Shown here: in pieces, positions 1 through 64,000 of the stretch
Layout of the letters: every line of letters begins with the position of its first letter
Numbering within the stretch: the first letter of the stretch is position 1
From: Pegea sp. RAD2-039
Lineage: Eukaryota; Chordata; Thaliacea; Salpida; Salpidae
NCBI GenBank assembly: GCA_034620365.1
Contig: JAQGEQ010000186.1
Location: 62,001 to 126,000, forward strand
DNA: 64,000 nucleotides
Direction of reading: 5' to 3'
Program-made: the position numbers and the translations under genes
Notes under the pieces: model-generated
The model's database searches: none
What the model saw: only the letters and a program-made list of their open reading frames with translations
What the model was told of the DNA's origin: nothing

Positions 1-1
1 C

Positions 2-1356
2 CCTGTTGTGCAACAAAAATTTTTTTGGAAAACTCTTAAGTTTGTCAAAAATACCATTTTTGGAGAAGAAAGAATCAAAGAAAAAAATTTTATTGAGAAG
101 ATTAAAAGTTTTGAATACGAGAAAACTTTTAAAATAACTCAATTAAAACTTGTAGCATTTGCAACAAAGCTACAAAACTTTATATATTCGAAACTAAACC
201 CGGATTTTTTGCTGGACTTTTTTTACAAACTGTTTCTTCTGCTTGACTTCCTCTATATACTTTCTAGAATGAAAATTTCTCTTAAAAAGTAAGTTTACTT
301 TTAGTTATTTCAGTTGAAACTATAACAGTTATAAATTTGTAAAATATTTTTTCAACTGGTTTATGTGTATAAAAAGTTATATTTAATTATATTTAGAATT
401 ATATTTAAATGATTAAAATAATTTACATAAAAAGATTCAATTCAACACATTATTTAACAAATTATTAGGAGATATCGAAATAAGGAAAATAAAGATTTGA
501 AAATCAAAAATAGTAAAAATATAGAAGAAAAAAGCAAAGAAATAAAAACTGAAAACGAAATAAAAACTGAAAACGAAATAAAAACTGAAAACGAAATAAA
601 AACTGAAAACGGAATACAAACTGAAAACGAAATAAAAATTGAAAACGGAATACAAACTGAAAACGGAAAACAAACTGAAAACGGAATTGAAAACGAAGCT
701 CTCGATGTATTTCTGCCTGGTAGCGAACTAGCAGCACGAAACAAACCCCTCAAATTTAACCCTTTACTGGTTTGTTTTATTTTTGAATTTGTTGGTTGAT
801 AAAATTGATTTTGAAGCTAATTTATTTCAATTTTTTTTAAAAGGCTCGGTGTTACTACAACTTTTACCTGGATCTCAAACAGACTTTAAATGAACGCTAT
901 TGCTATGACAACGAAAAGGCAGAAATTGTAAAAGTTTTTTTTAGTATGCAAGATTTATTAACTTTAAAATTTTAGGAGGCTGATGGTGTTTATGATGAAT
1001 TAATTAACACAAGTGCACAAAATATTGAAGAAATTAAACTTTTAAAAGAATCAAATATATTTGACGACGATATAAAGGTTTTTTAATTTATTAGGAAAAG
1101 TATAATTTTAATCTGACTTTATCATGAATCATTTAAGATAAAGTTTAAGGACTGTATTGATGATGAAGATGATGAAAAAGAAAAAGAAGCAAAAGAAGAT
1201 GAGGAAGAAAAAGAAGAAGCAAAAGAAGATGAAAAAGCAAAAGAAGACGAGGAAGAAAAAGAAGAAGAAAAAGAAGATGAAAAAGCAAAAGAAGACGAGG
1301 AAGAAAAAGAAGAAGAAAAAGAGGATGAAGAAGAGAACTCATTGCCTCTTGATTGA
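2..1356 (+). CDS. Unrecognised protein, 3' part, with coding tandem repeats (partial)
   Basis: Five exons join in one frame: 2-288, 469-769, 844-933, 976-1077, 1138-1356. Each junction is GT-AG and the phases agree, ending in TGA. The first exon is open to the window edge, so the 5' end is missing. Seen in order: a lysine-rich then strongly hydrophobic stretch (about codons 60-90), a basic segment, six-residue repeats of the ENEIKT/ENGIQT type (about 541-690), a non-repetitive middle containing ALDVFLPGSELAARN and a Tyr/Cys-rich part, then a Lys/Glu tail (about 1165-1335) built from KEDEEEKEE-like units and ending NSLPLD. I do not recognise the family. The hydrophobic stretch could be a membrane segment. 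The gene structure is convincing; the function is unknown. Confidence 0.7.
541..690 (+). repeat. 18-bp coding tandem repeat (ENEIKT units)
   Basis: About eight head-to-tail copies of an 18-base unit close to GAAAACGAAATAAAAACT lie inside exon 2 of the first gene and encode six-residue Glu/Asn/Lys units. Later copies vary (GGAATACAAACT). Because the unit is a multiple of three, copy-number change keeps the frame. Confidence 0.85.
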
Positions 1357-3009
1357 GAAAACAAACTTGCCTCTTACATATTTGTTTACAAGAAAACCAC
1401 TTTGATAGAAAGTTGAATTTTAAAGTTCTTAAGTTGTGTATTTTTTGTATGTTCAAAGGTCTCTAATGCAATAAAATATTCCAACAAATTTCAATGAAGT
1501 AAACTACAAATTAATTAACATATTATTCAAATTTTCTTAAATCCCTAAAAAGATTTAAAACATTTCTTATCAAAAATCTTTCCATTAGTTAGTCAAGAAT
1601 AAATTGTTTTAAAAGATCTTCCATCAGATAGTTAGTAGTTCTTAGAAAATTCAAACAAATTATCAAAATCCTGTTGGTTTTGTTTCTTGCTTTTTATCAT
1701 AGATTTTCAGTTTATTAAAAGTTACTTCTAATTTGATTGGTTACTTCTCTGAAATCATCTTTTATACTTAACAAGCTTTCTTTTCAAAACGAATATTTAA
1801 TAACGATAAAACATTTGAGATTAAATAAGATCTTATTTTACAAAGGAATTATTTTCTTTAGAAGATTTTAAGAATGCACAAAAGATACTTTATAACAATA
1901 CATTACAAAATCAATTACAATATTTATGATCAAAAGATAAACTTTACTAAAAAAGCTCTTTGCGCTATAAAACAATTCAAATAAAAAGCATTTGGAGGAG
2001 TTTTTTAATACTAGACCATGTTAAACCATTAAACATTTTTTCTTGATTTGTAACTTGCTTAAATATCTCATTTGAAATAATTGTAATAAAATTGCATTAT
2101 CTCATTTGAGTTTCTAATGCAGAAGACTGAGCAAACTCTGATCTTTCAAGAGATTGCGTAAAATTTTGTTTACATTTAAATAATAATATTGTTGTTAAAC
2201 TTATTATCATCTTTACCCAATTATTTAAAATAATATTAGTTTTTTTCTAAAGTTGATATTATAAAGGATAATATATAAAGTAGGAATAAAACTTACAAAC
2301 AGATTAAATATTACCAACTCTGAGTAGTAAACTACTTGCTTAAAACTTTTATAGCTATTTGATTTTTTGAAGTTTTTAGTAGATATTTCATAATCTAAAA
2401 ATTTTTTCTTAATTAGTAAGTTTAATGAAGATATATGCATTATGCATAACGTAGCTAACTAGTAACAACGAAGCGTTGCACGTCAGAAGCCAAACTTGGC
2501 ATTTCTGGAAAGTTAAACAAAACGTTTGCGAATGTGTTTGTGATGTGAAATTGAGTTCATTTACAAACGAGTCTTTAACTTGTTATAGTTAAGAAATGGT
2601 TATAACTATGATTAATACGAATATTTATTATTCAAAAATGAAAATTTTAGTTTATTTATAGAAATTATAAAAAAATAAGTTTTAAATTAATTATTAATTT
2701 TAATAATAAATAAAATTTAGTTACAATTCAAAATCTGTGATCTAAAAATTAAGAGATTTAGTATAATATTTTTTTGATATTTAAATTTTGTTTGTGGAAA
2801 AGCTAAAAAATTTTATTTATGTTTAGAAATAAAAATTATTATTTAAATTTTTTTAGGTGATTCATATATTTTTATAAAATTATATTTTTAAAACTTTTTG
2901 TAGTAAACAACTTTTGTTTGAAACAAAAAGTTTTAAGTTTGTCTGAATTTGGTTTTAATAAGTGTTTAAATTTTTAGCCTCTTAAAACTTAGATTTAAGA
3001 ATTGATATT
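1357..3009. other. Intergenic, AT-rich; possible promoter patch near 2445-2570
   Basis: No coding exon was found in 1.65 kb. Most of it is low-complexity A/T. A short stretch of more balanced composition at about 2445-2570 stands out and could be regulatory for MAN1B1, but no defined motif supports this. Confidence 0.4.
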
Positions 3010-6000
3010 ATGCATACAAAAGATAAATTTGTTGCTATAAATATTACTTCTGAATCTTTCAAACCATCTTCATCTTTTAATCTTACATGTTTAAAAAGAG
3101 TAAGTTTACTTTTTATGAAATGCTTTTATTGTATAAATATCAAGTAATAAAATAAGCTTTGCTAATATATATCAAATTTGTTTATATCAAATTTTACAAG
3201 TTCATATTCTAACTGATTCATATCTATTTATAAATCTTTAGGCATGGAGAGGAAGAACAAGTCTACAAAAGAAATTTTTCATTCTTCTAATAACAGGTCT
3301 TTTCTTATTTACAATTCTTCAATATTCTTCTTCTGATCTACCTAATGGTGACGTCATTAATGTCCAAGAAAGAAATGAAAATCTTCAAGAAAACAACAAG
3401 TAGATAAAAATTATATAAAAATAGAAAATTTACAAATTTTATTATGTTTGATGATAAACTAATTATTATTAGTTAGTATTAGGGAAGCGCGCGACTATGT
3501 GTTGCCTAGCAACCACTTTTCTAGTAACCTTTATTTTCCTCAAAAAATAAACTCGTCTCGCTGATGACTTTGGAAGTTTTAAAACCAAATGATGCTGTCC
3601 GTCTGTGAGACGAAGTGGTTACCATACCTACCTACCAAGGAGGGGGTCCCAGTTCGATCCCAGGTGGACACATATTAGTGACAAGGAAAAGGCCATAAAA
3701 TTCTGGGTAAAAGGGCCCTTTGAGTCAGGTTAATGTCAACCTCTACGAGAATTTAAAACCGGAGTTGGAGCCTCGTAGGCAGTTCGTCACTCAGTGTTGT
3801 TCTGGCAGCTCCTGCGAAGCCAGCTAGGGCGCAGCTGCATCAGTCCTTCTGATCCGCTGCATAACCTTTTTGGTGTGGAGAGTGTACTTCTGCCCTGGCA
3901 CATATATGTACATGGCCGTTCGCGACCGTGGCTGGCCAAACAAGATTGATATGAAACTGGTTTTGTTGTCACTGAAATCCAATTTCTTTTGTTTTAGAGT
4001 AAAAAGTGTGAAAGAAGAATTAGATTTTAGTATAGATGAACCAAAAGAATTAGAACATCTTGATTTAGAAAAACAAACAGAACTAGAAGAACTCGAAGAA
4101 AGAGTTGAAAAAGATGTCAATATTTTGGTAATTTTGTTGCTTGATGTTCCACAAAATTATTTCATGTTTTCATCAACAGCAACAAGCAAAGAAAAGACCT
4201 CCACCCCGACTAATTGTGCGAGGAGAAGATGTAGATATTGACATCAACTCATTTAAGGTTTTGAAACTATTTCTAATAAATATGTAAATTACCATCTTCG
4301 TTTTATGCAAATCACAGAAGAAGACGGAACCTGAAACAACGACAACCACTGAGCCTGTACGAGAACCTGATCCACCACCAGGTCTAATTGTTGACAAACT
4401 TTTAAACTTTGACCTTTCGCTCATTTTGTTTACTTTTAAACTTTCTGTCGATTTTAAATGAACCAAATTATTGTTTCAATTTTGTTGACTTTTTAATAAA
4501 TTGACCTTTGAACTTTGTTGCAGCTTTTAAAGTCTTAGGTCAGGGACTTCCCCTAAACAGTAAACAACAAATGGTGGTGGACATGTTTAAACATTCTTGG
4601 AAAGCTTACAAACTTCATGCATGGTCACATGACCATCTACAACCAATCTCGCGTTCCTATGACGACTGGTTCAAAGTTGGTTTGACGATTTTGGATTCTC
4701 TAGATACAATGTACTTGATGGGATTAGAAACAGGTTTAAACTTCATCTTCTGATCTTCATCTTCTGATCTTTATCTTCATCTTCTGATCCTCATCTTCTT
4801 ATCCTCATTTTCTGATCCTCATCCTCATTTGGATGCAGAATATCTGGAAGGACGTAACTTTGTGGCTCGGGATTTGAACTTCAACAAGAACACTGACGTC
4901 AACTTATTCGAATGCACGATTCGCGTGTTGGGTTCTATGCTCAGTTCCTATCATCTCTCTGGTGATGAGATTTATCGAGAGAAAGCGGTTGGTTGCTATG
5001 ACGTGTCTTGGTTGCTAGCCACGTGACGTTTTAATTATCAGATCGACATCGGAAAGCGTTTGATGCCAGCTATGGCGAAATCAAGATCGCCAATTCCGTA
5101 TTCAGATGTTAATTTGAAAACCGGAGTCGCGCACGACCCGCGGTGGGGTCCCGATAGCACTATATCAGAAGTGACGTCAATTCAACTGGAATTTCGCGAT
5201 CTCACTTCAATGACTGATGACGTCACTTACAAAGTTAGTAGTAGCGCCCTCTAGTGAGCATCTTTGAGCGTGATGCTTTTCAGGAAGCTGTTGATCGAAT
5301 ATCGACTCATGTTGCGAATACAAGAGGTAAGAAAAATGGATTGGTCCCGATGTGGATCAACGCGAACACTGGTCTCTTTCGACCTGGATCGACGTTTACC
5401 GTCGGTGCACGAGCTGATAGCTACTATGAGTATCTGTTGAAGCAGTGGTTACAGGTAAGCAGTCCCATGTCCATCTGTCCACTGGTCACCATTGTACTTG
5501 TAGTCGGGCAAAACTGAATCAGTATTACTCGATCGATACCTACAAGCAATTGAAGCAATTCAAACCCATCTTGTTGGCACTTCAAAACCAAATCACTTTG
5601 TTTACGTTGGCGAATTACTCAGTGGAATTACACCAAGTGCTAAAATGGTCGTTTGTACTTTTTAACCCACATGTGTTTGACTTGCCCATTTCATTTCAGG
5701 ACCATTTAGTATGCTTTCTACCAGGGACACTTGCCCTAGGTGCTCATGCGTTTGCTGATTCACATCCACAGCAATCAGAGAAACATATGAAGCTTGGTAG
5801 AGAGTTAATGAGGACTTGTTATCAGATGTACAACTCAACACCAACTGGATTGAGTCCTGAGATCACATACTTCAATACAAATCCAGAAGTCAAAGATGAT
5901 CTCTACATCAAAGTAAATCTCATCTGATCTTCATCACTTGCTTCAATAGATCTTCTTAGCCGTTAGATCGTCACAATCTGTTGCGTCCTGAGACAGTTGA

Positions 6001-6339
6001 ATCACTCTTTTATATGTGGAGGATTACTAAGGAGCAGAAGTACCGAGATTGGGGTTGGAACATCGTTCAAGCCATCGAGAAATACGCGAAAGTAGCTCCT
6101 AAACCTCCAACTAACATCTTTATCATCTTGATGTTTTACAGGTGTCTTCTGGAGGATACACATCCATCAATAACGTACAAGACACTAGAAATGTTCAACC
6201 AAAAGATAAAATGGAATCATTTTTTGTGGGAGAAACTCTGAAATATTTGTTTCTTCTTTTCTCTGATGATGATCAACTGATCCCAATTGATAAATGGGTC
6301 TTTAACACGGAAGCTCATCCCTTACCTATCCACTCCTAA
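3010..6339 (+). CDS. MAN1B1: ER mannosyl-oligosaccharide 1,2-alpha-mannosidase (GH47), 642 aa
   Basis: Thirteen exons: 3010-3099, 3242-3399, 3998-4127, 4180-4257, 4318-4381, 4524-4733, 4839-4987, 5042-5233, 5284-5454, 5504-5647, 5700-5912, 5960-6091, 6142-6339. All junctions are GT-AG and phases close to 642 codons plus TAA (human about 699 aa). Exon 2 gives a type II signal anchor ([15 protein letters not shown]). Exons 3-5 are a charged, proline-rich stem. Exons 6-13 are a full GH47 barrel with family blocks [61 protein letters not shown] and the terminal [10 protein letters not shown] with its Ca-binding Thr. The enzyme trims mannose from Man9GlcNAc2 in the ER/early secretory pathway and feeds ER-associated degradation. 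Similarity to MAN1B1 exceeds that to Golgi MAN1A types. Intron 2 carries a SINE-like repeat; intron 6 is a GATCTTCATCTTCT-rich tract. Confidence 0.95.
3501..3513. promoter_or_regulatory. X-box-like inverted repeat (possible RFX site)
   Basis: GTTGCCTAGCAAC, an imperfect inverted repeat of the RFX X-box type, lies in MAN1B1 intron 2 about 90 bp before the SINE-like repeat. Position inside an intron makes a role uncertain. Confidence 0.25.
3595..3945 (+). mobile_element. tRNA-derived SINE-like repeat, copy 1
   Basis: It lies in MAN1B1 intron 2 in the sense direction. A tRNA-like head has a B-box-like GTTCGATCC near 3652-3661, followed by GGTGGACACATATTAGTGA and a body of about 280 bp (blocks GAGCCTCGTAGGCAGTT, GCGCAGCTGCATC, CTTCTGATCCGCTGCATAACC, TGGCACATAT). 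The same order of blocks recurs at 32515-32885. Two independent intronic copies make a retrotransposed SINE the best explanation. No flanking target duplication was delimited. Confidence 0.75.
4734..4838 (+). repeat. Intronic GATCTTCATCTTCT degenerate tandem tract
   Basis: MAN1B1 intron 6 is almost wholly degenerate repeats of a pyrimidine-rich unit near ATCTTCTGATCTTC. It supplies the polypyrimidine run before the acceptor. The same unit fills ENDOG intron 2. Confidence 0.8.
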
Positions 6340-6750
6340 TTGTTCTTTCTGCTTCCAATATTTATTTTTTACTTTTCAACCATACGATCTTTAATGGCGA
6401 TTTCTGATTCAATAATGCTCAAGTTGCAATTTGAGAAGAGAGCATTAACTTTTGTTCTATGCAAATTACTTACAAACGACCCTTGGAATTGTTTGCCTTT
6501 TTGTTCTTTGGGTTTATACATCTGCGGATATTATTTAAAGAAGTTTTATGACAAAAAAATATTTTTTTTATTCCAATCTGCGGAAAGACAAATTAATACT
6601 TATTTTTCATATCCTCATTTTCATATCCTTGTATTTACTTGTTTATCAATTAGAAAGCGCGAAATCGAAGCTTGGTTGCCATGACAACCGCTTTTCAAAT
6701 CTGTATCTTCTTTTAGATCTTAAGTTAAGAACTGTATTGTTTTTGTTATA
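6340..6750. other. Intergenic between MAN1B1 and ENDOG; likely ENDOG promoter
   Basis: This 411-bp stretch has no supported exon. The part next to ENDOG holds the X-box described separately; the rest is AT-rich and presumably contains the MAN1B1 3' UTR. Confidence 0.5.
6675..6688. promoter_or_regulatory. Perfect X-box (RFX-type) motif upstream of ENDOG
   Basis: GTTGCCATGACAAC fits the RFX X-box consensus (GTNRCC, 0-3N, RGYAAC class) as a near-perfect inverted repeat. It ends about 62 bp before the ENDOG start codon, a typical promoter position. Seen: the motif and its spacing. Inferred: RFX binding. Confidence 0.45.
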
Positions 6751-8012
6751 ATGAGAGGACTTCCAAAACTTCTCACAACTTTTCTCCTTGGAGGAGCAAC
6801 TGCTATGGGTCTTCAACATCTCTCTGATCTTCATCATGAAGACTACACTGATCTTCAGAAGAATCGAGCGTTTGCGGCCACTCCTTTCGTATCTAATCGA
6901 CCCACCGAAATCATGAAGTTTGGTTTCCCTGGTAACACCAATTTGAAGATGAGGAACAACTATGTGTTGTCGTATGATCGAAGAAACAGAAATCCTATCT
7001 GGGTGTTTGAACATCTCAATAAACAACTGATATCATCCACCAAGAACACTGTCGACCGCAAATACTTCGACTTCGTCGGTATCTCGCTCTTTTCATGATT
7101 TATATACGAACTGATGACGTCATGTGTTTTGTAGAAGATGAATCGATCCCGCAGATGTTTCGAGCGACTAATAAAGATTTTTATAAAAGTGGATATGACC
7201 GAGGTCATCTTGCAGCAGCTGCTAATCATAAGTGAGTGAAGAAAAAGAGTTTCTACATCTTCTGATCTTCATCTTTGAATGTTCATCTTCTGATCTACAT
7301 CTTCTGATCTTCATCTTCTGATGCTGATCTTCATCTTTTGATCCTTATTTTCTGATCTTTATCTTTGGATCTTCTGATCTTCATCTTTAGATCTTTATCT
7401 TTGGATCTTCTGATCTTCATCTTTAGATCTTCATCTTTTGATCTCCATATTTTGATCTTCAGATCAGAAGGAGATTGGATGAAAGAGACCTTCCTTTTAT
7501 CCAATATCAGCCCACAAGTTCCCTCGTTAAATCAAATCACTTGGAATAATTTAGAGAAATACACGAGAAGTCTTACTCATCACTATGAGGACGTTTATGT
7601 TTGTAGCGGACCTCTTTATTTGCCTAAGTAAGTTCAATTGTGGACCACCTGGGACAAGTTGTGACAATTTGCTTCTACAGAAGGTACAACGACGGACACT
7701 TGTATGTCAAGTACCGGGTACTTGAACCCAACCACGTGGCAGTTCCTACCCACTTTTTCAAAGTTATTGTTTGTCAAAAGAAGAACTTTTTTGATGTTCA
7801 GTGTTATGTGATGCCAAATGAGAAGTTAGAAAATCCTGAACAATCAATTGACAACTTCCTAGTTCCTCTAGAATCTGTTGAAAAAGCTTCAGGTACTTCA
7901 AAGTGATCTAATTTGAATAAATTGTTGATTTGTTTTCATTGTAGGTCTCAACATCTGTTCTATCCTTGCCAAAGATAAAATTCGTTTGATGAACAAACAG
8001 AAATTAAAATAA
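6751..8012 (+). CDS. ENDOG: Mitochondrial endonuclease G, DNA/RNA non-specific nuclease, 289 aa
   Basis: Five exons: 6751-7078, 7135-7231, 7463-7627, 7681-7892, 7945-8012. All phases close to 289 aa plus TAA (human 297). The N-terminus (MRGLPKLLTTFLLGGATAMG) fits a mitochondrial presequence. The beta-beta-alpha-metal nuclease signature DRGHLAAAANH is at about residues 131-141 with the catalytic His near 134. Downstream blocks FLLSNISPQVP, WNNLEKYTRSL, VYVCSGPLYLP, NHVAVPTHFFKV and NFLVPLESVEKASG follow the ENDOG order, including the metal-ligand Asn. ENDOG acts in the intermembrane space and moves to nuclei in cell death. EXOG is an alternative, but the AAAANH and PTHFFKV blocks favour ENDOG. 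Confidence 0.95.
7232..7462 (+). repeat. Intronic GATCTTCATCTTCT tandem tract
   Basis: ENDOG intron 2 contains about twelve degenerate copies of a 14-16-bp unit near TCTGATCTTCATCT. Part of it stays open in frame with exon 3, but protein alignment places the acceptor after it, at 7462. Confidence 0.85.
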
Positions 8013-9212
8013 GATTTTTGATGTCACTATCTTTATCTGCTGCTGATTTTTAAGCCTTTTCAGCTTCTGTTTTTTAGACGTACTCAAATAAATTACTAGA
8101 AATTTACTTTTCAATTTGATGTCAAATATTTACCAATCTCCAAACTTCTGCTGATTATTTATAAGATTTTGTTAGATTTATTTTAAGTATTTTTGGATTT
8201 CACTGGAATGTTTCAGCAGCGATTCTTATAAGCTAAATGAAAAGTTTCAGAATAAATACTTTTATAAATTTCCATTAAAGATAAATTTGATATTGTCACA
8301 GAATCTATTTTAATACTTTTTCAGTAATAATAAAGTTAGAAAAGTCAAGGTAACTAGTAGCATACAGTTGTTGGTAGATATCTTATCTAAGTTTGCTCAT
8401 AAATAATCAGCAAATATAATATAGGAGAATTACTTTTAATTGTTTTAATACTTTGATTTCATTTCTAAGATTTGTTTGAAGAAAAGGTTAAAAAATTAAG
8501 TTGATATTTGATTAGAACTAATTATCACAAGTTTATTCAATTCCGGTTAAATAATAAAATTATTCAAAACTGTCTCAAAATATTAATGATTTTATATCAG
8601 CAGTCATCTCTCTGTCTGGTAACAAAAAAAGCTTTCCAGTTTGGCGTTCTTGGTTAACATTACCATGCTCTTTATCATTAACTACGCTTGGCTACTAATT
8701 ACCAATTCAACAGCTCTTATAACGAACCGAAACCAAACATTATCAGCAAATAGATAATGGAAAGGTACTAGGTATCACAATTTAAGAATAACTAAAGAAT
8801 AAGAAGAGAAAGCACCAATGAGGTACCATATTAAAAATGCTGTTACTTTACTGGATGTTATTAAAATTGTTGAGCGGTTTGGTCTTGAATAAAAAGCCTC
8901 TGAGGATGTATGAGAGATTGCAATCTTTTAAGTGTTCTATGAAGTTAAGATGGTTAAAACCATTACTAATTTTAAAACAAGTTTGGAAAAGGTGTGTCAA
9001 TTATAAGACTTATCAATTAGTAACTTCATACTAACCTGTCTGTAGTAAAAAGATTTGTTAATTTTTAAATAAAACTTTCATATATTTCTTTTTGTTGTTC
9101 AACATTTGAATCTAACAAGTTTAAAAATTTACAATTTCAAATCTTTCATTAAATTTGAGGTTTATTGAAACAATCACCAAAAAATTTGATGGAACAAATA
9201 ATCATTTGAAGA
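8013..9212. other. Convergent intergenic region
   Basis: ENDOG (+) and NDUFB9 (-) end toward each other here. No exon is supported; an open frame at 8837-9034 has no recognisable content. A repeat-related patch lies at 8700-8800. Confidence 0.5.
8700..8800 (+). repeat. Dispersed repeat, copy 1 (related to 56240-56345)
   Basis: The stretch around AATTCAACAGCTCTTATA, then ACCGAAACCAAACATTAT and AGGTACTAGGTATCACAAT, matches in order the sequence at about 56240-56345, where it starts an insertion into the right arm of the FUT8 inverted duplication. Its class is unknown. Confidence 0.5.
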
Positions 9213-9821
9213 TTAACCCCAATGATCCTTCTTATCAGGGAACCATTCCATAAGTTTAGGTTTCTCTAAAGGTCTCGTCACCTTTCTCCACCAATATGGT
9301 GGATATCCATCTTTCTCATTAGCAGCTGGAAGATCATCAGAAATTTTCTTCCCAGCTTCAATATTCATCTTATCCCATTCTTGCAAACTCTTCATTTCAT
9401 TATCCCAATTATCTTTCCTAATTTGCTGCCATTTTTCTCGATTAGCAAAATAGTCAGGGAAATGAGCTTTTTCATCAGCTGGCCACTTATCCATTTCCTT
9501 CTCATCAACCTGATAGGTAATATGACGATTATAAGTGAAACCATCTGGATGATTATGGATTGTGATTGGTTCTTCATGTTGATTCAACCAGAATTCCTCT
9601 TCACCTAGCTTCACGATCTGAGAAGCAACAATTGGATCTTTTTCATTTTTATATTTATCAAATCGAGCTCTTAAGAGAGTTCGTTCATAACAGTAAGTTG
9701 CTCTGCCATGAGAAGCACAATGAGACTCGAGATGACGCTGCGCGCGTTTATATAAACTCAGAACCTTCTGCTTATGAGAGAGGAACTTGTAGAGAGAGTT
9801 GGCCGGTACTACATTTGCCAT
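9213..9821 (-). CDS. NDUFB9: NADH dehydrogenase 1 beta subcomplex subunit 9 (B22, LYR family), 202 aa
   Basis: This single uninterrupted exon of 202 codons (human 179 aa) opens with ATG at 9821. The LYR-type motif (LSLYKRAQRHLE) is at about residues 20-32 with the downstream Phe/Arg features, and the LYK variant matches vertebrate NDUFB9. Later blocks RARFDKYKNEKDP, EEEFWLNQH, FPDYFANREKW, PPYWWRKVTRP match the family in order. It is an accessory complex I subunit in the membrane arm that binds mitochondrial acyl carrier protein. It is intronless, unlike its neighbours. The frame is intact, so this is a gene or a still-functional retrocopy. The C-terminal KDHWG tail is longer than usual. Confidence 0.95.
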   Translation of the reverse strand: MANVVPANSLYKFLSHKQKVLSLYKRAQRHLESHCASHGRATYCYERTLLRARFDKYKNEKDPIVASQIVKLGEEEFWLNQHEEPITIHNHPDGFTYNRHITYQVDEKEMDKWPADEKAHFPDYFANREKWQQIRKDNWDNEMKSLQEWDKMNIEAGKKISDDLPAANEKDGYPPYWWRKVTRPLEKPKLMEWFPDKKDHWG

Positions 9822-12233
9822 TACCTATTGAATAGATTCTAACTGAATTGATTAATGTCAAAAATTTTGAACAAAATTCAAAATAAGTTTTGGATTTAAT
9901 CAAAAAGAAAAAAAATAATTTAAGATTAGAGCAGAACTTCAAAATATTCAACAATTACAAAAAAATGATTTTTTAAAATTGAATTAAGTTTGATAAAATA
10001 ATTTAAACTTAAAAAAAGCTTTTAATAAATGATGTTTAAAAAATTAGAAATAAATGTTGAGAAATTTGATCAATTTTTAAATAACAATCTGTTAATAAAA
10101 CATATAAATTAAAAATATAAAATTAAAAATAACTAAGAAATTATATCAATAAAATAATGTAAAAAATAAAAAATTTCAATTATAAATAATAAAATTTAAA
10201 CTTTTACTTATAATTTATCATTTGAATTTATTTTACATGCATTTAGAAATCCAAAAATTCATTATCAGTAAAAATAAATATAGAAATGAAATTTATATAT
10301 TCATTAGAAAAACAATTTCTTCAAAAAAATTATTGGCTAAAAGACTATATTTAAAAAATAAAAATAAATGTTAAAAAATCGTGTTGATATAATTTTAACT
10401 ACTTATATTTCTTACGTTTTTATTTAGTTTGAATAATTTTAGTATATTCTTTATATTAGAAAGAAATTGGTATATAAATATGATAAAAGATTATATTAAT
10501 AATTATCATAATTTAGAAATTAACATATTTCTAATAAATGATTTAATAAATAACTCTTGAAGTAAAAAGGTCAAACAAAATGTCCTTTTAACAATTTGTA
10601 CTGGTGATAGTTGATGTAATGATGATTTTGAAATTTAATAATAATCTTTATCAGAAAATATTATTAAAATATCATATTATTAAAAATAATAGATTATTAA
10701 AAAATATATAAAAAAACTGCAACTAGTCTTTTGTCTTTTTTAAAAAATAAATACTCACATTTGTTCTTATAAATTTAAAAGCTTACGATTTACTAAGATC
10801 TATCTTTTAGATGGTAATCAAAGTAATTTAACTTTTCTAAGTATGTTTTGCAGCCGACAATAAACTTATAAATGAATGGAAAAGGAAAAGAAGATATGAA
10901 TATAAGCTCAATAAATGGAATATCAAAAACTTTTAAAATCGTACAAACGGGGTTTGATTCAACAAAAACTGTGGATAACTAAATCCTTTACAGATCTCTC
11001 AATAATACTAAATAGATTGAATGTATCTTTTGTATTATCTGTATTATTTAAGATTGAAGTATGTTTTTCATTATCTTTCTGCAGTCATTTTTTTTGCTGT
11101 AAGAGCTGTATAACTTTTAATCTTTAGCATTGCGTTGAATAAAATAAATGATTAGATAAATATTTTGAATAACAATATGTAAGCAACTACACTAGAAAGT
11201 GTTAGCGTTAAGGTTTAAAAGTTTTTTGAGAAACGAAAATATTGCTAATAGCATCAAAACATAGTCTTAAGCAAGAATTGGTAGAACATTTTATTAAACT
11301 AAGAAGCAAACTAAACGGTAAAATTAAAAGTAACTTCAAATTATGTTCATAAAACTTCATGTTATCTTGATTTTTCGAAACTTTAACAATCGAAACCTTT
11401 ATTTTGGACTATACAATTTTCTAAAAGATCAGTTTATATGACAGAATACTTTTTAGATTCCAAAAAGGATTTGCTGATAGCAGCTCAGAGTATATTAAAA
11501 AACGAAATAAATTAAGTTTAATAAGATTTGACTTTAAGATTACCTTTCGTGTATTAAGTGGATGTGATAACCGCTAGACAACGAAGACGGACGAAAAGAA
11601 GCAAGATTATTTAAAACTTGTAAGGGGTGAGGAACCTTCATTGTAAGGAACCTTCTTTTAAGGGATTTTGGTGATCATTCATAATAATCAGTTTCTCGAT
11701 AATCTTCATCAACAACTAAATACTTGTAACTAAGACCTTAATATCAATCCAGTAGAAAAACTTAAATTTCTTTCCTGAGCAAACTTTATTTCAAATTATA
11801 TAAAACTTTTGATAATTTTTATTTTGGCTCCTGTATATTTTTATCTTTTATATATATTTAAAACAATTAATTTTTTATATCTACATTCATTTTTCAATAG
11901 TTTAATAATTAGACTTGTAAACTTAGTATTGTAATCATACTCTTTAAGAGAGGTCTGTTTAATTGTACATCAGCTATGATACCAACAGTGAACAATGATG
12001 AGCTCAGAAAGTACTCACAATGCATCATTACTAAACTTAAAAACACATGTACGTATGCGGCAAAATAATTTATTATTATCTCGCTGAAATATAATCTTTA
12101 ATATCACAGATATAACTAATATTGTTTAGATTGTAAAAGACAATTCTGATTTCTGTTTAATTTTGATCAAGTGTTTTTAACAGGTTTTATTATTTAAGTT
12201 TTCTGAATAATTATCTACTAAAGACAATTGTAC

Positions 12234-12448
12234 TTAAGACATCTTTTCTTCCTGAGTAATAGTATCAAGCTCTCTTCTTGCTTCGTCAAATCTATCTCTA
12301 AATATATATAAAATAGTGTTGCTGAACAGAATTCCGACTTCTCGATACCAAAATCTCATACAGAGTAGTTTTCCAGCAGCATATAGTCCCAACATGATAG
12401 CTCTAGCGGGTAACTCCCAAAATATTCTCTTACTTCGAATTGTAGTAA
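12234..12448 (-). other. Unassigned open frame resembling a terminal exon
   Basis: About 60 codons on the minus strand read FWELPARAIMLGLYAAGK, then CMRFWYREVG, then an amphipathic RDRFDEARRELDTI and end EEKMS-stop. Composition looks protein-like rather than random A/T, and local base composition is richer than around it. A neighbouring frame (MKWEPRWRYEMSYYN) lies just upstream and breaks into it. Family not recognised. It may be a decayed transposon or pseudogene exon. Confidence 0.25.
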
Positions 12449-12849
12449 CTCATTTCATATCTCCATCGTGGTTCCCATTTCATGTCAAACTCACCGCCTC
12501 TCTCTCCTCTCATAGAGAATAAATAGATTTTATCCGAAAATTTACAAACCAATCTTGATAAGCAAAAAGTCTCTAAGCTTTCTGCAATAACTTTGCATCC
12601 TTAGAGGTCTGAAGATCTATCAAAATCTCCGGATCAGGCTTAATTTGATTTCTCTCTCACAATAAATTTGGAAACAAAACTCATCTACTACTAATTGCAA
12701 CTCGTTTTTGCAACGTCATTTTTATGTCTTCGACGGACTTAACGGTGGGTTTTCTACCAAAAAAATTGCATACTGAAGAAACAAAAAAAAAAACAATAAA
12801 AGGAAAAAAAAGAAAGTTCCAGCGCCACAAAGTTTGTTGTCTCCATTAT

Positions 12850-13140
12850 ACTGTAAAAGATAAGATCTGTTAGAAAAACTCTACAGTAAAGTTATGATGC
12901 TTATATAGATATAATTTGTCACAAAATATCCACAACCAGTAGAAATGTTTATTTCCGTTTTAGATAAAAACAAAATCATGAAAATAGTAACACCATCACT
13001 GAGACATATTGAAATTAAACTTCAAAATTAATTCATCTTCTTGTTGACTTTATAGTAGTTAAGAGAACATCCAGGAGAAACTTGATGTAAATGGTGGAAG
13101 TAGTAATCAAGATGTTTTTGATGATGGTGGTGATGATGCA
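12850..13140 (+). repeat. Dispersed repeat, copy 1 (inverted partner at 22205-22545)
   Basis: Blocks CTACAGTAAAGTTATGATGC, ATAATTTGTCACAAAATATC, AACACCATCACTGAGACATA and GAACATCCAGGAGAAACTTG recur in reverse complement at 22205-22545. The end encodes a short acidic tail (NIQEKLDVNGGSSNQDVFDD) in both copies, so it may be the 3' end of a mobile-element gene. Confidence 0.7.
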
Positions 13141-14779
13141 CACTTGGTTCACATTGAAGATGAAATAGGAAGATTTGGAAACAAATATATTTCATAAAAG
13201 ATTCTGAAATTTTTTTAGTACTTAAACAAAAAATTTAGTAATATAAATAGTCAAAAACGAAAACTGTTTAACGACCAGAGATAAATGTTCTTTCAGCAAA
13301 TACTCCTCAGAAACAAATAAAGAAACTTTAAAGGACCCCAAAATTACCACTGAGAAACAAATCTGAATTCTTTAAAATTCTCTTATTCAATTTCAAACAG
13401 CAAACACATAAAGAAAAAGTTTTTAGTTTATAAATTCTTTCCAACTCAAATCTATCCACCTGAAAGAAAATGACGAATGAAGTATTTGCCAAAAAATCAT
13501 TCAGTGAAAAAAGGTAATTAAGAAAGACACGTATCTCATTGTCAATATAATGAAAGCCAACTACTAATATTCAGTTACTAATATATACTAATATCAGACA
13601 GATTTATCAGACAGATACTACACTAATTTATTATTTTTTGAAAATTCTTGATTTCTAAAACTTATTTTGAAAGGAGTTGAAAAAGAAGAATTTGTTTTCG
13701 AATAATCATATATGACTTTTTTAAGCAAGAAATAGTGTCTCTTGATTAAACTCTGGTGCCAACTGAGAAACAGGTAGGGGAAGCCCCTATGATAAACTTG
13801 TCGGAATAAAATTCAAAGCTAAAATCATGTTAATTATTGTATTGGGTATTGATATTCTTAGTACCAACAGAGCTTGAAACTCATAAGTTTCCCAAAACAC
13901 ATTTAATCTAAATATCATCAAGCAAAGCTCTTTCAGACTATACATCACCCAATACAATTATAAAAAGATCCAGATAAATTGGATATATGAATTAGATATT
14001 GAAATAACAAAAAAGAAGTTGACAACAGTTCATAAATACAAAGATAGTCGATGAATTTTGAATACAGGGTTTAAAGACTAGTTAAATGCATACACAGTAA
14101 AAAAGGCAAAACAGTAAATACATAAATAAATACAGTAAGTACATAAAGCGAAACCATAAAAAATCTGATAATGATTTATCAAATTGAAAATTTTGCTGAA
14201 AAAGCTTAAAATTACAAAAAATAGTTCAGTTAAATTGCAAAAAATCGATTTAATATTTTTTTATATTTATAAAAAATGCTGTTTTAGTCATAAAATAGGT
14301 GATATTTATCGTTTATAAATTCTTAAACGCCTAGTAAGTAATCGTGTATTTACCGTATATATTATCTAACATTTTTGTTGTACTTAGTAAGGATAAGTTT
14401 ATAGAAAAAAAACAGAGATTATCAACTATAAAACTTGTGTATGACAATATAAGAAAATCGGTCATATATTTATTACCAGCTACAAATACGATTTAAAAAG
14501 TCTTAAAAACTGTTAAACTCGTCTCTAAAGTAGTTTTAATAAAATTTATTATGAGCTTTATTACGAAATAGAAAAATTAATGAAAAATATTAAATTGTTT
14601 TTTATTATTTTATTCTACTAATTTTTCTTTATTAAATTTTTAACTTAAAAGTCAAAACTGTTACAGTTACTAAACGGTTTTCCACCATTATCGTATTAGA
14701 TCATATAAAAACATAAACAAAAACAACGAAACTTGTCGTAAATTTTATGTTGTGAGTTTGTTGTAATTGTAAGTTAGTA

Positions 14780-16982
14780 ATGTCTTCTCAATCTGTTGTT
14801 ATTGTTGGTTGTGGACTTTCTGGTTTGTCTTGTGCTTCTTATCTTTATCAAAAAGGGTTTTCAAATGTAATATTACTTGAAGCTAAAGAAAGAATAGGTG
14901 GTAGAGTTTCTACTATCAGAACAGAAGGTTTTTATAGTTTTCTTTCAATTATTTTTTCTTTCATAAATATAATTAACTTTTTTTGAAGAAATAAAGCTGT
15001 TTGGTGTATTAAAATTAAAAAAACATACCATAAAATTAAATAATAACTGATATAAACAAACTTTTCTTTTATAAATTCTTATAATATAATAATAAACTTG
15101 TTTTTTAACTTTTAAACAGATGATTTTTTCTATGAGTCTGGAGCACAATGGATTCATGGCAGTCATGAAAATGTTATGAAAAAAGTTGCAGACCAAAACC
15201 AAATACAATGTGTTAAAGATGAAACTAAGTTAGTATAAATAAATAAATATTTTTATACTTAATAAAAATTGATAGAATGATTTTATATCTTAAAATAAAA
15301 TTATTTATATTTTTAAATTTATATATTATAATGTAAATAATTATAAAGTTGCTCATCTGACATTTTTATAAGTTTCATAAAAAGTATTTTTTCATAATAA
15401 AACCTTCTAATTGATTAATGATGTCAACAGTTTTTATCAGCTTTTTTCATTATGCATTGTGTGTTTATCTTATTGATTACAATTTAAATCGAATGTTGTA
15501 ATCAGTCTAGCTAAAGCACGATTTTTCTTTTTAGTATTCGTCACATATATGTTGAAAACAAGGGAAAATTACCGGAGAAATCACCCAAGTTGAAATTAAT
15601 TAAAGAATCATTTAAAGTTTTTGAGGAAATCACGAATGATGCAACTAAAGGAACTGCTTCAAATTCTTATGTTGATATGCTTTCATATTTTCGAGAAAAT
15701 ATAACAACTGATAAGCAGTCTTATGAATCAAATAAGATTTATGAAAGCTTGTTGTATGAAACACAGATTATAGATGGGTGTAACTCATTAAAAGATGTTA
15801 GTTTTTCTGGTTACACTCAATATAAAGTGTGCCAAGGTGGAGATTTATCTGTTATTAATGGTTTAGATCACTTAGTTGCAAAAATAGCTTCTGAAATACC
15901 TGATGCTTGGTTTAAACTAAAACGGAAAGTTGTTAAAATTGATTGGAATTGTATAAATGAAAATAAACATGTGGTTGTTGAAGCTTTAAATATACTTACT
16001 GGCGTAAAGGAAGTGTATAAGACAGATTTTGTGGTTTCTACTTTGCCCCTAGGTTTTTTAAAAACTAATCATCAAAGCATTTTTAAGCCGACATTACCCT
16101 CTAAGAAAGTCAATTCAATTAGAACGTGAGTAAAAGTAAAAAAAATTTAATTTAAAGTGGGTGGTTCAAGTTTTAAAATCAGGAAAAAATAATTTGGCAA
16201 ATGATATAGCTTTTAAGGCTTCTATAAAAATGTTACCTTAATTATGAACTAATTACAGAACATTAAACTAGGTTTGCATTTTAGAATGGGCTTTGGAAGT
16301 GTTGCCAAGGTTATTCTACGATATAATAATGAGTTTATAAAAGAGAAAACGGCAAATATTTATCTTCTACGAAAAGATGATTCAACTTTCGGTTATTATA
16401 ACGCTTCAATCACAAAATGTTTAAATAACGAGGAAGTTTTTATGACGGTAATTCCTTTCAGTTGAATTTAAAAAGTCAAATATTTAATTTAACTTGTTGT
16501 TTGAGCTTTAGCCACAATTTTTGTTTTGTAGTTGTGGTTAAGTGGAGAAGATGCCATAAAAGTTGAAGCATTTTCAGAAGGAGAATTGAAAAGAATATTT
16601 ACTGAGGATCTTCGAAAGTGTGAGTGAATTTATTTCTATTTTATCTACTTGAATATTTTTTAAATAACAAATACATATTTTATGAGATTCTATCTTTTAT
16701 TATTCAGTTATGCCTAATATTCCTTACCCTAAATCAGCATATGTTACAAAATGGACGTCTGATCCATATACATGCGGTGCTTACTCTTTTATTTCTGTTG
16801 ATAGCAGTTCTAGAGATATAGAAATATTAGCTGAACCTATAACGATTAATAAAAATGGAAAAAACATTCCAAAAGTTCTGTTTGCTGGTGAAGCAACTCA
16901 TGAACATTACTTTTCAACAATGCACGGGGCATATGAGTCAGGTGAACGAGAAGCTAAAAGAATTATTGAGATGAGTAATTAA
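14780..16982 (+). CDS. Polyamine/spermine oxidase-like FAD amine oxidase, 457 aa
   Basis: Six exons: 14780-14927, 15120-15228, 15535-16125, 16285-16447, 16532-16619, 16708-16982. All phases close to 457 aa plus TAA. Residues 6-18 (VVIVGCGLSGLSC) form the Rossmann GxGxxG for FAD ADP; LLEAKERIGGR follows, and exon 2 has ESGAQWIHG. The middle has GYTQYKVCQGGDLSVINGL and VVSTLPLGFLK; the C-terminal exon has KWTSDPYTCGAYSFISV and the FAD motif LFAGEATHEHYFSTMHGAYESG. The enzyme oxidises spermine/spermidine or their acetylated forms to give H2O2. SMOX and PAOX cannot be separated by eye. The C-terminus (EMSN) is not a peroxisomal PTS1, so a cytosolic enzyme is more likely. Confidence 0.92.
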
Positions 16983-17619
16983 ACATCAATGTGTGCTTCA
17001 CGCGAATAAAATCTGTTTTATTGAACTGTTTGTATTTCTAGTTACCCATTAAGCAACAGTGGTTTGTAGTTTAACCTCTAAAAGTTGAAGCAAACACTTT
17101 TTAAAAATCTTTATTGAGATATTATTGTAGAAATATCAATAAAAGTCTAATAAATAAGCAGAAGATCAACTTCAAATATGTTCTACTTTTATGTGGTTGA
17201 ATGTGTCTACAAGCCTGTTTTTCTACTTGTTTAAAAACAACTTTTAATGTATATTTTATAAGTTGAATAAATGTTATTTTTCTGCTTCTAAAAAAAACAA
17301 CTTCTTTAAAAGTATTTTGATGATTTTTTGTTAAAAAAACTTTCTGTAAAAACCGCATTTCCGTTTACTAAAGTTATCTGTTAAGTTTGTTTTTAAAAAC
17401 AACTTTTACTTCATGGTGAGGTAACAACACTTCTAAACATCAGGAAATGTTTCAATCACTTAGAATTAATTAAAATAAAAGATTTGAAAGATTAGAATCA
17501 AAAGATGAACTTCTTAAAAATCCAAAAGTTTCAGATAAAATTTTAAGATCAAAATTCTAATTGCGAAAAAATAAGTTTGAATCATAAAGCGAGATCTTCT
17601 AAATCTTCAAAACGATCTT
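16983..17619. other. Convergent intergenic region, A/T-rich
   Basis: This lies between the amine oxidase stop and the CRYZL1-like stop. No exon is supported. A 78-codon open frame at 17122-17358 (-) has no protein-like features. Runs of short T-rich repeats (near TTTTTAAAAACAACTT) occur at 17230-17410. Confidence 0.5.
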
Positions 17620-18799
17620 TCAGATCTTCAAAACGATCTTATGATTAGTGGGAAATATGGATTGATTGAGCTCTTCAGGTGGAAGGACCTTCATCAGATG
17701 AGGTCTGAACAACAACAATGTGTCACGTGACTCGAAAATCACTGAAGCGTATCGCCACCTGAGTTTCGCCTCATCTGCTTTCTGGATGACGTCACTGATG
17801 ATGTGAAGAACGCGATCCTGACGATAAGTAGAAAGAAGCAACGACTGAGGTGAAAGATAAAGAAGAGATCCACTCCTTAGATGTAGAAGCTCACTATCAG
17901 GTGGATCCAGCTGTAAATCACTTTGTGACGTCACCCATCGACCACAAACCGCTAAAGAAGTGATGACGTCATGCTTAGTCGGTTTTGATTTGCTGACGTC
18001 AGAGTTAGGAAGAACTGTAAAAGAGATAATGACGTCAGCACTTTGAGATGACGTCACGATCACCTCCACAATCAATGATGACGTCAGCACCGAGACCCCC
18101 GGTTTCTTCAATCACAAAGTTACGAAGATAGCGAGGATTTGAAGAGATGCGAGCGACACCTAGTGTCATCATTGTACGTAACATCTCTTCCTCCTGTTCA
18201 TCAGCAACACTCGCAAACGTTCTGACGTCATAACAACGCGCTAGTTGTAGGCATGTCACTCCGAACGGCTGCAATCTGATGTTGAAGTTATCGCGGTTGT
18301 GACGTCATACCGACCGTTGCAGCGTTGCAGACGAGAAGAGAGTCCCCGGGGCGGATGTGAGCGAGATGATGAAGAGCAAAGAGCGCGCGAAACCCATCAT
18401 TAAGACACGCTGACGTCATTGTCCATGATAACGAAGCAGGCTTGGTAGCTTTAAGAAGCAAGTTCCAATGACGTCATTAACTTCCGATGACGTCATCGAC
18501 TCACTCACGAAGACTTCTGAGACGTCACAAGTTTGATCTTCATCATACTGGAAGTTGTGATTGAGAGGGAGTAAAGCTGCTACGTCATCACCAACTTGAA
18601 TTCGCGTCACTAAGGCGCCTATCTTCGTCACGGTTCCAGTGACGTCACAAACGCGAAACTTCGAGTCCAATTTCACTTCCGGTTGCAATCTGCTTTGTAG
18701 AGCGCGGCAGTTGATGACGTCATCGACGCTGAATGCCATCACGCGAATCGTGACTAAATACGATTTTTCTAGTGACGTCATCATCACTTCCATCAACAT
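17620..18799 (-). CDS. CRYZL1: Quinone oxidoreductase-like protein 1 (MDR family), about 338 aa
   Basis: Four exons on the minus strand: 18799-18509, 18440-18315, 18268-18064, 18014-17620. Phases close to 338 aa (human 349). The N-terminal GroES-like half carries VTGTVTKIGALVTRIQVGDD and AALLPLN. The Rossmann half has DGFRALFALHHLAHIRPGD, PFGVTCLQLARCYDV and ETGGLGADVIIDCG. The C-terminal exon has KHDVITSLAVCGRWVT and LQLDPPDS, both diagnostic of CRYZL1. It is a zinc-lacking medium-chain reductase; the substrate is unknown. The acceptor of exon 2 was chosen by frame and could shift a few residues, and a further 5' exon is possible because the N-terminus is shorter than human. TGACGTCA palindromes are embedded in the coding sequence in more than one frame (CDVTG, DDVIN, MTS). 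Confidence 0.85.
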
Positions 18800-19017
18800 T
18801 AACTAATTTCAAAAAATCTTAAGCTGCAAAAAAAACATCCGTAACGATGACGTAATAAAAAGTGATGACGTCATAAGAAATGACCTAAGCCACAATAAAA
18901 ACATCTTTTGTGCTAAAGTGATAAAAAAGGTAAAAAGAATGACGTCATAGAAACTGATGATGATATATAAAGATATACTGATGACGTAATGACATATTAA
19001 TAACATAACATAGAAAC

Positions 19018-19160
19018 TGATGACGTAATAAAAACTGATTACGTAATAAAAAATGATTACGTAATAAAAAATGATGACGTAATAAAAACTGATTACGTAA
19101 TAAAAACTGATTACGTAATAAAAACTGATGACGTAATAAAAACTGATGACGTAATAAAAA
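19018..19160. repeat. 18-bp minisatellite, TGATGACGTAATAAAAAC units
   Basis: About eight near-identical 18-bp units alternate TGATGACGTAATAAAAAC with TGATTACGTAATAAAAAC. Related scattered copies run from about 18845 to 19310. The core TTACGTAA/TGACGTAA is a one- or two-base relative of TGACGTCA. Confidence 0.9.
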
Positions 19161-19399
19161 ATATCTTAAGCAAAAATAGAAATATCTTTTGTGCTATAGT
19201 GATAAAAAAAGTAATAAAATGACGTCATAGAAACTGATGACGTCCTTGAAAAATATACTGATTAATAGAAAGATATTCTGATGACGTAACAGAAACTGAT
19301 GACGTAACGACGTCGATTTTTAGGTGAAAAATAATAATTTCAAAACTCTTCATTTGAATCAAATTTCGTTTCAAACAGCTCCAAGAAGCCAGTTACATG

Positions 19400-19612
19400 T
19401 AAACGATGACGTCATAAAGATAACATGACGTCATCAGCAGCTACTTGGACATCAGATGTAAATGATGACGTCATCAGTAGCTACTTGGACATCAGATGTA
19501 AATGATGACGTCATCAGTAGATACTTGGACATCAGATGTAAATGATGACGTCATCTGCAGCTACTTGGTCATCAAATGTAAACGATGACGTCATCAGTAG
19601 CTACTTGGACAT
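19400..19612. repeat. 39-bp minisatellite containing GATGACGTCATC
   Basis: About five tandem units of 39 bp each contain GATGACGTCATCAG, then TAGCTACTTGGACATCAGAT. Each unit carries one perfect TGACGTCA palindrome, so the array alone contributes five copies. Confidence 0.9.
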
Positions 19613-19684
19613 GATCAATTTGGACTTTTCCGTTTTTTGATCAAAATGAATCTAACAAAAGTATTGACAATGACGTCATTAACA

Positions 19685-21550
19685 TCAGATAGTGATGACG
19701 TCACTCACCGATACATCAGCAGCGCGCGGTTGAACGGTGACAGAAGAAAAGCATCGAAGAAAATCAGGAGTTATGTGTTTGGTGGCTACGTCATCAGCGA
19801 TGACGTCATCAGCAACTTGCTTTTCATCAGTGATAAAAATTACTCCAAAGATGTTGATGATGCAACCGAAGATGAAGAAGAAGATGGAAGTCGCGTTTTG
19901 TGAAAAGAACTCCTAAGTGAAGAGCTGATGACGTCATTGAACCTCAAAATAGCGGTGATTACGTCATAGAAAAAAGCGCCCGCGAGAATTGCACTGATGG
20001 TGAACATGACAAAGTTGACTGGAACTACAACTGAAATTTTGTGTGACGTCATCGCTTCGTTCAAGTACTTCACCTATGACGTCATACACTGATGACGTCA
20101 TCAATAATTTAAACTTGTTTCACCTGGAAAAGAATCGTAAGGGCGAGAACGACGATCATAACGTAGAAGATTGGTGACGTCATCTGTGAGTTACCTGCAA
20201 AACGCGTTGATGACGTCACATACACAGCGAGTCGATGACGTCACCTCTTACTGTTAACGTCATCATTCCTGAAACTGCTTTGGCACTGATGACAGTAAAT
20301 GAACCCGCGATTGCCACTAACGTCATCAGTGACGTCAGACCGCCAACATCGCGCTTTCTCATCAACATCAACACCACGAATATTATAAGCTGCGATGACG
20401 TCACACAGGTGATGACGTCAGTGAGTTGTTAATGTAATCACCTGAACAACGACGTAGATAATAAATCGCCAATCAACTAAACGCTCGATGAGGTGTCGCG
20501 AGTCTAGTATGACGTCATCACTTGATGCAAATTGTAGAACAAAGAAGCTACCAACAATTGCAAATGAAGTACCAACCATATCACGAAGTCGTATCTTCTC
20601 ACCATTCATCACCATGGCAACCACACCATTTGCAATCACTGCAAAGCTACCTACACGTGATCAAATCAGTTGTAGACGAGAAGTGTATGACGTCACTAAC
20701 CGAGTGGCGCGACTACAGAAGCAGGCGCGAAGCCATAAGCGACAAAGTTGCCAATTTCACCAACCATCATTAAGAAGATTCCAAACCACCAAGTTGGGAA
20801 ATGTAGATGACTAAAAGATGACTTGGATGCAGCTCTTTGTGTGTCTTCAGATGCAGCTCCTTGTATGTCTTCAGATGCAGCTCCTAGTGTGTCTTCAGAT
20901 GTAGCTCCTTGTGTGTCTTCAGATGTAGCTCTTTGTATGCCTTCAGATGCAGCTCCTTGTATGTCTTCAGATGCAGCTCCTTGTGTGTTTTCAGATGTAG
21001 CTCTTTGTGTGTCTTCAGATGTAACTCCTTGTATGTCTTCAGACGCAGCTGTTTGTAAATCATTGAATTTCTTATCAGCTGCATCTTTTTGACGATGAGC
21101 AAGTTTCTGTGAAATATTTTTTCAAAATAAATGAAAAATATAAATTTAATTATTATTGTATAATTTGAATATTATCAAAATGCTTCAAAATTAAACTTAG
21201 TTTCTTAATTTTATATCAAATAGAATAATAATAAAAGTTATTAACCTTAAAAATATGTCCTGAAAAAATATGGTATTTACCTGACAATTTAGAGCTAATG
21301 CAATAACACCATTCCCACATATAGATAAAATAACACCAAGTTTATATTCACTTGAAAATGATGATGTTGTTGAATTTCCTATAAAAATATTAACATAAAA
21401 ACAATCAAAAAAACTTAGATACAATCATCTAATATAAAATTTATTACTAATTTTAAATTTATTTAAAAATTTAGAAGAATCTTGCTACTAACCTAAATTA
21501 TTAGCTAAAGTTGAATTATCCAAGAATGGTGATGAAAAGTTTGAATTCAT
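19685..21550 (-). CDS. NIPA-like magnesium transporter (NIPAL2/3 type)
   Basis: Eight exons on the minus strand: 21550-21493, 21378-21281, 21106-20701, 20650-20442, 20389-20245, 20194-20124, 20073-19963, 19912-19685. Every junction keeps phase. Family blocks in order: GVILSICGNGVIALALNCQ (TM1), WWFGIFLMMVGEIGNFVAYG then FAPASVVAPLG, VMNGEKIRLRDMVG, GSFTVISAKAVSGM, PIFYVMIVVLALTILFQ, KISVVVPVNFVMFTISAILAG, and a last helix with FIFGCIINIFGVIFI. That is about nine membrane helices, as in NIPA proteins, which carry Mg2+. VVPVNFVMFTISAI favours NIPAL2/3 over NIPA1/2. The loop between TM1 and TM2 holds an expanded octapeptide array. The C-terminal tail after FIT is uncertain: a good donor (GTGAGTGACG) near 19700 could lead to another exon. 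Confidence 0.88.
20823..21045 (-). repeat. 24-bp coding tandem repeat in NIPAL loop (SEDTQGAA units)
   Basis: About nine to ten copies of a 24-bp unit sit in exon 3 and encode an octapeptide near SEDIQGAA/SEDTQRAT. They fall between the first two membrane helices. The frame is preserved throughout, and the opposite strand is open too (SSDAAPCM units), which is a shadow. Confidence 0.9.
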
Positions 21551-22204
21551 AAATGATTCATAAAATCATTCCAGGTAAAAAAAAGTTCTTTAAAATACTG
21601 AAAAAAATCAGATTTTAATGAAGGAATTTTTCCTTATTCTATTGATAAGTTTATTTATTTAAAATAATATTTGACTTTATATAAATTATGTGTTTTATTT
21701 GTAGTAATCAAACATTTTTATCTTTCTAACATAAAACTAAAGATTTAAAATAAAAAAATATAAAATATTGTTTATTAAAATATAATCAATTTCAAAGTAA
21801 AAATGTATAAAATTAGGAAATTTGTGAAATATAATATATATATTATATACATATAGCAAACTGACAGATACTCAAAATATAATCTATCAAATCATTTTCC
21901 TAAAACAAAAATATAAATAAATTTCTTTTTACATTTTAACATCTTATTTGTATTTATTTATTGATTAAAATCGAAAAAATCAAAGATTTTAGTCAATAAA
22001 AAAGAACAAAATGTATTTTTACATTTATGTCCTGAAAATAAGAATTAAAGCAATCTTCATCTAAAATTGTAATTTTTAAATGAAGTTTTAAATAATTAAA
22101 GAAAATTATCTATAGGCTATTACTTACTATTTTGAAGTAAGTAATTTTTAAGTTTTTTTATTTATTTCTGAAAAGTTTTATTATTTATTTAATGTCATCA
22201 TTGT

Positions 22205-22545
22205 CAACATTATCAAGACAATTTTCAACCAAATATGCTTCATCACCACCATCATCAAAAACATCTTGATTACTACTTCCATCATTCACATCAAGTTTCT
22301 CCTGGATGTTCTCTTAACTATTATGAAGTCAACAAGATGATGGATTAATTTTGAAGTTTAATTTCAATATGTCTCAGTGATGGTGTTACTATTTTGATGG
22401 TTTTGTTTTTATCTATAATGGAAATAGACATTTCTGATGAGTATGGATATTTTGTGACAAATTATATCTATGTAAGCATCATAACTTTACTGTAGAGTTT
22501 GTATTAAAGGTATTTTTTTATCTAACAGATTTCATCTTTTAGCCC
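22205..22545 (-). repeat. Dispersed repeat, copy 2 (inverted partner of 12850-13140)
   Basis: The reverse complement of this stretch follows copy 1 for about 300 bp with scattered substitutions. It ends in an open acidic tail (QDVFDDGGDEAYLVENCLDN, then stop), supporting a decayed mobile-element coding end. Confidence 0.7.
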
Positions 22546-24189
22546 TAGGGTGATTCTGAAGCTTTTGAAAACTCTATATGATCATCATCTGATCTTTAAA
22601 AACAAATTTTCATTTAACTTTAAATAGTTTGTAGAGTTTAAAGCTAGTCTACAATCAAATTCTCTTTTAGTCAAAAAACAAGATAATTAGTGGTGAAATT
22701 AAAATATCAAACTATTACAAGGATTATTGCTTTTATAATTTTAGTTTTATGGTTTTACTTGAGTCAATTTTTACTATTGTCAAATTCAGTAGAAACAGAA
22801 ATAAATTTATTTGCTTTCATCAGCTTCATCTCAATTATTTTCTTCTAACCAAATATCGAACTGGGTTCATAATGCGTTCGCAACTGAAACTGTTTTGTAG
22901 AAGGAATATTAATCAGCATAATTTAAATTTGGTAGAAAATCAAATTGGTTTATATAAATGAAAATATTAAAATTACATATTACATTTTAAACTTATACAA
23001 TGTTATTAGCAATAAACAATTATTGAAGACATTAAAAAACACAGTTTATAGAAAAATCTGGAATTATTTTTAAGGTATAAACATATAACATTTTGTTCTA
23101 ATATAATTTAATTAAAACATTTTTACAAAATACTTTATACATTTAGAATTTTTCTATTATTAAAGACTCTTTTAGTTTAATTGGTAGATTTGATAAAATG
23201 GCGTTTTGGTAAATTGGTGCAGAAATAAAAACATAATTTTGTTGATTGACTCTGTGAAAGAGCTTTATTCAAATGTAAAAGGCAACTAACAACAACGGTG
23301 CACGAACCGCACCACAGTTAGCTACAGAATAAACTAGGCTTGTAAAGTAGTAGGTAATAACACATTCACACAAGCGGCAATATATTCTACTGTCAACTAA
23401 TTTAAATATACCACAATTTGCTCAATTGTTTTCTAAACCATCAAAATGATGAATGTTTTTATTGATAAGTGGAATGATGATAATCTTTAGAAAGTTTTTT
23501 TCTATTTTATGACATGATAACAAGAAGAAGTGAAAACTCAACTTTCAGCTCACATAAAGCCTAAACACGTTTGAATGACATTTACGTATGCGGTAAAATG
23601 CTTTTCTGTTATATATTTCAAGTATTACAATAAGTAACAAACCTAATAAATAGGATTATAAAAAAGTGATTTAAAGTTGGTGAGTTTTTGAAAATGTTCC
23701 CGATTCTAACCACGAGTAGCAACTGTATGTAAATAATTTCACAAAAAACTTAATTATAAATATTTCAAATTTATAAAATTTAGAGTCAAATTTACATCCA
23801 AATCCAAATGTATAGAAATTGTTTATAACTAAGAAGGTAGTTTTTTATATAAAAATTTAAAAACTTTATGAAAAACACAATTAGGGTGTTTTGGTAAATC
23901 AATATTATAAACGTTTCCAACATTCTATAAGTGGATAAAGAATAAAAGGAACTCCAACTACCCATGCCATAAACTTATAATATAATTGTAGATCTTTATA
24001 TTGGCGACCCAGTATCTTTTAGTTGAGTGTGTGGTAAGGTTACTTTCAGAATAATATCACGTGTCAGTACACTAACTTTATTGTTAGGTTATAATTTAAG
24101 TTCACTAAAATCTACCTTCAGATTTAATTAAAGGAAATATGGTTAGATCAGGTCTTACTGGAACATATAACTTCAGCAGTAATCTTAAA

Positions 24190-24290
24190 CTACATAAAAT
24201 TGATTAAGAATAGAACCGCTGGGTTTGATAGAATCAATTTACAAGCTTTAAAGATTTTATCAGAACTTATGATCAAGGACTTAAAATAAT
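24190..24290 (+). pseudogene. LINE reverse-transcriptase relic (fingers region)
   Basis: A short open frame reads YIKLIKNRTAGFDRINLQAL then KILSELMIKDLK, resembling the non-LTR RT block around KAAGPDGI...LK. It is followed by a stop. Too short for a family call. Confidence 0.4.
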
Positions 24291-24988
24291 CCTTCTCAAC
24301 AAAGATTTCCAATTCTAAAGTTCAACGTGGTACCAAAGATCTTTTACGAAACTGGGCTCAGACTGAACATCAAAGTCTCAAGAAACTCGAAGTTGGCTTC
24401 GGCTGCCTAAACACTCCAACAATAGATATATAGCCACTTAAATCATTGTTGTGTTTTTCCAAGTTTTGTTGTAAATGCAAGGACTTTCATTGGATGCAAG
24501 GATTTGTTGTTCAGAGGTATTTTATGAAAGAAGATTTTTATTTATATCACGACTAATAAATAATTTTCTGCTTATCTTTTAAACTGTGTTTATTTAGTTG
24601 TATATTTTAAATAATTAGAGATTGATTTTTTCAAACTGAATAACAATTTTTAAAAAGCAAATATCTTGAAGTTGAAATTATACTTTTATTAACAATTAAA
24701 TTCGGCAAAAATAGAAGTTATTTAAAAAGTTTAATAAGTTTTTAAAACTAGCCTCATTTACTAAATATTAAATGTTAAATAACTAAATTTGGAGAACAAT
24801 TAATATATGGGTTTGTCTAGCAACACTATTTGAAAATACGTGAGTTTGATTTCTTTAAAGTATAAATGATTATTTTAAAGACTATTTAATTCATTCATTT
24901 TACGTTAACTATCTTACAATTTTATAAATACCAGTTGGTTTAATTTGCTGAATAGTTTGTTTATTAGTTATACTTTGATAGCAAACAC

Positions 24989-27386
24989 TTATTTGAAATG
25001 TAATTTAGGGTATAAGACTTGTACATTTGAAGCAATTATCGCTTTCACCTCCGGATGCACGTTGAGTACTTCATGAAAACTTTTATGAGATAAAGTAAAA
25101 GCATCTACATAAGTCTTAGCTCTGACACTAAAGGTCCTTATAGACTGTAATAAGATTAAAAAAGTCATCAAGAAAAAATACAAACAATTTTGATAAGAGT
25201 TTTACAACAAAACAAATTTTTTAACTAACTCTTTGGAAGATTGATTCCACAAATACATTATCTAATGCATGTATCTGTCCAGTGGTTATATTTATAGCTT
25301 TTTCCCGTTTCAATATCTCAGCTGTTCCCTTATATATCATCACCATTTCAGATCTTATATCATCCTTTAAAAAGAATCAATTAAAATAAAGAATAACTTG
25401 CTTCAAATTAAACTTACTTCTAAACAAATAAAATTTCCGGGCATAAAAGTAACTGGTTGTAACACGGTACAAATATATTGAAGGAAATCTTCGTTACATC
25501 CGCTGAAAACCAAAACATTGTTCACCATTTGCCTCCCAATTTGGTTGTATATGTTCGCTCTTACACTGAGATTTGAACCATGTTTCACTACTCAATTTTG
25601 TAAATTTAAAAGTAATTTAATAATACTTAGAGGGAAGCTCTGGAAACAAAGTCATCACGTTTGTTCCTTGATTTTTTTTCCATATATAGTTATAATAATC
25701 AATGACTGTTTTGAAAGTTTCATTTTTGATGCTGAATTGTTTCATAAAACGAGTGACAGACTGAAACGACAATAAAAAGTATTTTTGTTATTTCTTTTGC
25801 TCTCATCAAAAAATCTGATTATTTACAAATTAAAAGATGAAAAATAAATTCGATGATTTGCTCACATTAACACGTATCTCGTACCAACGCCTTAAACTTT
25901 TACGATTGGCTAGAAGTCCAGCAAGACCAGCTACTCGATATCCGATGAATATTTTTCCAAAAGTAAGAACAAAACAACAATAAACGATTTCTACAACAGA
26001 TTTAGGTAAGACATCTCCATAACCAGTAGATGTTATAGTAGCAACAGTCCAATAAAAGCTATACACTAATCGAACATAACTGTGAGAGTATGTAGCAGTT
26101 CCGGCAAAATCTAAGAAGTTAGAATTGAAGATAAAGATTATTGAAAATATAAAAAGATACAATGAATAGGTCACCTATTGTGGGTCTGTCGTACCAGGTG
26201 TATGATTCTTCAGATTCGAAGAAAAATGCGGCAGCGTGAAAACCACTTGTCACTACTATTAATAGAATAATAGCTTCCAAAACAAACTCATAAAAGTTAA
26301 TTGTTAAAGACCTAAAAAAAGTGATTGTTGATAAGTAGAAATGTTAAAAATCTCACTCACATATTTGTTACATTAGATTTCCAAACTTTAAAAGTTCTTT
26401 GGATTCTATTAACTCGAAGTATTCGATTCATTCTTAAATATGAAATGATTTCCATTTTAGAGATTTTATCCCTAATAAATATAGCTACAAAATCTAAAGG
26501 AGCGTTCGCGAAAGCATCAAATAAAAATAAGCTTCTCTCTTTAAAGTATCTTAATTGGACTCTTTCTCGATTAAAGATCTCACATCCAAACTGATCCTTA
26601 TAACTTCTATTAAATGATACAAGCATGTCCATAATATACCTGAAAGTAAAAGTGTCTTATCAACAAATTCCTTGGATGTAAATATAATTTAAAATACCAT
26701 AAATCTGAGAAAACTCCGATTAAATACAAATAAATATTATGATTTTTGAAGCTGGATTGATAAAATACTAAACAAATTGAAGTAACTCCGAGTATAATTG
26801 TGACATTATCATAGATTATAGTTGTATATGAATTTGAGTTTATCATCTGTATAAAAAGAAGATAGATTATAAAGTTTACAAAGATGAAAATCATCTAGAG
26901 ATTTTTTGCCTTGGTTATATCTTTTTTATTGTCTAGACGATTTCGAAAATAACCGCTTTCAATTTGTTCTAAATCTGAAGTGTTAAAAAAAACCTGTAAG
27001 ATAAGCAAAGAGTCAGGTCACCATCGAATACTGGAAGACTTATTTCTATTCTAAATTTAACTAAAACTTAGAAGGATAACTAAAGAGATCTTTACTTTTC
27101 TGAAAATTCTGAAGGCAATACTCTTCTTCTTCTTTTTCGAATGAATTTGATCATTTGATTTATTAAAAGATTCATCCAGTTCCGAGAAATCAGGAATACC
27201 ATTCGGAGCAGAAGGCTTGATTATTTTCACTCTTAAGTCATTTATAGTCGATTTTCTATCATAAGATTTTCTCCCAGCTGTAGGGGCTGGAAAACTTTGT
27301 TTTTTATTAGTTGATGCCTGATTGTTTAACTTCTTGATAATCTTCTCAAAACTTTGTCGTTGGTTTGCAATATCGTTTTGCTTCAT
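24989..27386 (-). other. CNGK repeat IV: classic S4 and GYGD pore, C-terminal CNBD
   Basis: A Lys/Ser-rich linker (27386-27057) leads to S1-S2 (26894-26610). The S4 has regularly spaced arginines (LRMNRILRVNRIQRTFK), the most sensor-like of the four. The pore is FYWTVATITSTGYGDVLP at about 26010-26060. The CNBD at 25588-24989 ends the protein with KTYVDAFTLSHKSF and PEVKAIIASN. Confidence 0.8.
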
Positions 27387-30300
27387 CCAAAACTGAAAAT
27401 TAAATGTCCAATTTCACAAAACATTTAGAATATTTATCTAAGACTCATTAAAATTCATAAATCTTCAAACTAACCTCGTAAAGATGAGTTACAACTGGAA
27501 CAAAAGATTTATGGTTTGTATACAACTCAATTATGTCTCGTGTGTCCCATTCACCAACATCACAATTAGTCACTGCCCTTACAGTCCTTAATCTCGTTGT
27601 AATTACAATCAAAGCGTCCTTAAAGTAAAAAAAATTTGAATTTGAAACTAACTTTCATAACTTTATTATTATCAGCAGATAGCTGAAGAAACAAAACAGA
27701 CTTACAACTCCGAACATGTTCCCCGGCTCCAAGATCTTTGCAGAACCCTGATCATTTTCTGTCATGATCTCAGCACTTCCTCTTTGTATTAGATATACTT
27801 TGTCACCGAGTTCACCTCGCCTAAAAATTATCAATTCATCCATTTAGGTTTAATAAACTATTCATAACTAAATTGCTTTTTTAGTCTGAACTTAATGTTC
27901 AGTGACACTGGTTAGGGACTTGGGACAGTGACATCAAGGATTTAATCTCATAATCTCCCGAAGACAATGGGACCAATTACCAAAGATGGAAGTGAAACTT
28001 AATTAGCATCAGATGTAACCTCGACAACGGGTTTCGAACCCACGTGTGCAGAGGGAAGTATCATTTAGCAAGTAGGTGCTTGAAAATACTTACTTGCATA
28101 AAACCGAATCCTTGAGATAAAAAGCAGGCTTCAGTAGTCCGTACATCGCCATCCAGAAGTTACGTTCCCTCTTGCCCATTTCTTTATTGAATTGTTCATA
28201 CATGGCAACAACTAGGGGTCCGTACATGCTCTGCTTCAATGTCGCAGTCAAGTTAGAAGGCAATCCATAAAATAAAGAATTTGGATCAACTCCATGAGTT
28301 CGATCCCATAAATACTGGTAGAAGTTCAGGACCTGAAATACCTCAGTAAACTGGATGTTGCTAAGATCGTACAGACATACGTAATGACGGGTAGAGTCTT
28401 GAATTTCGTAGACATCAAAAAAGTTCCTCATCTTTTTAAGTCTTTGCGTATAAGCGCTTAGACGAGTATCATCCGATTGTATTGTAGCAGCGATTTCTCC
28501 AATTAAAAACGAATAAACAAATACTCCAATAATCATGATAATAATATTTAAAAACATTTCACTGGTTTGAGTTGGTGCGACGTCTCCATAACCGATATGA
28601 ACCAAAAGAATAGAAGAATAGTAGATAGAGATGATGTATTGATGCAGTGCTGAGTTACGGAAGTCAAGAGTTGGAAGCACCTTTAGTTGGTCCACATTAA
28701 CAAGCCAAGAGTTGTCGTCACAGTATATTGGACCACTTGAGCTTGTGGATAGGGTGTAGGTGTGGTTTATGGGGCTTGTGCTCTAGATGATTATGAAATG
28801 AGTTTAAATGATGATTAGTTATCAAATGACTAACTGATGTAGGTTTACAGGCAGTAATGAAAAGTATACAAGCAAGCCAATGATGTATCAGAAAAGTGAC
28901 CACCACTCGATAAAAAACCATCAAAATCCGTCTACTAGTCCTCTCCCACTGTCCAAGAGCATAAGAGAGAAATTTGTAGCACTTTTGAAGAAGTTAAAAA
29001 GCTTAGAATTTATCAAAAGTCATTTTATCTTACTTTATAAGCTTGAAGGACTCTAACAATCATGATGAAGTTATCAAACATGATCTGTTGTGTTGTTTGA
29101 CTCTTTGTGTCTTTAATTAAAGGTAAGATCACAAGCTCCAAGGGTATTGAAGAGATCAAGTCGATTATAAAACTTGATCTTAGGTAGTATTTTGCTGTTT
29201 CAATCGGATTTTGGATGACTCTCTCCCTATTTCTTACAGCTGTATGAAGTTTGATGAAGATATCAATAGCACCAATAGCATCATTTACATGTAACAAAAC
29301 TCTTGTCCAAAAATGTGTTGGCAAAATAGAGAACTAAATATAAAAAAAAACTGTTCAAAGACTATATAGATTCAAATTTACTTAAAATTCGTAGAACAAT
29401 TTAGAAGTCAAAGAAAATTGAACGAAAAACTTTTAAAATATTAATAATAAATATTTACATACCTTTAAAGGAATTACAAAAAGTGAAATGAATATCCAAA
29501 TTATTCGAAAAAACTCGTATGTGATATATATCGAGTGGAAAGGTTCAATTTTTATCGGCATAATTATAAATCGAAGAATACTATTTAGAGTATTTTCAGT
29601 CAACATTCTGGTTTCAAGTCGAACTTTTTTTATCAGTTGACGATTTTTGGCTTTTTTTCCATAAAAGCGTTGACCATCTTCACTTTCATGGATTTCATAC
29701 ATGGTGTTCATCAAAATACTACCAAATACATAAATTTATTCACACTACAAATTAAATTCAGTCTTTCGCTAATAATTTTCAATATGTGTTTATAAGAAAT
29801 TAAACCCTTAATAACACCCAACTATTATTATTCGTTTTTTTGTGGAAATTTTTTCTAAAACTTATTCTATGAGTTCTTTAATGTTTTAAAAACCGAAATA
29901 CTCTGAAACTTTTTATTTCCAATCAGCAACATTGTAGATAAACTTCACTAATCTAACATTAACAAAATCAAACTAATGTTTTTCCAATCTTTTTAACTTT
30001 ACAAATAAATTCAAACTTTTCTACATACTTCTCTGGATACTCGCTTCGCAAACTCCGCATTCTACTCAACAAACTTTCCCTGTAGGCAGTATTCTTTTTA
30101 ATAGAACTTATTTGTTCTAATATTGATGGATAAGATTGCATGATTTCAAACAAGTCCTTTTTATGTAAAGTTAAAACTTCAACGGCAGTTCCAGCAACAA
30201 TCGTATTTACGCTTCTCACTCCAAAGAACACCTAAAGATTTCTTGTAAGAAGTATTTGAAGTGAAACATCCATCTTCTAGTTACCTCAGCTTCTCCAAAG

Positions 30301-33300
30301 TAGTCCCCGTGTTGATAATCACCGCAAGTCTCTTCCATATCAGCAGTGACAACGAAGCAATACCCAAATTTTATTATAAACAATTGGTCGACTCGAGAAC
30401 CCTTTTGAATAATTAACTTTAGTATTAGGTAAGTATCAAACTTGAGTTTGTGTCAACGGTTCATCACGTAAACTCTACAAACTTATCTACAACTTTTCTA
30501 TATCAATTAAGTTAAATTGAGGTATTTAAGACTTTTTAAATATCTCTCCAGTCACTTTATGTTGTATTTGATATCCTATATATACATTTATAAATCTAAA
30601 GATTAAATTCACTAACTTCATACAAAATCACTTCGCCTTCGCCATACAATTGCTTCTTAACTCGTTGACATAAAACAGCGATAAACGAGCTGCTGACATT
30701 CTCGAAAAAGGGAAGAGCTTCAAGGTAAGAATGAAAGTTTTCATACATAAATGAATTTCGTAGCTCATCTGAAAGATCACCGCCCATTTGCATCACACCT
30801 GGTATGATGGTACCTTTGAAACGACGCCATTCCATATTACGTAAAGTCGAAACGCGATTTACTAAAGCTTCGTCTACCTGTTAACCATTCATCTTTTAGA
30901 GTTTGATTAAAAATTATTATTTGTTATTTTAGCCATTTTCTTAATGGTTTTTAACCAAATAATTAGAATGAATGCTGAACTAACTCCTTGCTGCAAGAAG
31001 AACTTTTGAGCAGCTTGTTTAGATGATAGAAATTTAGTTTTCACGGCGTATTTACTCTCGATTGTTCCCGCAATCAAACCAATGATCCATCCAGTGGCAA
31101 CTAAACCTATTGTCATTGTTACTATGGATACAATACGAGTTCCAGTAGTATAAGCAACGATGTCACCGAGACTGTAAACAAAAGAATCATTAAAATATAA
31201 AAAGTTGAAAAGAGATAGAATAAATTTAAGTTGTTGCTAATGATATAATAATCAAATTAATAATAATTGAAATAATAATTATAATAAATATAGTAATAAT
31301 AATGATAATGATAAACATTGTTTAATCTAAGTTAGATTTAAAATAATGAATTAATTATAATGGTTGTAATGTTTAAAACATTTAGAATTTATAACAAAAG
31401 CTTTTTTATAAAATTAATCACCCAGCTGAAGTCATAGTGGTACATGCCCAATATAAATGCCTCACATAATCATTTTTCATATTATCTGTGAGTCGTCCTA
31501 TCTTGATCAATATATCGTCTCGATTTGTTGAATCATACAATCTACAATTCATTTGTGCATTGGGTCTGCCTCTTACAAAACTACAAAAACAATAATAAGA
31601 ATTAGAAAGAGTTAAGAAGGATATAAGAGGTCACCTTGGAGTTCCAAACCCGCAATAAGACCAATAAAAGGCACAAGCTGCCCAATGAGACAAAGTGTAG
31701 AAGTAAACTAACACCTTGACAATTTCCAATAGAGCAATATTCACTCGAATATTCCTCTGTAAAGAAGAAAACGCAGAAGGTACATACCGAAAAAATAAGG
31801 CAAGTCTTGGTATTTTAAAGAAATAATAAGTTTGTAAATTGCCCATATATGTACAAGCAATATTACTGAGGAATTCAGTTTGTAGTAAAGTTATTGGAAA
31901 ATAAGCTATTAAATCTAAACCGAATCTTTCAAATGATAGATAATTGGATAGAATATTCTTGAAGTTTGTTTTGTATCCTGTCAAAATTATTAATTCTAAA
32001 TTTTTTTTATTTCATTAAATAATTATTAATTTTATATCAAAATTGAAAATAATAACGTAACAAGACACTTATATAATAACAAAATACTATTTTTATATTA
32101 TCTACACTTAATTAAAAATTATTTATAAATAATATAAAGTTAACTGATAATAATCCACCATTAGATGTCCAAACTGCTGTTCTCAAAGTAATTAGAATAG
32201 AAAAGTAAAGAGTTGCATCCAGGATTTGAATCAAAACATCCATTGTATATCCTTCCTGGACTTGCTCATAAGGTACCGGGTACACATCACCACCAAGCAC
32301 TATCCTAAATTAAAAAAAAAATTGATTTATTCATTTTTATCTTACTTTTGAGGTCAAACATTCGAAACATAAAAGTGAATTTGAATATTTGAAACTAAAT
32401 CTTATTTTTTTATTTAGTTCAAGCACGTTGGTATTATTTCTAAATTTTCTATGGGTGGTAACTCCTAATAAGGTTGAGTTGTTCAGTGTTAGTTACAAAA
32501 GTTAAAGTTATTTGTGTGGTGTAGCGGTCACCGCATCCTCTACAGGCGGGATGTTTCGGGTTCGAGCCCAGGTGGACACATATTAGTGACCAGGAAAAGT
32601 CTATATAGGGCCCTGTGAGTCTTGTTGATGACAGCACTTCTAGGAGACGCAAAACTCCGAATTTAAAGCTGGAGTTAGAGCCTCGTAGGCAGTTTGTCGC
32701 TGTACTGAGTGTCTTCCTGGCAGCTTCTGCGACGCGGGCGTAGCTGCATCGGTCCTTCTGTTCCGCTGCATAACCTTGTTGGCGTGTAAGGTGGAACCCT
32801 GCTGTATGGGCAACATCAGGATTTTCATAATTTCTGCCTTGGCACATATTCGTAGCCGTTCTCGGCCGAAATAGGCCAAAAAAAAGTTTATGTTTGGAGC
32901 AATTGATATTCAAGAGATTTTATCTTTCGGCGAAAATTTTTAAGAATCAGAGCTACAAGTAAAACTTTTACTTCTAAATTAGCAACTGACTCACTCAAAA
33001 TCTTCTTTTTTGCAGCTGCGTAAATATTTTCTAAAATTTTCAGAATGTTTTTTTATACATGCACAAACTTCTACAATATTTTCTTTGCTTATACCAGAAC
33101 AATCACCCTGAATTTTCAATCTAAAAGTTGGTGTTTCATCACAATATTGTAAAGCAATATTAAAAAGATCAATTTTTTGGGCTTCTTCTTCGCTATAAGT
33201 ATGCACTAGTAAAAAAAAAAATGATTGAAAGTTGAAAAATTTGGATATTAATTTAACGCAAACCTTTGTTTGGAGTTGTGCAATATGCCATTTGATATGT

Positions 33301-36300
33301 TAAATATAAACTAAATAGAAATACGACAAGTCCCACATAAATTTGCCAAATTATACTGTAAATGTTATCTGGATAAATAAGAGATTTATTCCATATTTGC
33401 TGTATTAGTGGAGCCCTATCTTCCTAAAAAAGCAACTTTTTATTAAAGTTTGTTTACAATTTTCTATTTCTGTTAATATTTCTTCGATACAAAATAAATA
33501 AAATATAAAAAGAGAAGCATAAAGCTGATTTTACAGAAATATTTCATAAAATCTACTTAAAAAAAAGGTAATAACCTCATCGTCACTAGCTTCAGACAAG
33601 TTATCAGTTAAACCTAAAAGATTAGCATTCTTGATCTCATCACGAAGAATATTCTCAGGGAGTCCCTTTTTTAAAGGAGTTCTATATTTGGTTTTTAGGT
33701 AAGGCATTTGAGTTAGTTTGACAGTCTTGATTCTATTGGCTGAAATAAATGATACTTCAGACTCAGGCTCAACTAAATAATAATTGAAACCTTGTAAGAG
33801 GTAGTAATCTCTTTCCATCTCAATATAATCCGCGCGAATGTCAATCAGTGTATCATCCTCCATAGTTAAGTATCCTTCGGACACTACTGTGCGGAAATCT
33901 CTGATGTCTTCAGGTTGGCTCCTTACTGATCTTAGAGTACTTTTGCGTTTTGATGATTTTGAACGTTTTTTACTGAAATTTAACCCAATGATCTTTTAAA
34001 GAACCCATTTTTTTACTGCTCCAACCTTTTATCCATGATCTGATACATATTAGTGATCTTCTCAGAATCCATATCAAATGACCATCTTCTATTTCGACCC
34101 TTACATAACAAGTTTACTGTCTCTGTATAGATTTCTGCAGCTGAATCAAGAATCTCATGAAATTCTAAGATTAAATCGAAGCAACCAACCTTCGGGGTAG
34201 TCAGCTAAGACTTTTATAAAAGTACTTTTTTTGAAATATAAAATATCACAATTTGTTTTACATCTAAGTGAGTTTAAACGCGGAAGACCGACTACTAATT
34301 GAATTTGACCAATCAAATGACCCTCTGTAAGCTCTGCTAGAACTACTTCTTCATCATTATCTAAAATCTTTACCAAAAAGTTTTATAAGTGAAAAATTTA
34401 TGAAATTTCAACAAATCTGAAATCTAACTTAAAACTTTTTAAACATTTTTTTGCTTTTAAAACTTACTTCTAAAGTTCCTTTACTTAACAACATTATTAT
34501 TTCGATAATTTCTCCTCTACGATACAAGTACTGGCCTTGTAGGTATGAAACGGGTTTCACTTGCACAGCAAGATTTCTCAAAAAATCTTCAGGGAGACGT
34601 TCGAAAAGTTCAAGCTGATCATTAATTGATTAGCTTCATTTATTGTGGAAAAATAAGATGAACAATTTACTTTGATAAATAATGAATTACAAATGCCCTC
34701 ATGCATTTGAGATTTAATTGTTTCTGGTAAAATGTCCAGAACTCCGCTTTTATAAGCGTCATGACCTAGCCATTTGTGCCAAAAGTATTCCTTGTACTTC
34801 AAGCACAGTTTAGAAAGTTTATCTGGTATGAGCCTAAAACCCTAATATAGACACATCACTTAAAATATTTAGTCAATCTCAGATTAGTTTATCAGATAAT
34901 CAATTTACCATTTCATCTTTAAAAGACTTGTATTTATGCATAAACTCAGCCCTTTCAGAAATGCCTTCAACCAATAGATCACTAGTAACTCCAACTGTCA
35001 TTCCGTTGATGACAACATAACCTATGAATAATCTTTAGAATATTTCTAATTCTATGTCAAAATCAAACCTAATAAAAGAGCTATGATTGTGAAGACTCGT
35101 TCAGAATCATTTGAAGATACAATATCTCCATAACCTGTAGTAGATATTGTTGCAGTTGCCCAATAAAACGAAGCGACATAAACGTCACCACCGGTTCTTT
35201 CATGAAGATCTAATGTAGTAGCGGACGTAAACATTTCTTCTGAAGCATTCCCTTCTATTTATTTAAATTTTTCAACTTAGAAACACTTTTATTTGTTTAT
35301 TTTTTACTTTTTGTTCCGCCATTCATCCAGGAGTCAGACCTACATTGAGCTATATCGAACTCAGGTGATGTTAAAGGGACGCATGCGATATAATACCAGA
35401 TAACTGCTATCATGTGAACAAGCCATAGTGAAAGAGAAGCAAATTTTATCGCTCTGTATATTTTCGCGTTATTCCCAACTTCTGACGCTTTTTCATCTGC
35501 AAATGAATTTTTCAATAATTTTAATTTTTAAGTTGAAACTTCAATTTTATTTAAACGGAAAAAATATGGAAACACTGCCTATCATAATTTTATTGTTTAT
35601 AAAATCTTAACAAAAGTTATATGTAAAATAATCATTCAAAAAATATCTTTTTATATTAATATTGCTTATTTTGTTGTTTATTTTCCTAAAAAAATACATT
35701 TTTAAGTAACTTAAATGAATAAAAAAACTTTAAAAAACTTTAGACACTACTAACAACAAAAAACTATAAAAATATTTTAATAAATCAAAATTTCATCTTG
35801 TAAACAAAAAATGTAGCTCACCAATTCTGTTGTAAACAAAGATAAGTTGAAGATGCTGTAATTGTAGATTGATGTGTAGAAAATCCCTAAACGATTTATC
35901 AATTTGATAAAAGTAATAAGCATAAGGTATTTGAAAGAAGGAAATGACGCTTATCCAAAACTCAATTGACTTATATGTATAACGATGAACTTTGTAATAA
36001 TTTATCTCTTCCACACCACCTTTCAGATAACTTGTCCTAACTCTTAACACCAATGCAATAACAAAAAGTACTTGGCTTGTTAAGATAATAAAATCCAAAT
36101 GAATATTGTAGAAAAACATAATCATACTGATGTAAATTGAATTAATATATACAAATGTACAAACTAAACCGTTAAAAATTTGTAAATAATCGTCAAACAT
36201 AGAGATAATCTCAATATTCAAAGCATCTTCAGTGTTCATTGATTCAATTAACTCGAGTTTTGAGTCCTTATCACTACCAGAGTGTTTAGCTTCTACAGCA

Positions 36301-36371
36301 GATTGTCTTGACTGTCGCTTTTTTTTAAGGGTTTTTTTCACCTCTTTCGCAGTGTTTATATTATCGGCCAT
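24989..36371 (-). CDS. CNGK: Four-repeat (pseudotetrameric) K-selective cyclic nucleotide-gated channel, CNGK type
   Basis: One minus-strand gene of more than 25 short exons starts at ATG 36371 (MADNINTAKEVKKTLKKK) and ends at TAA 24989. The order S1-S6, pore, C-linker, CNBD occurs four times with no intervening stop-and-start structure. Exons of repeat I: 36371-35822, 35496-35308, 35254-35069, 35021-34909, 34841-34671, 34614-34468, 34367-34190, all phase-consistent. Selectivity filters: I TTGYGD, II SAGLGD, III HIGYGD, IV STGYGD. CNBDs are recognisable after each pore, best in repeat II (GDYFGEAEVFFGVRSVNTIV). Known: CNGK channels of sea urchin and fish sperm have this plan, open with cGMP, and hyperpolarise flagella. 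Inferred: a sperm or ciliary role here. Alternative: tandem KCNH/CNG genes, made unlikely by linkers that splice in frame. Introns carry SINE-like repeats. Confidence 0.88.
27480..29714 (-). other. CNGK repeat III: GYGD pore, glycosylatable turret
   Basis: S1-S4 span 29714-29025. S5 (VVVTFLIHHWLACILFITAC) is followed by a turret that includes an NHT sequon, with a 55-bp intron inferred from GTTAGT to CTAG near 28760-28830. The pore reads YSSILLVHIGYGDVAP. A long C-linker precedes the CNBD (27843-27480), whose PBC reads GNMFGVVDALIVITTRLRTV, with Val in place of the usual Glu. Confidence 0.78.
27900..28075 (-). repeat. Possible tRNA-derived short repeat in a CNGK intron
   Basis: On the minus strand GGTTCGAAACC (28030-28040) matches the pol III B box, preceded by a tRNA-like CACACGTG context. 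It sits in the intron before the CNBD of repeat III. No second copy was found in the window, so this stays tentative. Confidence 0.3.
29968..33425 (-). other. CNGK repeat II: pore with GLGD, canonical CNBD
   Basis: S1 (IYVGLVVFLFSLYLTYQ) starts near 33380, with S2-S5 at 32300-31631. The pore spans the splice: TMTSAG ends at about 31432 and LGDIVAYTTGTR begins at about 31171, giving GLGD. S6 (GLVATGWIIGLIAGTI) follows. The CNBD (30835-29968) has GDYFGEAEVFFGVRSV with the Gly-Glu and Arg expected for cyclic nucleotide contacts. Confidence 0.8.
32515..32885 (+). mobile_element. tRNA-derived SINE-like repeat, copy 2
   Basis: It lies in a CNGK repeat II intron, antisense to the gene. The head has A-box-like TGGTGTAGCGGTCACCGC and B-box GGTTCGAGCCC, then GGTGGACACATATTAGTGAC and the same downstream blocks as the copy at 3595-3945. 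About 45 bp near the end (after CATAACCTTG) is absent from or different in copy 1. Confidence 0.8.
34190..36371 (-). other. CNGK repeat I: transmembrane core, GYGD pore, CNBD
   Basis: The N-terminal cytosolic basic tail leads to S1-S4, then S5 (SLSLWLVHMIAVIWYYIAC), the pore FYWATATISTTGYGDIV at about 35130-35180, S6, a C-linker (KYKEYFWHKWLGHDAYKSG), and a CNBD split over 34614-34468 and 34367-34190. The CNBD phosphate-binding area reads HLIGQIQLVVGLPRLNSLRC, lacking the usual Gly-Glu pair, so ligand binding is doubtful. Confidence 0.8.
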
Positions 36372-38217
36372 ATTGCTGTTTAAATTAGTCACAAATACTG
36401 CTGCTTAAAATCGAACTATAAAATATTAAGCTTCGTGAAAAATGTGTAAAAATCATAACTACAGTTTTTACGTCATAATCAAAATTATGTTGAAACAAAA
36501 GAAGTAGGATTATCAATCGACAATTCCTATAAATACTCAAGTTAATTATATAAATTATATAAATATTATATAAATATTATGGAATTGTCCTTTCGAATTT
36601 TTTCAAATATTTTATTAAAAGAAAAACCACTGAATTAAGTTATTAATAACTTATTTAGTTATCAAAGTTTTAGTTGTTTTATTTGGTTTTATATCATCAA
36701 ATTTGCATATTTCGTTATTAGTTATTTAGATAATCTAAAAAAATTTTGAAACTAACTTCTTTATTCGAAGTTTTATTTTTCTAAAGAAGAGATAGAAACA
36801 AAAAATAATTAAATAATAATTATTTCAAAAACATTTTAATCAATCAGCAAAATAATAAATAATATAAAATATTTTAAATTTTCTAAGAATTTGTTAATTA
36901 ATAAATTTTGCTGATAATTTTTCTAGTTACGTTTTATTAAAACTTTTAGAATACAAAAAGTTGATTTGATGATTTAAAGATTTTTTTTTGAAGAAAATAC
37001 AAAAAAGAAGAAAGTCAGTGATCTGAAATTAGTAAAGTAAAATTTACAGAAATTAACAAAATTCAGTTTTGATCAAAATTTCAAATTCAAATAAGAAAAA
37101 GCATTCAAACATAAAAAAGTAAAAACTTAGATTATTTTAATTACGTTGCTTCAGAAATCACTTCTGTATACAGATAATAGTTTGCGATTTATGTGAAAAA
37201 GTAAAAGGCCAGTTTATGATTAAAATGTTGATAAAAAAATCAAAAGCGTTAAAGAATAATCAAAAATTACAGTTTAAATATTTCTACTCTATAAAGTAAA
37301 ATAAATTTGTAGCTTCACTTGTTGCTCCAACATCAAAGGATTCAGAATGTTTTCAAAAGACTTTGTTTATTGTAGTTAAAAGAAAATTGTTTTGTATTTT
37401 TACTTAGTACCTTATAAATGAAATATATAAGATTATTTTTAGATGATGTGAAAAGTAAGCTTGTAAAACTGTTTTAGTTTTGAGTTTAAAAGTTTCAGAA
37501 CAAGAACTTGTTCAGATAATTTCCATATTTATGATTTTACAACTAAAATAAATTATATTCAAATTTTAATGTTTAAATAAAAAATAAATAGTTTATTCTA
37601 GATTTTATAAGAGAGTTTTTTTTCTAAAACTTAAATTATGATTATCATTATGTTTTTTAGGTTCTGTAATTGAAAAATGATGAATAATTAAAATGTTAAT
37701 ATGGCTGATTTATAAAAGTAATCTTTAAAAATAAGAATATTAAAAAGTAAAAGAATACTTTTGTAATATTCTCATCATTTTTCTACAGCATTTGGAGTTT
37801 TAATCAATTGAACAAGATGTCAATATCTGCTACCATATCAACTAGAATCAAAAGATGTCAACATTGGTTTTAAAGAAGTCCATTTGTTTCTTTTGACATT
37901 GTCCACAATATCTCTGGAAATGCTACTTTAGCAAAAGTTCGATGAAAATCCAACGTTCAGCGTTGTATTAATTCTGCGTTTGATATACAGTCATATAAAA
38001 GCATTTTAATGCCAGGTATAAGCTTCTGAGATTGTTTTACTATTTCATAGTTAATCCCCAAAACCAAGCAGAGTAAAAAGTTTAAATTAAAATTTCCTAA
38101 AAATTAGTTTTGTTTATAAAACTAAAAAAAACAAATTCAAAAAAATTCCCATTTTTCAGTTTTCGTCACAATTTCAGCTTTAGTCGAATCTCAAATGTCT
38201 CTTTCAACTCTCTACTA
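36372..38217. other. AT-rich region upstream of CNGK
   Basis: No exon is supported between the CNGK start codon and the left end of the inverted duplication. The sequence is low-complexity A/T with direct repeats such as ATAAATATTAT at 36545-36585. The CNGK promoter should lie in the first few hundred bases. Confidence 0.5.
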
Positions 38218-40663
38218 ACAAGTAAACCTTTGAGACTCGAGGAGTTTTACAAAAAATGCTAAAATTCAGCAGGGAGCTCTAAATTATTCAACGTACGTAT
38301 AAGTGGAATCTTATAAATCTTCAAAATTTAACTCCAAATCATCAATAACATCTTTTGTTGATAAAAATACAAATATGTATTTTATTGATCTTTAAAAAGC
38401 TGAGTTTTTCAATCAAAGCTTTCAAAAGTTCTTCTTAAGCGACATAGACTGTTAAAAGTTTAAAAGATTTAAGAAGAATTTGTAACTGTCAGCCATGCGT
38501 TAAATAAATAATTTATGACAAAGATTTATCACTCAATAAAACGTCATTTGGTTGGAACAGATACAAAGACTAAGAAAAAGAAGTTTATTCAGTTTTTAAG
38601 TACTTCTTCATCGGTTTATTGCTCCTGATTAGTTTGAGACTTAGGCGCTGATTTAAAATATTTGAAAAAATATTTTTAACTTTAATTTCAACATTTTTAA
38701 ACTTTTAAAGAATACATTTGAAAAATCGTTTGATTTGATAATTTTTTAAATCTTTTAAATGACGTTAATTAATTGTAATTTTAAACAATTTTTTTGTTAA
38801 GGGATTTTGTATCAATTACCGTATAATAATACTAATTGATATTCAAATAGAACATTATTAAATGGAAAGTAGATTCTAGTAATTGACATATACTTTTCAT
38901 AAAAGCTTTTGTGGAAAATGAAAATTAAATTTATTCAAATTGAAAAAATTTTTAAATCAATTTATAAAACTTGCATGCTAATAAGCTAATCTATTTTCAA
39001 TTAAGTTTTTGTTAAGTATTTTTTGGCAATGCAGAATATTTGGTTCATTTTCAAATAATAAAAAAGAGTATTTACTATTTTCATTTCAATGAAATTCTTA
39101 CCTGTTGGTCTAATTCGTGTTTAGACACGCAACTAGAAAAATTGAAATGATTACATAACAAACGATAGTGTTTGATATAACCTTAAAGTAATAACTAAAT
39201 AACAACTTTAGTCAAAATTAATAATGAAATAAACACAAAAGAAAAGAAGTTAATTGAACTTCCTGAATATTTACCTCAATGTTCACAAAGTAGTATTTTA
39301 AAACTACCCGATCTCTTAATCTATAATACTAAAATCAATTGCAGTTTCAAGAATAATAATATATTTTGATTGTCCAAAACACTAGGCTTAGTGAGACAAA
39401 GTAAAAGTTTAATTAAACAGAAAATGAAACTAATTATTTTTTAACCAATTTACTTTTAATAGAAGAGAAAAAAAACTTGTGATAATGGTGTAATCAAATA
39501 ATCTTTAATTTAGTTTTACCTCAAAAAACATGAAATATTTATTTTTAAACTTAGTTTTTTAGAAACTGTAACTTTTCAAACTTAAGACTCAAACGTTATG
39601 AATAAAATATTTAATAAATTCGACTTGAGTGATGCTTTTATTTTATATTCATTCATTCATCTTGATTTATTCTTGATGTGTTGAAATGTTAAATCTAACT
39701 TTAGCTAAACCAGACAAAGGTTTAGCAATTTGTCAACACCCGAAGCTTTGAACAAAGAAAACGAACCACTTAAAATTTAACAATAAAGGATACAAAGAAA
39801 AACTTAAATAAATAAATTCTTATACTTTATTAATACAATCTTTGAACTCAGTCAGTTTAAAAATTTAAAAAACTACAAAATAAATAAAAGCAAACTCTCG
39901 TACAACAATAACCTTATCGAAGAGTTTGTTGGTTTTCCAATATTTCAAATTTGAAATTAATTCCAATTCATCCTAACTCTTCTAAAAAGCATTTTTTCAT
40001 TCTAAATTTACAAATTCTTTTCAAAAACTTAATATTAATTTTTTTAATAGCGTAATCAGTTTATAAAGATTTATTAACTGCTTCTTAATCTCTTCTTATT
40101 AAAAACAATAATTACAAATAATGTACTAACAATATAATTAATAACATAAACTTTAGCAGTTTTATACTAAACTTTCAAATTTTTTTATTTAATTTATCAA
40201 ATAAAAGCAAATTGAACTTTCAAAATTTTATTAAAAAAGTTTTGAGAAATTTGGTTTGTAGAAATGAAAATGGTCAGAAAGAAGAATAAACAATAATTTG
40301 TTTGTGAACAAGATTATATTTTCATTTCTCTAAATTTGTATAATAGGAATAAGTTCTAGCTTATAATAAAAATTAGAAATAAATAAGTAACAAACTATAA
40401 ATAAGTCAAAATAAATTATAAATAGTATTTTGCCAAATTAAAAGTAACTAACATATTAAAAATGATATATCTTTTTTAAAGTAAAGAAACAAGAAGAAAG
40501 TAGAAATTCAATTCTTAAATTTTAAATATCCTTTCCATAAAATATTAATCTGGAATATATAATAAACAACAAAATATAATCGTTTACAGTGAAGTTTTAA
40601 TGAAATAGTAATACTTGAAAACTAAGACTGTCCATATTTTTCTCTAAAATTATGAATCAATCC
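38218..40663. other. FUT8 copy A 3' flank, no gene
   Basis: Non-coding AT-rich DNA, almost collinear (inverted) with 54259-57803. The conservation of this junk between arms shows recent duplication or gene conversion. Confidence 0.7.
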
Positions 40664-43600
40664 CTAATCATCAAAGTTATAAGGAGAAGTAAACTGATGA
40701 AGAATAACTTTAAAAGCTGGATAAATTCCTCTCTCCTTAGTACGTCTGTTTGCTCCAGTCCAGTAACCACGTTTCCAAGGTGCCCTTACTTCTCGATTAA
40801 TACCATCACCAACTATAAAAGATAACTCTCCGTCTTTTCCAGTATGATTTGCAATTGCAATGTGATATGTTTGGTAGTCAGCCAGGTGATGATATGGCCA
40901 GCCAAGTCCTACAACTTTTTCACTCGCATCCACATGTTTTGTTTGAAACAGAGGATACACTAATCGACCTATCTATAAAAATTAGTGGAAGTTACATATT
41001 TTTTCTTTCCTGATGACAACAAACTAACATTAGATTCATATCCCAATACAAGATAATCACATTCAATTAATGTGAAAATATCTTTCACAATTCCTTCAGG
41101 TCCAACGTGTTTGCGATTTTTCATGGTGGCTTCTTCTGTTACGTTTTCATCATGTATAAGTTGATAATTTGGATACCTTTAAAAACATTCAACTAAAATC
41201 ACAATTTTCTGAATAAATTTAGTTTGTAGATTGCAACAAATGTTTTATAAACTAGATATGTTGGTTTATAATGTTATTTGATTTTTACTTTAATGTATGA
41301 TCATGAATTTTATCTTGTTTTAGTATCACATTTTCAAAATTATCAATCTTCAATTAACAGCAAAGGTTGCAGTAATAAAAGATTTATAGAAAAATCTGTT
41401 TTTCTCATTTCTACAAAAATCATGAAATATTTATACAAAATTAAAAATTTTTTAGTAAAATTAAAACGTTTTGTACTTCACAAATCTTTAGAATAAAACC
41501 TATTTTCTCAATATTTATTATCTAATAAACAAAATGTTGCTAGACAGGAAATATAATTTATTTCTAAATATAAATTGATTTACTTTTCACGAAATTCTAC
41601 AGCAACAGCAGGCTCATCAGTAGCAAGATAAACACGACGTTGAACTGTTACAGGTTTCAGTTGTTTTCTGGATTCTTTCCATTCTAAAGTTCGAAAATAT
41701 TCTTCAGCAAACATCATGTAGTTTTCTAATTCATGTTGAACATTTTGTTCACTTATTTTGTCAGTACGTCTGACATGAATTCTATAAAATTAAAGTTTTT
41801 TGTTAATTGAAATATAATTAAAACCTTTATTTATTATAATAAATGCGAAGGAGGGTACCTGAAAAGAGCACCTCTCGCTAACACACATTTTCTCAAATAA
41901 CATCAATTAGATTAAAAATATAGAAAGTAGTAGATGTAACACATGGCATTTCAGTAGTGCTCAAAACATATAACAGTGAACCATTACATAGGATTATGAT
42001 AATATTAAAAAAAAAAGGAAAAACTCATGTCGATGGTTTATTATTAAATTTTATGAGAAAATCAATTGTGGTTAGGAAAATTATTTCAAATCCGTATTTC
42101 AAGGAACAAATGTATTAAACATTTAACTGAAATTAAGTTGCTGTTTTTTAAACAATTATTTTAGAACAAAGACAAGCCATATGACACGTTTAATGTTTCT
42201 GATGAGGAACGAACAGAGCTTCATGTTTTATTGAAGGGTTTATCAATCAGTAACAAAAATATTTGGTTTTATAGAAACAAATATTTGTTAGTCGGCTGCA
42301 AATGTGAAAATTTGAAGTTAGATTATTCTCACCCAACAATTGGATGTGAAAAGTTTAAGCTTTGCCGAAAATCTTCAACAGATTTGAGAGTTTCTGGTTG
42401 AAGACGAAGCAAGTAACTAAGGACTTGTCCGCTCCACCATGCTGCTGGGTTACCATGGAAACGCTCCAACGATTCTTTAAAGGGTTCTGGGATTGTGTGA
42501 TAAGAAAAAATTGTTGAGCGATATAAACCATGACCAGCAATTGTGCAAAATGCGTCTCGATCTTTCGTCTTTTCATAACCATCCTCACCACTAAATGATC
42601 CTGACATATTAAATAAGAAAAAAAAAGTTAAAAAATCGAAATAAAAAACTCTGAATCATTCGAAATGAAGATTAGTTATTTATCTTTAAGCTCCTGAATT
42701 TTATAAAAAAAAACTGTTACCTTCCCATTCAGGACCTTTAATTGATCTTGTATCTAAAGATGAACACTTTCTGCTGATTGGTTGAAATAATGAACCATCG
42801 TGAAAAATTTTTTGAAAATATTCAGGAATTGAAGATTCTTCGATCAAAAATGTTCGATTTGTTCCTAATGCAATCAGAAAACATTTTGCTAGATGATGGA
42901 CAACACATCCAATCCCACAATAACCGATATTACGAAGTATCAGTTTCCTTCGACTGTCACAACTTTCTTTAGGTTCCTTTTAAAGATGTTAGAAGAAACT
43001 TTAACTGAAGTAGAAACACCAAATGATTAAGATTAAACGACAGATAGTCAAAAGTTATCTCAATGAAAGTTTAAATTTAATTTAAAGTTTGATATCAAGT
43101 TACCAACTTGATTTCTGTTGATTACTTGCTGCGCAATTAGTTGTAAGAATTTAGCTTCAGCCTCTGCTTTTAAGTTGAACTCATCAGTTAAGTTATTTGT
43201 GATTGATGCTAAAGATCTAAAAGATAATATTAGCTTAAAAAATCTTAATATAAAGTATCTTTTTTAAATATATAAGTCTAATCATTACACTTTAAATTGC
43301 TTTTAATGTAATTATATTTTCAAACTTTTTTATACTGAATTAGAATAATTACGTTTGTCGTTGTAACAATTCCTTCTTCAAGTTCTCATTGTGAGATAAA
43401 CTTTCATCTTCATTGATAAATTCAAAAAGATATAGAAGCTCTTGTTTGATTCGATGAATACCTTTGTATGAAAAACTTGGTGAAGTTGATAAAGGAACTT
43501 TTAATTGTTCAATCAACGAATTACTTGATTCAAACTTTAAACACCTGTAAAAAAACAATTTGACGATATAGATATGAATACATATAAATAAATATAAATA

Positions 43601-44222
43601 GATATAAATAGATATAAATAGATATAAATAGATATAAATAGATATAAATAGATATAAATAGATATAAATAGATATAAATAGATATAAATAGATATAAATA
43701 GATATAAATAGATATAAATAGATATAAATAGATATAAATAGATATAAATAGATATAAATAGATATAAATAGATATAAATAGATATAAATAGATATAAATA
43801 GATATAAATAGATATAAATAGATATAAATGATATAAATAGATATAAATAGATATAAATAGATATAAATAGATATAAATAGATATAAATAGATATAAATAG
43901 ATATAAATAGATATAAATAGATATAAATAGATATAAATAGATATAAATAGATATAAATAGATATAAATAGATATAAATAGATATAAATAGATATAAATAG
44001 ATATAAATGGATATAAATTGATATAAATAGATATAAATAAATATAAATATATATAAATAGATATAAATAAACTAAAATATATTACTTTGGTTGTACATAT
44101 CTTGCAGATAAACTGTAGAAAAGGAAAACCCCAAAAAATATCAATAAAAAAATTATTTTTTTTTTGTACAAACATAGTTCTGATTCTATAAAAACTTTTT
44201 TCAAATTTTTTAAAAATTTCAT
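40664..44222 (-). CDS. FUT8: Alpha-(1,6)-fucosyltransferase, FUT8-like, copy A, 536 aa
   Basis: Eight exons on the minus strand: 44222-44086, 43544-43353, 43216-43104, 42966-42721, 42600-42333, 41781-41584, 41176-41029, 40972-40664. Phases close to 536 aa (human 575). Exon 1 is a type II Golgi anchor (KKKIIFLLIFFGVFLFYSL). Exon 4 has CGIGCVVHHLAKCFLIALG; exon 5 has ERFHGNPAAWWSGQV; exons 5/6 give PIVGIHVRRTDK, the GDP-fucose-binding motif; VYLATDEP follows; the last exon is the SH3-like end (RGYWTGANRRTKERGIYP). It adds core fucose to the innermost GlcNAc of N-glycans. Intron 1 has expanded to include about 470 bp of a 10-bp satellite. Copy B differs by few residues in exons 2-8 but strongly in exon 1. 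Confidence 0.93.
41838..42025 (-). repeat. AGAGGTGCTCT-family dispersed repeat in FUT8-A intron 5
   Basis: The minus strand reads GTTCACTGTTATATGTTTTG, then GCGAGAGGTGCTCTTTTCAG, then GGTACCCTCCTTCGCATTTA and a TAATAAATA tail. It is one of at least seven copies in this window and is shared with copy B, so it predates the duplication. Confidence 0.85.
43595..44070. repeat. 10-bp satellite GATATAAATA, about 47 copies
   Basis: Nearly perfect head-to-tail GATATAAATA units fill FUT8-A intron 1, with one 9-bp slip near 43830 and a few variants at both ends. FUT8-B has only a remnant (TATATGTATTCATATCTATA). The array keeps frames open artificially and is not a gene. Confidence 0.97.
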
Positions 44223-45079
44223 AGCTTACATTCAAACCTTAACCCTCAATCCGATAGCATCTGAATAAAATAGTTTTAAGCCGAAAATAAGTTTGTTCCC
44301 TGTATAATGAAAAGGTCTATAACCTTTAGTAAGGTGTAAAAGTACTTAAATAGAAAACTAAAACTAGTCACTTTATGAATAAAATTGTTAAAACAAACTG
44401 TCTCATAAATAAATGTAGTTTTAACTAATTTGTTTGGTTCTGTTCTTTATGTTATATATTTAAAGACAATGTGGTGTCAACACATCGTAAAAACAGTTGC
44501 TTGAATAAGAATAATCTTACAATGAAACACAAAACAGAATTACTCCGAATTACGCTCAAATACTAGCTAACGAACTGTTTCAAGATATAAAACTGAAATA
44601 TCACAAAATGCATAAAAAAATTATTATTCGGAAATAGCAATTTTTTTATCTATGCATGTCTAATGTAATCTAAATATTTTTGTGAGATTTTTTATTTCTA
44701 CAAATAAACTTTGTTGATTCAGTAACTTTTTTCTCTGAGAATACTTATCTTTTTCATCTACAAATTTTAATAGTATAAAGACTTCAAATCAAAACTAAAA
44801 TTCAAAATATGCAAATTTAAATGTAAAAAATACAAAATAAAGTAAATCTAGTGAAAATATCGCAGTAAGTATTACGTTGCTATTACTTAGTATTTCAGTA
44901 ACACGTGACCTAAATTTCCTGAACTATTACTCCTGTGGATTATTTTTAGCAGCACTAAAATAAAACATTTTATAAAAGCAAAACTTCGACAAAAATACTT
45001 AAGAAGTTCATTACTTTCTTCTGTTTTTGATTCTAATTGAATTGTCATTTCTAAACTGTGATTCGTTTTCACATTTTTA

Positions 45080-45260
45080 TATTATTAACATTCGATGTAA
45101 TTGTTCACTGTTATATGCTTTGAGGACTACCAAAATACCATGAGTCACATCCGTTGCTTTCTATATTTTGGACTTAATAAATATTATTTGTGAGAATGTG
45201 TGTTGGCGAGAGGTGCTCTCTTCAGGTACCCTCCTTCGCATTTATTGTAATAAATACATA
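45080..45260 (+). repeat. AGAGGTGCTCT-family dispersed repeat
   Basis: A nearly full copy from TATTATTAACATTCGATGTA through GTTGGCGAGAGGTGCTCT to CATTTATTGTAATAAATA. The AATAAATA tail suggests target-primed retrotransposition. Confidence 0.85.
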
Positions 45261-45579
45261 TTTAAATACTATTTAAGTTTTCAAGTCATCATTTAAGAAT
45301 ATCAACTAATATATAACGTTCTGCTTGCTATTAGTAATCAAAATAACTAATAAAAATATATTATAGAACTTTTAAAAAACAATTAATTATATACATCATT
45401 TATATGAAAAATATATTATAAATTAGGTATCATGTAAATACATATTTATAAAGAATATTAAACAACTGTTGTATTATAACAATCTATTATTGATTTTCTT
45501 ATGTCATTAGTTCATATTAATTAAATGTTTCTTTAAAAAACAAAGTTAACTGAACTTAAATGGTTTTGAGAACATTTCA

Positions 45580-45665
45580 TATTAACATGTGTGTTAGCGA
45601 GAGGTGCTCTTTTTAGGCACCCTCCTTCACATTTATTGTAATAAATAAATAAATAAATAAAACAT
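45580..45665 (+). repeat. AGAGGTGCTCT-family dispersed repeat, 3' end only
   Basis: This 5'-truncated copy starts near ATGTGTGTTAGCGAGAGGTG and ends in (AATA)n at about 45665. 5' truncation with a variable simple-repeat tail is what non-LTR-mobilised elements leave. Confidence 0.8.
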
Positions 45666-47028
45666 AGTGGAAAATCATTACAAAAATATTTATTTGATTA
45701 TTTCTTCTATAACAATTTAAATATATATAAATTAAACTTTTACATACAATATATAATTATTTATTGATAATAATTAAACTTACGTATACTATAACGAAAA
45801 AAATGTGTTATGTGACAAGCTTCAAAAAATGTTTTTTTAATTATCTGATATTTGAATTTTATCAAATTAGCATGTTTTAGGCTTTTCAGTAAATAATTTT
45901 AAAGAGCATGCTCTTTATTAATTTTAAAGTATTTTTAGAAAAACCAAAATGGTAATGCGCCATAATATAAAAAATCATTTACTAGATTGTTTTATTTGCT
46001 GATTCAGTACAAACAACTTCTTGTGAATTCATTTATTGAAATCAGTTTCAATAATGATGAATATTGTAGCTACATATTAAATAAAACTAAAATTATGCAA
46101 ATACTCTACTTTGAAAAAGGTACTGCAAATAACTACGATATAATATTTAAAAGAAATCATAATTTTCTCTGAAGTATAAATAATAAACAGATTATCAATT
46201 AATAACAGCATATTTCAACAAGTAATTTATTCATGAAGTAATTGCATCATAGTAAGAAAAATGGAAAAAGATTTGACGAAAAATTAAAACACATTTTGCA
46301 ATAAATTTAAACATTAAAATTGAGGTAATTTGTTTTGTAAAAACTTAAAGTCATAAAAATTAGAAAGTAAAAACATAATATTCAGTTTTAAAAAAAAGCA
46401 TGGAAACACTGCACCCGCTAAATCCTTCACCTGGACAACTTTCTGTTGTAATTTTCTTTAGTTTTTTTATCTTTATTCTTTTAAAAAAGAGTTTCATAAA
46501 AGTATAAACAAAGTTTCAGACTTTTGTCTCATTTATTTGATAACTAATGGATGTGTTTATAACTCATTTATAAAAGCTGTTAGTTATTTTATAGTAAGAT
46601 CTTATAAAGATTTTAATTTTATTTATTAACTTGATATCTTGCAAATTTTCTTATGTGAAAATATTCTGTTTAAAATATATATTTAAGTTTGTAAAAAATT
46701 GTAAAATAAAACTGATCAGATTTTAAAAGTTACTAAGATACTAAAAAAGTCAAATTTGTCTAGATTCAAATATCTGAAATTATTTTACAGCTGTAGACTT
46801 TACAAAATATTCTGAAAATTTGTTGCTTTTATTTTTGTGATTTTTAATGTAAAATGTGGTTTAGATAATAAATAAAAACAATTTTTACTACTTATAAACA
46901 AGTTAAAACAAATATTTACTATTAAAACTCATATTTCTTAGCTTATAATTTTTTTTAGAGAAATCCTCTTTTTTATAAAATATTATCAAAATTGAAAACC
47001 AAATTATGGACACAGTTTTGAACCATCT

Positions 47029-47830
47029 TTATGGAAAGTCATATTTACAGTTTGACTTATTTTCTAAGCGATCATCTTCACACATATCATGTGCTACTCT
47101 AATGCGCTTAAATATTTTGTCGAGCCTTAGCTTATACAGCTTGGCAAGAAATCTGCATTTGTCCCAACTTTTCTGAAAGGACAATTTCAACGGTCGTTGA
47201 TGATCTGAGCTTTTTGCTTCAAATCTGGTCATTGATACAGTTAGAACGTCCACAAAATCAAGGCCTTGACAACACAGTTTATTAAAAAACTTACTGTCAT
47301 CATCTTTATTGGTCTCATAGGCATTAAGGATGATGACATTGTTTTCTCTGTTTTCAAGGTCCAAAGTAAGTTTTTTGTGCGTGTCGGTGACTTTCTTGAC
47401 AAGAAGCTGCACCATGTTAGCATTTTTGTCGGAACCGGAATCACCGACCACCAAAGCCTATGTGACTTGTTTCTTTGTAGAGGCATCCAGTTTGTCCATT
47501 GATTTAGACAAACTATAAATTTTCTCATTGATCTTGGCAACATCTTTGCCAATTTCCGATTTAAATTTGGCCAATTCAGCAGATACAGATTTGCTGATGT
47601 CGGATAACATATTTGAATTAGATGAGGGAGCTGTTATGTCCATAGTTCTACATTTAATGCAGAACCATTTAAACCCCATTTGCTTCATCTGGTTGTTATC
47701 AAATATATCATGAATTTTTGTGCTCACATCACTATAAGTGAGATGAAACCAGAAGAGGCATTTAATGCATTCTATTGCCGGATCTTCACCATAGCAAGTT
47801 TTATTTCAGGATTGGTAATTGCCATTGTAA
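47029..47830 (-). pseudogene. Non-LTR retrotransposon ORF1-like relic with PHD-type zinc motif
   Basis: The minus strand reads a Cys/His cluster (CYGEDPAIECIKCLFWFH ... WFCIKC), a coiled-coil-like stretch (LAKFKSEIGKDVAKINEK, KSMDKLDASTKKQ), one in-frame stop near 47456, then GDSGSDKNANMVQLLVKKV and DKIFKRIRVAHDM. PHD-like plus coiled coil is typical of ORF1 in CR1/L2-type LINEs. A stop also breaks the frame upstream of the Cys cluster. Confidence 0.65.
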
Positions 47831-48500
47831 GCTTGTTTTGATGAAGTCGGCTTGTCAGAATTGTTCTGTATATTCGATCGTAAGGTCTTGGTACTTTTAT
47901 TTGGATCCACTATAGTTTATACTTTCATGGAAGATTTTTAGTGTAACCAAGCCAAAACTATAAAACGATTTCTCATCGTTTATGAGAATAACTTATCACA
48001 AGTAATATACAAATCACTTACTAAATCAATAAATAAAAATAATTTTATCATAACTTTTAGACAATTTTCAATAAAATATTTTATTAAAATTATCTTATTT
48101 AAATAGAATTCAATATTAGAAATATCTATTTGATTCAATAAATGCGAAAGAGGGTGCCTGAAGAGAGCACCTCTAGCTAACACACATTCTCACAAATAAC
48201 ATTTATTGAGTTAGAAATATAGAAATCAAAAGATGTAGCACATGGTATTTCGATAGCCCTCAAAGCATATAACAGTGAACAATTACGTAGAATTATAGTA
48301 GTATTTAAAAAAAGGGAGAAATTCATAGTTTAGAAATGTAATGTTGGCATTATTAAAACGGTTTAATTTCTGCTTGAACAACGCGAGTGATTTTGATATG
48401 GTAATGGCTGATGACAGCTGGTTTCATGTACTAACTGTGCGATATGAGAAACAATTTGCTCTGACTAACGTACCAGGTGATATGGGCTTATATTATTATA
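47831..48500. other. Spacer with an inverted copy of the AGAGGTGCTCT repeat
   Basis: 48125-48315 is a minus-strand copy of the dispersed family. The remainder has no exon. The left flank of the pogo-like transposon ends at 48500. Confidence 0.6.
48125..48315 (-). repeat. AGAGGTGCTCT-family dispersed repeat
   Basis: The reverse complement carries TGTTCACTGTTATATGCTTT, GCTAGAGGTGCTCTCTTCAG and CACCCTCTTTCGCATTTATT in the family order. Confidence 0.85.
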
Positions 48501-49632
48501 TAGTACATCCTCGCTAATTCGGTCATGTTGGGCAAGCTCTTTTTATAATTATGGCCGGATTAGCCTTTGGTCGGATAAGAACAAAAAATCGTTTTTCAAA
48601 CAATCTACCTTGTTTATACTATGCAATGCATATAAAAAAACGCACACTAAATTTTCCGTTAATTTATTTTTATTTTTTTTTCAACGAACCAAACAATTAA
48701 AACAAACAAAAAATAAACGAAACAAAACTTTGATGGAGTTTAAAATCAATTTAATGAAAACAAATCATACCGCAAACAATTTAATTTATACCAGAACTCT
48801 TGCTGAAAAAGGAAAGAATGGAGGTTTGTTTGATAGTGCTTTCTCGTTTCTTAGCAGAAAACTCACGGAATTGGACAATTTGTGACACACTTTCTAGTGT
48901 GGCTTCTGGTTGACAACAATAGTAGGGTAATTAATCATCCATTTTCTGCATGGCTTCACCGTGAGACGATGGAGACTTTGATGATTGTGGAACATCCTTT
49001 TCTTCTTCAACCTCCTCATCCGCCTCTTTTTCGTTATCTCCAGAAATCAGTTCAACAATCTCTTGCTCGTCCATGAGCTCATATCCAGGACCATCGCAAC
49101 TCATCCAGTTTTGGATATCATTGTCTGTAAATGCGATATTCATCCTCAAAAATTGCTGGATAAACTCGCTGTTTGTAGTTTCTTCCGAAGGTTCACTGTT
49201 TTGCATGGAAGAGCTTGGTAATGGCATCAATTTTTTCAATGAGTTTCTTATAGCAGTTGATGTTACCGTATCCAAAGCGGATTATCGACAACTTTCAAAT
49301 TTTCATGTCCTGTATGGTGAAGGTTGACTGCGATACAAGATCTCTCAGAATCGACTTTCTATGAACTTGTTGATAAACCTTTTGATAGATTCGAGCTTCA
49401 TCCATTGGTTGTATGAGTACAGTAACATTTGGATCAGAAACTTGGCAGTGATTTCGTCATCAGCTGATTTTTAATAAGTGACAAATAAGTAATATTTTAT
49501 AAGTGTGACATAAGCGTAAAAAGGAATTTATTGTCAGCTTTCCAGTGAGATCATTCAGGAAAACATTGATTTTAGCTGAGTTATTTAAATCTACTTCTCG
49601 ACTGAAACCGGCCGGATTAGCGAGGTGCACTG
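48501..49632 (-). mobile_element. pogo/Tigger-like DNA transposon, internally deleted
   Basis: Terminal inverted repeats match: left TAGTACATCCTCGCTAATTC, right (reverse complement) CAGTGCACCTCGCTAATCCG, each flanked by TA as the target duplication (48499-48500 and 49633-49634). CCTCGCTAAT is characteristic of pogo/Tigger termini. Inside, 49275-48931 (-) encodes the acidic C-terminus of a Tigger-type transposase (NSEPSEETTNSEFIQQF, DNDIQNWMSCDGPGYEL). At 1.13 kb it lacks most of the transposase and is non-autonomous. Confidence 0.85.
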
Positions 49633-50490
49633 TATTATTATTTTTATATCAGCGGAGGACTTTAGGACAGGTTTACGAGGTGCTAGTAGCTTAGGACAAG
49701 GCTTATATGCTGGATGATGTAACGGGTGATGTTGTTGACCTCTCATAACATCATCTTCATCTCTATGTATTGGATCAGCGGATAACATGGAACCATTCCG
49801 ATCAACAGGTGGAAACAACTTGACCATCCCTCCTGATTGACAAGCTGAGTGGTGATGAAACGAAGGTTGGTGTCGATGTCGATATTTACGACCATCCTGA
49901 TATGATGAATGTGACCATTGATATTTTGAAGGTAAATAGAAAGATGAGTTTTGTGTTGATGATGCTGTAGTCTTTCGACGACGTCTTTTTGGTGTCTTCA
50001 TCGTAACTACATCTGTTAAATGACCTGTTGAAGCTGCTGCGTAGCGACCACTAGCGGCCGCTACTGCGTATCTTTTACAAGGTACAGTGTCACTGGGTCT
50101 TACAACGCAGTGAGTATTGTTCGAAGATGCAGAAGACGCGCTGAATTCTTTACTTGTGTAGTGAGATTTACCTAATTTGCTGTTCTTACGACGTTCTTGT
50201 ATACTTCGAGGTAATTTGTTGTTGTTTGGTGCTTGTCTTTGAAGCTGTTTTTTATGTTGTTTGCGCATTAAAGTCTGCGCACAACCTCCAAGAGCTAATT
50301 CTTCCGATTTATCTGAACTCATCTCAAAGACATCATCATCTATATGCTTGGAGGTGGTTGGATTGATGAGGTTTGTTGGGAGTTGTTGATAATGTCGATT
50401 GTTTGTTGGGGATTCATCTGTGGGTGGTTGTTTGCTTGTTGGTGTTTGTTGTGGTTTGTTGGTTGGGGTTAGATCTTCTATTGGTTGATT
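49591..50490 (-). CDS. Orphan exon: Ser/Asn/His-rich protein end, stop supplied by the transposon
   Basis: The minus-strand frame is open for about 300 codons with no recognised domain. It is low complexity: TPTNKPQQTPTSKQPPTDE, MSSDKSEELALGGCAQT, basic KTPKRRRRKT, RHRHQPSFHHHS, and KLLAPRKPVLKSSADIKII. The frame ends inside the terminal repeat of the pogo-like element (QCTSLIRPVSVEK then stop). A plausible acceptor (AACATCCAG) precedes 50490, so this may be a last exon; the first in-frame ATG is near 50315. No upstream exon is visible before FUT8-B, so the gene may have been cut by the rearrangement. Function unknown. Confidence 0.5.
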   Translation of the reverse strand, partial: NQPIEDLTPTNKPQQTPTSKQPPTDESPTNNRHYQQLPTNLINPTTSKHIDDDVFEMSSDKSEELALGGCAQTLMRKQHKKQLQRQAPNNNKLPRSIQERRKNSKLGKSHYTSKEFSASSASSNNTHCVVRPSDTVPCKRYAVAAASGRYAAASTGHLTDVVTMKTPKRRRRKTTASSTQNSSFYLPSKYQWSHSSYQDGRKYRHRHQPSFHHHSACQSGGMVKLFPPVDRNGSMLSADPIHRDEDDVMRGQQHHPLHHPAYKPCPKLLAPRKPVLKSSADIKIIIQCTSLIRPVSVEK

Positions 50491-50592
50491 GCTGGATGTT
50501 AGAACAACATTGTGTAGATGAAAGAAAATATATTTACAAAAAAGTTGAAGAGTAGAACATAATATTGCCACAAGTGATTCTTTTTCACTTTT

Positions 50593-50705
50593 TTATATTA
50601 TTAACATTCGATGTAATTGTTCACTGTTATATGCTTTGAGGACTACTGAAATGTCATGTGTTACATCTTTTGCTTTCTATATTTCTAACTTAATAGATGT
50701 CATTG
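50593..50705 (+). repeat. AGAGGTGCTCT-family dispersed repeat, 5' part
   Basis: It begins TATTATTAACATTCGATGTA and is almost identical to the copy at 45080, but stops after CTTAATAGATGTCATT, losing the AGAGGTGCTCT end. The 15-bp flank GATTC-TTTTCAC before it is also shared with the 45080 copy. Confidence 0.8.
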
Positions 50706-51194
50706 GAAGTATTTTACTGATTTTTGAAGTATATAGTTAAAGGAATTATTTATTTTTAAATAAGTTTCAGCTTATAATTTTCTAATTAAAATTTAAAACC
50801 AGTTTTAAACAAGTTTATAATATTAATTAGTGAGATTGTTTATGATTATTACCGATTATTAATACATTTTGTGATTTGCTATGAAAGTACAAATGCAAAA
50901 TCATTTTGTAATTTCGATTAAGAAGTAGGTATTCTAAATTCTAACTGACAATCAGATATTTATTTTCAAAATTCTTTGCTTTGCGCAAAACCTTTTAACA
51001 TTTTTTTTATTGTTTTTGATGCGTAGTTAAGATGATCAATTACTATGCTCAGTGAAAAAGTTAAAGAAAAAAAGTTGCTGTGGTTGTCTCAAAATTTTGA
51101 AATGCTACATTTTTCATACATACAAAATCAAACGATTTGGCTGAGACTTTATTCAGACGCCTATTCACTGACGATTAAGATTTGAATATAAGCT
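50706..51194. other. FUT8-B upstream region
   Basis: AT-rich, no exon. From about 51120 it is weakly similar to the inverse of 44223-44300 (TTCAGACGC, GATTAAGATTTGAATATAAG), marking the inner end of the inverted duplication and probably the promoter. Confidence 0.5.
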
Positions 51195-54100
51195 ATGAAA
51201 TCTTTTCAAAATCGAAAAAAAGTTTTTTCAAAAATAACTCATTACTTTAAAAGATTACTTTTTTTATTGATATTTATTTGTTTTATAATTCTCTACTGTT
51301 TATCAGCGAAGTTTCTACAACCAAGGTAATATATTTTGTTTATTTATTTATATGTATTCATATCTATATCGTCAAATTGTTTTTTTACAGGTGTTTAAAG
51401 TTTGAATCAAGTAATTCGTTGATTGAACAATTAAAAGTTCCTTTATCAACTTCACCAAGTTTTTCATACAAAGGTATTCATCGAATCAAACAAGAGCTTC
51501 TATATCTTTTTGAATTTATCAATGAAGATGAAAGTTTATCTCACAATGAGAACTTGAAGAAGGAATTGTTACAACGACAAACGTAATTATTCTAATTCAG
51601 TATAAAAAAGTTTGAAAATATAATTACATTAAAAGCAATTTAAAGTGTAATGATTAGACTTATATATTTAAAAAAGATACTTTATATTAAGATTTTTTAA
51701 GCTAATATTATTTTTTAGATCTTTAGCATCAATCACAAATAACTTAACTGATGAGTTCAACTTAAAAGCAGAGGCTGAAGCTAAATTCTTACAGCTTTTT
51801 GCGCAGCAAGTAATCAACAGAAATCAAGTTGGTAACTTGATATCAAACTTTAAATTAAATTTAAACTTTCATTGAGATAACTTTTGACTATCTGTCGTTT
51901 AATCTTAATCATTTGGTGTTTCTACTTCAGTTAAAGTTTTTTCTAACATCTTTAAAAGGAACCTAAAGAAAGTTGTGACAGTCGAAGGAAACTGATACTT
52001 CGTAATATCGGTTATTGTGGGATTGGATGTATTGTCCATCATCTAGCAAAATGTTTTCTGATTGCATTAGGAACAAATCGAACATTTTTGATCGAAGAGT
52101 CTTCAATTCCTGAATATTTTCAAAAAGTCTTTCACGATGGTTCATTATTTCAACCAATCAGCAGAAAGTGTTCATCTTTTGATACAAGATCAATTAAAGG
52201 TCCTGAATGGGAAGGTAACAGTTTTTATATAAAATTCAGGAGTTTAAAGATAAATAACTAATCTTCATTTCGAATGATTCAGAGTTTTTTATTTCGATTT
52301 TTTAACTTATTTTTTCTTATTTAATATGTCAGGATCATTTAGTGGTGAGGATGGTTATGAAAAGACGAAAGATCGAGACGCATTTTGCTCAATTAATGGT
52401 CAAGAATTCTATCGCTCAACACTTTTTTCTTATCACACAATCCCAGAACCCTTTAAAGAATCGTTGGAGCGTTTCCATGGTAACCCAGCAGCATGGTGGA
52501 GCGGACAAGTCCTTATTTACTTGCTTCGTCTTCAACCAGAAACTCTCAAATCTGTTGAAGATTTTCGGCAAAGTTTAAACTTTTCACATCCAATTGTTGG
52601 GTGAGAATAATCTAACTTCAAATTTTCACATTTGCAGCCGACTAACAAATATTTGTTTCTATAAAACCAAATATTTTGGTTACTGATTGATAAACCCTTC
52701 AATAAAACATGAAGATCTGTTCGTTCCTCATCAGAAACATTAAACGTGTCATATGGCTTGTCTTTGTTCTAAAATAATTGTTTAAAAAACAGCAACTTAA
52801 TTTCAGTTAAATGTTTAATACATTTGTTCCTTGAAATACAGATTTGAAATAATCTTCCTAACCACAATTGATTTTCTCATAAAATTCAATAATAAACCAT
52901 CGACATGAATTTTTCCTTTTTTTTTTTAATATTATCATAATCCTATGTAATGGTTCACTGTTATATGTTTTGAGCACTACTGAAATGTCATGTGTTACAT
53001 CTACTACTTTCTATATTTCTAACTTAATAGATATTATTTGTGAGAATGTGTGTTAGCGGGAGGTGCTCTCTTCAGGTACCCTCCTTCGCATTTATTATAA
53101 TAAATAAAGGTTTTAAGATTATATTTCAATTAACAAAAAACTTTAATTTTATAGAATTCATGTCAGACGTACTGACAAAATAAGTGAACAAAATGTTCAA
53201 CATCAATTAGAAAACTACATGATGTTTGCTGAAGAATATTTTCGAACTTTAGAATGGAAAGAATCCAGAAAACAACTGAAACCTGTAACAGTTCAACGTC
53301 GTGTTTATCTTGCTACTGATGAGCCTGCTGTTGCTGTAGAATTTCGTGAAAAGTAAATCAATTTATATTTAGAAATAAATTATATTTCCTGTCTAGCAAC
53401 ATTTTGTTTATTAGATAATAAATATTGAGAAAATAGGTTTTATTCTAAAGATTTGTGAAGTACAAAACGTTTTAATTTTACTAGAATTTTTTTTAAATTT
53501 GTGTCATTTAGAAATGAGAAAAACAGATTTTTCTATAAATCTTTTATTACTGCAACCCTTGCTGTTAATTGAAGATTGATAATTTTGAAAATGTGATACT
53601 AAAACAAGATAAAATTCTTGACCATACATTAAAGTAAAAATCAAATAACATTATAAACCAACATATCTAGTTTATAAAACATTTGTTGCAATCTACAAAT
53701 TAAATTTATTTGGAAAATTGTGATTTTAGTTGAATGTTTTTAAAGGTATCCAAATTATCAACTTATACATGATGAAAACGTAACAGAAGAAGCCACCATG
53801 AAAAATCGCAAACACGTTGGACCTGAAGGAATTGTGAAAGATATTTTCACATTAATTGAATGTGATTATCTTGTATTGGGATATGAATCTAATGTTAGTT
53901 TGTTGTCATCAGGAAAGAAAAAATATGTAAATTCCACTAATTTTTATAGATAGGTCGATTAGTGTATCCTCTGTTTCAAACAAAACATGTGGATGCGAGT
54001 GAAAAAGTTGTAGGACTTGGCTGGCCATATCATCACCTGGCTGACTACCAAACATATCACATTGCAGTTGCAAATCATACTGGAAAAGACGGAGAGTTAT

Positions 54101-54258
54101 CTTTTATAGTTGGTGATGGTATTAATCGAGAAGTAAGGGCACCTTGGAAACGTGGTTACTGGACTGGAGCAAACAGACGTACTAAGGAGAGAGGAATTTA
54201 TCCAGCTTTTAAAGTTATTCTTCATCAGTTTACTTCTCCTTATAACTTTGATGATTAG
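51195..54258 (+). CDS. FUT8: Alpha-(1,6)-fucosyltransferase, FUT8-like, copy B, 534 aa
   Basis: Eight exons: 51195-51325, 51391-51582, 51719-51831, 51969-52214, 52333-52600, 53155-53352, 53746-53893, 53950-54258. Phases close to 534 aa plus TAG. The architecture is as in copy A: signal anchor (RLLFLLIFICFIILYCLSA), coiled stem with NNLTDEFNLKAEAEAKF, catalytic domain with HVRRTDK and LIECDYLVLGYESNIGRLVY, and an SH3-like C-terminus. Exons 2 and 8 are almost identical to copy A at the protein level; exon 5 has a cluster of changes (CSINGQEFYRSTL versus CTIAGHGLYRSTI). Both copies look functional. They lie head-to-head with separate promoters, so different expression is possible. Confidence 0.95.
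52915..53105 (+). repeat. AGAGGTGCTCT-family dispersed repeat in FUT8-B intron 5
   Basis: Ortholog of the copy in FUT8-A intron 5 (41838-42025), carrying GCGGGAGGTGCTCTCTTCAG and GTACCCTCCTTCGCATTTAT. Confidence 0.85.
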
Positions 54259-56236
54259 GGATTGATTCATAATTTTAGAGAAAAATATGGGCAGTCTTAG
54301 TTTTCAAGTATTACTATTTCATTAAAACTTCACTGTAAACGATTATATTTTATTGTTTATTATATACTCCAGATTAATATTTTATGGAAAGGATATTTAG
54401 AATTTAAGAATTGAATTTCTACTTTCTTCTTGTTTCTTTACTTTAAAAAAGATATATTATTTTTAATATGTTAGTTACTTTTAATTTGGCAAAATACTAT
54501 TTATAATTTATTTTAACTTATTTATAGTTTGTTACTTATTTATTTCTAATTTTTATTATAAGCTAGAACTTATTCCTATTATACAAATTTAGAGAAATGA
54601 AAATATAATCTTGTTCACAAACAAATTATTATTTATGATCATTTCATTTTTCCAAACCAAATTTTATAATTTAAAAATTGTTTTGGGCGTAATTTTTTCT
54701 GAAGCCAATTTTTCAGGTCTTCTTCGTAAATATAAAATTCTTCTAAAATGAAAAAAAATTGGAATAAAATCAAAAAGTTTTGTAAATACAAAATGAAAAA
54801 ATGCTTTTTAGAAGAGTTAGGATGAATTGAATTAATTTCAAATTTTAAATATTGGAAAACCAACAAACTCTTCGATAATATTATTGTTGTGTGAGAGTTT
54901 GCTTTTATTTATTTTGTAGTTTTTTAAATTTTTAAACTGACTGAGTTCAAAGATTGTATTAATAAAGTATAAAAATCTATTTATTTAAGTTTTTCTTTGT
55001 ATCATTTATTGTTAAATTTTAAAAGTTGGTCTTTTTTTTTGTTCAAAGCTTCGGGTGTTGACAAATTGCTAAACCTCTGTTTGGTTTAGCTAAAGTTAGA
55101 TTTAACATTTCAACACATCAAGAATAAATCAAGATGAATGAATGAATATAAAATAAAAGCATCACTCAAGTCGAATTTATTAAATATTTTATTCATAACG
55201 TTTGAGCCTTAAATTTCAAAAGTTACAATTTCTAAAAAACTAAGTTTAAAAATAAATATTTCATGTTTTTTGAGGTAAAACTAAATTAAAGATTATTTGA
55301 TTACACCATTATCACAAGTTTTTTTTTCTCTTCTATTAAAAGTAAATTGGTTAAAAAATCATTAGTTTCATTTTCTGTTTAATTAAACTTTTACTTTGTC
55401 TCACTAAGCCTAGTGTTTTGGACAATCAAAATATATTATTATTCTTGAAACTGCAATTGATTTTAGTATTATAGATTAAGAGATCGGGTAGTTTTAAAAT
55501 ACTACTTTGTGAACATTGAGGTAAATATTCAGGAAGTTCAATTAACTTCTTTTTATTTGTATTTATTTCATTATTAATTTTGACTAAAGTTGTTATTTAG
55601 TTATTACTTTAAAGTTATGTATCATTTCAATTTTTCTAGTTTGTCTATTAACCATTTTCATTGAAATTAGTAAAACTCTTTTTTACTATTTGAAAATGAA
55701 CCAAATCTGCATTGCCATTTGAAGATAGAAGCTTTTAGCATACAAGTTTTATAAATTGATTTAAAAAATTTTTCAATTTGAATAAATTTAATTTTCTTTT
55801 CTACAAAAGCTTTTATGAAAAGTATATGTCAATTACTAGAATCTACTTTCCATTTAATAATGTTCTATTTGAATATAAATTAGTATTATTATATGGTAAT
55901 TGATACAAAATCCCTTAACAAAAAAATTGTTTAAAATTACAATTAATTAACGTCATTTAAAAGATTTAAAAAATTATCAAATCAAGCGATTTTTCAAATG
56001 AATTTTTTAAAAGTTTAAAAATGTTAAAATTAAAGTTAAAAATATTTTTTCAAATATTTTAAATCAGCGCCTAAGTCTCAAACTAATCAGGAGCAATAAA
56101 CCGATGAAGAAGTACTTAAAAGCTGAATAAACTTCTTTTTCTTAGTCTTTGTATCTGTTCCAACCAAATGACGTTTTATTGAGTGATAAATCTTTGTCAT
56201 AAATTATTTATTTAACGCATGGCTGACAGTTACAAA
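54259..56236. other. FUT8 copy B 3' flank, no gene
   Basis: AT-rich non-coding DNA that mirrors 38477-40663. A 75-codon open frame at 54639-54866 (-) is A/T noise. Nothing else was seen. Confidence 0.6.
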
Positions 56237-57560
56237 TTCAGCAGCTCTTATAGCAAACCAAAACCAAGTAATATGAGCAAAGAAATAATTGGAAGGTCTT
56301 GCGTACCACAATTATTATAAAAAGAATATAAGTACTATAGAGGTAATAAAACATAAATTGTTAAACAAAAATTTAATGTCACCAAATAAAAAATTCAAGA
56401 AACTGGCAGTGTTCCATGTTACTTATTAATGAACCTACATGAATTTTGTTTTTTTAACAAAATTTTAAAGAAAGCGATAAATTTTGATGAATTTGGAAAG
56501 TGAATTTTGTAACATTGTTAGTATTAACTGTTAAATAAATTTCACAAAATTGTTTTAAAAGTCAACAAAACAGCAGAACAAAAGTTTTGAAAAGTTTTTT
56601 TGAAATTAGATAATTTTTTCTAAGTAATTTGAAAATATGCAACTATTTACTGACTACAGTATTGAAACCGCTTTTTTCTTAGTTTGTTTATTTGTTCAGC
56701 CATATAACTGTTTATTGAAGTAATTTATATAAAAATTCTGTTTTAAACTTTAAACTACTTTAATTTACTTGTTATGATGTTAAATACAACACTATCTATA
56801 GTTACAATCATATTTTGTCAGTTAATATGAGTTTTATCATTTATATGATTTTAAGCAAGCTTTATATATCTAAAAAAACTTACAGTATCGGTTTTATTCA
56901 AAACTAATAAAATTATAAGTGATGAAAACCTGTCAAAGTTTATTAATTGATTGATAGAATTTTATTTAAACGATATTTAAAATTTAAGAATTTAAGCATC
57001 TTCAAAAATGATGAAAATTTTGACATTAACATTCTATGAATTGTTATATTGTAGACTGCACTGTACCTTGTGTTACATTTTTGTTGTGTTTAGTTTTACC
57101 TTAAATATATATAATCATAATATTTGTGAGATTGTATGATAGCAAGAGGTGTTCTTTTCAGGCACTCTCTTTTACTTTTATTGTATTAAAGGACTAAATA
57201 AATCAAAATGATTTTCTGAAGCCTTCTATTTACAAAAGAGACATTTTGAGTAGAAATAAAATGGCCTTTTACAAATATTCCCAAGAATATTTCAGTCAAT
57301 ATTTCAGTCAATATTTCAAATCCAGTAATGTTGAGAAGTTCTATAAAGTTGGAGTCTTGCCTCATTAAGTGACAAACTAACAATACAACCAATTATCTGA
57401 TTTTGTTAACAAAATTGTTGTTATTAAAAACTATTTGCTAAAAAAGAAAACTTTCAAGCTGAAAAACCATCTGAAAAATTACAAAAAGATAAGAACGACT
57501 TGATTAACAAGTATACGCTTTGCAAATAGAAGATGTATTTCTTCTTTCTCTTAAATCTTT
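56237..57560 (+). mobile_element. Insertion in right arm, composite repeat of unknown class
   Basis: About 1.3 kb is present only in the right arm. It starts with a stretch related to 8700-8800 and contains near its right end (57030-57190) a diverged copy of the AGAGGTGCTCT family (GCAAGAGGTGTTCTTTTCAG, TTTATTGTATTAAA). No transposase or RT frame is visible. Its absence from the left arm dates it after the duplication, or it marks a deletion there. Confidence 0.6.
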
Positions 57561-57747
57561 TAAACTTTTAACAGTCTGTGTCGCTTAAGAAGAACTTTTG
57601 AAAGCTTTGATCGAAAAACTCAGCTTTTTAGAGATCAATAAAATACATATTTGTATTTTTATCAACAAAAGATGTTATTGATGATTTGGAGTTAAATTTT
57701 GAAGATTTATAAGATTCCACTTATACATACGTTGAATAATTTAGAGC

Positions 57748-58021
57748 TCCCTGCTGAATTTTAGCATTTTTTGTAAAACTCCTCGAGTCTCAAAGGTTTA
57801 CTTTTCCTAATTTTCCTTTCAGTAAGAATATTCATTTGTGATTGTTGCAATGGCACTTTTTTGTATAGTGTTATGATCTTTGCATCCCTGCTGAATTTTA
57901 GCATTTTTTGTAAAACTCCTCGAGTCTCAAAGGTTTACTTTTCCTAATTTTCCTTTCAGTAAGAATATTCCTTTGTGATTGTTGTAATGGCACTTTTTTG
58001 TATAGTGTTATGATCTTTGCA
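57748..58021 (+). repeat. 137-bp tandem duplication at the palindrome edge
   Basis: Two head-to-tail copies (57748-57884, 57885-58021) begin TCCCTGCTGAATTTTAGCA and end TTATGATCTTTGCA. They differ at a few bases (TTCATTTG/TTCCTTTG, TTGCAATGG/TTGTAATGG). Homology to the left arm stops within the first copy. Confidence 0.9.
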
Positions 58022-58104
58022 TCGTGCTTGTCTTGTAGAACATCTTCAGAGCATCCTGAAGATCCCACTTTTCACACCAACAACATATGTAGATAAATAA
58101 AAGA

Positions 58105-58180
58105 GCTGATTTGGCTAAACCCAGCTGGCGTCGCAGGAGTTGCCAGAGCCACACTGAGCACAGCGACAATTTCAATGAAT
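58105..58180 (-). mobile_element. SINE-like repeat fragment, copy 3
   Basis: The reverse complement reads TTGTCGCTGTGCTCAGTGTG, then GGCAACTCCTGCGACGCCAG, matching the middle of the SINE at 32695-32750. Only this internal piece is present. Confidence 0.65.
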
Positions 58181-58359
58181 TTCTATCAGACATGAACTAA
58201 CTATTTGTTTTTAACTCTACTAAAGACATTTATTCGCGGCTTACTAATATCGTTAAAGAACCAAGTGAGAAATTTATACCTTTTCATAGAATTAGCAAAT
58301 ATCTAAAAACTTTTTATACAAGCAAACTAAAGTAGGCCAACTTAGAAAAATATTATCAT

Positions 58360-59060
58360 TACTCTTGTTCACAAAAAGGATCCCAGAAACACCGCATTTA
58401 ATTACAGACCAGTTTTGATGACTTCAATTATCTACAGAACATATCATTCACAATCATATGGATATTTATTCAATGGAGCACCATCTTAGAATTGATCTAC
58501 AGCATAACTCTGTAAACGTGAGATCTTCCTTGACTCAATATCTCTTTTTTCTTAGTGAGTTTACACCCAATTATGAAAGTAATACTCCTTGTGACATCAT
58601 ATATCTCGGTTTTGCTAAAGCGTTTGATTCTGTCCAACACAGCAAACTAGTTCTTGTTTTACATAAGTTAAAAATCAACAGCTTTATCTTACAGTGGATT
58701 GAAGATTACTTATCAGGTAGAACCCAACAAACTCGTGTAGAAAGATCTGTATCTACTTCTAGTCAAATCACTAGTGGTGTTCCTCAGGGTTCTGTCCTAG
58801 GTCCCCTTCTCTTTTTAATTTTCATTGAAGACCTCATCAGAAGATTAGTAACAGTAGATGATGTCAGAGTGTTTGTGTATGCAGATGATATCAATCTATT
58901 ATCTTGTAATCCTTCAAAACTTCAAACTGCACTACATACTGTAGAAAACTGGTCTACGAATTGGCAGCTCAGAATCCAGCCCACAAAATTGAAGCTTTCA
59001 ATTTTTTTCTTGCCAACTAGTTGCAAATTTACTGAATCAATAGATTTATTACCCTAGAAA
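58360..59060 (+). pseudogene. LINE reverse transcriptase, 5'-truncated and frameshifted
   Basis: Non-LTR RT blocks in order: RNTAFNYRPVLMTSI (58380-58430), a frameshift near 58435, CDIIYLGFAKAFDSVQHSKL (RT motif A, the two catalytic-site Asp context degraded to Gly), SGVPQGSVLGPLLFLIF (motif B), VFVYADDINLLSC (motif C YADD intact), and NWSTNWQLRIQPTKLK. Best fit is the Jockey/CR1/I group. It continues from 58458 to a stop at 59057 without the rest of ORF2. Confidence 0.85.
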
Positions 59061-59554
59061 TATCTTCTGTGAGATCTCGGCTTTATCTTCTCATCTGACG
59101 TAACATGACACAATTATTTATTTACTTTTATTCAACGCGTGGCTGTGAGTTACAAAAGATTCAATCGATTTTGATGTTTTCATTCAATCTGAAAGAGGGT
59201 CTTAAATCTCAAAAAAATGGTGTTGATATTAAAAGATTTTGTTATTGAGCTTACAGAGAAGGTCTTTGTATGAGGATACCACATATAAGAAACATATTTT
59301 AAAAAATTCAAACCTAGTAATGTCTTTTTTTGGGGGATTTTATACAGAAGAGTTGAACTCTAATATGGGAAGGGTGTATATGATAAAAAGCTTTAATAAC
59401 AGACAAATATTTCTATTCTTATAAGTTTTGAGAATTTGGTATGAAGTTAACCAACTAATTCAGAACAAATAATTTGTGTGGTGAGTTTATAAGTTTTGAA
59501 AGATGAAAACTACCAGATTTTTAATGACTTGAGGTTAGGGATTTTGATTTTTGT
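59061..59554. other. Between LINE relics; no gene
   Basis: A motif ATTCAACGCGTGGCTGTGAG at about 59130-59150 resembles TTTAACGCATGGCTGACAG in the FUT8 arms (38480 and 56215), so part of this is repeat-derived. Nothing else was seen. Confidence 0.4.
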
Positions 59555-59990
59555 CTAAACTAAGTTGAGGTTCCACTTATTGACAGATGAAAGCTTTTGT
59601 TGGTAGCGAGCTTGAGTTGTCTCAATTGAAGGACCAAGGAGTTTGGCATCGTCGACAAAAATCATGAAGTTTCCAGAACCATTTATTGATGTAGAACTGT
59701 CTCTAATGTCATTGATATAAATAAAAGATGAAGGTGTCCTGGGATACCCCTGAAAACCTCGAGTAAGTGTGATTAATGATGACTTGTTGTTTATCTTTAA
59801 GAAATTTTGATTCAAAAAAGTAGAGTCAATGTCAAAGTGTTTGAGAGTTTTTACTAATTTGAAACTGAGTCAAAAGATTTGCGGATGTCTCTATAAATGA
59901 TGTTGGATGTTGACAACCACTGGTGGAGGCAACAGCTGATCACTAGAAGATCTTTTGGGAAAGGAATCAAGTTGATAATCAAGGAGCAAA
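59555..59990 (-). pseudogene. Second LINE reverse-transcriptase relic
   Basis: The minus strand shows DIRKSFDSVSN (motif A) followed by stops, then TRGFQGYPRTPSSFIYINDI (motif B region, one frame), FMIFVDDAKLLGPSI (motif C with VDD in place of ADD) and KLSSVNKWNLNL. Stops and a degraded motif B mark it as dead. It lies opposite in direction to the relic at 58360. Confidence 0.75.
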
Positions 59991-60105
59991 CTGCTGTTGA
60001 GAAGATGAATCAATGTTTCAAATAAAATTGAGTAAAATAGGAAAGTTTATTAAACGAGAAGGTGGCAAGTGATAAAGAAGAACGAGTGGTAGAAGCATGA
60101 CGTCA

Positions 60106-61416
60106 TCAACACGCGCGACAAATCCAATCGCGATTTTCTTCGATGGCGACAATAGTAGCAGCGCAGTACATATGATACCAACGACGACATCGATCACATT
60201 GGACCCATTCCGCCATTGAACCCGAAGCTTCTTCAGGAATATCAAAGTCGCCACACTTACTACAGAAGCTTTCCTTCGCAGCTACAAACATCGACGTCAT
60301 CAAGTTGTTGCTACGCAACCAGCTCATCGCGACTTACCTCCTGATACTAGCAACCGCTTCGCCATTAACCGCCTTACATTGATGACGTCATCACTACAAC
60401 AGCGTACTTCTTCTGGAGTTGACGGAAAGCTTTCTAGAAGTTGTTCAGCCATTTGAAGCAGGAACACCTCGCTGTCGTCGTCATGGCAATCTTCGTAGTT
60501 ATGTGGCAACGATTTAGCTTGCCATTGAATAGTTGACCATCGTGGTTTCACCATGGTTGCCTTGCGCGGTTTCAGGCACATTCTATCGATTGATGACGTC
60601 ATAGAGGTTTGTTGACGTCACACATGGTTGGAGACACTTACTTGAGATTAGCAGCAAACTCATGAGCGAGTTGAGAACTGAAAGATCTGTCTAAAGGATT
60701 GATGATGTAGATGCTCTGTTGGATCGCGTTGATGTACTAAAAAATCTTCCATCAAATCGATTTCAAAACAAAGTAAATCAATCTTACGATTAGTTGCCAG
60801 TGGTTACCGACTTTATCCAATGAAATCATTCCATCATACACATTGATCTTGACCTGTAAGTGGTTTGTGATGAAGATGTAGTCAAAGACACACAAAGATA
60901 CTCACTCTTTCAATCATTTGACGTTGTAAACTACACATCTTGATAGCTTGAATGAAATCAGTATCCATAAAAAGCAACTTGCGGCAATTATCGTTGCTGA
61001 TGATTGTGGAGTTGATGTAGAACCTCATCAGCTGCATCAATCACATCCAGGATCTGATCTTTAGATGTATCTTCATCACTTCTTACCTCATAACTCAGCC
61101 TGTGTTGAGGCTTCAACATCTTGATCTCTTTGACTCCGAGGTACAAGTAAGCCCGCTTCTTACGTGGCAGTTTCAGCTTGGACAGGACCACTTCATCACA
61201 GTCAGATTTGTCCCATAAGGCGTCCACCTAGGACATTATGGTCAAGAAGATGTTTCAAGTTGGTCCACAACCACTCACCATCTCGTCTTCGTTCATTTGT
61301 TCTCTGGAACTATCTTCAGGGGACATGGGGCGTTGAGGGACATCAGAGAGAGGTTGTTCTGGGTTCAAGGACTGGATTGACGGGGAGTTATGACCACTGG
61401 ATAGGTCATCTTTCAT
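60106..61416 (-). CDS. Ulp1/C48 peptidase-like protein with C-terminal PHD finger, 328 aa
   Basis: Seven minus-strand exons: 61416-61279, 61227-61087, 61031-60906, 60853-60788, 60736-60642, 60582-60338, 60281-60106. All phases agree, to 328 aa plus TGA. The N-terminus is acidic/Ser-rich. The middle resembles the Ulp1 fold: FYINSTIISNDNC, INVYDGMISLDKVGNHWQLI with the catalytic-type His-Trp, SIYIINPLD, and DDDSEVFLLQMAEQLLE, where the usual catalytic Cys-Gly reads Ser-Glu. The end is a C4HC3 PHD finger: FCSKCGDFD, EWVQCDRCRRWYHMYC, WICRAC. PHD fingers read histone tails, so a chromatin or SUMO-related adaptor without protease activity is an inference. Upstream is ARID4 on the same strand. Confidence 0.75.
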
Positions 61417-61885
61417 GTAACAAATTTGATTGGTTATTCAAATTGTCATCGAAAACACGTGTGTGAAAATACTCGATTGTGATTGGTGGCTTGTGATAAA
61501 AGAGGAAATTTAGAATAAAGCCTGATCAGTGGCTGCCATGACAACGAGAGTTGGAGTTTAAACGGCTGATTTATTGATATAAGAGACCTAATGAGTAGGT
61601 TATTGGGCACAATACAAAAATTTACTCGGATATAAAAGTAGTAAGTGATCATCACTTGAACATAACAGAATTTGGAGATCATTTAAAGGACATTCAACTG
61701 ATGATGCATACATCTCACACAGAAATCATCATGACGCAAACAAACATAGAATAGATGAAAAGATGAAACATTCAATCATTCAAAGAAATTGATAAAAAAA
61801 AATGTAGATATAAGCTTGATGGTGAAGATGTTCACATGATAAAATGAAGAGAATGGTAAAGTGAAGGAGGAAGTAGGGGTGATTG
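61417..61885. other. Short spacer between ARID4 and the Ulp1-PHD gene
   Basis: This 470-bp stretch contains the ARID4 3' UTR and the putative promoter of the Ulp1-PHD gene. Near 61534-61550 is GGCTGCCATGACAAC, close to the X-box seen before ENDOG. No exon is supported. Confidence 0.45.
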
Positions 61886-63988
61886 CTAAATGGTCATCTC
61901 AACTAGGTCCCGTTTAGGAGGAGATATGGACCTCTTGTCAGTGGTCGAGGAAGTGATTTGTTCTGCCGAAAAAAAGACAGCTCATCAGAATTGTGGCAGT
62001 GAAATGGGACAAGTGGACAGGCGGTTGGGGCGTAAGAGAGGACGGGAGAAGAAAAGATGAAAGGATGATTAGCGTCATGCATTGATGAAGATGAGAAGGA
62101 AGATACAAACCTCCATCGAGAAGACGTTTTCGTCGCTTCTTCTTCCGATCGAGACGCTGAACTTCGAGACGACATTGTTGCCATACTTTACGTAGCAACC
62201 GGGCCTCTTCTTCTAACGCCGCAATCCTAGTGTCCCTGTCCATGCGGTCCAGGGCTACAAAATCAGTCAGTTAACATGGACAAGTGGGACAGGGGACACT
62301 CACCTTCGTTGTCATAGTGATAAGGTAATTCGGGGACAACTTTTTTCGGGTCTTTTCGCTTCGCGCGTCTTCGGCGCCTCGGGGCAGCGACTTCTTTGCC
62401 CTTATCTTCCCCACTTTCACTCGCCCCGACGTCCTTCTGTAATTTAATGACGTCACAACCGCGATCGCGTCACAATCACTCACCTCTTCAACTTGTTGTT
62501 CATCCTCTTCTACGTCATCACATACTTCCGGTTTAGTGACGTCATCGTCTTTGGGGGATAATGACGTCGATTCAGTACTGGAATCGCTGCAAACGGGAAC
62601 AGTTAGTGGATGCGACGAGAAGGATAAAGACTCACCTGCATTCGGTAGGTATAGGGATCTCTTCTTCATCTATTTTCACTTCCGGTTCCACTTCCGGTTC
62701 TATTTCCGGTTCCACTTCCGGTGACGTCGATGATTCTGGATCCGCTGAAGGGCGCTCTTCGTCTGACAGCTTTTCTTCTTGAACTTGCTCACTTGGTGGC
62801 GCTGTAACCGCTTGTGGGAACGCGATGTCATCGAGAGGTTCCAACTTCACCCAACCCACTTCCGGTATCGCTTCATCGACTTCGACGTCACCTTTGACGT
62901 CATCATCTGCAGCTTCTTCTTCAGCTTTTTCTGCAACTTTCGCTTTGGCATCAGTGGACCGCGAAATCGCGTTCTTCTTTCGACGACCCGGTTTCAACGG
63001 GAACCTCGTCGAGTCTTGCAAATAGGGAGGAGGATTCGAGGACCTTCCGGATGTCCTACGCCCCGATTCCAGCTTCCCACCTCTATCATCAACATCACTT
63101 GACATTTTCTTCTTTGTAACGCGCGGTTTCGCGATTGGACCTATCTCTTCGGAAGCAGCGCGTTCTACAACCGCTTCAACTTCCTTCGTGATCCCGCTAC
63201 TGCATTCGATCACAGAAGAGCTACTCCCGCGTCGCTGTCGACCGCCTTTCTTCACTTGGGGCGTTTCGAGCTTCTTCACTTGAAGAGGCTCTTTTTTCAC
63301 TTGGGGCACTTCCTTCTTAATCTGGGGCACCTCCCCCTTCTTCAATTGGGGATTTTCTTTTTTAATCTGGGACACTTCATTCTTTGGTTCCTCTTTAACA
63401 ACAATCCGGTCTAGTTCCAGCGGTGATGACGCGTTTTTGGGGCGCCGGGCAGGGTTGTTTTGTTTGTCATCTTTAGTGTAACCAACAATACGGTCAGATT
63501 CGACCCACTCATCAAACCGAATGTTCCATCCAGGGTAATGAACGTAGTACTTCATCTCCCCGTTCGCCCCCTCTTCAGCGCGAACTACTTTAGCGCGATA
63601 TGTCTCGGAGGTTTCTACTTTGTAACGAATCAACAAAATATCATTCAATTTATATCGCGTCACTTTCTTTGTTTGATTTGATCTTCGTCGCTTCGCGCTG
63701 CTTTTTGTCGCTTCTTCATCTTGAGGAGGTTCGGTGACTCGTCCACGACGACTCGCTCTTCTTCCAGCTCCACTTAGCTCTTCTTCGCGCGATTTTTTAT
63801 CATCGCGACGAGGTAGACTCCGAAAACTGTTCGAATATTCTTCGAATCGAAGCAGATATTTGATGTAAGCTTGTTTAGCGTGATGGTTTCCTGCAGCGTT
63901 ATGTTTGGGAATTTTTAATCCAGCATACACCTCTCTCCAGCCAACAATCCCACCGATTCCATACCAACCACCTCGCGCTTGCACCAAA
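61886..63988 (-). CDS. ARID4: ARID4-type chromatin protein, C-terminal part (partial, runs off right edge)
   Basis: Five exons in the window: 63988-62636, 62586-62484, 62436-62304, 62254-62111, 61962-61886, phases closing on TAG. The first continues the ARID domain (VQARGGWYGIGGIVGWREV, AYIKYLLRFEEY). A chromo-barrel follows at about 63655-63470 (YKLNDILLIRYKVETSETYR, YYVHYPGWNIRFDEWV). Then comes a Lys-rich part with repeats of the QIKKE/QVKKE type, and an acidic part with EPEVEPEVEPEV. Exon 4 has the ARID4 C-terminal coiled motif (TRIAALEEEARLLRKVW, EVQRLDRKKKRRKR). ARID4A/B are RB- and Sin3-HDAC-associated repressors. ARID4A and B cannot be separated; one ancestral gene is likely. The N-terminal Tudor/PWWP part lies beyond 64000. 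Confidence 0.92.
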
Positions 63989-64000
63989 CTACACACAACG

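Follow-up and report, generated by a model that had tools for sequence, protein, structure and literature searches.

Why does one 8-bp palindrome, TGACGTCA, fill the exons, introns, and intergenic DNA of two adjacent genes? TGACGTCA is the classic CREB binding site, the cAMP-response element (CRE), bound by bZIP dimers of the CREB/ATF class. An earlier note on this locus proposed either a process that writes the word into the genome or a chromosome-wide lattice of bZIP sites, two possibilities that sequence alone cannot separate. Bacteria are known to have highly iterated palindromes, whose cause there is still argued. An animal genome in which an octamer present at 28,000 copies overrides codon choice would show a short binding site shaping proteins genome-wide, and would make site selection versus conversion drive directly testable. 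The reading favored here, at a probability of roughly 0.45, is that the copies may form islands of CREB/ATF sites in gene bodies, kept by selection on the DNA.

Abundance of the octamer

The window, as used here, is the whole 64-kb stretch of DNA analyzed. About 39 copies had been reported in 2.9 kb; the exact count is 39, with starts from 17787 to 20688, against 0.18 expected when the composition of the cluster itself is modeled at Markov order 1 (Table 1). The window holds 51 copies in total, and the word is absent from 7.2-17.7 kb and 20.7-60.0 kb. The genome-wide excess is larger than had been claimed: TGACGTCA occurs 27,792 times in 105.7 Mb, compared with 969 occurrences of the reversed word and an order-1 expectation, scaled to the genome, of ~770. 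The earlier caveat that the genome count might lie near expectation is thereby removed. Chance is rejected as the origin of the excess, which exceeds expectation at Markov orders 1, 3, and 4 both in the window (51 vs 0.5, 3.9, and 16.4) and in a 160-kb fixed-place sample (52 vs 1.2, 2.3, and 11.0). An order-6 model expects 47 copies in the window, a comparison that is uninformative because TGACGTCA itself creates the 7-mers.

The word is sharp as an exact 8-mer. Genome-wide, one-mismatch places number 37,125 for TGACGTCA and 27,699 for the reversed word, and pooled one-mismatch variants reach 1.3 to 1.5 times background. Two variant classes are raised across the genome: TGATGTCA, the CpG-decay product of TGACGTCA, at ~2.3 times expectation, and TGACGTAA at ~2 times an expectation scaled from the order-1 model of the fixed-place sample. 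Whether TGACGTCA is the top outlier, a check suggested in the earlier note, depends on the ranking. When copies that share a flank are counted once, it heads the 8-mers that have at least 12 copies (84 vs 1.4), but it does not lead every list: repeat-family words outrank it in the fixed-place sample if repeat copies are counted, order 4 places TCACGTGA above it in that sample and GAATATTC and TTACGTAA above it in the window, and very rare GC-rich palindromes (one or two copies) have higher ratios. Present far above its Markov expectation both within coding sequence and outside it, the octamer behaves as a highly iterated palindrome. A literature search found no earlier description of TGACGTCA saturation in the titles and abstract openings of the matches listed. 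In the excerpted text of a ctenophore study, zinc-finger proteins bind a GC-rich motif and TGACGTCA is unmentioned (PMC12221973).

Genes and tandem arrays of the window

Table 1. Features of the window, with positions counted from its first letter.
Feature	Position	Strand	Remarks
CRE island, 39 TGACGTCA	17787..20695		exact count; 0.18 expected
NIPA-like Mg transporter	19829..21106	-	six hand-checked exons; Pfam Mg_trans_NIPA E 2.5e-63
NIPA-like exons	21106-20701, 20650-20442, 20389-20245, 20194-20124, 20073-19963, 19912-19829	-	
CRYZL1-like gene	17662..18802	-	automatic model: 4 exons with 11 CREs, 3 introns with 4
Tandem array, period 40, 4.7 copies	19425..19612		5 of the cluster's 39 CREs
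Tandem array, period 18	19010..19160		has TGACGTAA and TTACGTAA, without TGACGTCA
ER alpha-mannosidase I (MAN1B1)-like gene	4805..6333	+	exonic CREs at 4894, 5172, 5218
7 CREs: 60098, 60383, 60594, 60613, 62448, 62537, 62895	60098..62902		two predicted minus-strand genes
Lone CRE	3349..3356		exact count
Lone CRE	7115..7122		exact count

Judged by their predicted products, both neighbors in the cluster are real genes, each on the minus strand. The five NIPA-like introns (50, 52, 50, 50, and 50 bp) hold 8 CREs in total, the five downstream exons (620 bp) hold 4, and the first exon (406 bp) holds none; a predicted tail below 19829 carries additional copies. Copies right beside splice sites had been reported, and one NIPA-like intron does open with G followed directly by TGACGTCA, which places the word across the splice donor. 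The CRYZL1-like product, from a model with one doubtful splice junction, has quinone oxidoreductase-like protein 1 as its best PDB match (E 2.5e-23); a Pfam search gave no match. Copies thus lie in the exons and introns of both genes, as first described, and also in the intergenic stretch. Elsewhere in the window, the MAN1B1-like CREs fall on DVN, VTS, and DDVT codons, and the two genes predicted at its far end encode Ulp1-protease/PHD and Tudor-knot/MSL3-chromo domains.

Tandem duplication of one seed unit is rejected as the source of the cluster, with 5 of the 39 copies lying in an array. A DNA search with the cluster as query returned a full-length match to itself alone. CRE columns of the period-40 array are invariant in the four units compared (0/32 letters), and other columns differ at 7/128. 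As a test of upkeep, seven tandem arrays give a mixed outcome: the CRE columns of four are unchanged (0/232 letters vs 31/654 in other columns), and the CREs of three have decayed (61/928 vs 154/1,605), with CpG lost in many units. In an allelic comparison, an ATF6-like locus on contigs C21 and C37 is 99.25% identical and has 3 CREs on each contig, numbers too small to inform. Spacings of 20-21 bp account for 14 of 56 pairs among the matches listed, mostly at 2.0-2.9 Mb of contig C1, and 466 of 5,280 pairs genome-wide are exactly 20 bp apart, period-20 arrays included. The peak is missing in our own loci (17 and 19 bp, five pairs each; 20 bp, three), and with arrays among the genome-wide pairs the ~20-bp spacing is therefore only a hint.

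CpG-rich islands

TGACGTCA copies cluster in CpG-rich patches of up to ~3 kb within genes having ~50-bp introns. For the first 100 copies among the matches listed on contig C1, 52 have a neighbor within 600 bp, where Poisson expects 7.4. Of the proposed chromosome-wide lattice, the DNA-level force on the octamer stands and the even spread does not. Fifteen islands, counted after two array stretches of the window were removed, contain 120 TGACGTCA against 0.57 expected and a single TGATGTCA against 1.6 expected; the absence of an excess of this decay product suggests no germline methylation there. With the word masked, CpG o/e in 300-bp bins is 0.92 to 2.32 in the cluster, against 0.00 to 0.63 for most of the bins on either side. 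The CpG enrichment goes beyond GC content: in 500-bp bins of GC 0.40-0.50, other CpGs average 23.5 per bin with TGACGTCA (15 bins) and 9.6 without (18 bins). GC is also raised island-wide, and the tie to GC-richer gene segments noticed earlier is borne out. The islands additionally contain words that we take to be E-box, ETS-like, and RFX-like.

A methylation link like that considered for the cyanobacterial palindrome HIP1 is very unlikely here. A methyltransferase or methyl-dependent repair would recognize the word, and by-products of maintenance would create it. The octamer is palindromic with CpG at its center, which would suit such an enzyme, and a PF00145 search gives 11 matches in the genome, of which seven lie in open frames 832-873 aa long. 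The one match retrieved, however, is DNMT1 (E 1.1e-166 against the solved protein), an enzyme that acts on CpG in general; among the PF00145 matches, one of which was retrieved, no enzyme specific for TGACGTCA appeared. The islands also lack CpG decay at the word, and outer-position variants, which pile up in HIP1, do not do so in the fixed-place sample (3 vs 3.5 expected).

In the fixed-place loci, density is 3.3/kb in predicted introns (14 in 4.24 kb), 0.7/kb in predicted exons (19 in 26.6 kb), and 0.15/kb outside them (19 of 52 copies, with gene models incomplete); two of these intron copies and one of these exon copies come from the repeat-like predicted gene L004:6656. Because copies are densest in short introns, an RNA-level signal, that is, a splicing or mRNA element UGACGUCA, was considered, and the copy overlapping a splice donor would agree with it. 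Such a signal is nevertheless highly improbable: a dimeric DNA reader better fits a perfect palindrome, copies occur in the intergenic stretch of the cluster as well as outside predicted genes, and many predicted genes with similar ~50-bp introns have no TGACGTCA at all.

Codon choice and origin of the copies

A force strong enough to shape coding sequence had been proposed, and codon choice bears this out. In 13 predicted CRE-bearing genes, 29 of 31 D-V pairs in a context that permits the word are written TGACGTCA, where 4 are expected, whereas GACGTC is used for 4 of 24 pairs in other contexts; for T-S pairs the figures are 24/28 in the word's context and 7/39 elsewhere. The fixed-place loci alone give 9/16 vs 1/21 for D-V (p 7e-4) and 9/15 vs 1/41 for T-S (p 6e-6), and without the richest locus, L016, 4/11 vs 1/20 (p 0.04) and 6/10 vs 1/37 (p 1e-4). 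Four repeat-like predicted genes (L004:5474, L004:6656, L015:5352, and L017:3141) are excluded from codon and per-gene counts, though not from the intron and exon densities given above. Codon usage and a bare GACGTC hexamer are rejected as causes by the contrast between contexts. These counts support a DNA-level force that acts on the exact octamer and shapes coding sequence. Where several codon phases had been described, two occur: xTG-ACG-TCA and xxT-GAC-GTC-Axx. In the remaining phase the word would read as a TGA stop.

Seven of nine exonic copies aligned to solved homologues lie at ungapped positions (5/5 in one alignment set, 2/4 in another) and therefore arose by substitution. For the remaining two, a low-identity alignment places a gap 1 to 3 residues from the CRE codons. 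These alignments argue against a replicating unit that multiplies by insertion, one form of the writing process first proposed. The very high copy number and the greater density in short introns might recall a short mobile unit, a transposon footprint, or an intron-borne unit that inserts the word, but NIPA-like introns with one or two copies remain 50-52 bp, spacers of close pairs vary between pairs for most of the matches listed, and the copies do not appear as insertions relative to homologues, as those of an insertion element or introner would. Insertion is scarcely credible.

Candidate reader and maintaining force

R...Y flanks are a CREB/ATF site preference, and the TGACGTCA core has them: the base 5' of the 52 fixed-place copies is A at 0.53 and G at 0.33 (A/G 86%), with T at 5%. 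The genome encodes CREB1 with a leucine zipper, whose best matches are solved CREB structures (E 2.2e-18), within a bZIP set that looks ordinary (12 PF00170 exons). A second palindrome, TCACGTGA, is also enriched genome-wide (4,614 vs 237), and 13 of 41 copies have a CRE no more than 600 bp away, where 3.0 would be expected. Together, the flanks, TCACGTGA, and the ordinary CREB1 gene suggest that a bZIP dimer of the CREB/ATF class reads the word.

Under the favored reading, such a dimer would bind TGACGTCA in patchy CpG-rich islands within gene bodies, loss of a site would be weakly selected against, and TGACGTCA would be retained as a DNA word. The islands, probably unmethylated, may be intragenic regulatory or methylation-protected domains, and we infer that selection, not biased repair or conversion, is the force. 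Taken as exp(4Nes), the 45- to 210-fold enrichment would correspond to 4Nes of ~4 to 5. Counterpoints to this reading include the density itself: as many as 39 sites within 2.9 kb, together with ~90% coding occupancy, go far beyond apparent regulatory need. Others are the ordinary bZIP set, CpG decay in three of seven arrays, the genome-wide level of TGATGTCA, the missing ~20-bp peak in our own loci, and the many copy-free predicted genes. CREB/ATF proteins bind imperfect sites as well, yet TGACGTAA is just ~2 times expectation genome-wide, a further counterpoint.

The main rival to selection is molecular drive: within recombination-active islands, gene conversion or mismatch repair would favor the TGACGTCA allele, and the organism would not benefit. 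Drive is somewhat unlikely, although it would suit the exactness of the word, its occurrence in exons, introns, and the intergenic stretch alike, and the island-wide rise in GC and CpG, which matches conversion bias. Ordinary hotspot motifs are removed by conversion, and drive therefore needs the reversed direction, which counts against it. The excerpted literature supplies precedents in fission-yeast M26, where a CRE-like bZIP-bound site sets recombination (PMC9775316), and in the repair-based drive proposed for HIP1 (PMC4390886). The same M26 excerpt reports that fission-yeast CREs are not all hotspots and that the native ade6 CRE is unbound by Atf1-Pcr1 (PMC9775316).

It is also conceivable, if distinctly unlikely, that the word accumulates itself. 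In open islands with active recombination, a bZIP dimer would hold the neighborhood open and protect the site it occupies from meiotic breaks; in heterozygotes, the non-CRE allele would be broken and then repaired from the CRE allele. New CREs would be driven to fixation once their density passed a threshold, and isolated ones would be lost. If true, this would account for the patchy islands, the exact word, the disregard of codon phase, and the raised GC and CpG. It would confer no benefit on the animal, and a transcription-factor site would be a genomic parasite that rewrites proteins.

Comparison with known systems

Conventional CREs usually occur as a few sites close to promoters. The octamer here is identical, has the R...Y flanks, and coexists with CREB1, but reaches tens of sites per gene in exons and introns.

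HIP1 (GCGATCGC) is one of the highly iterated palindromes of cyanobacteria, and its cause is debated between selection and biased repair, and its one-off variants concentrate at the first and last positions, according to the excerpted account (PMC4390886). Both words are dispersed, hugely over-represented palindromic octamers for which selection or biased repair can be argued. In contrast to HIP1, the present word belongs to an animal genome, is a known transcription-factor site, and is confined to patches. Its outer-position variants are at expectation in the 160 kb (7 vs 2.2 in the islands), and no word-specific methyltransferase was seen, the PF00145 match retrieved being DNMT1-like.

M26, a CRE-like site bound by the bZIP pair Atf1-Pcr1, opens chromatin and sets recombination; breaks flank both sides, the site itself shows no visible breaks, the hotspot arises by single mutations, and only some CREs are active, as far as the excerpt extends (PMC9775316). 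The likeness lies in a CRE-like word that is bound by a bZIP pair in fission yeast and active inside coding sequence. Genome-wide saturation is not described for fission yeast in that excerpt (PMC9775316).

Vertebrate CpG islands resemble these patches in being CpG- and GC-rich and in carrying E-box, ETS-like, and RFX-like words. The patches described here differ in having one dominant octamer and in lying within gene bodies.

Abundance and sharpness of the iterated octamer

The cluster of CREs (copies of the CREB-site palindrome TGACGTCA) that the earlier note reported is present, with 39 exact copies starting within 17787-20688 of the window and 51 in the window as a whole. The abundance extends to the genome, where 27,792 copies stand against 969 of the reversed word (105,744,746 bp, 387 contigs), far above expectation. 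The window corresponds to C8:62001-126000 of this genome. In a fixed-place sample of 16 stretches of 10 kb (300001-310000 of contigs C1-C20; 4 of the 20 were too short, contigs under 310 kb being left out), 52 copies were found vs 1.16 expected from dinucleotide composition. The earlier note's question of whether the word is the top outlier is answered yes in part: among words with at least 12 copies in this sample and the window, TGACGTCA ranks first by over-representation when one copy is counted per distinct flank (84 vs 1.4), but repeat-family words outrank it in the fixed-place sample when repeat copies are counted. The analysis covers one assembly, the sequence studied outside the window adding up to about 0.26 Mb.

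Genome-wide, 64,917 places lie within one mismatch of TGACGTCA. One-mismatch places number 37,125. The reversed word has 27,699, and order-1 expectations scaled to the genome give about 25,000, so the excess is 1.3 to 1.5 fold. Two classes hold much of it: TGATGTCA, the CpG-deamination product (11,070 in both orientations vs about 4,900 expected), and TGACGTAA (5,160 vs about 2,600), both by the same scaling. At steady state, a simple neutral model in which copies arise and decay predicts 8/7 one-mismatch descendants per intact copy. The excess of 9,000 to 12,000 beside 27,792 intact copies falls below this prediction, so either the word is under active maintenance or it arose very recently. 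Across 15 islands (CRE-dense, CpG-rich patches) of the analysed loci (18.3 kb, window array stretches masked), TGACGTCA occurs 120 times vs 0.57 expected, and all one-mismatch words together 25 times vs 10.5. TGATGTCA shows no excess there (1 vs 1.6). Two classes are raised: TGACGTTA, at 5 vs 0.6, and TGACGTAA, at 9 vs 0.6, to which the window cluster contributes substantially.

Placement in genes and effect on coding sequence

Genes were predicted with a small finder based on codon scores and GT-AG introns, trained partly on CRE-bearing genes and approximate at splice sites; all models are automatic except the hand-checked NIPA-like gene. The finder recovers the NIPA-like, CRYZL1, MAN1B1-like, KCNT1-like (L017) and lipin-like (L042) genes, whose identities come from separate homology comparisons, with introns of about 50 bp. 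As the earlier note had claimed, CREs lie in both exons and introns: the 16 fixed-place loci hold 19 in 26.6 kb of predicted exons, 14 in 4.24 kb of predicted introns and 19 in the remaining 129 kb, counts that take in four repeat-like predictions, one supplying 2 intron copies and 1 exon copy. The NIPA-like gene carries 8 CREs across five introns of 50, 52, 50, 50 and 50 bp, 4 in five downstream exons (620 bp) and none in the first exon (406 bp). On contig C1, 52 among the first 100 CREs listed lie no more than 600 bp from another copy, where 7.4 would be expected. The proposed tie to GC-richer gene segments is borne out: islands remain GC-rich and CpG-rich with the word masked, and GC3 tracks CRE density per predicted gene (rho 0.71, n = 31). 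Several predicted genes have no CRE.

Coding sequence is shaped by TGACGTCA, as had also been proposed. Codon choice was examined in 13 predicted genes with at least 2 CREs (5,700 codons; five from the window, five from two stretches picked for density, three from fixed-place loci). D-V pairs with T before and A after are written as TGACGTCA in 29 of 31 cases, 4.0 being expected from the codon usage of those genes, vs GACGTC in 4 of 24 D-V pairs in other contexts. T-S pairs after TG read ACGTCA in 24 of 28 cases (2.1 expected) vs 7 of 39 elsewhere. The contrast holds with fixed-place loci alone, and in the 18 genes with fewer than 2 CREs the in-context figures are 2/9 (D-V) and 1/5 (T-S). One 685-codon open frame has TGACGTCA at five of its six D-V pairs. 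D-V and T-S pairs are also commoner in CRE genes (55 and 67 in 5,700 codons) than in comparison genes (30 and 39 in 6,828); amino-acid choice may therefore be affected too, though the CRE genes were picked for bearing copies.

Exonic CREs were aligned with solved homologues of four proteins, and the alignments point to origin by substitution, not insertion. The five copies in three of these genes are ungapped at the word: the MAN1B1-like gene has three (conserved DVN and VTS, and DDVT vs GDKK in the homologue), the KCNT1-like gene one (ILTSR vs ILSSR) and an Atg8-like exon one (VDDVIP vs VDNVLP). In CRYZL1, two of four are ungapped, and the other two lie 1 to 3 residues from a gap in a low-identity alignment. 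CRE-bearing NIPA-like introns keep their 50-52 bp, which also speaks against insertion.

Neighbouring features

Features in the window and elsewhere in the genome
Feature	Location	Remarks
C5 DNA-methylase matches (n = 7)	C57:819728-821071; C57:825001-826344; C249:1740707-1742050; C32 (three places); C52:9209-10639	single open frames, 832-873 aa
Large inverted repeat	window 38220-43594 and 51341-57803	arms ~96-98% identical in four aligned blocks
10-bp satellite ATAGATATAA	window 43568-44069	50 copies; inner edge of one inverted-repeat arm
24-bp and 21-bp arrays full of TGACGTCA	1-1912 of locus L020 (C57:766500-769740)	
TCTTCATCTTCTGATC-type tandem repeats	window 7252-7465, 4743-4823	apparent longer introns, by eye

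One of the seven methylase frames, retrieved as L041, encodes a DNMT1-like protein of 863 aa in one open frame without a CRE, so DNMT1-like genes seem multiplied, perhaps by retroposition or a mobile element. The two C57 frames are inverted, 5 kb apart. On the minus strand the L020 arrays can, by eye, be read as a DDVI-rich acidic protein; many units hold TGACATCA, as if CpG decay were operating, and repeats related to the TCTTCATCTTCTGATC type recur in this locus. Two loci (L039, C21:1488155; L040, C37:190728) are the same ATF6-like locus at 99.25% identity. The assembly retains some haplotype or duplicate copies, which could serve for allele comparison.

Candidate reader and companion motifs

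The perfect palindrome and its flanking R...Y bases suggest a symmetric dimer as reader. The genome holds 12 PF00170 exons, of which two are duplicates of a single locus; their translations resemble, by eye, Jun, CREB1, CREB3, Fos/ATF3, XBP1, C/EBP, NFIL3, BACH and ATF6 types; CREB1 alone was checked against a solved protein (CREB). A second iterated palindrome, TCACGTGA (E-box type; 4,614 copies vs 237), has a CRE within 600 bp in 13 of 41 cases on the first stretch of C1 (3.0 expected). In three of the 13 the words overlap, starting 5 bp apart (C1:23084/23089, C1:555832/555837, C1:1212792/1212797); the overlap forms are TGACGTCACGTGA or TCACGTGACGTCA. CRE pairs are spaced 20-21 bp in 14 of 56 among the pairs listed, and 20-bp pairs are raised genome-wide (466 of 5,280, arrays included); this preference was not seen in individually analysed loci. 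GGTTGCTA/TAGCAACC, RFX half-site like, and CGCGCGAA are also raised in islands (window, L004, L014, L016, L017, L042, L043), as is CTTCCGG, ETS-like, which repeats at 62.4-63.2 kb of the window.

Possible drivers and comparison with known systems

The pattern shows a DNA-level force that acts, in gene-body islands, on the exact octamer. The simplest cause would be site selection by a CREB/ATF dimer. A repair or conversion drive generating the word would account equally well for its exactness, its disregard of function and the GC of the islands, yet it would have to favour TGACGTCA, the opposite direction to ordinary hotspots, at which conversion works against the motif. No prior account of such a word in any animal was found in the literature searched, with most subscription journals outside it, and earlier knowledge is possible. 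A caution comes from HIP1, the highly iterated palindrome of cyanobacteria, for which it has been argued that selection does not follow from gross over-representation (PMC4390886), and that caution extends to TGACGTCA.
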